Shown here: piece by piece, positions 1 to 64,000 of the stretch
Numbering within the stretch: position 1 is the stretch's first letter
How the letters are laid out: each line of letters begins with the position of its first letter
Source of the DNA: Siderastrea siderea
Taxonomy: Eukaryota; Cnidaria; Anthozoa; Scleractinia; Rhizangiidae
Direction of reading: 5' to 3'
Assembly (NCBI GenBank): GCA_964030785.1
Contig: OZ034967.1
Location: 43,668,533 to 43,732,532 of the forward strand
Length of the DNA: 64,000 nt
Notes under the pieces: model-generated
What the model was told of the DNA's origin: nothing
Database searches by the model: none
Seen by the model: only the letters and a program-made list of their open reading frames with translations
Made by a program: the position numbers and the translations under genes

Positions 1-223
1 AGAAGGGAATGGCTTTTTTATACTAAAGATCCATTATCCTTCTGGGACGAACTTGACGAAGTGTGTTTAATCGCCTTTTTGCCGTATTTATACGAGACAA
101 ACTATCTGCTTTTATTCGCCTTGAAACACGAACTAAACCGAGCTAAACCAATCCGTATTTTGCCCGTTTTGGTACTGGACGAAATACGAGACGCATAACT
201 AGACGAACTAACTAGACGATGAT

Positions 224-405
224 CATACCATGACATGTTCTGCTGAACAGTTACTCCGAGATATTTAAATGTCTCCACTCCTTCTAACAACTGAGCATTG
301 GCATAAATAACCAGATCTCTGATCTTTTCTAATTTCTGGGGGCTACCAAACACCATGAATTTGCACTTTGAGGTTTTGAGGCTTAGCAGGTCTTTATGAA
401 ACCAT
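224..405 (-). mobile_element. Non-LTR retrotransposon (LINE) reverse transcriptase fragment
   Basis: The minus strand reads a short stretch typical of the end of a LINE reverse transcriptase: WFHKDLLSLK followed by KCKFMVFGS and then FKYLGVTV and SWYDH. The KxKFMVFG and FKYLGV motifs are characteristic of the RT thumb region in non-LTR elements. The frame is closed just upstream by a TAG and loses similarity after SWYDH, so only about 60 codons survive. It is a dead fragment. The sequence from 1 to 223 contains a tract (tactaaagat) similar to a small element near 17.6 kb and may be another insertion. Confidence 0.7.
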
Positions 406-987
406 CGCTAGGTCACCTCGCAGGTACCCATCTATACATCTAGGAAAAGAGAGAGAGGCTGTTAACGTATTTTCCAGAGGAAACAACACGAGATGATGCA
501 GAACCGAGCCTCGAATCACTGCCATTTTGATGGACGGCGAGTCGACCATCGTGCTAACCACACTGACTGCACTATCACGCCTCCACAATATAATCCACCT
601 CAATTTAGAAATCTTTTTACGTTCGGCTCGATGTTACTCTTCATCGCACCAGTATCAAAGCTAAATGCAATAGTTACAAGCAAACAGATTATTTTTGCCG
701 GTCTTCTTTTGTTGGTTAACAGTTTAACTATTCTAACACTTGAAGCGAGCTTCAGAAACAGCGTTAGGCCAGTTTAACTGAAAAAAGGCGAGCTTCACAT
801 GACTGCGCTGAAGCGTTGAGGTTTACGGTGGCTAATTGCGACGGTCTTTGAGTTTCTTCGAAGCAGGATGTTTTTCTTTCTGGACAAACATGGCCATTCA
901 TTTGATATTTCCGTTAAAAACGTTCTGTAACACTGGTTATTATGACCACTTCTATTTCAATTACCAAATAGAAGATGGTGTTCAATG

Positions 988-1107
988 TTTTCTAAGAAAA
1001 TAATGCACGCTTGAGATCCAGAAAAACTGCTAGTGGACGCACGAGCGGAAAGGCGAGTGCGTTCAGCAGTTTTTCTAGACCTCAAAGTGCATTATTTTCT
1101 TAGAAAA
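988..1107. mobile_element. Foldback miniature element (120-bp hairpin)
   Basis: Two arms of about 53 bp, beginning ttttctaagaaaataatgca and ending with its near-perfect reverse complement, flank a loop of roughly 14 bases. A single diverged arm of the same family (aaaataatgcacgct) recurs near 1970. This is the structure of a snapback MITE. No coding capacity is seen; the long frame crossing it is incidental. Confidence 0.75.
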
Positions 1108-1109
1108 CT

Positions 1110-4100
1110 TAGGAACACTATCTTCTCTTTGGTTAAGAATGTGGTATTAAAACTAAGACTTATAAGTCTAGATAGTTTTAAAAGCTGCCGAATGGAGAAA
1201 GGGAAAATGCTGACGGCTGTTTACAAGGGCAGTCAACTACAAATGCGAATTCAGACCGCTTAAATTGAAACTAGCAATAGACTACATTTTTGAAAATTTT
1301 AATGCAAGCTGCAAAAAAATATATATTTTCTTGCGATTTCTTTTTACGATCCTTAGCAATTTTCTGAAAGTCTGAAAAAGAAATTTGAGCCGTTGTTTTG
1401 TAAGAAGTTTTTGTATCGCTGAAATGTTGTTAGCTTTCTTGCTAGGATTTAGGTGGATAAAGGAAAGCGAATTTGGCCTTTTTTTTTTTTTGTTTTGTTT
1501 TGCTTTGTTTTGTTTTTGTTTCTTTGTCAGTAAATCTTGACTATAAGCTGATCTATTTCGTAGACGGAATTGGATTATTTTTTCTTACCTCGAGCACTTC
1601 AGAAATTCGTTATGGATTGCTATAAGTGGCCGATGCAAATTTGTTGACAAAGCCACTGGTTTGCGCTGTTTACTTTTCGTAGCCAAACTCCATTTTTCCT
1701 GCGCAGCCACTTTGTAAAACGCAGTTAATTACTCCTTCCTCAAATTACGTTTAACATAGGTATAAAATCCAGATAAATTCAGCTAAACAGAAAAACAGAA
1801 GAACTCAGAGCTTGTGTTTAAAATCACTCCGTGCTCTCGGTATTTTTGCGCGCTTTTGAATGAAGTTGAACCCGGTGCCAAGCAACATCCGGTGCCAAGG
1901 ATGCCAAGCAACATCCGGTGCCCGGTGCCAAGCAACATGCTCCATAATTTCCAGCCGTGCATCTCTAAAAAAATAATGCACGCTCAGATGTAATGGTGCG
2001 TATACAGCAGATATTTTCTCATACTGTATTGCAATTTAAGTAAGTTAATTCTACGAGAAAAGGTTGACAAGGAAATCTAGTGATACACAATTTACACCCT
2101 AAGCAGACCTTGATCTATTTCGATGTAACTAGAAGCCAGTATAACCTCATAAAAATAAAGATTCTCCTCTAATCTTAGCATTCCAAAAATACTCAGGTGT
2201 TTCCAAGGGAATTGATAGAGCTAAACACAGCATTTTATCCTACTTAGCAATAGAGACGCTGGGAAAGGCGAGAATAGCTTATAAGGATATTGTGTTTCAG
2301 ACAATGATACTCATTATTATTTTAATAAATAATATAAAACAATATATAAATAATATGAGTTATCATACACTGACGGGGCAATATCTCATATAATGATGAG
2401 TTCTCAAAAACGCACTTATATCTTGTTAATTGGTGTGCAGATGACTTAAAATTGAGGACAACTGAATCCGTTTTGGCTAAATTTTTTTTTACCTACATCT
2501 ATCGGTTTGTCACTTCCCTTCAAGGGAGAATTAGCAGAAATGTTATTGCTGTCAAACTTCACCTGTTTTGACCTGTTTTTCAATGAGTTTTTAAGATCGA
2601 CAGCATGCCGGTTAAAAGACGATGAAGCGTTCCAGTACGTCGATAGAGCGTTCCGAGTAAGAAGAATCACGTGTTAAGCAAACAAAAATAATCGTTGAAG
2701 TTGATTTTTGAGCATGAGCAAGATATTGCCATTTGAATTTCACTTTGCCAGTAGGCCATCATCATCCTCGGTGCGATGTTCAGGCCCAATTCTCAGGCCT
2801 GAACAAGCAGAAAATTGCATCGATTCTTACCGGTTTTGGATATATCTGCAGGCAGAAATGTTGCTTCCTCGCCCTAACCCCACACTATAATTTTGACTTG
2901 CTTACCACAGCAAGTGGATACACCCTAGAGTGAGGGGCGCAGTTGAATCCCCTTGCTGTGGATACACCTCTTACGTCATATACGAACCGCAAGAGGCTTT
3001 CATGACCGGCGCTTGTTTCCGATTTTTGTGGCATGAAGAGAGTAGACAATCGCGGGGTCTTTTACCAACATTTTTTCGCGGGTATCGTAATTATTCATAC
3101 ACCTGGGAAGAGAGAGACAAAGTCGAGTAAAGTATTTTCCCTAACGAAAGAGCACGACACGACTTAGAGCTTCAAAATACCGGCATTTTGATCGAAAGCC
3201 AAAGGTGCTAACTGCATTGACTACACCATCCCTGTAGCGGCCCCTGTGTACCGTGTTATTTGCCATCCCCTTCACGTTGCGTGGCGATCTGCTGAACTAC
3301 TACGTCGTAGCTTTTTGCGATTGTGTATTCAGTTGTTGTTAGTATGCGGCCACGTAGACCTTTCTAGAGCCCAAAATGGCGTAAGTTTTTCTTTTCTTTC
3401 CTTTTTTTTTTAGTTACGGCTTTCGCCGCTTACAAATCTTCGAGTACAAATGTTATGTAGTTTTGCAAAGTTCACAGGTTTACAGAGAGTTTGCAGAATT
3501 TGTAAATAAACCTGTTCAAGCCAAGTTTAATTGTTGTTGCTTTTTGTTATACAATGTTTTTTTATTTTGCTTCAAACTTTTTAAAGAGCTTTCAGGACGT
3601 ACCTAAGTGCGTAACTTAATTTTCCGATTAAAGATTGACAAACAAACTCACTTGCCATTGTCATCAGCAAAAGGTGAAAATGAACTTAGTCTATCCGATT
3701 ATCTGCTAAAAATATTCAGATAGCAAAGAAAATAGCGCAGCTAAACACAACAAGTCTTTTTTAGTACATCTAAGAAGAAGAACTGAAGTAACCTTAATAT
3801 CCCTCATATCAATTTAATTGCATCTGTATGTAGAACTTGTGTAACATCATTGGAAAATTTGGACCTACGATAAAAACATCACTACGAAGCAGATCAAAGA
3901 AAGACCAAGCAGGTCAAACACCATCTGTCTTTTTTTTTTTAAATATGCACGTTGCCTGATTTTTGTCTGGGCTTACATGCGATAATGTTAATGTCTTTTT
4001 TAAGTTGAAAGATCATTTAATGTAATGTTTAAAACTCAATATCGAATTGATGTTGTCTTTCAGCTTTGTCTCATTTGTTTTTCATATGTAATATCTCGAG

Positions 4101-4260
4101 AGGTGATTTCCTAATTAAGGATTATCATACTATAGATCGCTTTTTTCCCGATATCAAGAGGTTAAAGATGCCACCTATGACATAGATATCCTCCTTATAA
4201 AACTACATTATCAACTCACATGTGATTGCCAGACAAACAATATACTTACATAATCTTACT
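1110..4260. other. 5' flank of copy 1: repeat-derived, no gene seen
   Basis: No supportable coding exon is visible. At 1860-1945 a short tandem repeat of the unit ccggtgccaagcaacat occurs about three times. Segments around 2040-2480 and 3420-4060 are diverged copies of sequence found upstream of copy 2 (17.8-22.0 kb), recognised by shared phrases such as gttgacaa, ccagtataac, tctaaaaata and gttaattggtgtgca. The open frames at 2.7-3.1 kb lack splice context and family resemblance. Confidence 0.45.
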
Positions 4261-4273
4261 ATGGTCACATGCC

Positions 4274-4340
4274 TTTTCGATTATTGACACTTACGCCAAC
4301 TAGAAAATGCATAAAAGGAGACTATGAAACCAGTGATCCT
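4274..4340 (+). promoter_or_regulatory. Core promoter of copy 1
   Basis: A TATA-like box CATAAAAGG (4310-4318) lies 51 bases before the chosen ATG. It sits in a block conserved at copy 2 (22331-22380), including the upstream phrase attgacac and the run atgcataaaaggagactatg. Conservation across the two paralogues while flanking DNA has diverged supports promoter function. An in-frame ATG at 4324 lies only a few bases beyond the box, upstream of the expected start site, so it is probably untranscribed. Confidence 0.7.
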
Positions 4341-4368
4341 CAGAGTCAGCTCAGCTGCCATCATTGCG

Positions 4369-7300
4369 ATGGGCTCAAGAATGTGGCTGATGGCAGTTTT
4401 ACTGCTAGCAGCTACTGTGGGATTTCATGGTAAGACTGTAATAATTTTCTGTGTTAGTTTTTGAACTCACATGGTTGAATTTTTGAAAACTACGTAGCTA
4501 ATTGCTGGGTTTTGTTTTTATTTACAGCTTTCCCAGTGGCAGTGGATGGTAAGTCGAAAAAGACCCAGAAAATAAATTACTTTACCTTTTTAGACAAAAA
4601 TGATTTCATGTAGCCCTGCTTTCCTCTTTGCAAACACTGGTTTTTGATTTACAAGGAAAATAAAAATAATGGCAAGTAATAGGTAATTTACGCTGCATGG
4701 AATTCTCACTACCAGCAGATTTTATTCAAAATTGACCTGCATAGCTTGGCTCGGTTGGTTTACCAAGAATCAAATCAATTACATCATACGAAAAACCATC
4801 TTTAAGGGCTTAAAAGTTAAGGATCTCAGATTGTAATATTTATTTATGTTCAGGGAAAAGTGACTCTTGCTTTGCTGTTGGATTTTGACGAGATTATTGT
4901 CTCCTGGCTTAGTTTCTAAAGGAATAGATAATAAAACGTCAAAAAAAGTCTTTTAAAATATGGTATCCTAAGCTTTGAAGCTGAAATTTTATGGATCATA
5001 CAATTTTAAGAGATTTGTACGCCAAAAGTAATTCTTTCCTCCCTTACTTTTTTGGACGAAAACAAGTCGCTCTATTTTTTGACCCAAATCGAACTATGGC
5101 CAAAAATCTTGACAAAATGACTCACTGTAGCCAAGTCCTTATCTGGAGTTAATTAGTTTCTGTTTACAAATTATTCTTCTAAATCTGTTGGAAGTCGATC
5201 TCCGCCATTTTGAATAAGCCTATACCAATACCGTATACCCATGCTTAATTAATCATTATAAGCACACAAACAAATATTACGGAATTAATATAGAGGGAAG
5301 CTTGAATCTTAACTTGCCATTTGTTTAATCCAAAGTAGTATGTATTATATGCCGTTCTTCTTCTCTCGCTCTTTTTTCAAGGATTGAAGATTTGGCAAAA
5401 TTTGGTGAGAAGCATGTTGACCCACACGAATTCCCATTTTAAAACTTAGTGTTAAATGCGTTGATGAAATTTGATGCGAAGACGCTTTGATTTAGTGGCC
5501 CGTTTTATTCCAGTTTAAACCTTCAAGTTGAATGTGGGAAATAAAATTCTAGAAAGCCGTTAACAAGCATTGTTGTCAAAGTGCAACAATATCAAAAGTA
5601 CAACTAGAAAGTTTTTTATCGAAGCTCATCAACAAAAGCAATACACATTAGCTTAGAATTTAGGGGGCAAATATAACGAAAGATTTATGTCTTTAAGCAA
5701 CTACCACAGAGCTTTAACCACCGCTTCACAATAATGTCTTTAAGGCCACTTCTTGCAGGTTTCAAAGAGAAATATAGCCCATGAACGAGATAAATTCGCA
5801 TTGATATGAGCTTGTAAATTTAGTAACGTGGGTTCGGCTGTTCAAAGTTGGATTAGTTTTTCCCGTTCTAGCTTAAAACTTATTTTTATATTATTTTTTT
5901 CAGAGGACGAGAATGACGATGTAACAGAGGAGACTTTTTTAGATGATCAAGAAGACAACGGTAGGTTGTCTAATTTACATTAATGTCATCCCTGGAAAGC
6001 GAATTCCCACTAAAATCCTAGAATATCACAACGAAAAGAAAAAAGCTTGACTTTTGGCATACAATGCCAAAAAAACCGCAAATAACATAGTGAGGCTTAT
6101 TTAATTCGAGATAAGAATGACTTTAAAAGCTCACAATGATATACATGAATCCAAAATCAATATTTGACGTCTTTGGTTTAATCTCTGAGTTTCGGTAAAA
6201 ATCGGGTCTCAAAACTCACTGTTTCGGATGCATTTTTAAGTTTTGGTCACGTCATGTTCTCTTCAACTTTCGGAGTCTCACAAAGGATCCTCGACAGACT
6301 TCCCCCCCCGCCACCCTCCCATTCTTTCTGGTTTTGTTGTGAAGGGGAGTTAATCATATAATTGTGATAAACAGTGTTTTTTTTTTCAGGGTATCGTGAA
6401 GATGAAATAGGTGAAGCAGGTAAAATACGGCACGTGTAGATTTCTATTTAACTTAAGTGTCTATAACAGCTATTTCTAGTGCAAAAGACGCATTTACATT
6501 AACGAAAAACCTAAAAACAATTGCCGGTCTAGTTTGTTTGAAGACATTATACTAGTGCAGTGAAACTATGACAAGTGTCTATGGCCACGGATGGCTTGGA
6601 TCGAAATGTATGACGACTTGAAAACGTTGGGCCATGTTTCCAATTTCTGCAATTGTGTCGTGTAAAAATCGTTTAAAGCTAATTACAGTTTGCTGTCCTT
6701 GCGAAAATTAACATGGTAACTTCATTTTAGCGTTCTTGAGGCATTTTGTGTCTGAGTTAAGGTACACCAGCAGTACTGTGTAAAGTAACGCAAACGAAAT
6801 TCGCCGAAATTCGCGCTTTGTTCTAGCAAAATATCGCTGGAATTTCGCCTTTCTTAAAACGTAAGCAAAATTCCCGTGCCAAAGTCCCTTTATGTATTAT
6901 TACCGTTTCTGTACAGAATATGTTGTATCCTGGACTTGACTCTTATAATGAATTGAACTAGCTGTAATTATTTTGTCTTATTTGTATCTAACAGAGGAAA
7001 CTGAAGATATCACAGAAGAAGAAGGTAAATCTGGGTTTGGGCAAAACGTAACTTGTTAGGAGTCAATGTATGCCAAATACTGACATAAATCGTGTTTATC
7101 AAATGGATTATATTTATAAGAATTTATTGCACTGAGAAAAACATATTTTTGTGGATGAGAATTACGCAAGCGTATTGCTTCGAAAAGTCAGTCGTATGTA
7201 GCGGAGCTCCTTGGCGGGGCTAAGGCCTGAGAAAACGAATCTCTTTATTCATGAATTGTATATATCTATGCGCATTAATTAAGGACCATGACCGTGCACC

Positions 7301-10300
7301 CTGTATGACGACAGCGACGTCGCACAGTAGCTCATGTAAACCACAAAGTGTCACCGTGAGTGGCATGTGGACCAGCAACACCCAGATATCATCGGCGGTT
7401 ACTCACTTCTCTATCCAGGTCATGTTAGCGTCACGAAGTATTCCCATCCTCCCCAAATGTTAGAGTGTGAGCCTTGAACATCTGACGTCATCTAGTCATG
7501 TAATCTTACATAATAAGGTATCATTTAGTATTTTAAACGAGCACACAGAATAAGTGTTATTAAAATATTTTTTTAATAGCGGAGCTCGCGGAGCACCATG
7601 GGTAAGCAAATTTGGTAACCCGTTGATCCGAAAAATTTTGGTTCTGACGTCTGCGTACGTCCATCCGTCCGTCCGTCCGTCCGTCCGTACAGACTCTGGG
7701 GGAGGGGGAAGGGAGTCCCAAGGCAACCCGACCAGGGGAGACGGAATGCCCCTTTTTTTCTTGTAGCTGAAGTAAACAATATGGCCGCTGGTTCCTCGTT
7801 CGCTCGATTTTCAAGACGATATTAAATTGTAAAACATTCTTGGAATGAAGACTTGTAACAGTTCATGATGAAAAGGGCAAGGATTGCTTCAATCTCGATG
7901 GCGCATATAGAAGATATTTGAGAGCTTCAAGGCAAGAAATCCTTGTTCGAGGACATACTCGTTTTTTTCAAAGCTGAGGAGATCTGGAAAGAACCCGGCG
8001 ACTTTCGCTTAGATTTTCAAGTCCTTCTTTCAGTTCAGTAGTAAAGTAAATTACAGATTTGATTGTGGATTTACATTGTAAAAATTGTTTAATTGAGCGA
8101 CTTTACTAAGTGTTTAGTAAATTACGGTAATTTTCTTGAAATGTTTAAAAACCTGTTTAGAATATCTGTGAAATTACCTTGTAGTTCCCGTTTGTCGGCT
8201 TGCGAGTAACTTCACTCGAGGGTAAAATTGAATGCAGTTTGCTTTCCTAGGCAAACAAGTACTTCGTGTGTGAATGACATTTCATGTTTTTGAAGGTTTC
8301 TTGTCCCTTTTTCTGTGTTTATTCATTAAAGGAATTTTCATTAGTGAGCAATCTGATATATATGCGCAATTTTCTTTGAACTTTAGTGCGTAATTTTCAA
8401 TATTTTTCTTTGAGCAATTCTAGTCATTAGTGTATTTTATTCGAAAAGTAGAAATCGTGACTATTCTAGACTGAGTCTGTGTTGTTTTTTAAATCTAGGT
8501 TGTTTTTCTTCGGCACCGCATATTGGGTTGTTTTGACTAATTCGTAATTTAGTATTCAACACCTGAAGAGTCGTTCTGTCGTCAATATTTTTTTATTAAG
8601 TTTATAGTCTTAGTGTAAAGCTCCATATGTTCTTTGTTCAGTTGTGGAATATTTTATCTTCCTTATATTTTTATATATTTTTGGTTTCTTCACTTGAAGT
8701 GAATGACATTTTTGTCCCAATTTAGCGATTAAACTTAGAATCGCCGTTTTCAGTGAGTGAGTTCAGTGTGGCATGTTTTCGTGTTGGCTTGGTTTTTAAC
8801 CGGTAAGCCATTTCAGTGTGTCTTTAGTTACAGATCGAAATGAAATCTTTATTTAAGTAACTATAAGCAAAGCATTTCTCGGTTGAAATCTATTTTGTCT
8901 AAAATGAGACTCTAAAAGCTTCCTAAAATTAGTTCAGGGTGTGTTCTTGAAAGCACCCTATTAATACTTCGCGGGTGAAAAACTTGTGTCATTTTCTCTT
9001 GATAATTATACATGTGCTTGAAAGTTTCCGAAAACATTTTTTGGGTAATTTTTTGTCAGTAAACGGTTTGATGCCGGGAAAGTATTATTTATTTTAGAAA
9101 AATGGAATTCGAGAAATGTTTCATGGTTAAGAGAATTAAACAGCCAGAGGGATGCATCGGAATCAGTGAGAAATGTGTATTTGCAGGGAAAAGTCTGTCG
9201 AGTTGCTACCGGGAGCAACTTAAGTGGGTTTTTTAGCAATTGTAGTTTTACAAGTACTCTTCTTGAACTTAATGAGCTAGCTTTCGAAAGAATGCTACAA
9301 GAAGAGCTGTCGGTGAAAGTCGTGCTGAAGTCCTCTCTTTGAAGAAAAATAAGCCAAGTCACAGTTTCCTCAGTGGTCTGCATGCTTTCCCTTGCTGTTT
9401 TTCACCTCTTGGCGAATAACTGTACAACTAAAATTTAATGTATTTTACGGGCCAACAAGCATGAAAGAGAGATGTGGAGCTCCGCTTTTAGGCTTGGCTA
9501 AGTCTATATATTATTCTTGCATTGTTTAACTTGAGCTTCCTCTGTTTATAGGGAAGCCTGACTCAATATATAACGGTAACTTTTATTATTAATCTTAAAA
9601 GAACAGTTTTCACCTAAAACGTATACTTCGTTATAGACGAAACAGGTACATGTAGCAGTTGGGTTGTTTGGCTCACAAGTAACTGATGATTACACAAAAT
9701 TTTAATTTGTATATAGTTATTTTAAAAGAGTCATGTCAACTACAAAAAAGAATTTGGGCTTTTTTCCTTTTCTTTTTTAACTTCGGCAAGTTCAGTTCTG
9801 GGGTTATTTTCATTTCTTTTCTTTTCTAATTTCGTCAGTAAACTCTAGATTTGAGCCTAAAATAACTTCTTAAATCCCTTAATTTTTCTACACTTCAGGA
9901 ATGAATCTCTTTTGGGGTCTTCAAATAACGTAATTCGGTCTACTTCGGCAGTTACGACTTTAACGATACCTGCAAGGTGTCGGAGCAAGAAAAATCCGTT
10001 GACGCACATAGACATCAAGTGAAGACCATTTAGACGAAGTGAGACGAAGTTTTGGGTATTTTGAACAATAAATGTCAGAGACTACGTCTATTGCTTGTCT
10101 TTTTTATAAACAAGGACTTTTTAATGAGTCGGTAAAACACAAACAGCGTTTAGATTTTGTATTCTCTGACCATGGTTGATAACACTAGGGCCTAATAGCT
10201 GGCGTTAAAGCTCAATCCACCGATCCATTTGTTTCATTTTTGGTCATATAATGATGTCATATTTGTTGTTTTATTTTTTTAATTGTTGTTGTTAATTGTC

Positions 10301-13300
10301 TTCTCAGATGAGTCTGAAGATGACAGGGACGAAGCAGGTAACTAAAAACTTTAAGGATTCATATGCACAGGTCGATGCAAAGGAAGCCACATAACAACTT
10401 CATGGAAACAGTCTGTTCGAATGATTCCTTCCTATAATTTTCCATTTTTTTAATTGTTATTTTGTTTCCTCAGATAAGTCTGAAGATGAGACAGACGAAG
10501 CAGGTAACATGAAGCTCTAACGATTCATATTAACTGAGCGTTAAAATGAATAATTTAAGACGCACTTGTCGATGCAAAGGAAGCCACATAACATCTTGAT
10601 GGAGATGCAACGCAATTTATGGACCAGGGTAACTGCAAACCGTATGTCGATGAAATACACTAACAGTTTCTTTAGGAAATAATTCCCTAATTCAGCAAAA
10701 ATTAAGATGTACTTTATTATAATGCTTTCTTTTGTTTTGGTTGTTTGATTGTTTGTTTATTGTTGTTCTTCTTTTTTCAGAGGAAACCAGAGACATTGCA
10801 GAGGAATCAGGTGAGATTCAGTAGTACCCCCAGTAACAGATCGACTATCACTTAATACACAATAATACGTATTGAAAGACAAAGATGTGTATACGTTTAA
10901 CGTACTTTGACCGTACTCAAAACAATATGTTTTGAAAGTGAACTTTATTACCAGACTTAGCACAACCGTTTGTTGAGGACCTAATCTAGCAAAAGACCCG
11001 TTTGTATTCTGGCTGTACAGAGACGTACAATGTGAGACTTAAGTGGTTTCTTACAACTTATTTTCTCAGAAAGTTCAGAAGATGATGTAAACGAGCCAGG
11101 TAAAACGTTGTTTTACGTCATAAGGGAGAATAATTTACATGGTACAAGAAGATTGGTACACAGAAAATTTGACATTGACTTTCTTCGTAGAAATACAAAG
11201 TTAACTGTATATGAAAGTGCAAATGCCAAGGGCAAAAGTTGTCTTTGAAATATACTTTAAACATCGTAGTTACTTTAGCAAGCCCCGATCCGCTTATGTT
11301 TTTCCGTTAAAAAGTGGTTACATTTTATGTTTAATTCATCTAATCTTGTTCCGGGTGTCCAACAGTTAAAACGCTATATGAGGGTCACAGGTAAATGATT
11401 ATCAAATAAATTCATTTGGAGACCGCCCCTCTGCTCGTTTTACAAACGACAACATTCAACCCTCTACATGAAAACAAGACACATTGTATAGTCCACAGTT
11501 ACCATGAAAAGTGCCTGTGCTTTTTGGAATATGCACTTTTACGGCGAAGAGAAATCAAGCTTAAATTTTTTTCTCAAGAGACCACATAGGAAAGCTACAA
11601 GTGAACAGCTAGAACAAGTCAGATTTTTTTTCTAAATGATTTCTTGCCGTATTCTTTAAATGGTCCAGGTGAAGCAGGTAAGCTTCCTGGATTCCTGGCA
11701 TAACACGCTCCTCCTAGATTTGTTATACTATAATTAATTAAAATATTGACATGGTTGACATTCGATGCTACTATGGCAAACGAGTAATTCCCAATAGGTC
11801 TTTTTCTTATTAAAACGAAGCACAAAATAAAAATTTCATTAGAGACTTATCCTTATTCTAGCTGTTTTTGCTTGTTTGTTTAGGTAACATTCTTTCTGGT
11901 AATAGTTATGACTTTTTCTCACTTTGTGTTTTCAGAGGATATTGATGACAAGTCAACTGAAATAGTTGAGTTATGTGATTGAAAAAGACCACGTAAAGTG
12001 AAGGGGCCTGACCAGAAAAATTGGAAAAATAACAGTAGCTTTTGCCGAACTTTTGCATTGAGAAAATTCTATTTTAAAGCAACGTTGCTGAGAATTTGAC
12101 AAGGAGTTTGAGAAAAATCAGCTAGGTTAAAAGTTACGCAGAATTAGAGTTCAGATGTGGTATGCTCCTAAAAATGTGCTAAGAACTTAATCATCGCATC
12201 TCTTTTATTTACATTTCAGTTACAAATTGATCCCGATAATGCTCCGATGAAATATTAGTGACAAATATCATGCAATTTGTTTTGAGAGTGGCAATATATT
12301 CTTATCTCTTTTTATTTTCTTTTATTCAGAAGCTGTTGAAGATGACCTTGACGAAATGGGTAAGTCCCCGATTAAACGATTGCAGCAGTCCTCAACATTG
12401 GCTGGGGTTGCACAGTGTTAGTTCAGTGTACTATAGTAATTCATTCCTCACTATCCATTCCACATCATCTAGAAATTTAAATAACAGGATAACTGTATGT
12501 GATCATCCTTTTGTAATATTCTATGCTCAGTTTTTTTCTGTTCGGTAGATGTAGCAAATTAAAGAGAATTAAGCACACTCGAAAGCATGGCCCATCAGCG
12601 AGTGTGGCTGCCGTCACATCTGAGGGTTTCTTCAGTTTATCATAGCTGGTGTTGGTTGGGTGTTAGCTGGTGATACACTTCCCAACCAAGCGTTCGAGCA
12701 TGGTTCAGACAGTGGTTAAATACTTTGAAACCGACCAATTTGCCAATCGTGTTTTCGTCGCTCCTCACAGGAAAGTTGTGAAAAGTAATTCCTCTTATTC
12801 TATCTTTTCTTCGGACCTGTTATTACAATCCAGAGCTGAGTACGTTGGCATTTTCTCTTTACAAATGAAAACGAAGCGTATGCAGCAGATTTGTAACAGT
12901 ACCAATATGCTATAGGTTATACCAGCTGCGTTTAGATTTCCTACCTGTTTCACATTGGATGGAATGACGTCACGGATAAGCGGCCAGGCTGCAAAGTACG
13001 ATTCAAAATAACGGCCTGCGTTGTTGAATTTTGGCCTTCTTTGGAAAGAATTTCAGTGGGTCCGGATGCACTTTAGGAGCTAAAACTACGGACAATGATT
13101 TAACTTAGTGCTATCTTTTATTGGCGATTTCAAAAAATACACCGTTTGTGTAGTGACCTTTTCCTTTATAACAATCACAGTTCCAAAGTATTTTTTTAAT
13201 GATAAATTGTGCTTTACTTTATCCTATGGTGGGACTGTTTTACTAAGAACTAAAACACTCTTATTATCCACAAAACACTACATCTTGGACCAGGTTGGCG

Positions 13301-15560
13301 TATTTTTCGTATGTCACTCTTGAAATGGCATATCACCTATTGTCGTTGCATGTCACGTTTCATGCTGTTACCACAGTTGTCTAGTTTTAACCCGAACTTT
13401 CCAGTATTCTCTAGAACTGTCCAGAACATACAGAATGCGGAGTCATTTTGATAATTGTGTAATCTCTTGGAATAGTTATCAGTTATGTAATGTTACTAAA
13501 ATAGATTTCTTAGTTTCTAGAACGTCTAATGCTAAGCATATAAGCAAGCAGCTGTCAATCTTTTCAAAGAGCTTTTAGAAAGAGTTTTCAGAAACAGTGT
13601 AAGCAGTAAGTTTAGAGTTTGTTGCTGTGGCTGTGTGCCGAACATAGTAAAGTGGCTTTTCCGAGCTGTGTGCTGTGTAAGAAGAAGAGTCTGCGTGACA
13701 TCGAGGTGCTGTAAGCTGTGAATACCATTTCAGTTTGGAATAAATCTGCTTGTTGCTGTTACCGACAGCCCTGCGTTCTGTCCACAAACGAATTACACCT
13801 TAAACGAAACTCGTAACACATGCCTCTTCGAACTTTGTTATGGTTTGTTTTTGGAATAGTGGGAGCAGCAAGTAAGTTTGTTATGATTAACAACGACCAA
13901 CTGAGGCAGAACGAGAACCCAAAAAGGAAAACACTAAATGCTTTACTGGTAATCCATCAGTCTACCGCAAGCTGTGACAACTAGATAAGAGAGAAGTGGC
14001 AAATATTACTCCAGTGGAACTTCTAGCAATTAACACAATATACCTGCTTGTGCAAAAAAGCTGCGAGCATTACGAGGTCTAGTCCATCATTGCTCTTGTG
14101 GTAAGATTGGATCCTTCCCTTCGAAGCGAATTCGGGGATTAATTGTTCTGAACTTTATCTGGAGAATTCCACAAGGCGTAGGCATTTAAAGGAAAAAAAC
14201 AAAACAAAACCCGCTACTAGTGAAATCGTCGATAAAGTTGAACATTCTCAGTGCAGAGGGGCCGCGGTCAGACGAAAATGCTCACAAAACTCATACCCGT
14301 GGATTCTTGAGCTGTTTTTCCAAAAACGCTCTTTAAGTATCCACTGAATTTACTTTGGTTAGCGACCGTCAATAAAAAAGATCACTGACGGGGAACTTTT
14401 CCTATAGGCGATTTGCGGTTGAAAAAGGGGCGGAAACCGCTTTTTCGGGCTAGCAAGGAGGGTACAGAAAAAACCCTCCCTTTTTTAATTAAGAAGATAA
14501 CACATACCAATCATTTTCTCTTAGCAAGAAAAATTTCTCACTTGTTCCCTATTGGTCTTTCCACTCAAAAATAAGTTTACATTCCTTTTTATGAACTACA
14601 CATTTAGTGTCTTGGCTCAAAACGAGTTTCTTGGCTTTTTAATATATAGAGGATCCACAACGGTCTAGACGTAGAACTGGAAAACCCTGGAAACCTCCAA
14701 AACCTGGAAAACCTCCGGCAAAACCTGGAAAACCTCCAAAACCTGGAAAACCTCCGGTAAAACCTGGACCACCTCCAAAACCTGGAAAACCTCGGCGTCG
14801 ACGTCCCAGAAAAGGAGGACGTGAAAGAGGTAGAAAAGTTGGACGTAGACGTGGAGGTAGACGTGGACGCGGACGTGGACGTGGACGTGGAAAGGGCAAT
14901 AGAGGACTTGGAGGTAGAGGGGGTAAACGTGGAAGGGATCGTGGAAGTGGACGTATAAGTAGACTTGGACGTCGACGTGGACGTCGACGTGGACGCGGAA
15001 ATGTAGGACCTGGAGGCAGAGGGGGTAAACGTGGAAGGGATCGTGGAAGTGGACGCATAAGTAGACTTGGACGTCGACGTGGACGTCGACGTGGGCGCAG
15101 AAATGTAGGACCTGGAGGTAAGGGTGGATGTGGACGTGGGTGTAGCAGTAGTTATTTTCGCGGTTTTGCAAAACCATTGTCTTAATAGAGACTTTGAAGC
15201 CAACAAATAAAAGAATATTTAAAATATTAGGGAAGGAGAAGAAATCACAGTTGCATTTGCATGTAAAATGCATAGCCATTTTGTTCTCTTTAAACGAAGC
15301 ATTTCAGGCGAGGAGACCTTGAAAACTGAACCATTTTTACAAAACAATTGTCTGAATAAAATTCGAGGATGAAATCGCGTTGGACTTTTTTAAGTTCAAT
15401 ACAGCTACCATAATGCACCTCAGCCGTGTTTACTTTGTTTTCAGGTCGAGGTTCACCTCTCAAGACATACCAAGGTGACTATATTGAGAGCCCTGTGATT
15501 GGTGAAAAAGGAGTTCTCAGCCATATGGATACCATCAATGATCTTGTGGCACCACCTTAA
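4369..15560 (+). CDS. Copy 1: secreted acidic-array / Arg-Gly-rich protein lacking the peptidase exon
   Basis: Built by splice sites and phase. Exons: 4369-4429 (signal peptide, MWLMAVLLLAATVGFH), 4528-4548, 5904-5960, 6390-6419, 6995-7024, 10308-10337, 10474-10503, 10781-10810, 11070-11099, 12330-12359, 14650-15117 and 15445-15560. All introns are phase 1 and every internal exon is a multiple of three, giving 310 codons plus stop. After the signal peptide come about 90 mostly acidic residues (for example DESEDDRDEA, ESSEDDVNEP), then about 156 residues rich in Lys/Pro and Arg/Gly, then a 38-residue tail. That tail aligns with the first M15 exon of copy 2 but runs to a stop at 15558, and the catalytic exon is absent downstream. 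An exon at 11936 must be skipped because its donor is lost. It is either a non-enzymatic paralogue or a decaying gene; the intact long frame argues for the former. Exon choice is inferred without transcript data. Confidence 0.72.
7577..9513. mobile_element. 1.9-kb non-autonomous DNA element with CCGT repeats (copy A)
   Basis: It lies inside an intron of copy 1. It starts tagcggagctcgcgg and ends agctccgcttttaggcttgg, so the termini carry a short inverted AGCGGAGCT. A second copy with the same ends lies at 42862-44883. Near the left end is a run of CCGT tetranucleotides followed by agactctgggggaggg. The flanks suggest insertion at a TA. A related but shorter terminus occurs at 7199. No transposase is recognisable; the frames here come from the tetranucleotide repeat. 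Confidence 0.7.
11936..11982 (+). pseudogene. Dead acidic exon of copy 1 (donor GT changed to TT)
   Basis: A good acceptor (ttttcag) is followed by EDIDDKSTEI, matching the copy 2 exon at 26890-26913 (EDDESTEI). Where copy 2 has ATAG|GTGAG, copy 1 has ATAG|TTGAG at 11966-11967, so the donor is gone. If included, the frame reads on for five codons to TGA at 11980-11982. Because neighbouring exons are phase 1-1, skipping it leaves the reading frame intact. Confidence 0.7.
13366..13818. mobile_element. Solo LTR of an LTR retrotransposon
   Basis: The 453-bp segment begins TGTTACCACAG and ends CTCGTAACA (TG...CA with short inverted ends). It is flanked by a perfect 5-bp duplication, catgc, at 13361-13365 and 13819-13823. 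Internally there is a TATA-like catataag near 13540 and a polyadenylation signal AATAAA near 13740, in the order expected of U3-R-U5 read on the plus strand. No internal retroviral genes flank it, so it is a recombination-derived solo LTR. It sits in an intron of copy 1. Confidence 0.85.
14650..15117 (+). other. Lys/Pro- and Arg/Gly-rich exon of copy 1 with 34-residue tandem repeats
   Basis: The plus strand, not the longer minus-strand frames, is the real coding strand: acceptor ...atatatag then EDPQRSRRRTGKP. The first third repeats KPGKPP-type units; the rest is Arg/Gly-rich. A 102-bp unit (34 residues, containing GKRGRDRGSGRISRLGRRRG) occurs at 14911 and 15013, and a third copy starts at 15115. 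The donor used for splicing, GGAG|GTAAGG at 15118, is the first few bases of that third unit. Without splicing the frame remains open to TAA at 15183-15185. Confidence 0.75.
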
Positions 15561-15717
15561 GAACCAACTGGAGAATATTAAGGTCGTGCGTTTTAAACAC
15601 GCTTTTAAACTTAGTTGACTGTAGTCTTCTAATCTTCTTAATCGTGCTTTGCCTGTAATCAGAACCGTAGTTTTCAGTTGTTTTAATTGCTTAACAGCAG
15701 ACTCGCATAACATATAA

Positions 15718-15723
15718 ATAAAT
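15718..15723 (+). terminator. Polyadenylation signal of copy 1
   Basis: AATAAA within ataaataaataac, 158 bases after the stop. The preceding 3' region (gtgctttgcctgtaatcag) is clearly homologous to the 3' regions of copies 2 and 3, which carry AATAAA at the equivalent place. Confidence 0.7.
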
Positions 15724-17610
15724 AACTTTTACGATTATATGCGTGTTTTTCTGTGTTTTGCCACTTCTTAACTGTTACAGTATAGTGATCCTGGCACGAA
15801 CTACCTCTCACATCATCATAACCACCGAAAATACTGTTAGTAATCACTGGCGATATATTTACATCAAATTTCCTTCGAGGCTTAATATCTCAAATTAACT
15901 TGTAATGCCTCCACTGGCAAATACTTGCGAGACGTCCAAATCAATGACAAAGAATCTTTCATACCAATTGCTCGGCCTTTAATCTCCCTAAGCATTCCAC
16001 GTGCGCATGAGAGTTTGCTGCCTTTCCTTACATCAAGGAAACACGGAAGGTTGGAAAAACACCTAACAAAACTTCATGTTTCAGATCAGCACTCTAAATC
16101 CCATAAAATCAAAGAGAATCTTCCATTCAACGTTTTTATTCTTAGTTTTTTAATTTGCCATGTTTCCACAGATAGACTAACCCTTTCCCTCCGTGAGGGT
16201 ATATATAAGTGCGCACTTGGCGTTACTGTATCGAGATGCCTTGATTGTAACTATTTTGAGCAGAATCCCACAAGTATCAAAGTGATCGATGACGTTGTTT
16301 AACTTAAACCCCTGCTAAACGATCAACAATTTTCGTCCAACGTCGTGTTGGAAGAACATGTTTTACTGTTTAGCCCCCATTCTGAACTTTGCATGCATTT
16401 AAATAGTTTTCCATGTTTGATCGAGATCAAACGTTTTCACCCAACATTTTACATTACGAACAAACCGGTCTTATGGTTTAGCCACATCTGCCAACATAGT
16501 TCGCCCAAGCGGGAAAAAGTGACAAATCAGAGACAGAATTTGAGTGAAGTCCACGTATTGTTTCAGCGTTAATACGGAAAAAGAGCTACGTGGGCTCACT
16601 TTGTCTGATTGGTGAAACATTCCTTGCCTGTTTAGCTACCGAACCTTTGTGTGACGAACAGCATGTTGGGCGAAAATCTTTGATTGTTTACTTGGGGCTT
16701 GAGGTTTGCGTTTCTTTTATACTAATAAATTTTTCGGTTTTCGCCGCTTACAAATCATTTTGGAAGTTTCACAGGTTTAAAGAGATCGCAGAGTTTGTAA
16801 GTAATCCGGGAAATAACCCTGTTCAAGGCAAATAATGGGTTTCTGTCATTTACTTTGTTCGGACCCGCACCGGTACAATCACACGTCCACAACATCATCT
16901 AAATTTAGAAATCTATTTACGTATGGCTCAATATTATTCTCCAACGACCCAATATCAAATGCAATAGTTACTCGTAAACGGATTATTTTTGCTGGTTTTC
17001 TTTCGTTGATAAACAATGAAAAAAGTAAAACCATCAAAAGGTTCTGTGAGACGTATTATTTTGATCATTTGCGATTTCAAAATTAAGCTATTTTCGTTAG
17101 CACTTTTATCATCCGACGCGTACTTTTTGCCTCAAAATGGTTTTCTCTTTCAGCAAATTTACCAGTTTTATGTTTGGTCGTAACGTGCCAATATGCTTCG
17201 TTTTGAAAGAAAGTAACTGTGCAGGAATTCAATCGTAGTAGTGACTTCACATGATGGTCAACAGAGATTTTGATTAGTTAAATTCCAAGTTTAAACAGCA
17301 TTCCCCCCAAAAATTAATATTCCTCCGAAAATTGCTTTCCTCTTTCTTCACTGAAATTATCGCAATGCTAACAAATAGAAAAACCTTAAAAAAGTTCCTG
17401 CAATCTTTTCTTGTCAAAAAATGTTGTTTGCAGGCACAACCTACTCAATTATTTATTTCGCTGAATGTTGACGTTTGTTTTCATTATTGCCTACAATATT
17501 TTGTTTTTGAAATTTTCTAGCCTGTGTAGCTCTGGGATTGTTTGATCAAAGGCAAAATTTTGACGGGCCAAGCGAAAGCGAAAAGGACAAAGCCGCTAGC
17601 AGAATGGAAA
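15724..17610. other. Intergenic region after copy 1; no gene recognised
   Basis: No coding exon is supportable. Open frames at 15925-16302, 16345-16572 and 16590-17086 have no signal, motif or splice context. The stretch 16740-17010 is a diverged copy of sequence at 590-780 and 3420-3540 (shared tcgccgcttacaaat, gtttgtaa, ctgttcaag, and the peptide-like frame RNLFT-GS), so it is an interspersed or duplicated non-coding block. Confidence 0.4.
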
Positions 17611-17621
17611 GAGGGCAAAGG

Positions 17622-17722
17622 CCGTTTTTATACTAAAGACACATTTAGTATAAGACGAACTACGGGACGCAAAACTAGTTCCTCCCAGAAGGATAATGCG
17701 TCTCTAGTATAAAAAAGGGCCA
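17622..17722. mobile_element. Short inverted-repeat element (tactaaagac family)
   Basis: Left end tttttatactaaagacaca and right end gcgtctctagtataaaaaag are inverted copies. Further solitary ends occur near 18395 (tctttagtataaaaag) and near 20-30 (tttttatactaaagat). About 100 bp, non-coding, consistent with a MITE family present several times in this window. Confidence 0.6.
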
Positions 17723-18422
17723 ATTTTAACGCTCGTTGTCGCGGTTCTATCGCAAATACTTTACCTTCGCGTGGAGAAAACTATGCAGGTTATTAATTTT
17801 AAAATTCTTAAACAAAGTTTCCAAAACTAGACTTAAACTTTGAACAATTTTATTTTAAAAATATATTGAGATTTCATAAAGTTAATTTTAAGAGAAAAAG
17901 TTGACAACTATACATTCAGTAACAACAACAACATCTGATCGAAGTCAGTAAAACTAGAAACTAGCAGAACCTAATGTCTCAAAACATAACATAAAATAAT
18001 ATTAAAATAATAGGAAAAAAGTATCATCAGTGCCAAGACGACCAATATCTTATACAATGATGTGGCTCTCAAAATACACTTATGCTTCGTTAATTGGTGT
18101 GCAAGTGAAATTGCAAAATTTGAGAAAGTGGATAAAAATGTTGCGTTTCAGAGCCAGGAATCCGTTTTGCCGACATTTTGTTCCAATTTATTTTTACTTG
18201 TTTAAAATACCTCTTCCAATGAGAATTAGCAGGAATTTTATCGCTATCAGACATAACCTGTTTTGGGTTGTTTTTCCAAGGAGTTGTCCAAAATCGACGG
18301 CTGTCATGCGCAAAATCAGATCAAGAAAATATAGAGTGCGGTGCAGCCGCGTCGTTTCTTTGGTTGTCTGCCCAAGTTTGTCCCAGCTGGTTCAAGTGTC
18401 TTTAGTATAAAAAGAGCGAATT

Positions 18423-18942
18423 AAGGTGGTTCCCTAGAGTTTCTACATTTTTTTTCAGTGTTTGCTTCTTAGGCATAGGCCGTTGTCATGGCAACAAAAC
18501 GTCTAAAGGATGACGGATATTGCCATTAATTCATATTTAATCTTTAATATTTTGATTTTCGTTCGGTGAAATTTTTTTAAACTTTCCTATCTTGTGAAAA
18601 TGATTTTTACTTACATTTAGCAGGGGAAAAATATGGGATCGGTTAGACGGTTTCACCGATATTACGTGATTTCCTATTTTTGACCATTTAACTGAATTGC
18701 TCCGACAGAATATTTCCAAAAAATAGTATGTGGAAAGTAGCGTTAGTATCTTAAAATGTGCAAAATTTTTAAAACATTCACCGAGGAAACGCGAGCAAAT
18801 TCACTATCAACTTTGCTTTTTTGGCTATGTTGACGTCATAAAATGTCAGGAAATCTAACAATTTCATGTGAGCGCGCGCAGATTACTACAGCTCACATCA
18901 TCAGAGCGCTCGCGGTCACAAAACTATAGGGAGCCACCTCAA
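18423..18942. mobile_element. 0.5-kb MITE with GGTGGYTCCCT ends
   Basis: The left end aaggtggttccctagagttt and the right end aaactatagggagccacctc are inverted relative to each other over about 20 bp. The interior is AT-rich with a GC-rich block (gagcgcgcgcag, agagcgctcgcgg) near the right end. The minus-strand frame inside it is not convincing. Confidence 0.65.
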
Positions 18943-19764
18943 ATAAAAATAAAGTTGGAATATGGTAAATTTTAAGCCTAGAAAGAAATTCAAAAGGTGG
19001 AATATTCAGTTTGTTTAAAGCTTGGGACAAAGAAAGAATGATGGTAAATTTTACCGAATTTTACGAACACAAATTGTCCTTGGAATTAATTTTTGAATTT
19101 AGCCAAGATATTGCCATTCGAATTCGTGGATGTTTTTTTCCATTCAATTATTACAGCGGCATGCATACGATTATTTAAATTGTTGTTGCATTTTTTATAC
19201 ACTGTTTTTAACTTGTTTTGAACTTTTACACTTTCAGAAGGTAAGAGGATATGTCTATTTTCATTTCGATTTTAAAGTATTTATTTCTATCAATTCAATT
19301 CTACATTAAAATATTGACAATACGTTCTCAGCAGACGATGCAACCAGTATAACACTATGAACGTAAACATCCTTTATCCGATCATGCTCTAAAAATAAAA
19401 AAGCTAAATACAGCAGATCTTTCTAAAATTAGGAAGGTAGCCCCGGGGAAAGCTAATAAAAATATAGTATTGTGTTTCAGGCTATGACGACGTTATACAA
19501 TGAGATACATTATCTCAGTGATTATACAAAATATCATACGTCGAGGAAAGTCTAATACGATGATGTTAAGTCATTCGTCAATTAAAAAGTCGAGAAAAAC
19601 TAAAGTGTTTTTCAATGGTGCGAGATTGAGAATCACTCGTATCTCATTAATTGTACCTGTATGCAGAGAAAGTATAAAATAATTGGAAAATAAATTGTGC
19701 CTGTGATTAAATTGTCATCGATCAGAAAGATCGGTTTGTCACGAGCGTGGAAGAACGAAAAAAT

Positions 19765-19862
19765 CTGTGTCCCATGACGGGAATCGAACCCGTGACCTTC
19801 TGACACCGCTCTGACTCTCTAATAACCCAGCTGGGGCGAACGAGGTCATATTTTACAAGGTT
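19765..19862 (-). mobile_element. tRNA-like SINE fragment
   Basis: On the minus strand the tract reads ggtcacgggttcgattcccg, containing the Pol III B box GGTTCGATTCC. Upstream lies a degenerate A-box-like gagtcagagcggt. The T-arm looks good but a matching 5' acceptor strand is absent, so this is a tRNA-derived SINE rather than a functional tRNA. A more degenerate relative may lie near 20000-20030 (aatcaaacgaaacagcgaga). Confidence 0.5.
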
Positions 19863-22103
19863 CACTGTCACTCGTCCTACATACAGCTGGATCAGCAATG
19901 TCGAAAGCCCACAACTAATATGATAATAAAGAAAGGAAAATGGTAGATTTTAAGCTCGGAAAGAAATATTAGCAAGGATAAAATTTAAAAAAATCTTCGT
20001 CTCCGACAGGAATCAAACGAAACAGCGAGACCTGGAAAGCGCCTTTAGTGATGATAAAGAAGGAAAGACGACATAAATAACATTTTTTCTATGTCCCACC
20101 CTGGCGACAAATTGAATATTCTATCTTTCTCACTTCTTTCGGAGCTAGAAATTCACCATGTTTCTTTCTTTACCATAAAACAATGACATACTAACGACCA
20201 AACACAAATTTGGGTGGAATTTAATATTACCATAATAATCCATTTCGCCTAGACCATCTCCATCCAGGTGTAATGATTGTTTCATTTATCAAGCTTGAAC
20301 GAGCACAAATTTCCATCGATGTTTGCCAATTTTAAATCATATTTTTACAGCCCCTAATATTGTCTCCTCGCCCTAATCCCAGGGTGTTATTAACTTGTTT
20401 ACGACAGATCAGTGACAATTAAATCAGTGACTGACTTTACATCGCAAGTGGGCAGGATGGTCGAGAGAGGAATTTTTGGCTAAATCGGGGAACTGTATTT
20501 AACCGGAATGGTGAATACCCAGGCTTTTTTCTAAAACATTATACAGATCGAGGAGGGTTACAGTTATGCCGAAACCGGAGGCTGAAGGGGAAAACTCCCT
20601 CCGAAATCTGCATAATTCTTCGTGTCATACGAAAGCAGAATTCAATAATTGTTTTCTTATTCATTTAAAATATTTCCAGAGCTCTATTTAAAAAAGGGAA
20701 AATGTACTTTATTGAGTACTGTAACAAAATTCTTCGGCTTTTGCAGCATTTGGATATTTCTCTCCTGAAAATACGCCTCAAAAATCAAGCGACTTCCCTT
20801 CGTGGCTTTCTGTGCATTTTTCATCCAATAATTCAGCAATTGTTTCCTCGTTCAACGTTTCACACCTGCTATGGGACATTTTCGCGCTCTCTAGCTCTGC
20901 AGTAACAAAGCCGTCGTTGCGTGACGTCAATCGTCCAATAGTTTTTCTATTATTTAAAGTTTGGCATCAATCGTCCAACAATAGAAAACTCTTCCAGATG
21001 TAGTCGGCACTTACCTGGCTAGCCGGAATTAGCCAGGGATTTAAGCCAATTAGAATGAGAGAAATATCTTAAATGAATTTGGAATGAATAGTAATTATAC
21101 TCATTTGTTGTTGTTGTTGTTTGTCATACCCTTCATTACTTCTTCGAAACTTCAACCTTTCTAAAAGAGTTTTCAAGACGAATATGGCAAATTTTACTTA
21201 AATCACTTTTTTCTATTAATTTAACTCTACATTAAAAGGTTGCCAACTAAACCTAGTGAGAAATCTTGGCAAACGATGCAACCAGTATAACAATATAATA
21301 TGAAAGTAAACCATACTCTAAAAATAGCGAAACTAAATACAGCAGAACATTCTAAAAATAAGAAATTAGCCCGAGGGAAGTCAGGCAATAACGATATCAT
21401 AGAATGAGATACATTATCTTCGTGATTGTACAAATTACCATACATCGAAGAAAGTCTAATACAACGATGTGGATTAAACCAGGCGATCACAGACTTGTAA
21501 AATTGACAAAAGCTGATGATATAGTGCCTTTCAGATACGTTTCAAGGCAAGCTTCACATCCTGTAGTGATGTGTTTCTGAAAAGCGCCAAAATTATTCAT
21601 GTCTCATTAATTAAACCTGTAGGCAGCAATTGGTAAACACTGGAAAATTTGTGCCTGTCATTAAAGTATTAATACCAGGTACATCAAACGTGAAACACAG
21701 TCCTTTCTTCGTAAACCTTAACCCAGCTCAAATAAAAGTAACCTGATTGTTGTCCGGCGTTTTTTACAGTAAATGAAATTAAAGGATCACTTAATTTCAT
21801 GCTTAAAACTCGATATCAAATTGATGTTGTCTTTCAGCTTATTTGATTTGTTTTTCATGACATATCTCAAGCCTCATATCTTAATTAATGTTTAATATCG
21901 ATTCAAAAACTCATTAATAATTCATTAAGAAAATACAAAGGAAATTAAAGTTTAATGAGTGTCTTTATATCTGATAAAGACACGGCTAAATTTTATGTCC
22001 AATTTTCATGGCCAAAATAACCCAAAATCTAAATATCAGTGCATGCAAGAATGAAAAGATCTGCATCAGAGGTTTTTGAAGCCGTTCAATAAACTCGCAG
22101 TTC

Positions 22104-22162
22104 GTGCTTTATCAAGTCTAAAACACTCGGCTTCGCCTCGTGTTTTAAACTTGATAAAGCAC
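22104..22162. repeat. 59-bp near-perfect hairpin upstream of copy 2
   Basis: gtgctttatcaagtctaaaa is followed, after a 13-base tip (tcggcttcgcctc), by its near-complete reverse complement ending ttgataaagcac. The tip itself folds (ggcttcgcc). It lies about 200 bp before the TATA box of copy 2 and has no counterpart at copy 1. Probably a foldback element. Confidence 0.65.
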
Positions 22163-22330
22163 TTCTGCTCGTTTATTAAACATTACATAATTCGCATTTG
22201 TCCGGTTTCAGGAGCAAATCAGATGCAACCTATGATACTGATATTCTCCTTTGTAAATTTATATTATCAACAGCTCAAATTTGGCTGCAAAAACAAACAA
22301 TATATCATAGAAGGGTAATATCACAGGGTG

Positions 22331-22424
22331 CCTTTCGATAATTGACACCTCCGTCAACTAAAAAATGCATAAAAGGAGACTATGAAAGCAGCAATCCTCA
22401 GAGTTCAGCTTCGTTGTAATCACG
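22331..22424 (+). promoter_or_regulatory. Core promoter and 5' leader of copy 2
   Basis: CATAAAAGG at 22368-22376 is placed identically to copy 1 relative to the ATG (57 versus 59 bases). An upstream ATG at 22382 opens a frame overlapping the true start, ending in TAA in the first intron; it lies close to the expected transcription start and may not be included in the mRNA. Confidence 0.7.
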
Positions 22425-25400
22425 ATGCGCTCAACAATGTGGCTATTGGCAGTTTCACTGCTAGCAGCTACTGCGGGATTTCATGGTAAGAAAGAAATTA
22501 TTTTCTCAGTCAGTTTTTAAGTTCACAAAGTTTTGTTTTTTTAAGAGCTAGCTGACTGCTGTGCCTTATTTTTTTATTACTATTGTTTACAGCTCTGCCA
22601 GTGTCTGTGGATGGTAAGTTGAAGAAGACCCAAAGAATAACTTATTATTTGATTCAGCTCTTTCCTCTTCGTAAACTCTTCGAAGACACTTAAGTTTGAT
22701 TTACAAGGAAAAACAGTACAAAATACACAGTATGCTATCACGAAAAAATGGTGTTTTGCTTGTAAGGATGAAAAAATAGGGATTTTACAAATTTGGGATA
22801 TTTGTATATGAAAAGTGGTTCTTGGGTCTCCAATGGTTTTGACTACAGTACTTCCCTAGCCAGTTTGCGAAAAAAAATGGATCGTGACAAGAAAAAAAAA
22901 TCTTTCAAAATATGTTATCCTAGTATTTGAGGTGAAAAGATACGAATCATGCAATTTTGAGATATATGTGTGCGAAAATGATTTCTTTTGCCCCCTAGGA
23001 GAATGGATGATAGCAAGTCGTTGCATGTCTTGACAGAATCGCGCTAGGACCAAAAAACTGAAAACTCACAGTGATCTTTCTCTGAAGTTTATTAGTTTCC
23101 TTGCAAATTATTGCTCGAATCCTGGTGGATGGCAAAGGCCACCCTTATTGAATATGTTTTTGGCAAGAACAAAAAGGCAAACAAACAAATATTCATTGGT
23201 CCCACGAGCACCAAGTCGGTTCTTGGTTTGCAAGGTTTTACTTTTTTTGAAAAGCGCCATTGATTTTCTGAAATATGATGTTTAAAGCAAAAAGGCTTGA
23301 GAAACTTTCCTTTTTTTTCAGACGATGCGGTTAATGGCATAGCAGACGAACCAACGGTGATAGCAGGTAGGATAGAGAAAAGCAAATTTCGATGACCAAA
23401 TTCGTAAAACTGTGATTACTTTCGAACAAGACCATGTTGAAAAAGAACGTCAATTCTATGTCTAAAATTGAAATTTAGAACATGGTTTGTACTTAGTCGT
23501 AAAAAAAGAACGAGAACTTATTTCTCTGTTATTTGTTTCAGAGGATACAATTGACAATGAAACAGAGGAGTCTTTAGATGATCCAGAAGAAAACGGTAAA
23601 TAGACTAAATCCCATTGACAAAATTTTCACTTAAATCCCAAAAACATTACAGAGACAATAATGAATGCTTGACTCTTAGCAGACACCCCAAAACAAAAAC
23701 GCTAGTAACTTAGTGTTTCTTTTCTTCGAAGGGTAGCATGTTATTGCCAGACTAGCAGAAAAATATGCGATAGTTCTGCAAGCGCTAGAAGCTCTTATGG
23801 TTTTCAAGCTCGAATAAGGTTTCATTTCTTTTTTAAGCACCTGTGTTTGTTTAAGTCCTGATTTTCAAAGCAGGGAAGAACAATGTTATGCTTATACGAA
23901 AATATCTTAACTTTTCTACTTTCGTTATTCAGAAGATGCAGGTGATGACAAAAGAGAGGAACCCTTGGATATCGCTGCAAACAACGGTAAGATGGGGAGA
24001 CGAAACCTACGATGATCGGATAACTCAACCATATTGGTGACCTATATTTAGCCACATCTCTCAGTTCCGCGATTAAACATGTTTATTGTGACTCTCGAGT
24101 CAAATCATGTTCCAAACAACTTAATGCAGCCTAAGAACGAAATTTCTTAAAGTGGTTTATACTTTTGTAATATATAAAACGATAACTAGAACACATTTCT
24201 ATATGTTATTTTGTTTTCAGAGGATGAGATTAACGAGGAAACAGAGGGGGTTTTAGACGATCCAGAAGAAAGTGGTAAATTGACTATCTTACATCAATGT
24301 CAGCCCTGGAAACAGAATATCTAGTGAAATCCCCCCAAAAAACTAATAAATAAAAGTTTGGCTCTTGGCAGACAATCCCGCAAGCAACTTCTGATGTCAG
24401 TAATACTTACTTTATATTGAGCGATTAATGTTTGTGCTAACTAGCAGAAAACCGAACTGTATGATAGTCATACGAGCGCTAGAACATTTCGTGGTTTTCA
24501 ATCTCGCAAGATTTGATTTCTTTTGAAAGCACCTGTTTTTTTTTTTTTTTTTTTTGGAAAAGTGATGATCAAAGTAAGGAGAAAGAAATACGTTCGTTTA
24601 CACAAGTTTACCTTCACTTTCCATTTTTTTTTTAAGATGAAGGTGATGACAAAGAAGAGGAGCCATTGGACGGCACTGCAAACGAAGGTAAGATGGGGAG
24701 AAGCAAATTACGATGAACGAATAATAATATTGCTTACCCATACCCAGCCATATTGGTCTGTCATTAGTCAAGTTAATAGTGGCTTATATTACGAACAAAA
24801 TTTTGTTCCAAAAACATCAACACTGTGTCTAAAAACGAATAATTTTTTAAAAATGTGTTTTATAATTACCAATAAAAACAGAACTAGACCTTATTTTATA
24901 TGCTTTTTTTTCAGAGGAGGTGACTGATGATGAGGCAGAGCAGTCTTTAGAAGAACCAGAAGGTAAATGCAGTTAATTACATTGTTTTGGAAGCGCAATA
25001 TCTGACATAATAGTTTTATACCAGAGAATCCTGTAGATGACACATAGACGAAGCAAGTAAGATACAACATGCATAGGCTTCTAGGTCGTATATTTTATTA
25101 TAATTATTACAGTTTCTTAAGAGAACACTTGTATGATCTTGGACTCAACTCTTGAATAAACTTGCTATAATAATGTCCTTTCACTTTGCCCATGTCACTG
25201 GTTAGCGGTCCCTCACCCTCCTCTATCTTCATAAACGCGTCACGAAGTATGACTACAACTGATTTCCAATAGAATCATGCTCTGAATCTCAGGATGTAAG
25301 CCCGCGAGCTCAAGACATCATTCAGTCAGTGGTTTACCTTATAAGATAATTTCCATAAAAAGCTATCACTAAAACCTGCAAACGGGATAATTCTTGTTAA

Positions 25401-28400
25401 ACACTTTTTTTCTGACATTCTTTCATTGTTGGGGCTTCGCTGTAAGGGAAGCCTGTCTCTGTACATTATATTCACCATATTATTTATTTGTCTTGTTTTC
25501 TCAGATGAGTCTGAAAATGAGAGAGACGAAGCAGGTAACATGAAGCTCTTGAAGGATTCATACTAGCTAAGAGTTAAGATGACTAATTTTGGACAAACAT
25601 GTAGATGCATGAAACTCACTTAGCGATTAACGGAAATGCAGAGCAATCTATCTGAATCAGTGTAACTGTAAACCGTAGATGATTGTTGTACATGAAACAC
25701 AGTAACAGTTTCATTAAGACATAATCCCCATATTAGATAAAAATTAAGCTTCACTAAATTTTTTTTGTTAAATAGTTAATGGGAGGATTATTTAATACTA
25801 TTCATTTATCATATTTTTTGGCTTGTTTGTTGTTATTGTTGTTGTTATTGTTGTTGTTGTTGGTTTTAGAGAACGCTGTAAAGGAAGCAGGTAAGATACA
25901 GGTTTTCAGCTCACACAAGCAAACGTCAGTGTGGAAAGTCAAAGCGTGTTTTGCGTAAAATGTACTTTGACCATGCTCAAAACAACATATTTGGAAAGTA
26001 CACTGTATTGATAAAGCCGTCATAACCGTTTCTTGAGGGTCTAATCTAACGATGATCCATATTTTTGTTGTAAAAAGATGTGAAATGTGTCATTTGAATA
26101 GCAGCTTTCTATTTTTTTTTTCTCAGAGGATTCAGAAGATGATGCAGGCGAACCAGGTAATGTGCAACTCAGTTTATGGCCATATGTAACTGTCTTGAGC
26201 AAGCTTTATTTTGATGGTACAAGCAGTCTTTATCACAGACAATTTGACATTGGATATCTCCATGGATATACAAAGCAATGTGTGAATGAGAGTTACTCTG
26301 AAAAAATGCCAATAGACGAAACGTTCTCTTTTCTGTCTCTTTTTTTTTTCTTTTATCAAATGAATCATTTGGAGACCCTCTTTCATAACCACAAACGCTG
26401 ACATTCAATTGTATTCAATAAACTGAGAGACAATATGTAGTTTAAATTAACCCCGAGTAAGTGTTGATGCTTGGAAAGTTCTCTACCTTGCAGTGTTAAT
26501 ATACACCGTATAAAGAATAGAAATCCAACTCAAGATCTTCCCAAGAGGCTATATGCATAGAGGAAAGCGACACGCGCAAAGCTAGGAAATTTCAGTTTTC
26601 GAATGATTGACTTTTTTATGCAGATTCTCCAGAAGAAGCGGTTAAAAAATTTCATGCTCCACTTGAATTTGTTTGACAATAAATAATTACAGGTTGACAT
26701 GGCAGATATTCAATCGATGACGGAAATGCACAGCGATATATGGATCAACGCTACTATGCCAAACGACTGATTCTGAAAATTTAACTTTCTGAAGACAAAG
26801 CACAAAATAGGATTTCTTTGTGAACTAATCCTTAATCTAGCATACTTTTGGATAACAAAATGATGACTCCTTTTCATTTTTTTTTTCAGAGGATGACGAA
26901 TCAACTGAGATAGGTGAGAAGAAGTTTTAAGTTTTTGAAGCCATCCTGATCTGAAAACGTAGAAAAAATAACAATGCCTTTCTCCTCAGTTTTTGCAATG
27001 GGAAAATGGAATTTAAAGTAACGTTAATGAGAATTGGGCACGCTTCTGTGAATCAACACAATTAGAGTTGAGAAGTTGGATTGTTATTAACCTCAAAGAC
27101 TGGGTGAATGACACGTTCTACAAAAGTTCCAAGAACTCATTATCGCATCTCTTTCATATATATTTCTCTTGCAAATATGATCTGATAATTGGTCCCAGCA
27201 ACGCTAGGAAACGTTAGTGACCAATGTCATGCAATCTCTTTTGAGAAAGCATGTTTCATTAAAACGGACAATTTATACCATTACTTCTTTCTATTTTCGT
27301 TTTTCAGAAGCTGTTGAAGATGAGCCTAATGAAAGAGGTAAGGTCTCAGTCAAACAGATGCAACTTCATTCATTGTTGTCGTATGCAACTTTCGTTGCGC
27401 GAGATTATTAAACCAGATGCCAAATTCTTAACACCAACCTTGTAGCAGCATGCAGCGAACATAAGAGGCCAGAAATGGTGTGCAGTTATGTAGCGCTTCC
27501 AGTACTTTACGTCGAGTGTAAGTGTGACTTCTAGCGTTGTCTCCATTATATTCCACTCGGGATAGGCTATTTTAAGTAAAGCCTTCAGTGAATCAGAAAC
27601 CACAAGAACAGAAATCTTGAACGCCACTCGTTTTGAAAGTGCGAAAAATCGCCATGATATTCCCCTAGGGTTTGTGTTATTTATCGCTAAAATGATGCTC
27701 AACATATTTGTTTTGCCAATATATTGGCTAAAATAGCTGGGGAAGTGTCGCTGCAACATCCGTAATACACAACATTCAAACTCGTGGCTCACTGTTGGTG
27801 AAAATAACGAAGAAACCAAATTGCACCAAACGTTCTTAACATATCATTGAGCTCAACGAAGTTGAAAGGTTTTAAACAATTTCGTTTATTGAGACGAAAA
27901 ACAAATTGACATGTATTTCACAGATTTCACCCTCCACTCACCACAATATTACACTAAGAAGGCCAGAGTCACAGCTGCCCAAATCATGAGGGAGTCCCTG
28001 TTGTCAGTATATTTGACATTAAGAAGCTGATAGAATAAATTTAGTGAGCCCAATGTGATTGGTCTGCGAACCCTAGTATGCACACCCTGGGAACGTTTGA
28101 TTCCCCGAAGAACAAGCTGCAGGCGAAAAAATTTGGAGAGGTTCAAGTCAAGACCATTGCTAGAGTGGTGGTGTTTTACTGCAGATAGATAAGTTTTAAT
28201 AGTACTATGTTGAACTGAACGGGCCATGCAGACCGAAAAGTTTATTAAGGTATCCTCATCGAGGGGGAGCTTAGGAGAAAACCTTGTTTGTGAGCAAAAG
28301 GCATAGAATTGTCGCACACCAGAACTATATGCTTTCTTAGTGTTATGAGAAAGCGCCATACCCAGGTAATACTTAGCTTCCCTATTCAAAGACTGTGCAG

Positions 28401-31400
28401 GTGGGCAGGGATAGGGTCTGGAGCTGCATTGGACTGAGGGGCTAGCTGACGAAAACGCTCCATCTATGGTATATATATATATATAGCTAATGACTGACGT
28501 GCGGCTGCCCGGTACGAAAAACCCTAAAAAACCCTGTGGGAAAAAATAGGGAACGTACTCTCCAAACCGAAGGCTGAGCGCACTACCCTTGGAGATAGGG
28601 CCAGTCAAGTACCAGATTAAGTGTCAAGTCTAACCACAGGAAGCCCAAGCTAAGGTTGAGAGCTGCGCATAAATTAGACTGTTTTTTCCACGCTATGCAT
28701 AATAATGACATCGGCAACATTTAAGAGTTTGTATGGAAATGCTACAAAACGTCTCAAATTGCCACAAATCAGAAAGAAGTCGAAATAAAAAAGATTTGTC
28801 TTATTTCATTGTTTTATTGGTCATTATTGGAGGGCTTCCTGGGCTGGTTTGCAGCTTTTTGGGCGAGAAATTGAGGTTTATATTTTTCATCAGTTACTGA
28901 ACGTTAAGAATTAATTAAAGGCAGGAAACAGTTTCACACTGCACCTCACTTGAGGTTCAATAAATTCCATCACAATAAACGAATCGCCCTACAACTTCAA
29001 AGGTGTATTCTTGGGTCTTGCGCATACCTCTATTCTTTCTCATGGGTTCCAGATCCTATTTTAAGCCGTCGAAAATCCCTCTAAAATACGAAACTCGCCT
29101 TTCCTGGTATGCGTTTTCATTTGAAGTGCACACATGAATCATTGCGAGCCGCGTTTCGACGACAAAATGTCCCTCAGCCGGGGAGAGGATGAGTGAGATT
29201 GTCCACAAGCAGAAGGCGACACTGCGGAGTCCAGAGAGGTCGGTTCGAGGGAAATAGAAAACTATCGGCACGCCCGTGAAATTTAGTCGCCTCACTTGAC
29301 GCCACGAGTACGCTTTAATGTCTTCGTGCGGCAATATATTAGCATAGTGATTTGTTCCGTCACATTACCTGTTTACCGCTAAAAAAATGTTGTCGAAATT
29401 TAGAAGCAGAGACGAGGAGCAATTTCCATCTAGAAAAAAAATTGCACTGGCCTTTCAAAGGAATGGAAATTGTGTTGGGAATTTTCCACGGTCACAGCAA
29501 TATTTTTTTTTAGGGCAGACAACCCTATATATGGGAATTAAATAATGAGGTTGATTTGCGGGCAGTGAGCAGGATCACTTGCGCCAAATACTCGGCATAA
29601 AATCATCGAATGGATTGATTAGAGTGCAGCAAAAGATAGTTCTTCGTTCGTCCCTAAAACGAAATAATGGTTTTCCAAGTCAAGTTAGGCGAGTGAATTT
29701 CACGGCCGCTCTAATATTTCTCTATTTCTGTAAACCGACCTCTCTGGACTCCGCAGTGTCGTGTTTGCTAATGTCGACAATCTCACTCAGCCTGTCCCCG
29801 GCTGAGGGACATTTTGTCGTCGAAACACGGCTCGCAATAATTCATGTGTGCACTTCAAATAAAAACGCATACCAGGAAAGGCGAGTTTCGTATTTTAGAG
29901 GGATTTTCGATTGCTTAAAATAGGATCTGGAACCAATGAGAAAGAACAGAGGTATGCGCAAGACCCAAGAATACACCTTTGAAGTTGTAGGGCGATTCGT
30001 TTATTGTGATGGAATTTATCGAACCTCAAGTGAGGTGCAGTGTGAAATTGTTTCCTGCCTTTAATTAATTCTAAACGTTCAGTAACTGATGAAAAATATA
30101 AACCTCAATTTCTCGCCCAAAAAGCTGCAAACCAGCCCAGGAAGCCCTCAAATAATGACCAATACAACAATGAAATAAGGCAAATCTTTTTTATTTCGAC
30201 TTCTTTCTGATTTGTGGCAATTTGAGACGTTTCGTATCATTTCCATACAAACTCTAAAATGCTGCCGATGTCATTATTATGCATAGTGTGCTGATCTCAT
30301 TATTATGCATAGCGTGGAAAAAACAGTCTATGCGCAGCTCTCAACCTTAGCTTGGGCTGCCTGTGGTCTAACATATGTTTACATGTGTAAGTCCATATAT
30401 AGAAGGTAATGTCCTCAGCTGCACTGTCCATTGAGCAACACCAAGGTGTGACAAAGGTAATCCAGCGGCTGGTAGCAGGATAGACGAACATCTTCAAGAT
30501 AGCTCACATGTGCAAAACAAGATAACAAAACAATAGATGAGAGGAAAGCAATGGTATTGGTCCACTGGGACCGGATATAGCCATATGACGATAAACTGAA
30601 AACAGTAACACCTTAGATATCGCATGGCATTAACACCTGGACGACAAAAAATTGGCCACCCGGTAAGACAGATCAAACGTCAAAAATCGTATGGCGGCCG
30701 ACCCGTGTGAGAGTATGGGAAAAGACAAAAATAATACTCCAGTTGTAAATGGAAGACGAATGTATAAAAAAAAAATAACTACCAAAGCGAAGAGAAAACA
30801 ACGTAACGCTAATGGAGACAACATATGGCAGCAAAGCGCTAATTGGCACATAACTTCGCCAAAACATAAATATTAGCTGCGAGTATTCATCGCTAAAATG
30901 TAGCGAAGCAAAGGTGATATATATCTGAGCAAAAGAGATACTTTGATCGGAGAAAAGGGGCATTTAATGACTTGTTTACGCAAGTGCAAGCGATAGTAAT
31001 CTTTGTAAAAGGAACGTTGGCATGAACCCGAGTGATAACTAAACTAAGAGAATATGGGATAACCGACCGGTAGAAACTGTCAACGACGAACGATAGAAAT
31101 CGATACAGCGTGACAAGAAGAGCATAGAGACTTTAGTATTATGCTCCTAAAACTTACTTATTATTATTATAAGAAAGCTGACGTCCATTGGGTAACTGTA
31201 ATTTACTTGTTCCAATAACGTGACGGCAGTAGGAACCAAAATAGAGTAACAATAGGTAGCCAAATAACAATGATACTCTTCCAGACGGTTGAGCCGTGAG
31301 ACGTAATCACCCGATCTGACGATGAGACTCAAAACCCACGGTAAACAAATTCCCAAGCCGAGGGGAGACAACCTAAAGCTTTGATCGTTTGGCATTGGCC

Positions 31401-34400
31401 AAATAAGGTTAGACTAACACTATCTACGAATGACAGGTTTTGACCGCGATTCCTCTGGTGACCCGAGATTGAGATCGAAATGGGAACGAAGTTAAACACC
31501 ACACTGGACCGACAAACAGAAAGAGGAAAACGGGAATCGGGGAAAAAGTATAAAGAAGACTTTAAAAAACACAAGGGAGTAAAGCCACGAAATATTAAAC
31601 CGCTAGCGAGGGCGAAAGGGTCATGCACGTAAACAAGCGTCCGAAAGGGAAATACGAACGAAATAAAAAGACAACTACATCAAGAAAACGGGAAGACTAA
31701 TTCTGTACCCCAACAATTTAAGCTTAGACAGTCTTAAATGTGTTATACAAACCTGCGATCGAGCGGGATGGACAATCCCAGAGAAGAGAACGGCACGGAA
31801 CAGCGGCGGGGAGCCGTGGGGTCACGCGGGCTTGGAGAAGAAAATCGTCTTCAGTCGTCGGCGTAGTTGTTGCGGTCAAAGTTGCAAGGAGGCTCATTTC
31901 CCTTTACGCAATGTCAGAGGTGGCTATAAATAGCAGCCAACTGTCGATGAAGATGTTCACCTTCTTCTTAAAAAACCTTGTGATAGAAGACTCAAGAACT
32001 GTAGCTAAATATAAAATGTGCGTGATCGCTGATTGGTGACAAAACTGTTTCTTTTCGTTCGACCCCGTCGGGGCAAAATGTCGTGTTCCTCACCGAACCA
32101 AGGTTCCCTTCAACGGTGTAACAACGGCAGAGGAAAAATGGCATCAAGTGGCAGGCTATTGAGACGAAGTGAAAGGATCTCGCAGGAAAGAGGAAGGCAC
32201 GTACTTGGCTTGAGCAAGGGAAACGACTCTGTTGACCAGCCACGGGCGGCGACGAACATTCCTTGCGGGTGAATTCCATCGTGCGTAGCGCTGTATTAAA
32301 CGGTGTTCTAAGTAAAACTTGGATTATGACGATGTGCCAGTCAGTTTCAGCGGGGAAAATTAACAAAATAGACGACTAACTTCTTGAAAACAGTTCTGAC
32401 TACAGTGTTGCTCGTGTTAAAACTGAACGAAGACAATATGAGCATTGAATATACTCTTACAAAAGGCCTGATGCTATTGGTCAACTGACGGTGGGTTTCC
32501 TGGGGTACTCACGTGAAAAGATGGCATAAGGTAGATTACTGGACAAAGTTCGAAGCTCAAACAAGAGTTATTGATTAACTGAAATTTATTTCTTATGATC
32601 AATAAATTGTGATAACGACCTTGGTTACAATATTCCATTAAAAGGAAAGTGTTTATTAAACACCCAGGCATTACGTACACAGTGTACTACGGAGTATACA
32701 TTAAGACTTTAAAAAACATTGAGATACATAAAAGATGTTAACACTTCACACTGGACAGAATTCTCCCTCATCCATTGACATCATTTACACGCAACACAAT
32801 ATACTTTTCTAAATTTATTGTTTCCTGCAAAAAAGGATAAAATTCACTTTTGCTATAAGGATAAGAGAAGAAAAATATGATAAAAAGTTTCACTATTCTC
32901 ATAAGATTTTGAATGCCTGACTTAATACATCAAGGAATTTAGGAGGATCTTAAAATCTGCCAAGTGGGGAGACGTTCCAACCATCCCTCCTTCATCCTTA
33001 CAACAATAGGGAATATGACTTAATTGGTTCGTCTGAGGGTTGACGTCACAACTCTCGGGAATGACTGAGTCTATTTTCACAAGCATTTTTACTTTTTATG
33101 ATTTTTCATTGACTGTTTAATACGTCATAACTCTTATTTGATTACTATTTTCAGAAGATACGGAGGATGAACTAAGCGAACTCGGTGAGAAGCGCTTTAT
33201 TTGTTCTTTTGGTCTTAAATCAATTGCAGTTGCAAAGTATTGTTTTTCCCTCAATCGTGCTTTACTATATTATATGGTCGGGATTGTTTTGCTACGAACA
33301 ACGACCAATTGTTCAACGGTTTACTGGTAATCCGGCCGTCAATTTACTGCAAGCTGTAACTCTAGTGGAACTTTCAGCAATCAACGCAATATACAAGCTT
33401 GTGCAAAAAAAAAAGTGAAGTGAAATTAAGAGGTCTCGTCCATTATTGCTCTTGTGGTAAAATTTAACCCTTACCTTCCACAGCAAGACGTGGATTAACT
33501 GTTCTGAACGACATTTAAGCAAAAAAAACAAAAGCAGTTACTAGTTTGATATTACAGAGGGCAAAATTACTGATTGCTGATTGGTCAAGACAGAGGGCCT
33601 TTTTTTTCTTAATTTTCTTTCAAAACGAGGGCAAAATTACTGACTCTTTATTGGCCAAGTGCCAAAATTACTGCTATTTGATTGGCTGAGCGCGAGAGCG
33701 CGCCATTTGCATTTGCCATAACACTGAGAGGGAACTTTCCGAAAGGCGATTTGCAGTTGAAAAGGGGGTGGAAACCGCTCTGTGCCAAGAAAAGTGGATG
33801 AAAAACATTCCCTTCAATCAATGAATACGTCCTTGAAGTAAAACCAATTTCTCACTAGTTCCCCGCGCTTTTCTCGCTTTCGTTTAATATATTTTTGTTC
33901 TTTAACGACAAAACTAGAAGCTTGCGTAATAACGATGTTTTGGCTTTTAAATATAGACGACCCACAACGGCCTAGACGAAGACGGGGACCACGAAGAAAA
34001 TCTCGATCTGGACGTCCTGGACGAGGACGACGCCCCAGACAAGGAGGATCTAAACGGGGTAGAAAACCTGGACGTCCAGGAAGACCACGGCGTGGAGGAC
34101 GACCCGGAGGTAGCGGTGGACGACGTAAAAGTAGACGTGGGCGCGGACGTGGGAGCGGACGTGGGCGTAGACGTGGGCCGGGCGGTGGACGACCTGGAGG
34201 ACCTGGAGGTAACGGTGGACGACGTAAAAGTGGACGGCGACGCGGACGTGGGCGTAGACCGGGAGGTGGACGTCCTGGAGGTAGTGGTGGACGCGGACGT
34301 GGCCGTGGACGTGGACGTGGACGTGCAAGTCGTAAGTGACGCAGTTTTTGCGAAAACCTTTGTCTTCCTAAAGGCTCTGAAGCCAACAAAATAATATTAA

Positions 34401-36193
34401 AAAATTAATAATAACAGCGAAACAAAAGAAATGATACAAGTTGCGTGTAAAATGTATGGCCATTTTCTTTTCTCCAATTAAAGTATTCCAGGGAAGGAGA
34501 CCTTGAAAATGAACTATCTTGTCTATCGTATTTTCAAAAAAAATGAGGCAATAAAAAGTGTGCATGAAATCGCATTGAACTTGTCAAGTTCAGTATAACT
34601 ACCGTGGTGCACTTTTGGCGTGTTTTAGAAAACAAACATCGCATTAGAAAGTTAACAAGCAGACCTTAATACGATTTGTGGGGAATTGTAGGGCCTCACA
34701 GTACCCTGGTTTGCTTCGATTTCAGGTCGACGAGGATCGTGCCCTCTCGTGACATACCAAGGTTCCAATATTGAGAACTCTGTACTCATTGAAAGCGGAT
34801 TTAGGAGCCATATGAACACCATCAATAGTTATGCCAGAAATTGTGGAGTAACGGTAGGTTGGTTGGTTGGTTGATTTGTTTGTTTATTTGTTGCTTTTTT
34901 ATTTGTTGGTTGGTTGGTTGGTTTTATCCAAACGACGCTTTACTTGATCCACCGCGAGAAGGGAGGGCGGGCTGTGTTCAAACATGACGTCACGTCACCA
35001 CCAAAACCAAAACCAATACCAGCATAGCCAAACCAACACCAAAGTAACAAACCAGTCAATCGCAATGGACACAAACATCACAAAGAGCCAACCATAGGTG
35101 GTCGAAGCAAATAAATGTAAATGGTCTCAAGCTTAGGAAAACGAGTTCGAGCAAGTCACCTTTCAATCATTTTGAAAAAGCTGATTCACTGAGATATTCT
35201 TTTCATTTTTATAACGCAAAGAAACCTCACTGCTTAAACCTCTCTTTTATGTAAGCGCTTAAAAAGTAGTCTTTTTCCTGTAAATATTCCAAGGATAACA
35301 AATTCAGAATGACTCGAGTTCTTGCACATACCTAAAATTTCGTAAGAGGGTAAATTACGTTTTCTCTGACCTTTTGGAATATTTTTTAAGTGCTTGGCAA
35401 CAGAAGAAGATCAGGGTTTTTTCCAGTTGTTTTTCTCCGGGGGACGGGATTTGAATGCTCGGGACTTGTCCCATGTTTCAGTTTTTTTAAACTAAATATT
35501 CCTTTGCATTTAATTTCTTTTCAGTTTTAACCTTTGGCACGCTCAATGAAAATCTTTATTTATAAAACAAATTCCGCCACAACGGACGTGTCACTTAATA
35601 AATACAATATGAACAAAAACTATTAATTACGATAGTGAACGCTTAATGAACAAGGAAAGACATCTGTTAGAAAACAAAAAAAACCTTGGAAGCTTTCAAC
35701 GAACGATGTCATTGGCCAGTTAAAGGCGTCTGTACCTAATTGCATCAGTTCCTGTGTATAATTTAGACGTACAACCAAACGAAAGGCTAGCTTAAAAAAC
35801 TTGTCCATGCATCCAGCGAGCATCTTGCCTTAAAAGGACAAAGTTCAAGAATTTAGTTTAGATTTTCATTTAATTTTCATTTTTTTTTCTTAGCTGTATG
35901 TGACGTGGGGTTACAGGGAGTCGGGTGCGACCCATAGCAACCACAAGGTGGGACATGCGATTGACATGAACACGAGGGAAACACCTGGCGGGAGTTTGTG
36001 CACATGGAATTGCCTGCTTAATCCAAGGGGGAAAACAAAGTGCTTCATCGACGCAATCAAAGCTAATCCAACTCTTCGTTGGGGCGGGGACTTTTCAAAC
36101 AGGGACCCGGTTCACATTGACGACAATTTATGGTTTAGGAACCCTACTTTGTGGAACCAGCTTCAAAGCCAACTAAGGCCTGTCTGCCCTTGA
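22425..36193 (+). CDS. Copy 2: secreted acidic-array / Arg-Gly-rich / M15-type peptidoglycan peptidase
   Basis: Seventeen exons assembled from splice sites and phase: 22425-22485, 22593-22613, 23322-23366, 23542-23595, 23933-23986, 24221-24274, 24637-24687, 24915-24962, 25505-25534, 25870-25890, 26127-26156, 26890-26913, 27308-27337, 33155-33184, 33957-34331, 34726-34853, 35894-36193. Total 1356 nt, 451 residues. Residues 1-20 form a signal peptide (MWLLAVSLLAATAGFH). Residues 28-184 are acidic, one short motif per exon. Residues 185-310 are Arg/Gly-rich. Residues 311-451 form an M15-like zinc peptidase domain. All introns are phase 1 except the last (phase 0). Every internal phase-1 exon can be dropped without a frameshift. 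Introns carry transposons, the largest between 27338 and 33154. Known M15 enzymes cleave peptidoglycan stem peptides; secretion and charge make an extracellular antibacterial role plausible but unproven. The exon at 24637 uses a weak acceptor (tttaag). Confidence 0.8.
25009..25056 (+). pseudogene. Pseudo-exon of the acidic array in copy 2
   Basis: After a weak acceptor (tataccag) the phase-1 frame reads ENPVDDT then TAG, and the expected donor GCAG|GTAAG has become GCAA|GTAAG. An equivalent stretch with the same stop exists in copy 3 near 42108, so the exon died before those two copies separated. Confidence 0.55.
27915..28390 (-). pseudogene. Tyrosine recombinase remnant (DIRS/Crypton-like)
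   Basis: On the minus strand about 145 codons resemble the N-terminal SAM-like domain and start of the catalytic domain of retroelement or Crypton tyrosine recombinases: ALSHNTKKAYSSGVRQF, then STIKTYLSAVKHHH, then the catalytic-domain entry IWAAVTLAF. Just after this a TAA interrupts the frame, and similarity resumes briefly as YCGEWRVKS before being lost. The catalytic Arg, His and Tyr are not present. It lies in a large intron of copy 2, directly beside the inverted repeat at 28629. Confidence 0.7.
28486..28497. repeat. TA dinucleotide microsatellite
   Basis: A short run of TA units (tatatatatata) at the junction between the recombinase remnant and the sequence to its right. Confidence 0.6.
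28629..30371. mobile_element. Large inverted repeat with 0.7-kb arms
   Basis: Left arm 28629-29300 and right arm about 29678-30371 are near-identical reverse complements around a unique loop of about 380 bp. Outer ends read gtctaaccacaggaagccca on the left and, reverse-complemented, gttagaccacaggcagccca on the right. Both arms encode the same stretch (GHFVVETRLA, ERRVSYFRGIFD) outward from the centre. The right arm has a small internal duplication (attattatgcatagcg). A clear target duplication could not be found. Candidate long-TIR transposon or foldback. Confidence 0.75.
30372..33150. other. Remainder of the giant copy 2 intron; no exon recognised
   Basis: The stretch contains several mid-size frames on both strands but none with a recognisable family motif. 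Around 31740-32280 composition is richer in GC and holds frames on both strands, which could be an eroded mobile element. No splice-flanked acidic exon of the array is seen until 33155. Confidence 0.35.
33560..33705. repeat. Imperfect tandem repeat with three ATTGG (CCAAT) boxes in the intron before the Arg/Gly exon
   Basis: The unit gggcaaaattactga...ttggtc/ttggcc/ttggct recurs at about 33560, 33627 and 33662, giving GATTGGTC, TATTGGCC and GATTGGCT. The unit before copy 1's Arg/Gly exon is not obviously present. It could be a local duplication or an internal CCAAT-type promoter feeding the last three exons. Confidence 0.45.
33957..34331 (+). other. Arg/Gly-rich exon of copy 2
   Basis: A 375-nt exon between acceptor ...aaatatag and donor AGTC|GTAAGT, phase 1-1. 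It encodes about 125 residues almost wholly Arg, Gly, Pro, Lys and Ser with repeated RGRGRG and GRPGG units and few other residues. The first residues DDPQRPRR match copy 1 (EDPQRSRR). The regular GGACGT codon pattern creates long open frames on every strand; only the spliced plus frame is taken as real. Confidence 0.75.
34726..36193 (+). other. M15-like zinc peptidase domain of copy 2 (two exons)
   Basis: Exons 34726-34853 and 35894-36193 joined by a phase 0 intron. The domain contains SNHKVGHAIDMN (H369, D376), LRWGGDF and DPVHID (D423, H426). In the M15 family the pattern SxHxxGxAxD supplies two zinc ligands, and the later WGGD...DxxH supplies the catalytic acid and third ligand, so all expected active-site residues are present. 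Six cysteines (two in the first exon, four in the second) suit an extracellular fold. The closest general resemblance is to phage and bacterial endolysin-type M15 domains; eukaryotic relatives are known to occur sporadically. Confidence 0.82.
34856..34922. repeat. GGTT/GTTT microsatellite
   Basis: Runs of ggtt and gttt tetranucleotides immediately after the donor at 34854. The same position in copy 3 (46121-46192) carries a longer GGTT run, so the repeat predates the copy 2/3 split. Confidence 0.8.
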
Positions 36194-36420
36194 AAATTGG
36201 AACGATCTACCGGGACACGTGAGAGGCGAAAACCCTGGATACAAAAATAAAATGGTGTAACTTAAAATTAAGTCCAAGCTTTTTCAACGCGCCGTTAAAT
36301 TTAGTTGAGTATAGGCTTTTTAATTGTAGGTTGTTCAATCGCGCTTTGCCTGTAATAAGAACCCTAGTTTTTAATCTGCTTTGACTGCTTTAAACAGTGT
36401 ATTTGCAAGTACAGTAAACA

Positions 36421-36426
36421 AATAAA
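36421..36426 (+). terminator. Polyadenylation signal of copy 2
   Basis: AATAAA in gtaaacaaataaatacc, about 230 bases after the stop, at the same place in the aligned 3' regions of all three copies. An earlier AATAAA near 36247 is a possible alternative. Confidence 0.7.
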
Positions 36427-37610
36427 TACCACCTAATGAATTTAAAAGCGTTTTTCTGCCGTCGTCTCTACTCCGATATTCTATCCTTTTGTTTACTATG
36501 TCACAGTATTAAACAATGATTATTATAACAAAGCTCGCGCGCTGGTCCTATCGAATTCCTAATGAACCATCATGCGGGTGTATATCTGTAGATAAGCACG
36601 ACCGTGCGTATATAACATGACGTGTGCAGTTGCATTTTGCTGCAAAGTTCCCGTCGAGTTTAGTTGCGAGTTCCTGTTTCTAAACTTTCCGACAGTCAAT
36701 GGAAGAAACTAGCAAAGAACTTCCAAATTTTTCTCTTGGCATTGACCTTTTAGCCAGAAAGCAGCCAACAAGCAAGAGCAAGACCAAAAAAACGAAGCAC
36801 TTAAGTTATGGATGCACTTGGTTTTTTCTGCCCCTAGCGACCAAAAATGTCTTCTTTGCGAGCAACTCGGCGAGTAAATGACCGAGAAAAATCACTTTAC
36901 AGCAGAGTTAAACTAGGGAGAAATTACAACAGCGAAATTGTTGCAGAGTGTTGTTCTCTTAGGACGAGCAAGGAACTCGTTAAAAAGCTGAAGAAACTCG
37001 AACTTAATTAGTCTTTAGCTTTGTGTTTACGACTCTCAACGAATGTTCACACAGTAGGTTTTATACGGAAAACTTTTGACACCAAAATATCAAGACATGA
37101 CACAAAATAAAACAGTAAAATTGAAGCGAACCGCTTAATAATAAGTGTCACACGTTTTCGGTGATTCACTACCAAAATCAAGCTAAATAAGCACCGACAA
37201 CCAGAAAGGACAAAACTTTTTCGACTATACACTACACAAAATAACATCGTTTTACCTGCAGTCGATGTAGCTCTGTGTTCAAGCAGCTCCATAAGTTCAA
37301 AAAAAAATAATATGTAACGCAAAATAAGTTGAATGATCGACTGAGCCGAGAACCACTTCGTTTTGTGTTCGTTTCAACTCAGACTCGCAGCTGCCATGCT
37401 GCAATCATGCAGCTTCAATCCGTTCTTTCTTGATTTTGTTGGTAACAGCGACTTAGTTTTGAATCAGCTGCGCACTGATTCGTATTGCTTATAATTTACA
37501 ATTTCAACGGAAGCGAAATGGAACTGCAGCATTCCGCCAAAAAAATACTATTTCATAAAGCTTACTCAATCATTCAGTTTTCGCCGGCATTTCCACTGGC
37601 TATGTTATAA

Positions 37611-37785
37611 AACAATTGGTTCATGCTTTTAGCTGTGCGTACATCGAGTTATGGATGCACTTGGGAGGTTTGGAGAGAACTCAAGAAGCGCCTGGAGTTA
37701 CTCATGACGTTCTCTCGTGCTCTCCAAACTTCTCGCGTGCATCCATATCTCGATGTACGCACGCTAAACCATGAACCAATTGTTA
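37611..37785. mobile_element. Foldback element (175 bp)
   Basis: Arms beginning aacaattggttcatgctttt and ending with the near-complete reverse complement (accatgaaccaattgtt) enclose tggatgcacttgggag and its inverse. A solitary partial arm of the same family (gttatggatgcacttgg) lies near 36805. Confidence 0.7.
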
Positions 37786-37937
37786 ACTGTACTCTAATGA
37801 GAAAATCATCGTCATCATCATCATCATCAAAGCCACTAAAAGCTGCTACGATATAGCCATCATTGATACGGCGTTGTAATTAAAAAGTCTAGGGAGCCAG
37901 GCGATCTGTTTGAGTTTCTAACTGTTTCACGTTGTTT

Positions 37938-37973
<36 letters not shown>

Positions 37974-37986
37974 TGTTTTGTTTTTT

Positions 37987-38577
37987 TTAACCCTATTCTG
38001 CCTGGGCTTTTTTTGAGTTTCTGAGCCTGGGAGAGGGGGGGGCAGTGCCCCCCCCCTATAGATCTCAAAAAGTATTAAAGCTCTTGCGATGAAACTTGGC
38101 ACGTTTGTCGCACGTCATTAGCTCAACAGATTGGGCTTATGACGCGTCGTGACGTCACAATAACGTCACAAACCAGCCATTTTGAATTTGAGGCCGCCAT
38201 CTTGAATCCCAAACCTGCAGTCATACAGCTGACAATGACGTCACCAAAAAACATATGATTTTGTTCTAAGAAACATACTTAGTCAAAACAAGCACACAAA
38301 AGTAAAAAATCATCTTCTTATTACAAACGAAGGGAGGAAACCTGAAAAAAGACTGAAAAGAGACAGAAAATAGTCAAAATACACTTCTGAGTAGACGGTT
38401 GCTATGGAAACGTCAATCATCATAGGCACGTCATTGATACAGGAAAATTTTGTCTGATAAATTTTAGGAAAAGTCACGAGATTTGGTGATTATTCGTCTA
38501 GCCGTTTAAAAGTTATAATTCGTTAAAGTCAGCCCGGGCACAATGTGCCCCCCCCCCCCCAGGCAGAATAGGGTTAA
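37987..38577. mobile_element. TTAA-flanked MITE (piggyBac/Kolobok-like ends)
   Basis: TTAA-CCCTATTCTGCCTGGG at the left and CCAGGCAGAATAGGG-TTAA at the right form matched inverted ends around 583 bp. TTAA target duplication is typical of piggyBac and Kolobok elements. The equivalent flank of copy 3 (around 47585) has a single gtttaac and no insert, which is the empty site. The interior has long C runs and no gene. A TTG microsatellite (37937-37971) abuts it. Confidence 0.82.
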
Positions 38578-39440
38578 GCTAAAAAATTTTCCCAATGGCC
38601 TATTTCAAACGTTTTTAAAGAAAGCGTTGGTAGTTGTGTTCTCAAAAAAGAGTTTGAAATGATCATGAATATGTAAACAGCATGTCATGGTCCTTTATGG
38701 TTTTCTCTAATTTTTCTTCCATTCGCTGTCCTCTTTGCAAAGAATGCGGACAGGAAACTTACATCAGTCTTTTTTCCTTTAATATGTCGCGTTATTTCAG
38801 GCGAACTGTCCTTCTTTTTTGCGGCATGGCTGGTTGAAGTTCAACATTGCTTAGGTAGGTGGAAATGAAAATATTCCCTTCCCCTTCCATTTCAAATAGC
38901 CTATTTAAAACTTTTTGAAAGAAAGGATCAGATTACTCTCCTGGCCAGTTTTCGAAAAAAATCGATCATGACAAGCAAAAACCCCTTTCAAAATACGTTA
39001 TCCTAGTATTTGAGGTGAAAAGTTACGAATTATGCAATTTTAAGATATATGTGTCCGAAAATTAGTTATTTTGCCCGCTGGGAGAATGGACGATAGCAAG
39101 TCGTTGTATGTCTTGACTGAATCGCGCTAGGGCCAAAAAACGGAAAACTCACAGTGATCTTTCTCTATAGTTTATTAGTTTCCGTTTGTAAATTATTGTT
39201 CTAAGCCGATGGAAGGGAATGGCCACCCTTATTGAATAACTCTATGGCAACACCATACATGAACTCAAGGTTGAAGTAACATTTTAAAAGAAAAAAATAC
39301 AGGCAAACAAACAAATATTCATCTGTTCCACGAGCGCCAAGTCGGTTCTTGATTTGCAAGGCTTTACTTTTTTGAAAAGCATCATTGGTTTTCTGAAATA
39401 TGATGTTTAAAAGGCTTGAGGGACCTTCCTTTTTTTTCAG

Positions 39441-40072
39441 ACGATGCGGTTAATGTCATAGCAGAGGAACCAACGGTGATAGCAGGTAAGACGTGGAGAA
39501 GCCAGTTTCGATTACCAAATTTGTAAATCTGTGATTACTTTTGAACAAAACCCATGTTGAAAGAGAACGTCAATTCTACGTCTAAAATTGAAATCTACAG
39601 GCAAACAAACACACGAGCGCCTAGTCGGTTCTTGATTTGCAAGGCTTTATATTTTTTAAAAGCACCATTGGTTTTCTGAAATACGATGATTAAAGCAAAA
39701 AGGCTTGAGGGACCTTCCTTTTTTTTCAGACGATGCGGTTAATGACATAGCAGAGGAACCAACGGTGATAGCAGGTAGGATGGGGAGAAGCAAATTTCGA
39801 TGACCAAATTAGTAAAACTGTGATTACTTCGAAGAAACCCATGTTAAAAAAGAACGCCAATTCTATGTCTAAAATTGAAATTTACAGGCAAACCTGAAAC
39901 AAATATTCATCTGTCCCACGAGCGCCAAGTCGGTTCTCGAATTGCAAGGCTTTACTTTTTTGAAAAGCACCATTGGTTTTCTGAAATATGATGTTTAAAA
40001 GGCTTGAGGGACCTTCCTTTTTTTCAGACGATGCGGTTAATGTCATAGCAGAGGAACCAACGGTGATAGAAG
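39441..40072 (+). repeat. Triplicated exon-intron unit (about 290 bp)
   Basis: The 45-nt exon matching copy 2's exon 3 (reading AEEPTVI) occurs three times at 39441, 39730 and 40028, each with its own acceptor, donor and the flanking intron phrase gtcggttcttg...ttgcaaggctttac. Copy 2 has it once. Spacing is 289 and 298 bp, so duplication was tandem and recent. Confidence 0.85.
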
Positions 40073-40911
40073 GTAAGATGGGGAGAAGCAAATTTCGATA
40101 ACCAAATTCGTAAATCTGTGATTACGTTCGAACAAACCCATGTTGAAGAAGTCACTTCTATTACTAAAACTGAAATTTAGAAGATGGTTTGTACTTTGTA
40201 GTAAAAACATAACTAGAACTTATTTCTCTGTTATTTTTTTTTCAGAGGATACGACGATGAAACAGAAGAGTCTTTAGATGATCCAGAAGAAAATGGTAAA
40301 TAGACTAAATCACACTGATATTAGAACTGGAAACAGAATTTCCACTTAAATCCCCCCTCCCAAAAAAAAACCACACAAAAACAATAATGAATGCTTGGCT
40401 CTTAGCAGACACCCGAAACCAAAAACGCAAGTAACTTAGAGTTTCTTATGTTACGAGAGAACAGTGTTCTTGCCAAACTAGCAAGAAAAAATAAAATGCA
40501 CTAGTTTTATGAGCGCTAGAACCTCTTGTGGTATTCAATCTTGTAAGATTTTATTTCTTTTCTAAGCACCTGTGTTTGTTTGAATCCTGATATCCAAAGC
40601 AAGGAAGAGGAATTGTATGTTTATAGGAAAATATCTTCACTTTCCTTCTTTCGTTATTCAGAAAATGCAGTTGAGATGGGGAGACGAAAACTTCGATGAT
40701 CGAATAACTCAACCGTATTGGTGATCCCTATTGAGCCATGTTCCTTCCGTTATTAAACATGTTAATCGTGACTCTCGAGTCAAATCATGTTCCAAACAAC
40801 TTTACGCAGCCTAAAAACGAAATTTCTTAAAGTGGTTTTTACTTTTGTAATATATAAGAAGGTAACTAGAACACATTCCTATATGTTATTCTGTTTTCAG
40901 AGGATGAGATT

Positions 40912-41373
40912 CAGGGGCGGATGCAGAAAATTCAGAAAGAAGGGGCCGAAGAAATTGTGGCGAGAGCGCCCCTCCCCCCCTCCCCCCCCAAATGAAAAAT
41001 TCACGTTCGTGGAGATCCATTCTGAGAGCATTTCTGACCAAAAGTTATGGCTTCGAAAGAGAGACTTTAAGAGCATTTTTTTTAACGATTTGTAAAACGA
41101 AATCTTAACGGTAGTGGTAACTAAACTATTTACAGAGTCATCCCATTGCATTCATACATCCTACGATGATAACTGGAACTAAACCACTGTGGAGGATTGA
41201 AGAGTGTCGTCCCTCTCTGGTTACGTTTTGCAAAGTCGTAAATAATAGCATTATACTTGCGAATAAAGAGCAGCAACAGTGCAGACGGTTGGTTAATATA
41301 AAAACTTTCTTAAAATACAAGAAAAAAAGGTGGGGCTGCGGCTTCCTCGGCCCTCCCCCTAAATCTGCCCCTG
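40912..41373. mobile_element. 462-bp DNA transposon insertion with hAT-like CAGGGGC ends
   Basis: The element starts CAGGGGCGGATGCAG and ends AAATCTGCCCCTG, which are inverted, and is flanked by the 5-bp duplication agatt (40907-40911, 41374-41378). Removing it and one repeat restores the exon exactly as in copy 2 (aggatgagattaacgagg). CAGGGG termini are common in hAT elements, but the 5-bp duplication leaves the superfamily open. Confidence 0.85.
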
Positions 41374-42861
41374 AGATTAACGAGGAAACAGAGAAGAAGA
41401 AAGAAGAAAGTGGTAAATTGACTATCTTACATCAATGTCAGCCCTGGACACAGAATATCAAGTGAAATCCCAGAAAACTCACAAAAACTAAATAAAAGTT
41501 TGGCTCTTGGCAGACAATCCTGCACGCAACTTAGTGCTTCTGATGTCAGTAATACTTACTTTATTCGAGGGATTAATGTCGGTGCTAACTAACAGAAAAC
41601 CGAACTGAATGATAGTCCTACGAGCGCTAGAACGTTTCGTGGTTTTCAAGATCGTGAGATTTTATTTCTTTTGAAAGCACCTGGGTTTGTTTGAAAAGTT
41701 GTATTCAAAGCAAGGAAGACTCGAAGGAGAAAAAAATTGGTTTACACAAGTTTGCCTTTACTTTCCATTTTTTTTTTCAGAAGATGAAGGTGATGAGATC
41801 GAATAATACTGGCATATTACTAACCCATGATCAGCTATATTGGCCTGTCATTAGAAAAGTTTAAATCATCGCTTACGAACAAAAGTTTGTTCCAAAAACA
41901 TCAACTCTGTGTCTTAAAACGAAATTTTATAAAATGTTTCATAATTACTAATAAAAACAGAACTAGACCTTATTTTATATGCTTTTTTTCAGAGGAGGTG
42001 ACTGATGATGAAGCAGAGCAGTCTTTAGAAGGTTCTCAAGAAAATGGTGAATTCACTTAATTACTTTGATTTTGGAAGCACAATATCTAACCTGATAATT
42101 CTGTACCAGAGAATCCTGTAGATGACACATAGACGAAGCAAGTAAGATACGGCATGCATAGGCTTCTAGGTCGTATATTTCATCATAGTTATTACAGTTT
42201 CTTAAGAGAACACTTGTATGATCTTGGACTCGACTATAATAATGTCCTTTCACTTTGCCCATGTCACTGGTTAGCGGTCAGTCACCCTCCTCTATCTTCA
42301 TAAAGGCGTCGCGAAGTATGACCGCAACTGATTTCCAATAGAATCGTGCTCCAAATCTTAGGATGTAAGCCCACGAGCTCGAGACGTTACCTAGTCAGTG
42401 GTTTACCTTAGAAGAGAATTTCCATATTAAGCTATCGCTAAAACCTGCACAAGGGATAATTCTTATTAAACACTTTTTTCTGATATTCTTTCATTGTTGG
42501 GGCTCGGCTGTTAGGGAAGCCTGTCTCTGTACATTATATTCACCATATTGTTTATTTGTCTTGTTTTCTCAGATGAGTCTGAAAATGAGAGAGACGAAGC
42601 AGGTAACATGAAGCTCTAAGGATTCATACTAGCTAAGCTTTAAGGTTACTTATTTTGAACAAACGTGTAGATGCATGAAACTCACTTAGCGATTGATGAA
42701 AATGCAGAGCAATCTATCTGGATCAGTGTTACTGTAAACCGTAGATGTTTGTTATACATGAAACACAGTAACAGTTTCATTTAGAAATAATTCCCCTATT
42801 AGATAAACATTAAGGTTCACTAAGTGCTTTTTGTTAAATAATTAATGGAAGGATCATTTAA

Positions 42862-44883
42862 TAGCGGAGCCAGCGGGCAAAGCCCGCCAGCGGAGCTCCA
42901 TTGCTAAGGAAATTTGGTAAACTATCAATCCAAGAAATTTTGGTTCTGACGTAATAGTCACGTGACCGTCCGTCCGTACGTCCGTCCGTCCGCACAGACT
43001 CTGTGGGAGGGGTAGGGAAGTCCCAAGACAATCCGACGGGGGTAGGGAATGCCATCTTTTCTTGGCGGGAAATGGCGCGGTACTTTTGGGCAACCAGCGT
43101 TTTTCTTGGCCGGGAAATCGCATAACCATCGTTGCGTTTGAAAAAGAGGTTTCTTTAAAAGCTTCAGCTTCTTTAGCATTTAACAATTGCTCGAGAGTAC
43201 TGAAGTTTTATACTTGACAAAAAAAAACATGTAATATCTATAAATGGAAAGAAAAAGTTCAAAAGAATACTGGTAGAAGGCGAAAAGTTCAAGTTACGAA
43301 AGCTGCATTCAAAGGACTTCATCGCTTTGCTTTTCTTCACGGCGGAGAGTTTGCCCTGTTCTGAAACACAACTGAGTAAGTGAAGTTTTTAAAGGGTCTA
43401 AGGTACATGATTTCGAGTATTGCGATGAAAGAAATTACGTTTTGAAATGGTCATTTACTTTTGACTTTAAAAAATTATTAGAAAACGCGCTCAGATTTGT
43501 GACAGATTCTTGAATATTTTGCCATGCTCAGCCGATTTCACTCGCTTGGACCGACCTACGATTTTGGAAGTGTAACGCGAATGGCATTTAAGTATAAACT
43601 TACAGGTTTTCGAATAAACTTTTTTCAAAAATGATTTCTCTGTCCATTATTTTGTGTTTGTTTATTCATAACAGTAGGTCTAAGCACAGCCGCAAGACAA
43701 CTAACTGCACAAGCTTTGCTTTCAATTTTGACTGTCCGGTCCATCTCTTTGTGCAACTGTCGATTTTCTTGTCCTAGACGTTTTCAATAGTAATAATCTT
43801 TTAAGCGAAGCAGTTGTCGGTTTACAGCTATTTTATCCCAAAAGCTTCCGAAAACAGTTTTGTGCGTTCCTTCACATCCGCAAAACGTATGCCGGCATTA
43901 TTTAATTAAAGCGTATTTGGCGTTTTTTCTTTTTTAATCTTGATGGTCTCTAGTTAGAGAACGAAATATAACAGTTATTTGAAAAACTATAAGCGAAGCA
44001 GTTGTCGGTTTAAACCTATTATATCCGAAAAGCTTCCAAAAACAGTTCCGTGCATTTTTAAAAGCGCTCGAATTTCAGACAATTTGCAGCCGCAAAACTT
44101 ATGTCACAGAGTTAAGAATGTTTGGACGGTGTTTGTTTGTTTGTCTTCAATCTCGATGGTCTCAAGTTAAAGAACGAAATATAAGGGTTACTTAAGTAAC
44201 TATAAGCGGAGCAGTTTTGAGTTTAAAGCTATTTTATCCGGTAAGTAATGTGTGTTCCTCAAAGTGCTTGAATTTTTTTGCGGCTGCTAAAACCTACGCG
44301 ACATTTCTTCAATAAGTTTATTACAAGTGCTTCGAAGCTCCCCAGATCCTTTCTTTCGGGTAGTCCCAGTAAAATGCCGGTGAAAGGTCAGTATAAATTT
44401 TGGACCAGACTAATATTTTTATTTAGTAGCAGTTCATGTTATTTGTTAACATCCGAACGCGATGAAGATAACCCATTTAAATACTCGAATAATTTTTATT
44501 TTGTTTTTGTAAATGAGCGCCGTTTCAAGTTCATTCAAGCGAACAGCCAATAATCAAAGGAGATTTGACAAGCCTTGACAGTTAATGACAGGATATAGAA
44601 ACATTGCAAACACCAAGCAAGACGGCTCGTGAGTAAAATAATCAAGCTGTGCTCAGCCTCTAGAATGACCTTTCGAGCTTGGTTTTACAGAACAGATCCC
44701 CAAAATATTGGAGGACATTTCGGAACACTTTCAGGCTTTTTGAGAAACACTTTTCGAAAGCGAACGAGACAAAAAAAGCCCCGAAATATATTTCAGACCG
44801 AAAAGTTTCAGGACTATTTTTGAGAACGAACACCGGTTTATTCCTTCGCGGCTCCGCTTTTAGGCTTGGCTAAATCTATATAT
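42862..44883. mobile_element. 2.0-kb non-autonomous DNA element with CCGT repeats (copy B)
   Basis: Starts tagcggagccagcgggcaaa and ends gctccgcttttaggcttgg then ctaaatctatata, the same termini as 7577-9513. The CCGT run and agactctgtgggaggg tract are shared; the middle has diverged and contains three imperfect repeats of ataagcgaagcagttgtcgg. The intron of copy 2 near 25798 preserves the empty site (tttaatactattcattt), indicating TA-targeted insertion. Confidence 0.75.
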
Positions 44884-45355
44884 TACAATTCATTTATCTC
44901 CTTTTTGGCTTGTTTGTTGTTGTAGTTGTTGTTGTTGCTGGTTTTAGAGGACGTTGTAGAGGAAGCAGGTAAGATACAGGTTTTCAGCTCACACAAGCAA
45001 ACGTCAGTATGGAAAGTCAAAGCGTATTTTTGCGTTAAATGTACTTTGACCATGCTCAAAACAACTGCATATTTAATTTGGCGAACCTGGTAATGTGCGA
45101 CTCAGTTTATGGCCATATGTAACTGTCTTGAGAAAGTTTTATTTTGATGATACAAGTAGTCTTTATCACAAACAATTTGACATTGTATATCTTCATGGAT
45201 ATACAAAGCAATGTGTGGATGAGAGTTACTCTGAAAAAATGCCAGCAGGCGAAACGTTCTCTTTTGAGACCCTCTTTTATAACCACAAACGTTCACATTC
45301 CTTTGTCTTCAGTAAACTAAAAGGAAATATATATTTTAAATTAAACCCTGAGTAA

Positions 45356-45590
45356 AGCTGCCTTTACATGTCAAACTAATGTTGGCAACTCGTGTTGGCA
45401 AACTCAAATTGGTGTGTGTGAACGACACAACAACATGTTGGCAAACTCTTGGCAACAAATAGAAATTGTCTATGGTCGCCAACAGTTTGCCAACATGTTG
45501 TTGCCTTGTTCACACACACACACACACACCCATTTGAGTTTGTCAACACGAGTTGACCAACATTAGTCTAACGTGCATGTGAAGGCTGCT
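45356..45590. mobile_element. 235-bp MITE with TAA target duplication (PIF/Harbinger-like)
   Basis: Inverted ends agctgcctttacatg and catgtgaaggctgct, flanked by TAA on both sides (45353-45355 and 45591-45593). Copy 2 has the empty site gagtaagtgtt near 26457. A three-base TWA duplication is typical of PIF/Harbinger elements. Interior repeats of gttggcaac, a CA microsatellite and further inverted repeats, no gene. Confidence 0.8.
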
Positions 45591-46120
45591 TAAGTGTTTA
45601 TGCTTGGAAAGTTCTTCACCTTGTTAATAAACACCGTATAAGGAATAGAAACCAACTCAACATCTTCCCAAGAGGCTATATGCAGAGAGAAAAGCGACAC
45701 GTGTAAAGTTGGGAAATTTTAGTTCTCGAATGATTGACTGTTTTATGCAAGATGCTCCAGAAGAAGCAGTTAAAAAATTACCTGCTCCATTGGTTTTGTC
45801 TACGTTATTTGCAAAGCAAATGCGGGAATAAAAATTAAGCGTGGAATCTTACTGGACTTGTTAAGTTCAAGACAACTACCTTGATGCACTTTTGGCGTGT
45901 TTTAGAAAACAAACATCGCAATAAAAAGCAAATACGATTTGTAATGAGGTTTGTAGGGGCTCACAGTTCTCTGGTTTTACTTCGATTTCAGGTCGGCAAG
46001 GATCCTGCCCCCTCGTGACTTATCGAGGCTCCAATATTGAGCAGTCTGTGCGTATTGAAAGAGGATTTTGGAGCAATATGAACACCATCAAGACTTATGC
46101 CAGAAATTGTGGAGTAACGG

Positions 46121-46192
46121 TAGGTCGGTTTGTTGGTTTGTTGGTTGGTTGGTCGGTTGGTTGGTTGGTTGGTTGGTTGGTTGGTTGGCTTT
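46121..46192. repeat. GGTT microsatellite of copy 3
   Basis: About ten consecutive ggtt units in the phase 0 intron of the peptidase domain, orthologous to the shorter run at 34856. Confidence 0.85.
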
Positions 46193-47349
46193 ATTCAAAC
46201 GACGCTTTACTTGATCCTCATGGATCGAGAAGGGAAGGGGAGCTGTGTTCAAATATGACATCACGTCACTTCCAAATTTAACTCAAGAATTTGAATTTAG
46301 TGTAGGAAAACCAAAGGCAAAGAAACAACTCTGGTCAATCACAATGGACACAAACATCCCAAAGAGCCAACCAGAGGCCTATGCAAATAAATTTTAAGGG
46401 TTCCAAGCGTAGTAAGACGAGTTCGACCAAGTCACCTTTTATTCATTTTGAGAAAGCTGTTTCACTAAGATGCATAGAAATGTCACTGCTTAATTCAAAA
46501 TGACTTAATTTCTTGCACATATTCTACCTAATTTCGTAAGGGGGTAAACGTTTAATGAACACGAAAAGATGTCTATTAAGAAAGAAGCAATTGAACCTTT
46601 CAAAGAACAAAGCAAAGCTCTGTCCTCGATCTCGAAGAACGATATTTCTCCGGGTAGGCATAGCTCAAAAAGAAGATGACGGCGGTTTTGAGTGGTTGCA
46701 TCGGACAACAATGGCCTCTGTCCCTAATTGCATCAGATCCTGAATTTGATTTAGAAGTACAACCCAACCGAAAAGCTGGATTCTCATTTATCTTGCATTT
46801 TCTTTCCCTCAGCTGTATGTGACACGTGGGGTTACAGGGAGTCGGGTGCGACTCATAGCAACCACAAGGTGGGACATACGATTGACATGAATGGGAGGGA
46901 AAGGCCTGGCGGCAGTTTGTGCACATGGAATTGCCTGCTTAATCCAACAGGGAAAACAAAGTACTTCATTGACGCAATCAAAGCTAATTCACAGCTTCGT
47001 TGGGGCGGGGAGTTTTCATCCGGGGCCGATCCGGTTCACATTGACGACAATTTATGGTTTAGGAACCCTACTTTGTGGAACCAGCTTCAAAGCCAAATAA
47101 GGTCTGTCTGCCCTTGAAACTTGAAACGATCTACCGGAACACGTTAAGGCGAAAACCCTGGATATAAGAATAAAATGGTGTAACTTAAACTTAAGTCCAA
47201 GCTATTTCAACGCGCCTTTAAATTCAGTTGATGCAGGATTTTTTTAGTGGTAGATTGTTCAAGCGCGCTTTGCCTGTAATACGAACACTATTTTTTTAGC
47301 TGCTTTGACTGCGGCTTAATGTATTTGCAACTACAATAAACGAATAAAT

Positions 47350-49050
47350 AACTCCTAATGAATTTAAAAGCGTCCTGCTGTTGTCGTACTCTAGTGTGAT
47401 GTTCTATCCTTTTATTTACTATGCCACAATATTAAACAAAGATAATTGTACCCTGATGAGATAATCATCGTTATCACCATCATCAAAGCCACAAATACCT
47501 GCTACGATATAGCCTTCATTGATACGGCGTTGTAATGAAAAAATACCTAGGAAGCCAGCGATCTGTTTAAGTCACCTATTGTTTAACTTTTTTGGCTAAA
47601 AATCTTCCAAATGGCCTATTTAAAACTTTTTTTCAAGGAAGCGTCAGAAGTTGTTTTCTCAAAAATGAGTTTGATATGATCATGACTATGTAAACAGGGT
47701 GTTATGGTCCAATGTTTTTCTCTCACCTTTCTTCGATTTGCTGTCCTCTTTGCGAAGAATGCGTACAGGAAACTTACATCAGTCATCATTTTTTCTTGAA
47801 TATGTCGCCTGAATCCAGGCGAACTGTCCTTCTTTTTATATGATCATGAATATGAAAATAGCGTATCATGATCCCTTATGTGCTATTTATATTTGCTATG
47901 CTATTTGTACTGAATGCGAACAGGAAACCTACATCAATCATTATTTTTTTCTTGAATATTTCGCCTTAATCCAGGCGAACTGTCCTTCTTTTTTGCGGCA
48001 TCAGGCTGGGTGAAGTTCAACATTGCTTCGGCACGTGGAACAGTTTTTTGAGGATCCCTCAGAGAAATATGAGAGGACCCTTTCCGCTTCTATCATGATA
48101 AATGAGATTAAGCCTGTTTTTTCTTTTCATGGGATAGATAAGTATGCAGATGTCATTGCTTCAAGTGTTAAAGTGCTTGAGGGTAGAGACACTTTTCCTA
48201 TAGAAATGGAGCATTATTGACCGGGGTAGTGAAACTTCTCTAAAGCATGGGAAATGGTTGTTCGGGGGAATAAAATGCATCTATTGCTTGATCATCTTCC
48301 TCTGATAACTGATTGGTGTAACCTTGTTAAGAAAACCTTTCAGAGCCATTGAGATGTATTGTGAATACTGTGGTTTTTCCTTTACACGGCAAGACTCGCC
48401 TTTTCACAGTACGGTAGTATCTCCGCTAGTGTTTAACACTGACGTATAGGGATGCGCACATTGAAACAAATACCTCAGCCAAATAGAAAGGTTATTTCTT
48501 CTTGCATAAAAAAATGGTCAGTTCTTAAACACCTACCATCCTAGATATACTGGATCATATGGAAAAAAAACTGTGGGAAAAGATTGAGAGATATCCAATA
48601 CCTGCTCGACTTGCTTCCAGCTAAGCGGACACATTTTGGAAGGTTGACTTGTGGTACCTTGTGCAATCCAAAAAGTTTGTTTATTTATATGAAATCTGTT
48701 TAGCAGTACTTTCCTGTCAAGCTTTGTGGTTCTAACTTTTTAGTTTGTGGATAAACTCCTTGATTTTTTATAAAACAGGATATATTTTTAGAGTGAAACG
48801 AAAAGAGATTAATATTGTATACAGTGATGACAGTAACTGAATATAACTAAAAAGAATGCCACCTTATTATTTACTTTATTTTCCCAAATTTTTCTCTAGT
48901 ACCAGCATTGCTAACAACATTCTTCTCAAGCATTGAATTCTCGATTTCATCATGAAAATCTATTCTTATACCTTGGTTAAGGTATGTTTGAAGATTACTC
49001 TTTGAAGATTGCCAAAGTTTGGTTTTCATTGCTTTTTCAAGTGCGACATA
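47350..49050. other. 3' flank of copy 3; no gene recognised
   Basis: From 47447 to about 48030 the sequence matches the flank of copy 2 (37790-38860), for example tgatacggcgttgtaat and gaagttcaacattgctt. Beyond 48030 similarity ends. A 65-codon frame at 48023-48220 (EQFFEDPSEKYERTL) looks protein-like but has no start context or splice partner and could be a transposon fragment. The rest is AT-rich with nothing supportable. Confidence 0.4.
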
Positions 49051-49056
49051 GTTGGC

Positions 49057-52000
49057 TCAAGCTCTATAGTTTTCTTCCGATCCATACAACGCCTCCATAT
49101 GTTTCTTGTACGCTGTTGACTGGCTCATCAGGTGCTGCATCATGGGCGCAGTGCACGTCTTGGCCTGGCCTCTCATGCACTCCGAGAACTTCGACTCCTC
49201 CTCGACTGTGCTTACACGATGTTCAAACAAGGTGATATCTTCATATACGCACTTCCTCAAGGCATCTCCAACGCACTTTGCGTAGACATCATCCTCTGTT
49301 GGAAGATAAATGAAATTTGTTATATTCTCACAAGTCTCTTTCTCGAGAAAAGACCGCTCATAAAATTCAGACATGGGAATCTACATCTGTGACCCGGTTT
49401 GAAGATAGAAATTTTATTTTCTCGTCTTCGAAACAATGTTATTTCTACCACTCGAAAATAAAATTCATTTCTTTGCATCACCGTGTAATTCCCCTATTTA
49501 TTGTGACGATAGGGTTTTCCACTCTCAAGCTACGCAGGGGAAAACGTTATCTTCTGGGCGACAATTGGCGGGAAAATGAACACTTGACTCGGGGAACTTA
49601 GCTCTGCAACTCGCTTAGCTAGCGGGAACGGAATCTCGGCACGAATTCCTGGTACGGACGGGAACTAACAACCACTGTACCACGAACAACACACGGAGAT
49701 TGACTTCAAACACACTTTAATCCGATGTGTAACAGACGAGCTCTCGATGTAATCCCTCGGCAATGTGTATCAGATATGAATCAACTTACAATTACAAGGT
49801 CACTCAATTTATACCAGCGGTCGCTAATCATTCTAGAAGGAGGGTTGAATGAAGCCAGCTTAGCAAATACAACAAAAAGAAACAATTCGAATTACAAAGT
49901 TTACATTTTAGCAAAACACAATCTATATCCAAAGATATCATATTCTATTGTAAAACTGGACTCTATTCAAGAAATATAGAAAAAGAATAAAAGCTAAGAA
50001 TACAAGTGAAACCTCTGGTCTATTATGAAATGGAACGCTATTCAGCGAATACAAAACAACGGCTACAGCTAAGACTACATCGGGTATAACAGTCCGGATT
50101 ATCCCAATATTTTAGGACAGGTGTGGCTCGTGTTTCAACCAATGAGAACGCAGGGTGCGATTCGAGTATCGCGTTTCAAAACAAACCATAACAATTCGAG
50201 ATGGCGGACGAAGCGAGAGCCGCGAGAGCTTTGTAAGCTTTGTAATACGTTTCTTCGGAAAGTATATACATCACAAGAGTGCTCGAATTGAATTAAAGTT
50301 CTGCTATGAAGAGACCTGTTGTTTTTGCATTCAATATCACAGACAAAACTCCTTGGATAATGTAGTTTGTCCTCGGACAGAAGAAAGCGCAACGATCGCA
50401 AAATTTGGAACTGCGAGCAACGATGGTTTATCGAACTACTTTTTATCTTTTTTTGGAAAGAGGCCATAGAATTGGTAAGCATATCTGCTCTCTATTGTCA
50501 CCCTATTCTATTGGATCGTTATTTCCTGAAGCACAGAATCGATTTAGATGTTCAAATAAATGCTTCTTCTATCGAGCGATTTGTGGGTTAAAATCGACAG
50601 GACACCCATGTTTGCATGTTGTAACCTCGTATCATTTCAAATAAATTTTAAGTTAACTCAAAGAAAACTGTATTCCTTCTTGTCCAAATACTACTATAGA
50701 TTTATACTATATGCAGTGAATAATGCAGAAAGGGTCAGGGTTGACAGGGGGAAGATTCCTTCATCAGTTTTATTCTTGGTTGATTTTAATAGATCTTTTG
50801 GTGTGCATGTACAGTAGTTTCAGATTAATTTGACATCAAATTCAATCAACTGGAGAGTGGGTTATTTGTGTTGTATTTTAAAAATGTATAAGAATGAATA
50901 AGAAAAATGTACCAAGAGGTTAAGAGGTTTTGTCAAGGTTTTCTTTGAAAATTAAATAAAGTATGCAAAACAAATGCAGTCTTGAAAATCTACTTTCTTT
51001 ATTTTTTCCACCCTGTACAGTATTTTCAACCTTTTATCCACCATGTACAGTATTTTCTCTCCAGTGAGTTTCTGCAATAGTTGGTAAACCAAGATCTCGC
51101 AAACGACTCAACATGAGTTCAACAGTTTCTGGGGATAGGAATATGCCAAAGCCAGTAAGAAAATTGTTAGCAGACAAGCCAATACCACTGGTACTGGACG
51201 GAGACATGTATAGGGGGCCAAATGAGGTTTAAGACTGCATCTAATAATCCACCCCAATAAAACACTCGAACAAATAAATATTTTACTTGACCCAAATTAG
51301 TTTTATTTTTTAGCAAGTTTGTCTGTATAAAATAGAAAAAAAGAATTCAATGTCTTGTTGATGTTAATGATGGTAACAATATGCATCAGTCAATTTCAGC
51401 AGGGTCCATGTCCTCCCAAGCCAACTCAAAGGCATGGTGTATACAAAAAAATGTTCAAATGCAGCAGGGTACATTAAAAAAGAAGGAAAATTCTACCTAT
51501 CTAATCACCAGCAAGTTAGGTTGAAAACACAAGAATGTCAGGTGCCCCAGGGTACACTCTGGGTTTGGCTAATACTTGACCCCCGGGATTCGAATGTAAT
51601 AAAATGCCTGACTAATGCCCGGGGGGGCACTGCTGAAATTAACTGATGCATAGCACTTCAATTGTAATAGCCATTTAAATACAAGCACAAAAAAAGAGTC
51701 AAGTTTTGTTATTCCAGCAGTTCACAGATTTTACCACATCATCGGTATGACAGATTCAAACAAACATGAGCAGGTCTTGAGGGGGATTCTCTAGAGTCCA
51801 AAAAGAAACATTAAAAGCAGAAATAACACAAAAATGTAGCAAGCCTACTGTAAATTGGCCTAAAAACTTACATTTTCAGTGCTGGTTCCTAAGAAAAATG
51901 CCAAGTATACAAAGCTCAGAGGCAGTGAAATGTTAGGTTCCCAAGCCAGAAATAAGGCACCCAGAAGTTTTGTATTGTGAATACAAGTGATTCATGTCTT

Positions 52001-55000
52001 TGCCTTTGTTTGTTATCCCAATAAGCCCCTTATATCTCTCATGGATAGGTGGATGAGTGAAACCCGCGAGTAAGCGCAACAATCATGAGTGGGATCTATT
52101 TTTCTTGCTCATTCGCATGGTTACCCATTTGACTATCCCCAAAAGAAATTAGGGAATACTTGTAGTATATTTTTCTACATTTGTTGTTACAGTTCTGAGA
52201 AAAAGAATTCAGAGTACACTTATATATGACAATCACCTTCTCGTGATTGTAATTTTGGTTATTAAAAGATGAATATTCTGAGGAAACAAATAGTAGAGTA
52301 TTTTCATCCTTGAAATTGCCTCTTGGCTGAATGAAAGATCTGAAACAAATGGCAGATTTAATCAGTGTTGACCACAACATGCTTTCATAAGTAATCTATG
52401 TGTGCATAGTTTTCAGCATAATAAATGGCAGAATAATTATACTTCAGTGCTAAAGAAAACAATATATTACATAAAAAGCCCATTCTCGTCAGCAAGAAAG
52501 CAAAAACTGGTCAAAGCAACACAGTTCAATCAAGTTACTCTCTAGTGTCATGGAACAGCGGTTTTGGATAAAAACAGTGCCTTGATTGACTTCTGGAAAA
52601 GTCTACCGAAAATCTAGCTTGTCTACCATGCTGGCACTTTATCGACATAAGAAACGGCAAAAATTACTGCGAGCTTCACAAAAAATACGTGAATCGAGTA
52701 AAAATCGAAAACTATTCACCTACCTTGAAATCGCGACACAAAACGGCCCTACATCGTAACGTTTCTTCCACAAAAATTCGCAAAAACACTGCCTCAAACC
52801 TTCTCAATTCGCATCCAAAATGGCCACTGAAGACCCCTCGCAATGTTTCGTAACCAAAAGTCCCGGATGGACGCTCATGCGTGACTACAGACAAAGGATT
52901 TCACTGTTGCCCGGGATATTCGAAAAATGGCCGCCATTTTAATGGAGAACAATAGACTCGTGACGTCATCAATGTCCTAAAATATTGGGATAATCCGGAC
53001 TGTATAAAGGAAACCTTTCGTCCTTTTAAGTGAGTACAAATATAGAAACTCTAATTTAACTTAAGGCTTTTTATCTATTGAAAGTTTCGTATTTTCAGTT
53101 GCTAGACCTAGTCAAAAGGGCAGATTCGTTAAAGATCTCTTTTTATCTGAAAGCGAGAAAAAGTGCAAACAAAATAATCCAAAAGCAAACATAAGCGATG
53201 ACTGACTGAATTTTTGAAAGAACAACGGTAAACACCGGCGAAAAATGGTTGAATCTACTATAGTTATGTTTTTAGTCTCAAGCTACGAATTACTGGATTT
53301 TGTCTCCTAACATTATTATCTAGACAGCCCCTGAATATGAGCAATTGTGTGATCTCATTGGCTCCTACCAATAGGCTATCAGCTCTTATCAGCGACTAAC
53401 TTTCGCGGGCGACGGGTATCAGATAGTACACCCCGTCCGACTGACTATCCCGTCGTCAGTTTATATCGACGAAATAACAAAGAAGAAATGAAGCAACCAG
53501 CCTATGCTGAACTGGGCATCTCTGTTGAAATATTGTTAATAAAAATATAAATAAAATAAATAAATAATAAATAAATAAGTTTCATTTAAGGTCTCTACTT
53601 TTAAAATCTAATTGCAGTGTAATCAAATAGAGTGGACTAACGACTAGACTATCAAACTTGCATTTATTTGGCCGCAATTATGCTTTGGCTGTCACTGACT
53701 AGTTTCTCTTTACCACAATAAAGTGCGCGCGTTACGGAAATTAATCAGAGGGTTAGAAACTAAAGAAACCCCTTTCTGGACTCGTTTCTCAGCCAAGTCT
53801 TTATATTTCGAACGACCTTTTAGGCTCAGTTATTATCTTTCGATACACCAACCGCCAGAAGGCGGTAAGGATTAAAAACGATGGTTAGATGGCTGTTAGC
53901 ACGCCTTTGGAGTTCTGCCCTCAGCGCAAACGTTGCTCTACATCGTCGCTATTGGTTCCGTCCAGATGTATACCCACGAAAATGCTGGGAGAGGGGGTTT
54001 AACTTTGCGATTCACTAGCAATTTTTCTTCTCAGAGTAAAGAACCATTGATACTACAGAAACTGGATAGATCACTAATAGTAATGGGCTATTTGGCTGTC
54101 AAAACATATGTCAAACCTGGATTAAAAAGCATGTGGTATGAAATTTAAGGGAACCTCGCGCATTTCATACCCTGGCACGAACTACCACGATGCACTCTTC
54201 CTTGCAGGATGTCCAGGCTAGGCTTCGTGTCAGAAGGCAAAGAACTGACCAAGAAAACGTTGAAAAGACCAAGGAACCTTGATTCTTTCCTTCACTACCT
54301 CCTGCCCGTTACTTGAATTAGCACTCACTGCCGGCAGCCACACAATAGTCAATTTTTCTCCCCCATCCAACTGCAAGACAGCGCTATATAAAAATTGCCT
54401 TATCCCAGCGATGTGATTCATTCAGTACCACTATCCTTTAGTGACATTTGTAATCTTTACACTCCCTTATACCAGCGATTGTTATTGTTATAATGTCACT
54501 TAGTTCTACAGTTTTACATTTTTTGTATTTTAACATTTTGTAATTGGCCTTTGGTGCGTTTTTTCTTAAAGGCATATGTAAGGCTAGTCGCGAGCATAGG
54601 ACAATGGTAGACGATGGGATTTGAATCCATGACCTCACGCGCACCGATCGGATGCTCAGAGTTTTTGTTTGTCTCAAGCTCGTGACAGGGGAATATTGCA
54701 TTTTTATTGTCATGAAAAATGTGGTTGTTCAACGTAGTTTATAATGATAGCTTTGCTTTATCGTTTGTCTCACTATATTGTCACTTTGATCTGGATCGCG
54801 ACGTTTCGACCGCTTACTGCCGGTCTTTATCAGGCGATGGTGCCGACTGAGCGTGTGTCACTATATGTAGCACCATGGCTGTTTGTGATTGCCAATTTCG
54901 ATCCTCGTTGTGGATGCCCATGATCAAACAACACAACCGTCGATCGGTACCACAGCGGACCACAGAGGGAACAGCGTCTTACCACAACAATGGGGATCGG

Positions 55001-56832
55001 AGCTACATATAGTCAAGACACATGCCCAGTCGACACCATCGCCTGATGAAGGCCAGCAGTAAGCGGTCGAAACGTCGCGATCCACATCAAAGTGACAATA
55101 TCGTGAGACAAACGATAAAGCGAAGCTACATTTTTCTTATTTTCTTTTTTTTCATCATAGAAGACGCCTTCAACATTGACGTTCCTAGCAGTATGGAGGA
55201 CGCGTGCAATATGTGCACGTAGCTCTTCATTTCCCTGCGTGAAAAAGCAGGCAAGATCACAGAAATGCTTTCCCTTTCCTCTTCCTGGCCCTCACTCAAT
55301 TTAGAAGGACTGACTATCCATCAGGCTTTTTGGCGGCTTTTAAAGCAACATTGATAAGGTGAAGCGGGGAGAGAATTGTTCTTGCTAGTCATTTTAATTT
55401 CACGGTTAAAGTTCTTATTCATTCCGAAGTGTCATCAAACGTTTGTCCCATGTTGTGGTTAATATGGCCCAGCCATATTAACCACAACATGTATACCAAC
55501 ATTAAACACAACTGGCTTCTAGTAGCTCTGTGGTCAGAACATCTGACCGGTGCATGGAACATCATTGTTTTGTTTCCCGAGAAGGACCCGGATGTTTCCT
55601 TTGTCCCACTCTCGCGACATGCGGATTATTACATCGTCCTCATACCTACCGATATTAAACAGCTTTTCTTCCTTCATTATACCTACAAAATAAAGTAAAA
55701 GTAGCTTCGTCGGATAAAGACGCACTCTCTGTCGAACACGTGTCAAGAACAACAAATCTAAAGGGCTGGAATGGCTTTGACAGTTTTTACTTTAAACTGT
55801 TTATTCACTTATGTGGTTATTTATTTAATTTTACTCAACTATTAGCATCTTATAAAGATTCATGAATGATAAGCCAGGTAGAAGCTAATGAGGGTTACTT
55901 CTACTCCGGAAAAATCAAATCTTGACTTACCGTAAAGATATACAGTCTTCGTTGCAAAATATTCCCAAAGGTGTCTCAAAATACAACGGTGTGTATGGGA
56001 ACCTGGATTTAGTTTTCTGGACTCTGTGCTTTTTGATCACGGACATACCTGATTTCAACGTGATCTTCTTCAGTTCATCATACGATATGTGTGGACACAT
56101 ACCAGCTTTCTTTAAAAGGAAATGGTATTGGTATTCCTTAGCGGCCAGAAAGTTGAACATTTTCGGGACTGGAGGCGACTTCGTCTTAATAACGGCTCCC
56201 AGGCATGACCCATATTCCTTGATAAAAATGATACAAGAGACGACCATTACCTTTAAAATATTGTAACGTATGCTTTTTATGTAATATATGCTTTTTAATG
56301 ACCAAAATAAATTAGCATATGTATTCGTCTCCACCTAATGTTTCCTCTCAACGGCAGACCAGAAAATTCTGAACGAATTATGTGTGTAACGTTGCCCACT
56401 TTTAGAATCGTAGAGTCTCGTACCTTTTACATCTAGCCTCAGTTCACCTCTTCCTCGGCCATTAATCGCCTTTGATATGGTAAAACATAATGAAACGTTG
56501 CATCTCAACATTACTTCTAAATAGTTGAGAATGTGACCTGCGTTTTCTATCCACTCAAAGAGCCCAGTAAACCAAAACAAACGAAAATTTAGTGGAAAAC
56601 TGCTTTGCGCGCCTTATCTTACCTTGGCAGATACGCAAGTCATTCTAATCTTACTGGCAACATTATCGGGGTGTTCTTCCATCGCTTCCAGGATAGCTAA
56701 TGTAGAGTCCACTGATGCTTTATAACACTCCATCACTGGTTTAAGTTCTCCCTGCATAAGATTTGTCTCATCTCCTCTTCCAGAAAAGATGAAATTCACC
56801 GCAAAGATAATCAGGACGATCTTTGAAGACAT
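49057..56832 (-). CDS. Small secreted cysteine-containing protein, three exons
   Basis: Minus-strand exons 56832-56623, 56109-56049 and 49295-49057, joined at donor AAG|GTAAGA (phase 0), acceptor ttttaaag, donor TCAG|GTATGT (phase 1) and acceptor ccaacag. All phases match and the frame is open for 169 residues. Residues 1-20 (MSSKIVLIIFAVNFIFSGRG) are a signal peptide. The mature part is helical-looking and acidic with cysteines in ECYKA, MTCVS, MCPHI, AKCVG, RKCVY, SECMR and KTCTA. The family is not recognised. Exon 2 has a mediocre acceptor and is the weakest link. Start chosen at 56832 because it gives the cleanest signal peptide; an in-frame ATG at 56871 would add 13 residues. The 6.7-kb second intron holds a 2.9-kb transposon and a foldback. 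Confidence 0.62.
50090..53002. mobile_element. 2.9-kb DNA transposon with 29-bp perfect inverted ends
   Basis: CAGTCCGGATTATCCCAATA continues to ...TTTTAGGAC at the left, and its exact inverse closes at 53002. The 5-bp target duplication is tataa (50085-50089, 53003-53007). Just inside both ends are GC-richer tracts (gagatggcggacgaagcg at 50200; aaaatggccgccattttaat near 52925). No transposase motif was recognised in any frame, so it is non-autonomous or badly eroded. It lies in an intron of the minus-strand gene. Confidence 0.82.
53008..54745. other. Intronic region with AT microsatellite and a tRNA-like fragment; no gene
   Basis: An AAAT/AAT-type microsatellite lies at 53538-53578. At 54600-54660 the minus strand reads gaggtcatggattcaaatcc, a degenerate B-box-like tract suggesting a SINE relic. 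Open frames here are short and lack support. Confidence 0.4.
54749..55127. mobile_element. Foldback with ribozyme-like CTGATGA...GAAAC core
   Basis: Arms 54749-54872 and 55001-55127 are inverted copies around a unique loop. The right arm, plus strand, contains cctgatgaaggcc, then gtaagcggtcgaaacgtcgc. CTGATGA and GAAAC flanking a short GGCC/GGTC helix resemble a hammerhead ribozyme core; such motifs are known in Penelope-like and other retroelements. The left arm has cctgataaagacc instead, breaking the core. An unpaired extra A after CTGATGA and an unidentified cleavage strand leave the ribozyme call tentative; the foldback itself is clear. Confidence 0.6.
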
Positions 56833-56988
56833 GACGGACTGACTCTGTTGCTGAGAGACAAAACAACACAAAAATCAAGTACATTGATCATTTCGAGGCT
56901 CCTTCCCGATGAAATACAAAGAGCCTTCATTAATGGTGGCACAGACGGGCCGAAACTCTAGCCTTGTTAAAGGTTAAAGGGGAGGCAG

Positions 56989-57193
56989 TATAAATGAGGT
57001 TCACCTTGCTTGTCGTTCAGAAAAGAAAAGTAATATGGCTGCGCAAAAAGGAGACAAAATCGACAGATGTCTATACATTTATCATTTACACCCTGGGAGC
57101 CTTAACAAACCAGATATGCCAGGATACGCCAATTACATTTCACTGGAACTAAAAATCTTAACGGCAGTTGCATATGAGCTTGAGCTTGCTTGA
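56989..57193 (+). promoter_or_regulatory. TATA box followed by a 52-codon frame
   Basis: TATAAAT at 56989-56995 is followed by an ATG at 57035 opening MAAQKGDKIDRCLYIYHLHP and continuing to TGA at 57191-57193. The spacing suits a core promoter with a 15-20 base leader, divergent from the minus-strand gene starting near 56.85 kb. The frame ends in a gagcttgct repeat that adds a low-complexity tail. It may be the first exon of a gene whose later exons I cannot identify, or chance. Confidence 0.3.
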
Positions 57194-57337
57194 GCTTGCT
57201 TAGCTTGAGCTTATATCTTGCATAGATCTGAACGTTATTCCCAGTGAGCTTTCCTTACTTCGGCAAGCTAGCTCGCTTTGCTTGCCATCTTGTAAATAGC
57301 GGCTCCGCTGCCAAGTCGCGGGAAAATCTGTTAACCA

Positions 57338-57485
57338 GGCCCCAGTTGTTCAAAAGCCGGATAACTTTATCCGCCAAGTAAATTGCTATCCAGCGGATAA
57401 AATATACTCCAACCAATACATTTAATCCACTGGATAGTGATTTATCCAGCGGATTAAGTTATCCAGCCGTCGAACAACTGGGGCC
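57338..57485. mobile_element. 148-bp palindromic MITE (GGCCCCAGTTGTTC ends)
   Basis: Starts ggccccagttgttcaaaagc and ends with cgaacaactggggcc. Subterminal ggataa and tccagcggat units are also inverted, so most of the element folds on itself. No target duplication is certain. Confidence 0.8.
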
Positions 57486-59336
57486 AGCTTCGTAAGCCTG
57501 CTCGTAATAATGATAACAATAATAATATTTAAGAGTATATCTCACACACAACAGTAACCGCGGAATGTGTTACTTAAGAGTGAAAGTCCAATGTTGATGT
57601 TGAGGTATTAAGATACATATTAAATATGTACTGTGAGAAGTACTTAGAAATCACCTTTTGAATTCAAATTCAGTCCGGTCTTCTAGTTTCTTGTCTGCTC
57701 ACTGCCAGCTAATTTCCTTTCCTTTTCTTTTTTTTTTTCTCCTTTTTGTTTTCAAACTGCCGTTCTTACTATCAAATCTTTCTCGCTCGGACGGCACTGA
57801 ATAAAACGAGCTCTAGTGCTTACACCAGCTCATATCGTAATAACCTTTGAGAGCATTTTGCAAATAATTAGTTCATTCTTAAGGAGAACCTGACGGTTGT
57901 CACTAGCAATACTAATCTTCATAATAACTGAACTTACTGTTCTCCGATGACAGACACCTTTACTAAGATACCAAGAGGATAGTACAAGAATTTATTTTGA
58001 AATATAATCTATTTTCCTTACGAATAACAGAAGGTTTACGAAGAACGCACCCAAACCGTTTAATTTAACACAATGGCGGAGAAAAGCATTTGGTTGTTAT
58101 TTCGTCCGTTGAGTTCGTGTTTACAATGAAGGGAGTGCATCCAGGCTAACTGGGGCATCCTCCCACTCGAATTTGAGTCGAAGCCTTCATAAGTTACATA
58201 AGGTCACCAATCAAATGAGGGAATTTATAAGATCATTGGCAAAAGGTTTACTGAAGCAGAAGGAGCCACTGCGTCCAGACAACTAAAAAACAAACTATGT
58301 GGTTAAATAACACTAACTAACACTGTTGAGGCTAATCCACTATAACTGTCCTTATTTCAAAGTCCGTTACATTCTAAATTTCCTTATTTAAACCTGGCAT
58401 GCTCCCTGCGTGCGTTCTTCTCGGTTGTATGACGTGATGCATTGTGGACCATGTGCTCTAATCTGCGAAACCTACTTCCTGACGCTCTTATCGTATGGTA
58501 AGCTTTGAGATGCTATTTTTTAGAACTTTCTTTCAATCTGTAACGCTAGTGCATTTATGTTTATGGCAGAACGCGGCCTGTAATCCGAAAATGAGACCAG
58601 GAACGCTAAGTGTAGAGATTGTAAACGTTGTGCTGACGCAAAACTAAAGGTTCTGTTCAAGGACTTTCTGTTGTGTGTCTAAAGTGTTTGTCTCCTGGAC
58701 GAACACCTAAAAACGACATGAAACAGTACAAGAGACCACGGCAACAGTTATGTATAAGCCATATTGGTCGGTTCACGTCCTAAGGTCTTTAAGCGTACTA
58801 GGAACTTTCCCAGATGAGAAAATCAGTCTACTGCAATGTCAACCCGGCAAATGATTCCAACCCTTGTCCTTGGTGATTTGTGAAAATTTCAAAAAGAAAA
58901 GCAAGCAGAAGGGCACAAGATCGAGAAAATTTAAACTTAGTAAAATACTAGAATATGGACTTGCACAGTAAGCAGAAGTTATCCAGGACTCTCTCCTAAA
59001 CGTTCGCCACTCGTTGAGGACTCTGTGCATTCAGAAATGGGTGAGGTGTGTATGAAACTGACAGGTGAAGTATAAACAAATAAGCCTCTATGTGTTACCG
59101 CTATTGTTTTCTCGGGTAACATAGAATTGTATGCATAATTGTGTATAGGGCTGTGCGGACCAAATTTTGATTTTTTTAAAACAAAAACAAAATGTTAAAA
59201 ATTTTACTTTGGAACTCGTAATGTCATGGGCTTATGATAATTACTTGCAAAGGAAGTTACTTGGGGAAAAAAACATTGGCACATGTTAAATAAATAGCCA
59301 GATCGTAGTATTGAAATTCCGTATTTTATAAGTAAC
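57486..59336. other. Region without a recognised gene
   Basis: Polypyrimidine tracts, a few microsatellite-like runs and only short unsupported frames. No splice-consistent exon or mobile-element termini were identified. Confidence 0.4.
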
Positions 59337-59861
59337 GGGCCGATTACATGTGGCGGGCTGGCCCGGTTAGCCGGGCTGGTTCGGTTTGCCGGGATCTCAG
59401 CACGTCTGTGAAACATATTAAAAATGAACTTTGCGATTACATGGAAAAATCTCAGCCCGGCTAGCTGGGATCCCGGCATCGCGATGCCAGGATCTCGGCT
59501 AGCCGGGCTCAAAATTTACCCTGTAATCGTGATTGCCGGGCCAACACTTTCTCGACACTTAATTTCGCTTCAGAGCAAAATGGCTCACCAGAAGATCGAT
59601 ATTTCTCTTTCTATATAACACATAAAGGGTTACCAGACAATAAAGCTACGTAAAACTGAAAATAATACACCAAAATAATGCATTAGCGAAAGTAAAAACA
59701 CTCGATTCATGCTCTTTGATGTAGCCATCTTTTCACGCGGCAGCTTCTAAATTTAGCCGCAGGCGGGCTGGCTCGCCTCATGTAATACTGGGCTGAGCAG
59801 TCATCTCGGTACACCGAGCCAGCCCTGCTAACCGAGCCAGCCCGGCTCATGTAATCGGCCC
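59337..59861. mobile_element. 525-bp MITE with GGGCCGATTACATG ends
   Basis: gggccgattacatg at the left is matched by catgtaatcggccc at the right. Inside are repeated gccgggctggctcggt-like units in both orientations, giving extensive self-complementarity. The minus-strand frames across it are products of this repeat. Confidence 0.8.
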
Positions 59862-60054
59862 TTAAGACTGTGTTTGTTTCTTTCATCATGACAAATTGAA
59901 AATTCTCTTCGCTTGCCAATAGCATTAGAAGAGAATTGATTTCCGTTCGATATTGTTTTAGCTGTTGGTTATGAGGTATAATGTTATGTGATGAATTTTG
60001 GCATGTATGTGTGCGTGAAGTAAATAGTAAATACATCCGTGTAGAGGTTTTTGT

Positions 60055-60325
60055 ATAAATAGTGTTCTTTAGTACGCGAGTCAGTTCTCGCTCGTTACAA
60101 GTAGTAAGTTGGGCTAGTTTGGCACAAATGCTGGCTTCTGATTGGTCGAGAGCAAATCAATGACGTCACCGGAACCGGAAGTGCCTGGAACCGGAAGTCA
60201 CATGGTTTAGAATGGGAAACCGCTGACCAGTGGAAAAAAAAGGGATCGTGGGCTCATGGGAACCGGAAGTCACGTGATTTGGAAAGGGAAACCGCTGACC
60301 AGTGGGAAAAAGGGATCGTGGGCGC
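60055..60325. promoter_or_regulatory. TATA box and clustered CRE/ETS/E-box motifs with a 72-bp tandem repeat
   Basis: TATAAATAG at 60055 is followed by ctcgctcgttac. Then come an inverted CCAAT (attggtc, 60141), a perfect CRE TGACGTCA (60161-60168), and ETS cores CCGGAAGT at 60175, 60191 and 60263, the last joined to the E-box CACGTG (60271-60276). The segment from 60188 recurs 72 bp later (gaaccggaagtcac ... gggaaaccgctgaccagtgg). Motif identities follow textbook consensus; which transcript they serve is not visible. It sits at the left edge of the compact virus-like gene block. Confidence 0.5.
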
Positions 60326-60404
60326 AGGGTGGATTAAACCCGCTGAGAAAAACGCGGGCTCAAAGTCCAAAGTCCAATTTTTGGAACGGGGATGGTCCTT
60401 GAGT

Positions 60405-60710
60405 CTAAAAAACAAGAAAATAAAAAAAAAATTTATTGTCAAACTTTTTTTTTTTTTTTTCACAACAAGTGAAAGAAAACAGAGTCCAAAGTTTAATATG
60501 GTGGCTTTGCGACGATGTCTGGAGGTCCATGAAGATATTCACAGATGATTTCTTCTTAATAGCATCTTGCTCATGCTTGGCTCTCTTCTCTCTGATGACC
60601 AGCCTGGCATGACGCATGCTCCTGAATACCCTGGTATTCTTTTCTTCATCTGATCTTGCGAGCCTTAATTGGCAGGCGCGGGGAAAGAAAAATAGTTTAA
60701 TGTAAATCAT
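60405..60710 (-). other. Possible retro-copied or residual coding fragment with poly(A)
   Basis: The minus strand reads a basic stretch RSMRHARLVIREKRAKHEQD followed by about 40 further codons, then a run of about 16 A and a CAATAAA. The last part resembles the segment just after the RING gene (gacaacaagt...gagttcaatgtccaaac at 60730-60770), so a 3' region has been duplicated. The product is not recognised. Confidence 0.25.
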
Positions 60711-60723
60711 ATATCAACATCTT

Positions 60724-60729
60724 TTATTT
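60724..60729 (-). terminator. Polyadenylation signal of the minus-strand three-gene unit
   Basis: AATAAA on the minus strand (tttatt on plus, within cttttatttgac), about 55 bases beyond the RING gene stop. This close spacing is typical of compact viral transcription units. Confidence 0.55.
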
Positions 60730-60782
60730 GACAACAAGTAGAAAAAAATGAGTTCAATGTCCAAACATGGGGGTGTCCTTTT

Positions 60783-61172
60783 TTACGCGAAGCTGATACA
60801 GGTTTTCATCCGTCCAATGGCTAGGCTTTTGGTGTGACCCAGAAAGTAGAGGGTTTTGCGGTGAGCCTCATAGGGATCGCGCAGTTCTCCCCAGAATCCT
60901 TGGAGGGCGTGGTTGTTCTCATAGCAAACGCCATACCAGATAGGATTGTTTTTCCAATCGTCCTTGACATGCTGCACAAACTCCGGGTCTTCTTTCCATT
61001 GTTCATGGAGGACTTCCTGGACGACAAGAGGAACGTGGCAGGTAGAGCATAGGCGGGGCTGACCATTCTGTTGCTTGGCACAGGCGACATGACAAGGAAT
61101 ACCACAGCACCTCAACGTGGTATAATTGGCGAGAGGTATCAAACAAATCACACATGGTGGGGGTTGAGTCAT
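60783..61172 (-). CDS. RING-type zinc finger protein (virus-like)
   Basis: 129 residues, intronless. The N-terminus carries C7-x2-C10, then CC at 22-23 in RCCGIPCHVAC with H28 and C31, then C42-x2-C45 (CSTC). These eight ligands fit a RING variant of the CCGxxxH type seen in many large DNA virus E3-like proteins and in transposon-encoded RING proteins. The remaining 80 residues (WKEDPEF, NNPIWYGVCYENNHALQGFW) are unrecognised. Its ATG overlaps the stop of the upstream gene in TGATG, and it is the last of three minus-strand genes sharing one upstream TATA box. Ubiquitin ligase activity is inferred from the domain only. Confidence 0.75.
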   Translation of the reverse strand: MTQPPPCVICLIPLANYTTLRCCGIPCHVACAKQQNGQPRLCSTCHVPLVVQEVLHEQWKEDPEFVQHVKDDWKNNPIWYGVCYENNHALQGFWGELRDPYEAHRKTLYFLGHTKSLAIGRMKTCISFA

Positions 61173-61405
61173 CAGGCGAAAGGATCGGTGAAAGGATCAA
61201 ACAGTGGATTGGTCAAGAGTTGAAACTCGACGGTGGTGATGATCCCTTCTTTTCGGAGTTGGCACAGTTCTTGAAAAGTGATCTTGTAACGTAAAGGTTG
61301 AACCAGGTGATTGATTTGTTTTCGGATCTCTCCCAAACGTTCAATGATTTGCAGGGCTTGAGGGCTGACCTTGCCAGGAGTGATCTTGTCGGGTTTGTCG
61401 CCCAT
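61172..61405 (-). CDS. Small helical protein, paralogue of its upstream neighbour (virus-like)
   Basis: 77 residues, predicted helical, no cysteines of note beyond one. The core SPQALQIIERLGEIRKQI aligns with SPEAQQVIDRLRALLSRLEK of the gene at 61406, and FQELCQL with YFELLRL, followed by ELALLTL/EFQLLTN. The pair is therefore a tandem duplication. The start abuts the previous stop (TGAATG), and its own stop overlaps the next start by one base. Function unknown; a small coiled-coil partner or regulatory protein is possible. Confidence 0.6.
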   Translation of the reverse strand: MGDKPDKITPGKVSPQALQIIERLGEIRKQINHLVQPLRYKITFQELCQLRKEGIITTVEFQLLTNPLFDPFTDPFA

Positions 61406-61603
61406 TCACCACCGGTAGAAGTTTTTCAAAGTTAATAAAGCCAATTCGTTCCGACTGAGTTGTTTTTGACTGTGAAGACGAAGCAGTTCAAAATAAGAAG
61501 CTTTGAAGCGGATCTGTTCCAAGTCTTTTTCGAGTCGAGACAACAAGGCTCGTAGACGATCAATCACTTGTTGGGCTTCTGGACTGAGGACTGGATCATC
61601 CAT
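61406..61603 (-). CDS. Small helical protein, first gene of the minus-strand unit (virus-like)
   Basis: 65 residues from ATG 61603 (MDDPVLSPEAQQVIDRL), ending NFYRW then TGA. This start is chosen because a minus-strand TATAAAAA lies about 32 bases upstream; a longer open frame to 61756 crosses the promoter and is low complexity. Homologous to the next gene downstream. No domain recognised; amphipathic helices with Leu at regular spacing. Confidence 0.6.
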   Translation of the reverse strand: MDDPVLSPEAQQVIDRLRALLSRLEKDLEQIRFKASYFELLRLHSQKQLSRNELALLTLKNFYRW

Positions 61604-61633
61604 TGAGTGTGAAAGATGGAATGGGACAGGGGG

Positions 61634-61642
61634 TTTTTTATA
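61634..61642 (-). promoter_or_regulatory. TATA box for the minus-strand three-gene unit
   Basis: On the minus strand ctcTATAAAAAACCCC. Being about 30-40 bases before the ATG at 61603, it implies a leader of only a few bases. Confidence 0.65.
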
Positions 61643-61777
61643 GAGAACCAAAAGGGTCACGTGGGAGGGAATAGGCCAATGAGAGAAAGACCCATCATGC
61701 TTTGAGAGGGGAAGAGGTGGGGGGGGACCCCCCTCCCCCCTCCTTAGATAGACCATGGTGCATTGCGCGAATTAGGG

Positions 61778-61785
61778 TATATAAG
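61778..61785 (+). promoter_or_regulatory. TATA box for the plus-strand gene at 61840
   Basis: TATATAAG in ttagggtatataagttaagc, 55 bases before the ATG. Divergent from the TATA at 61634, with about 135 bp of GC-rich DNA between them, including a C run. Confidence 0.6.
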
Positions 61786-61839
61786 TTAAGCGAGGCCACA
61801 GGACGTCACTCCTAGCTTTGAGTTCAGTCTTTACGACTT

Positions 61840-62406
61840 ATGTCAGTTGGTGAGAAGAAAATGTCAGAAACAAGAACGCCCTTGGGCTCTTTAGCCAGTG
61901 CGGTGAATGTGGGTGGGCCAGAGTACTTGAGAAGGAGAGCGGGGCCCGAGCGAACGGCGGTGGATCGGCAGACCAGACTGATGAGGGAGAGACGACAGGA
62001 AACCTGGCGCCCCCTGACCCGTCAGCGCGTGGCTGCCTTTTTCCAATTATTTTTAAACTGTTTGGTGTGGACGGAGAATGGAGAACGGGAGGGCCGGCCA
62101 CATCCCGAGATCACAGAAGCGTTATTGCGAGCCCTGGTCGACAAGATCATCCCATGGGTGGACCGGATGCGACACCGCTCCCGATTTGAACGTCACTGGC
62201 CGATGTCACTCGAACATTTTAAAGAAATCGATAATGAGCTGGAACTTTATTTGCCACGTGTGCATGCGGGCCGCCCATGGCAACGAATTAGGGTTTATTT
62301 CGGGGACATGGAGCGGGAGCGGGAGCAGCGGAGGCGGGAGGAGGAGGAGGAGAGGAGGCAACGGGCCATTAGACTGAATCAAGTGCGGAGAGTGCTGCTA
62401 CTGTAA
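61840..62406 (+). CDS. Arg/Glu-rich protein of unknown function (virus-like)
   Basis: 188 residues, intronless and visibly GC-richer than the host DNA to the left. An N-terminal basic stretch (RRRAGPERTAVDRQTRLMR) leads to a helical middle (VAAFFQLFLNCLVW) and a charged C-terminal coiled-coil (residues about 151-175, REREQRRREEEEERRQRA). A second in-frame ATG at 61861 may be used. No family recognised. It converges with the SLOG gene to its right. ATTAAA near 62522 is a candidate polyadenylation signal. Its charge suggests nucleic-acid or scaffold binding, which is inference. Confidence 0.6.
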   Translation: MSVGEKKMSETRTPLGSLASAVNVGGPEYLRRRAGPERTAVDRQTRLMRERRQETWRPLTRQRVAAFFQLFLNCLVWTENGEREGRPHPEITEALLRALVDKIIPWVDRMRHRSRFERHWPMSLEHFKEIDNELELYLPRVHAGRPWQRIRVYFGDMEREREQRRREEEEERRQRAIRLNQVRRVLLL

Positions 62407-62595
62407 ATAGACTTGAACATTCCTGTTGAGTTTTTTATTGTGAGTCAAGGCAACTGTGAGTCAAGACCAACTATTTATGATGAACGTGCAAACTCAGTGT
62501 TGTCAGTTTTTAAAATTTTTTAATTAAAAAAGAGTTGATGTTTTCTACAATGGGTGGTCTGTATTCTTTGCCACGCGGGTGGGGCGTTCCTATGT

Positions 62596-62700
62596 ACAAT
62601 TGAAAAAAGCTATCTACAATTTGAAAAAATAAAAAGAAAAGCTATGTACAATTGGAAAAAATAAAAACTAAAAGAAAAGCTATGTACAATTCCAAAAGTA
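62596..62700. repeat. Short tandem repeats between convergent genes
   Basis: Units of the type gctatgtacaatt-(g)gaaaaaataaaaa occur about four times, with period varying from about 22 to 40 bases. The interval is the shared 3' region of the genes ending at 62406 and 62713. Confidence 0.7.
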
Positions 62701-62712
62701 AAAACTAAGAAA

Positions 62713-63405
62713 TTACAAATGAAAGTCTTCCAGTTCCATGCGTAATTGATCAATGTTCTCGGGTAGACAGAAGGTGCGGTTGAACAAGGCTTGAATTTCG
62801 GCTCGGGTTTTCTCGTCCACATCCCGGGATCCCACAATAGCACTGCTTTGATGTAGGGTGGGCTTTTTAGGTCCCCAAGGGACAAATTGACTGCCAGTGA
62901 CCAGGGTGGCGGCATTCTCGTTGACTTGGTAGTAATGGTCCGAGCGGTACCATGATTGACTGGGGATGTCAAACAGGTAGACGGGTTTGCCTTGATCCAT
63001 AGCCAATTGCACAGTCCAACCAGTGCCTCCTTTCACGCGTTTATGATCCGGTTCCAAGATGCCAAAGGCATAGATGGTATGGGCTTTTTTGGCCAATTGA
63101 TAATTGCGTTGCAGCAATTGCAGGGTGTAAAAATGACTGGGCATTTTTTTGCCTAGTTTCTCCGCTGCCTGGTGAAGATGGGGGTTGGCCAGCATCAGGA
63201 CTTCCACCGTAGAAGGGGTGACGAAAGTGGATCGAGGATGGTTCGGGGGGACCAGGACTTCTAGTTGCATCCCAAAGTGTTTGGCCTGTTCTTCCACGAG
63301 GGCATCCGTACCTTTGGCTCCCCCTGTATAGACCACATGGCCATGACCCACTTGCAGTTCCAAGGCACCGAGATCTTGTTCTCCGATCATGATGTCTGGG
63401 GGCAT
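62713..63405 (-). CDS. SLOG/DprA-like Rossmann-fold protein (virus-like)
   Basis: 230 residues from ATG 63405; the frame extends 10 codons further but only through a TTG. Motifs in order: VVYTGGAKGTDALVEEQA (GGxxGxD at residues 28-34), RN at 100-101 before an AFG strand, and GGTGWTVQLA (126-129). The order GGxxGxD, RN, GGT is the nucleotide-binding signature of the SLOG superfamily, which includes DprA, YpsA and LOG proteins. The C-terminal third (SSAIVGSRDVDEKTRAE) repeats an IVGSR phrase typical of SLOG N-termini, suggesting a circularly arranged or duplicated half-domain. A TATTTAA on the minus strand lies about 40 bases upstream. Ligand and role in an animal-genome element are unknown. 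Confidence 0.72.
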   Translation of the reverse strand: MPPDIMIGEQDLGALELQVGHGHVVYTGGAKGTDALVEEQAKHFGMQLEVLVPPNHPRSTFVTPSTVEVLMLANPHLHQAAEKLGKKMPSHFYTLQLLQRNYQLAKKAHTIYAFGILEPDHKRVKGGTGWTVQLAMDQGKPVYLFDIPSQSWYRSDHYYQVNENAATLVTGSQFVPWGPKKPTLHQSSAIVGSRDVDEKTRAEIQALFNRTFCLPENIDQLRMELEDFHL

Positions 63406-63620
63406 GGCTTTTGAGAATGAAGATCTAGTGACCAAGGGACCGTCTTAAATAGGGGCAGTTGACCAATGGGAAGACAAGAGGACCTTATTTGGATTGAACA
63501 AGCTGACCAATGGGACGATAACAAGTCCTTATTTGGATTGAATAAGCTGACCAATGACAGTCAAGGGTCTAAGGTATAAAAAGGCATGGTCGGTAGGGGT
63601 GACATCAACCTTTGAGTACG
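63406..63620. promoter_or_regulatory. Bidirectional promoter with 22-bp phased CCAAT and CArG boxes
   Basis: GACCAATG occurs at 63461, 63505 and 63549; the SRF-type CArG box CCTTATTTGG occurs at 63483 and 63527. Motifs alternate exactly every 22 bp (two helical turns), making a 44-bp tandem repeat. TATAAAAA at 63575-63582 faces the plus gene, and TATTTAA near 63446-63452 faces the minus SLOG gene. The consensus identities are established knowledge; occupancy is inferred. Confidence 0.75.
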
Positions 63621-64000
63621 ATGTCCACCGATCGGAAGAGAAAATCAACCCATCCCCCAGAGGGGAAGAAGAAGAAGAAGAGCATTCAACATATGACGCC
63701 CGTGGACTGTGATCCTGTGGTGTGCGACGTGGTGGAAGACACCCGAGCTGCTGTGGAAGATATGATGAAAGAATTGAATGACATGGTGGAGCAATCACCC
63801 CCATCACCTCAATTCACCTTGACGACCGTGTATGATCCTCCCAGTTCCTTGGACACTATGGTATGTCCTTACCATGAGGTGCGTTTGGAGGCCCGAGAAT
63901 CTCAAAAGGGATGGAAGTATGTGAAATGTCCCATGCAACCTTGTTTGCTGTTTTGTGGTCAAGATCAAGCCCTGGAGTATATGAAAGCTGTGTATAGTCA
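63621..64000 (+). CDS. Zinc-binding protein, N-terminal part (virus-like, cut by window edge)
   Basis: Open from ATG 63621 to the last base, at least 126 residues. The start has a nuclear-localisation-like MSTDRKRK and a KKKKK run. An acidic helix follows (DTRAAVEDMMKELNDMV). Then comes a Cys/His cluster: C82-x2-H85 (VCPYHE) and, 18 residues on, C103-x4-C108-x3-C112 (KCPMQPCLLFCG) with a tryptophan between, resembling a GRF-like or zinc-ribbon knuckle. The polypeptide is unfinished, so the main domain may lie to the right. Driven by the TATA box at 63575. Confidence 0.65.
   Translation, partial: MSTDRKRKSTHPPEGKKKKKSIQHMTPVDCDPVVCDVVEDTRAAVEDMMKELNDMVEQSPPSPQFTLTTVYDPPSSLDTMVCPYHEVRLEARESQKGWKYVKCPMQPCLLFCGQDQALEYMKAVYS

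Follow-up and report, generated by a model that had tools for sequence, protein, structure and literature searches.

A coral tandem gene family for secreted-looking precursors that join an acidic exon array, a polycation and a predicted M15 peptidase

The window, a 64,000-nucleotide stretch of Siderastrea siderea DNA, holds a multi-exon gene, here called copy B, on the forward strand at 22425-36193. The sequence-only reading had modelled it as a phase-consistent chain of 17 exons, and a fresh reading of the sequence rebuilt this model exactly, with every element in its place, 451 residues and a stop codon that ends at 36193. All introns have GT...AG borders, and the junctions are in phase 1 through the first M15 exon, with the final junction in phase 0. 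The encoded parts follow one another as a signal peptide, an acidic exon array, an Arg/Gly exon and an M15 domain. The gene model thus supports the claim of one secreted-looking precursor with an acidic part, a polycation and an M15 part, in which the signal peptide was recognized by eye.

Exon 1 of copy B (22425-22485) carries the start codon and the signal peptide, and it is the same in copy A of the array described below. Exons 2-14 (22593-33184) form the acidic array, and each has a length that is a multiple of three and runs from phase 1 to phase 1. Exons 2-8 are located at 22593-22613, 23322-23366, 23542-23595, 23933-23986, 24221-24274, 24637-24687, and 24915-24962, and exons 9-14 at 25505-25534, 25870-25890, 26127-26156, 26890-26913, 27308-27337, and 33155-33184. 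Exon 15 (33957-34331) is the Arg/Gly polycation of 125 residues, exon 16 (34726-34853) is the first M15 exon, and exon 17 (35894-36193) is the catalytic M15 exon with the stop; all lie on the forward strand. The acidic array contains 82 Asp or Glu residues in 164 residues, and the Arg/Gly part contains 54 Lys or Arg residues and no Asp or Glu in 127 residues. On the same strand, an upstream block with a TATA-like CATAAAAGG at 22360-22387, which is kept between copies A and B in their alignment, is the putative promoter of copy B. An AATAAA at 36246-36251 is a possible polyadenylation signal, and an ATTAAA at 34396-34401, within the intron behind the Arg/Gly exon, may mark the end of a form without the M15 part.

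The acidic exons are preceded by AG, end in a final G followed by GT, and are in phase 1 at both ends. We scanned for phase-1/phase-1 mini-exons with at least 30% Asp/Glu, and the controls were the reverse strand, 30 first-order Markov simulations per stretch and a control stretch of 11.8 kb (48200-60000). The counts of acidic exons were 10 for copy B, 7 for A, 5 for C, 4 for Z, and 1 for the scanned part of D. The control stretch gave none, the reverse strand of all six scanned stretches gave none, and the mean of the simulations was 0 except for 0.03 in copy C. An earlier, stricter scan had found 7 acidic exons in copy B and none either on the reverse strand or in 10 simulations. The array claimed from the letters is therefore real. 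The scan caught 10 of the 13 exons 2-14. Four of the 14 exons ahead of the Arg/Gly exon (the signal exon, E2, E3, and E10) were missed because they are not internal or are less than 30% acidic; their basis is the splice sites and the paralogues. An extra acidic exon near 26624 was dropped by eye, since its sole donor is poor and it breaks the phase rule.

Self-comparison and the flanking sequence place copy B in a tandem array of five copies (Z, A, B, C, and D) on one strand, three of which are broken or partial. Copy Z (L008, left of the window) has acidic exons and an Arg/Gly exon that carries a stop of its own, and its M15 part has, by eye, a frameshift and a lost zinc histidine. Copy A (4369-15185, forward strand) has a signal exon at 4369-4429, acidic exons, and from 14650 an exon that reads Pro-Lys and then Arg/Gly. 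This exon has its own stop at 15185, with an AATAAA at 15206. A remnant of the first M15 exon follows on the same strand at 15445-15540, and the second M15 exon is absent downstream. Copy C (38934-47117, forward strand) is a probable pseudogene whose two M15 exons (45992-46119 and 46813-47117) are mutually out of frame; in the comparison with the other copies, its signal exon and Arg/Gly exon were unmatched. Copy D (L006, 84268-92552 on the window scale) is located 48 kb downstream of copy B and is complete, with 12 exons, 270 residues and the same part order as B. Its polycation is of a Trp/Pro-Arg type, GDPWWWSRRKTPKPRPRPRPRPVPPVPRPR. In the genome of 830 Mb, the relative P0018 as query matched four copies (D, B, C, and Z) and a Pfam M15 search matched three (B, D, and C), each from 27 scored candidates, and no further M15 gene of this kind was among the 27 scored candidates of either search.

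The M15 domain of copy B is a predicted peptidoglycan peptidase. The profile PF13539 (Peptidase_M15_4) matches residues 364-428 with 34.5 bits at a cut-off of 25, and the M15 exon scored 38.4 bits in the genome search. The Arg, H-x6-D and D-x-x-H positions, which we take to be the zinc ligands, catalytic acid and arginine of M15 (partly after the available part of PMC6027127), are kept in copy B and all 21 animal rows examined, and the M15 zinc and catalytic positions are invariant in a 16-row alignment. Both the profile match and the complete set of active-site positions agree with what the sequence-only reading had claimed. A structure model of the relative P0012 is most like the phage and bacterial L-Ala-D-Glu peptidases Ply500, LysB4, LysECD7, and ChiX, with LysECD7 (8q2g) among the nearest folds. 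This likeness is modest, as no Foldseek match of the P0012 model reached E 0.001 and Hedgehog chains nearly equal the peptidases in fold score. Among solved structures, the sequence search gave one chance antibody match (E 0.96) and the profile search gave none, and NCBIfam had no family for each of four proteins.

The earlier statement that no described protein has this architecture holds for the N-terminal half and for the combination, and no description of an acid-polycation-M15 protein was found in the open-licence papers searched. It does not hold for the M15 domain (PMC6339383, in the part available): by its place in the tree, the enzyme itself is not new and falls in with rusticalin, an M15 family already described from animals. 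In the available parts of PMC6339383 and PMC7379824, rusticalin is a secreted animal M15 protein that carries two Cys-rich repeats, and reports of it cover tunicates, lancelets, a placozoan and the coral Alveopora. Its C-terminal M15/MD peptidase domain is placed near the phage A500 L-Ala-D-Glu peptidase; rusticalin is held to derive from bacteria or phage, and an antibacterial role has been proposed (PMC6339383, same part). Our tree has 43 rows, of which 13 of coral type and 8 of rusticalin type split from 22 bacterial-type rows, picked from search matches, with support of 99/97, and the coral rows form a single group with weak support of 62/79. The types include rows assigned by sequence, since 3 of the 11 coral-type database rows (Desmophyllum pertusum, Porites lutea, and Stylophora pistillata) and 4 of the 8 rusticalin-type rows (Ciona and Clavelina) were named. 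Rusticalin and the coral protein share the M15 enzyme domain and one clade. However, the available descriptions give rusticalin two Cys-rich, beta-defensin-like repeats ahead of the enzyme, where the coral protein has an acidic array followed by a polycation. In the models of B and D, the part before M15 is free of cysteine, so the coral protein, lacking Cys-rich repeats before its enzyme, is not filed as rusticalin. Judged from the sequences compared, the new feature is that an acidic propiece and a polycation of variable type stand in place of the Cys-rich repeats.

Relatives in sequence collections bear on the joining of these parts. In a search with copy B, 11 of 81 candidates reached E 0.001 or better, with the best 48% identical; this search gave no transcript of copy B, and the Arg/Gly part was absent from the six relatives inspected of the 11 matches. 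P0012 (253 residues) is 97% identical to copy D over the 144-residue M15 query region. As its contigs are at most 1,440 bases long and the copy D gene extends over 8.3 kb, we infer that P0012 comes from spliced RNA. It matches the copy D model exon by exon, with all parts joined at the modelled junctions, and differs from the model by the absence of exactly two whole acidic exons (17 residues). The acidic exons therefore behave as cassettes, through either splicing or species difference. P0018, whose longest contig is 1,442 bases, and P0024, a predicted Porites lutea protein, both have the order of signal, acid, Trp/Pro-Arg polycation and M15; the only name of the deposited Porites protein is 'uncharacterized protein'. 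A cationic part and a wall-cutting domain thus stand in one chain in P0012 and P0018, on contigs that could not have accommodated the introns of copy D. Through P0012, copy D supports the claim that one RNA contains all three parts; in copy B the union of polycation and M15 is that of the gene model. A signal peptide was evident by eye in A, B, D, P0012, P0018, and P0024. The Arg/Gly polycation was seen in this array only, and copy D and Porites have the Trp/Pro-Arg type. Other relatives have M15 without a polycation (P0013, P0015, and P0025) or a short Trp/Pro-Arg part with M15 (P0027).

In six precursors the acidic part has a net charge of -22 to -76 and the cationic part +10 to +66. The polycations hold 10 to 69 Lys or Arg residues (33 cationic residues in copy D and P0012), and Asp and Glu are absent from five of the six, with 3 in copy A. 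The proprotein had been called charge-neutralised, which the numbers do not support. Its net charge varies from -19 to +21 and the acid and base charges correlate loosely (r = 0.54, n = 6), ruling out strict charge balance. The letters of the polycation vary between Trp/Pro-Arg, Pro-Lys and Arg/Gly and the charge stays; therefore, charge is what lasts. Such lasting charge amid changing letters fits a part that may bind surfaces or act on membranes. The acidic part is predicted to be disordered. At the acid/base boundary, all six precursors have a D-P pair and two adjacent arginines, and D-P is also present inside the acid arrays. Asp-Pro starts every cationic exon (33957, 14650, and the L006 cationic exon). 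Asp-Pro bonds are acid-labile, and this start is a possible processing site. A furin-type site at the boundary was ruled out as the common processing site, since it is missing in D and P0012; P0018 and P0024 have none close by.

The M15 parts of B and D differ with dN 0.44 and dS 0.84, a ratio of 0.53 (Fisher p 0.003, from rounded counts), which as a codon estimate is mild constraint with fast change. For B and C the dN/dS values of 0.33 and 0.52 compare a whole copy with a probable pseudogene. Better keeping of exons than introns between B and C was set aside as weak, with identities of 0.91 and 0.88 and more numerous gaps in the exons. The Arg/Gly exons of A, B, and Z share one frame, and 16 of 18 alignment gaps are multiples of three. 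Of the alternative frames, one has 11-12 stops in each exon and the third has 0 (B), 4 (A), and 1 (Z). The differences by codon position are 59/43/46 (A-Z), 48/37/44 (A-B), and 40/18/44 (Z-B); a third-codon excess as proof of selection thus fails in all three pairs. Frame keeping alone favors selection on the Arg/Gly exon, and slippage of a six-base repeat could also yield it.

An acidic propiece ahead of a strongly basic defence protein is known from the eosinophil major basic protein precursor, which has an unrelated fold and no peptidase. The proposed likeness to cnidarian antimicrobial precursors is borne out by the available text on Hydra (PMC10945409), where such precursors, including arminin and periculin, start with a signal peptide, fall into two halves of opposite charge, commonly form clusters of tandem paralogues and change fast. 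However, these are short peptides without an enzyme, and the likeness compared here is one of architecture. Engineered artilysins and SMAP-tagged LysECD7 also fuse a cationic peptide to a wall-cutting enzyme, and for one strain the MIC of the M15 lysin LysECD7 fell from >1 mg/mL to 50 ug/mL when a SMAP-29-type peptide was fused to it (PMC7175214, in the part available). They differ from the coral protein in being man-made, in the C-terminal position of the SMAP tag and in the absence of an acidic propiece.

We hypothesize, with about even confidence, that the gene encodes a secreted antibacterial proprotein whose polycation carries the predicted peptidoglycan peptidase to bacteria in an artilysin-like manner. 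The signal peptide would lead the protein into the secretory route, where the acidic cassette-exon array would keep the polycation packed and inactive until a cut close to the acid/base boundary freed a polycation-M15 protein. Its polycation would bind and loosen the anionic bacterial surface and anchor the M15 domain there, and this domain would cleave wall peptide bonds, probably of the L-Ala-D-Glu type. The freed protein may thus work like an engineered artilysin, a model suggested by the charge kept amid changing letters and by the gain of LysECD7 from a cationic fusion (PMC7175214, same part). The identical part order in B, D, P0012, P0018, and Porites lutea P0024, the above-cut-off M15 profile match, the active-site positions kept in the animal rows and the B-D dN/dS of 0.53 argue for the antibacterial proprotein. 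The modest fold likeness and the lack of a shared furin-type site speak against it. In copies A and Z the polycation survives and the enzyme is gone; therefore, the two need not work together.

This loss in A and Z makes it a serious, if unlikely, alternative that one gene gives two products, a free antimicrobial polycation, released by basic-site cleavage or a retained intron, and an M15 enzyme acting alone. The Arg/Gly exon of both copies has its own stop and an AATAAA behind it, the frame of B and D hits a stop right behind the donor (RK-stop), where B also has the ATTAAA, and M15 relatives without polycation exist (P0013, P0015, and P0025). However, a stop behind the GTAAGTGA donor is expected from the donor itself, copy D has no polyadenylation signal behind it, and the only spliced relatives seen, P0012 and P0018, hold polycation and M15 together. 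It is improbable that the M15 domain is a digestive enzyme that degrades eaten bacteria, with charged parts that serve merely for its packing in granules or its retention in mucus. The enzyme class would be the same, and a placozoan lysozyme that participates in extracellular digestion (PMC12855814, in the part available) offers a parallel, but this leaves unexplained how a Trp/Pro-Arg or Arg/Gly part could outlast the enzyme, as it did in two copies.

We consider it very improbable that polyanion and polycation form a structural pair for a coacervate, glue, mucus or skeletal matrix, with M15 as a passenger or matrix-modelling enzyme. Long, repetitive, low-complexity segments of opposite charge, whose sequence drifts and charge stays, and the predicted disorder of the acidic part would suit such a role; the 33 cationic residues of copy D and P0012 are little for a matrix, and the active site is kept in all 21 animal rows. 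The least probable explanation is that copy B is decaying or silent and its Arg/Gly exon is a functionless DNA repeat expansion within a real family. Only two of the five copies, B and D, are complete, RNA for B was not found among its search matches, the Arg/Gly exons have no third-codon excess, and their kind was not seen in the relatives inspected outside the array. Against this, copy B has all parts, splice sites and catalytic residues intact, and its Arg/Gly exon is in frame with A and Z, with nearly all gaps in multiples of three.

Beyond the antibacterial proprotein, we tentatively suggest, with rather more doubt, that corals built natural artilysins by capturing a bacterial wall peptidase and adding a Trp/Pro-Arg part, then an acidic leader and, in this array, an Arg/Gly part that later outlived the enzyme. 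Sequences exist for each assembly step, namely M15 alone (P0015 and P0025), short Trp/Pro-Arg with M15 (P0027), acid with Trp/Pro-Arg and M15 (D, P0012, P0018, and P0024), acid with Arg/Gly and M15 (B), and acid with Arg/Gly only (A). These forms may be read as a stepwise series, whose order in time is hypothetical. If the proposal is true, an animal evolved the design that lysin engineers make by hand, a membrane-active cation on a wall-cutting enzyme, together with an acidic guard of its own. Coral antimicrobial precursors would also gain a class armed with an enzyme, the finding would have a bearing on the way corals control their bacteria, and living relatives would offer a test of how a fusion protein is assembled step by step.

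Repeats and apparent mobile elements were also observed in the array. The 5.8-kb intron ahead of the last acidic exon of copy B (27338-33154) contains a tyrosine-recombinase-like ORF on the minus strand (27949-28623; PF02899, 22.5 bits, cut-off 22.3) and an inverted repeat pair of ~690 bases (28633-29300 and 29679-30367, 90% alike). Between copies C and D there seems to be a virus-like mobile element, from ~60700-64000 into L004 and L005, which includes long intronless ORFs in L005; a minus-strand ORF at 62713-63444 has a weak, below-cut-off PF02481 match (17.7 bits). Related insertions at 7570-9500 (copy A) and 42863-44876 (copy C), ~80% alike at one end and with short GTCC repeats, lie inside the acid-exon regions of these copies. 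In copy C, the third exon and its flanking intron are tandemly repeated three times (39285-40179, 84-90% alike), which may hint at how acidic exons multiply.
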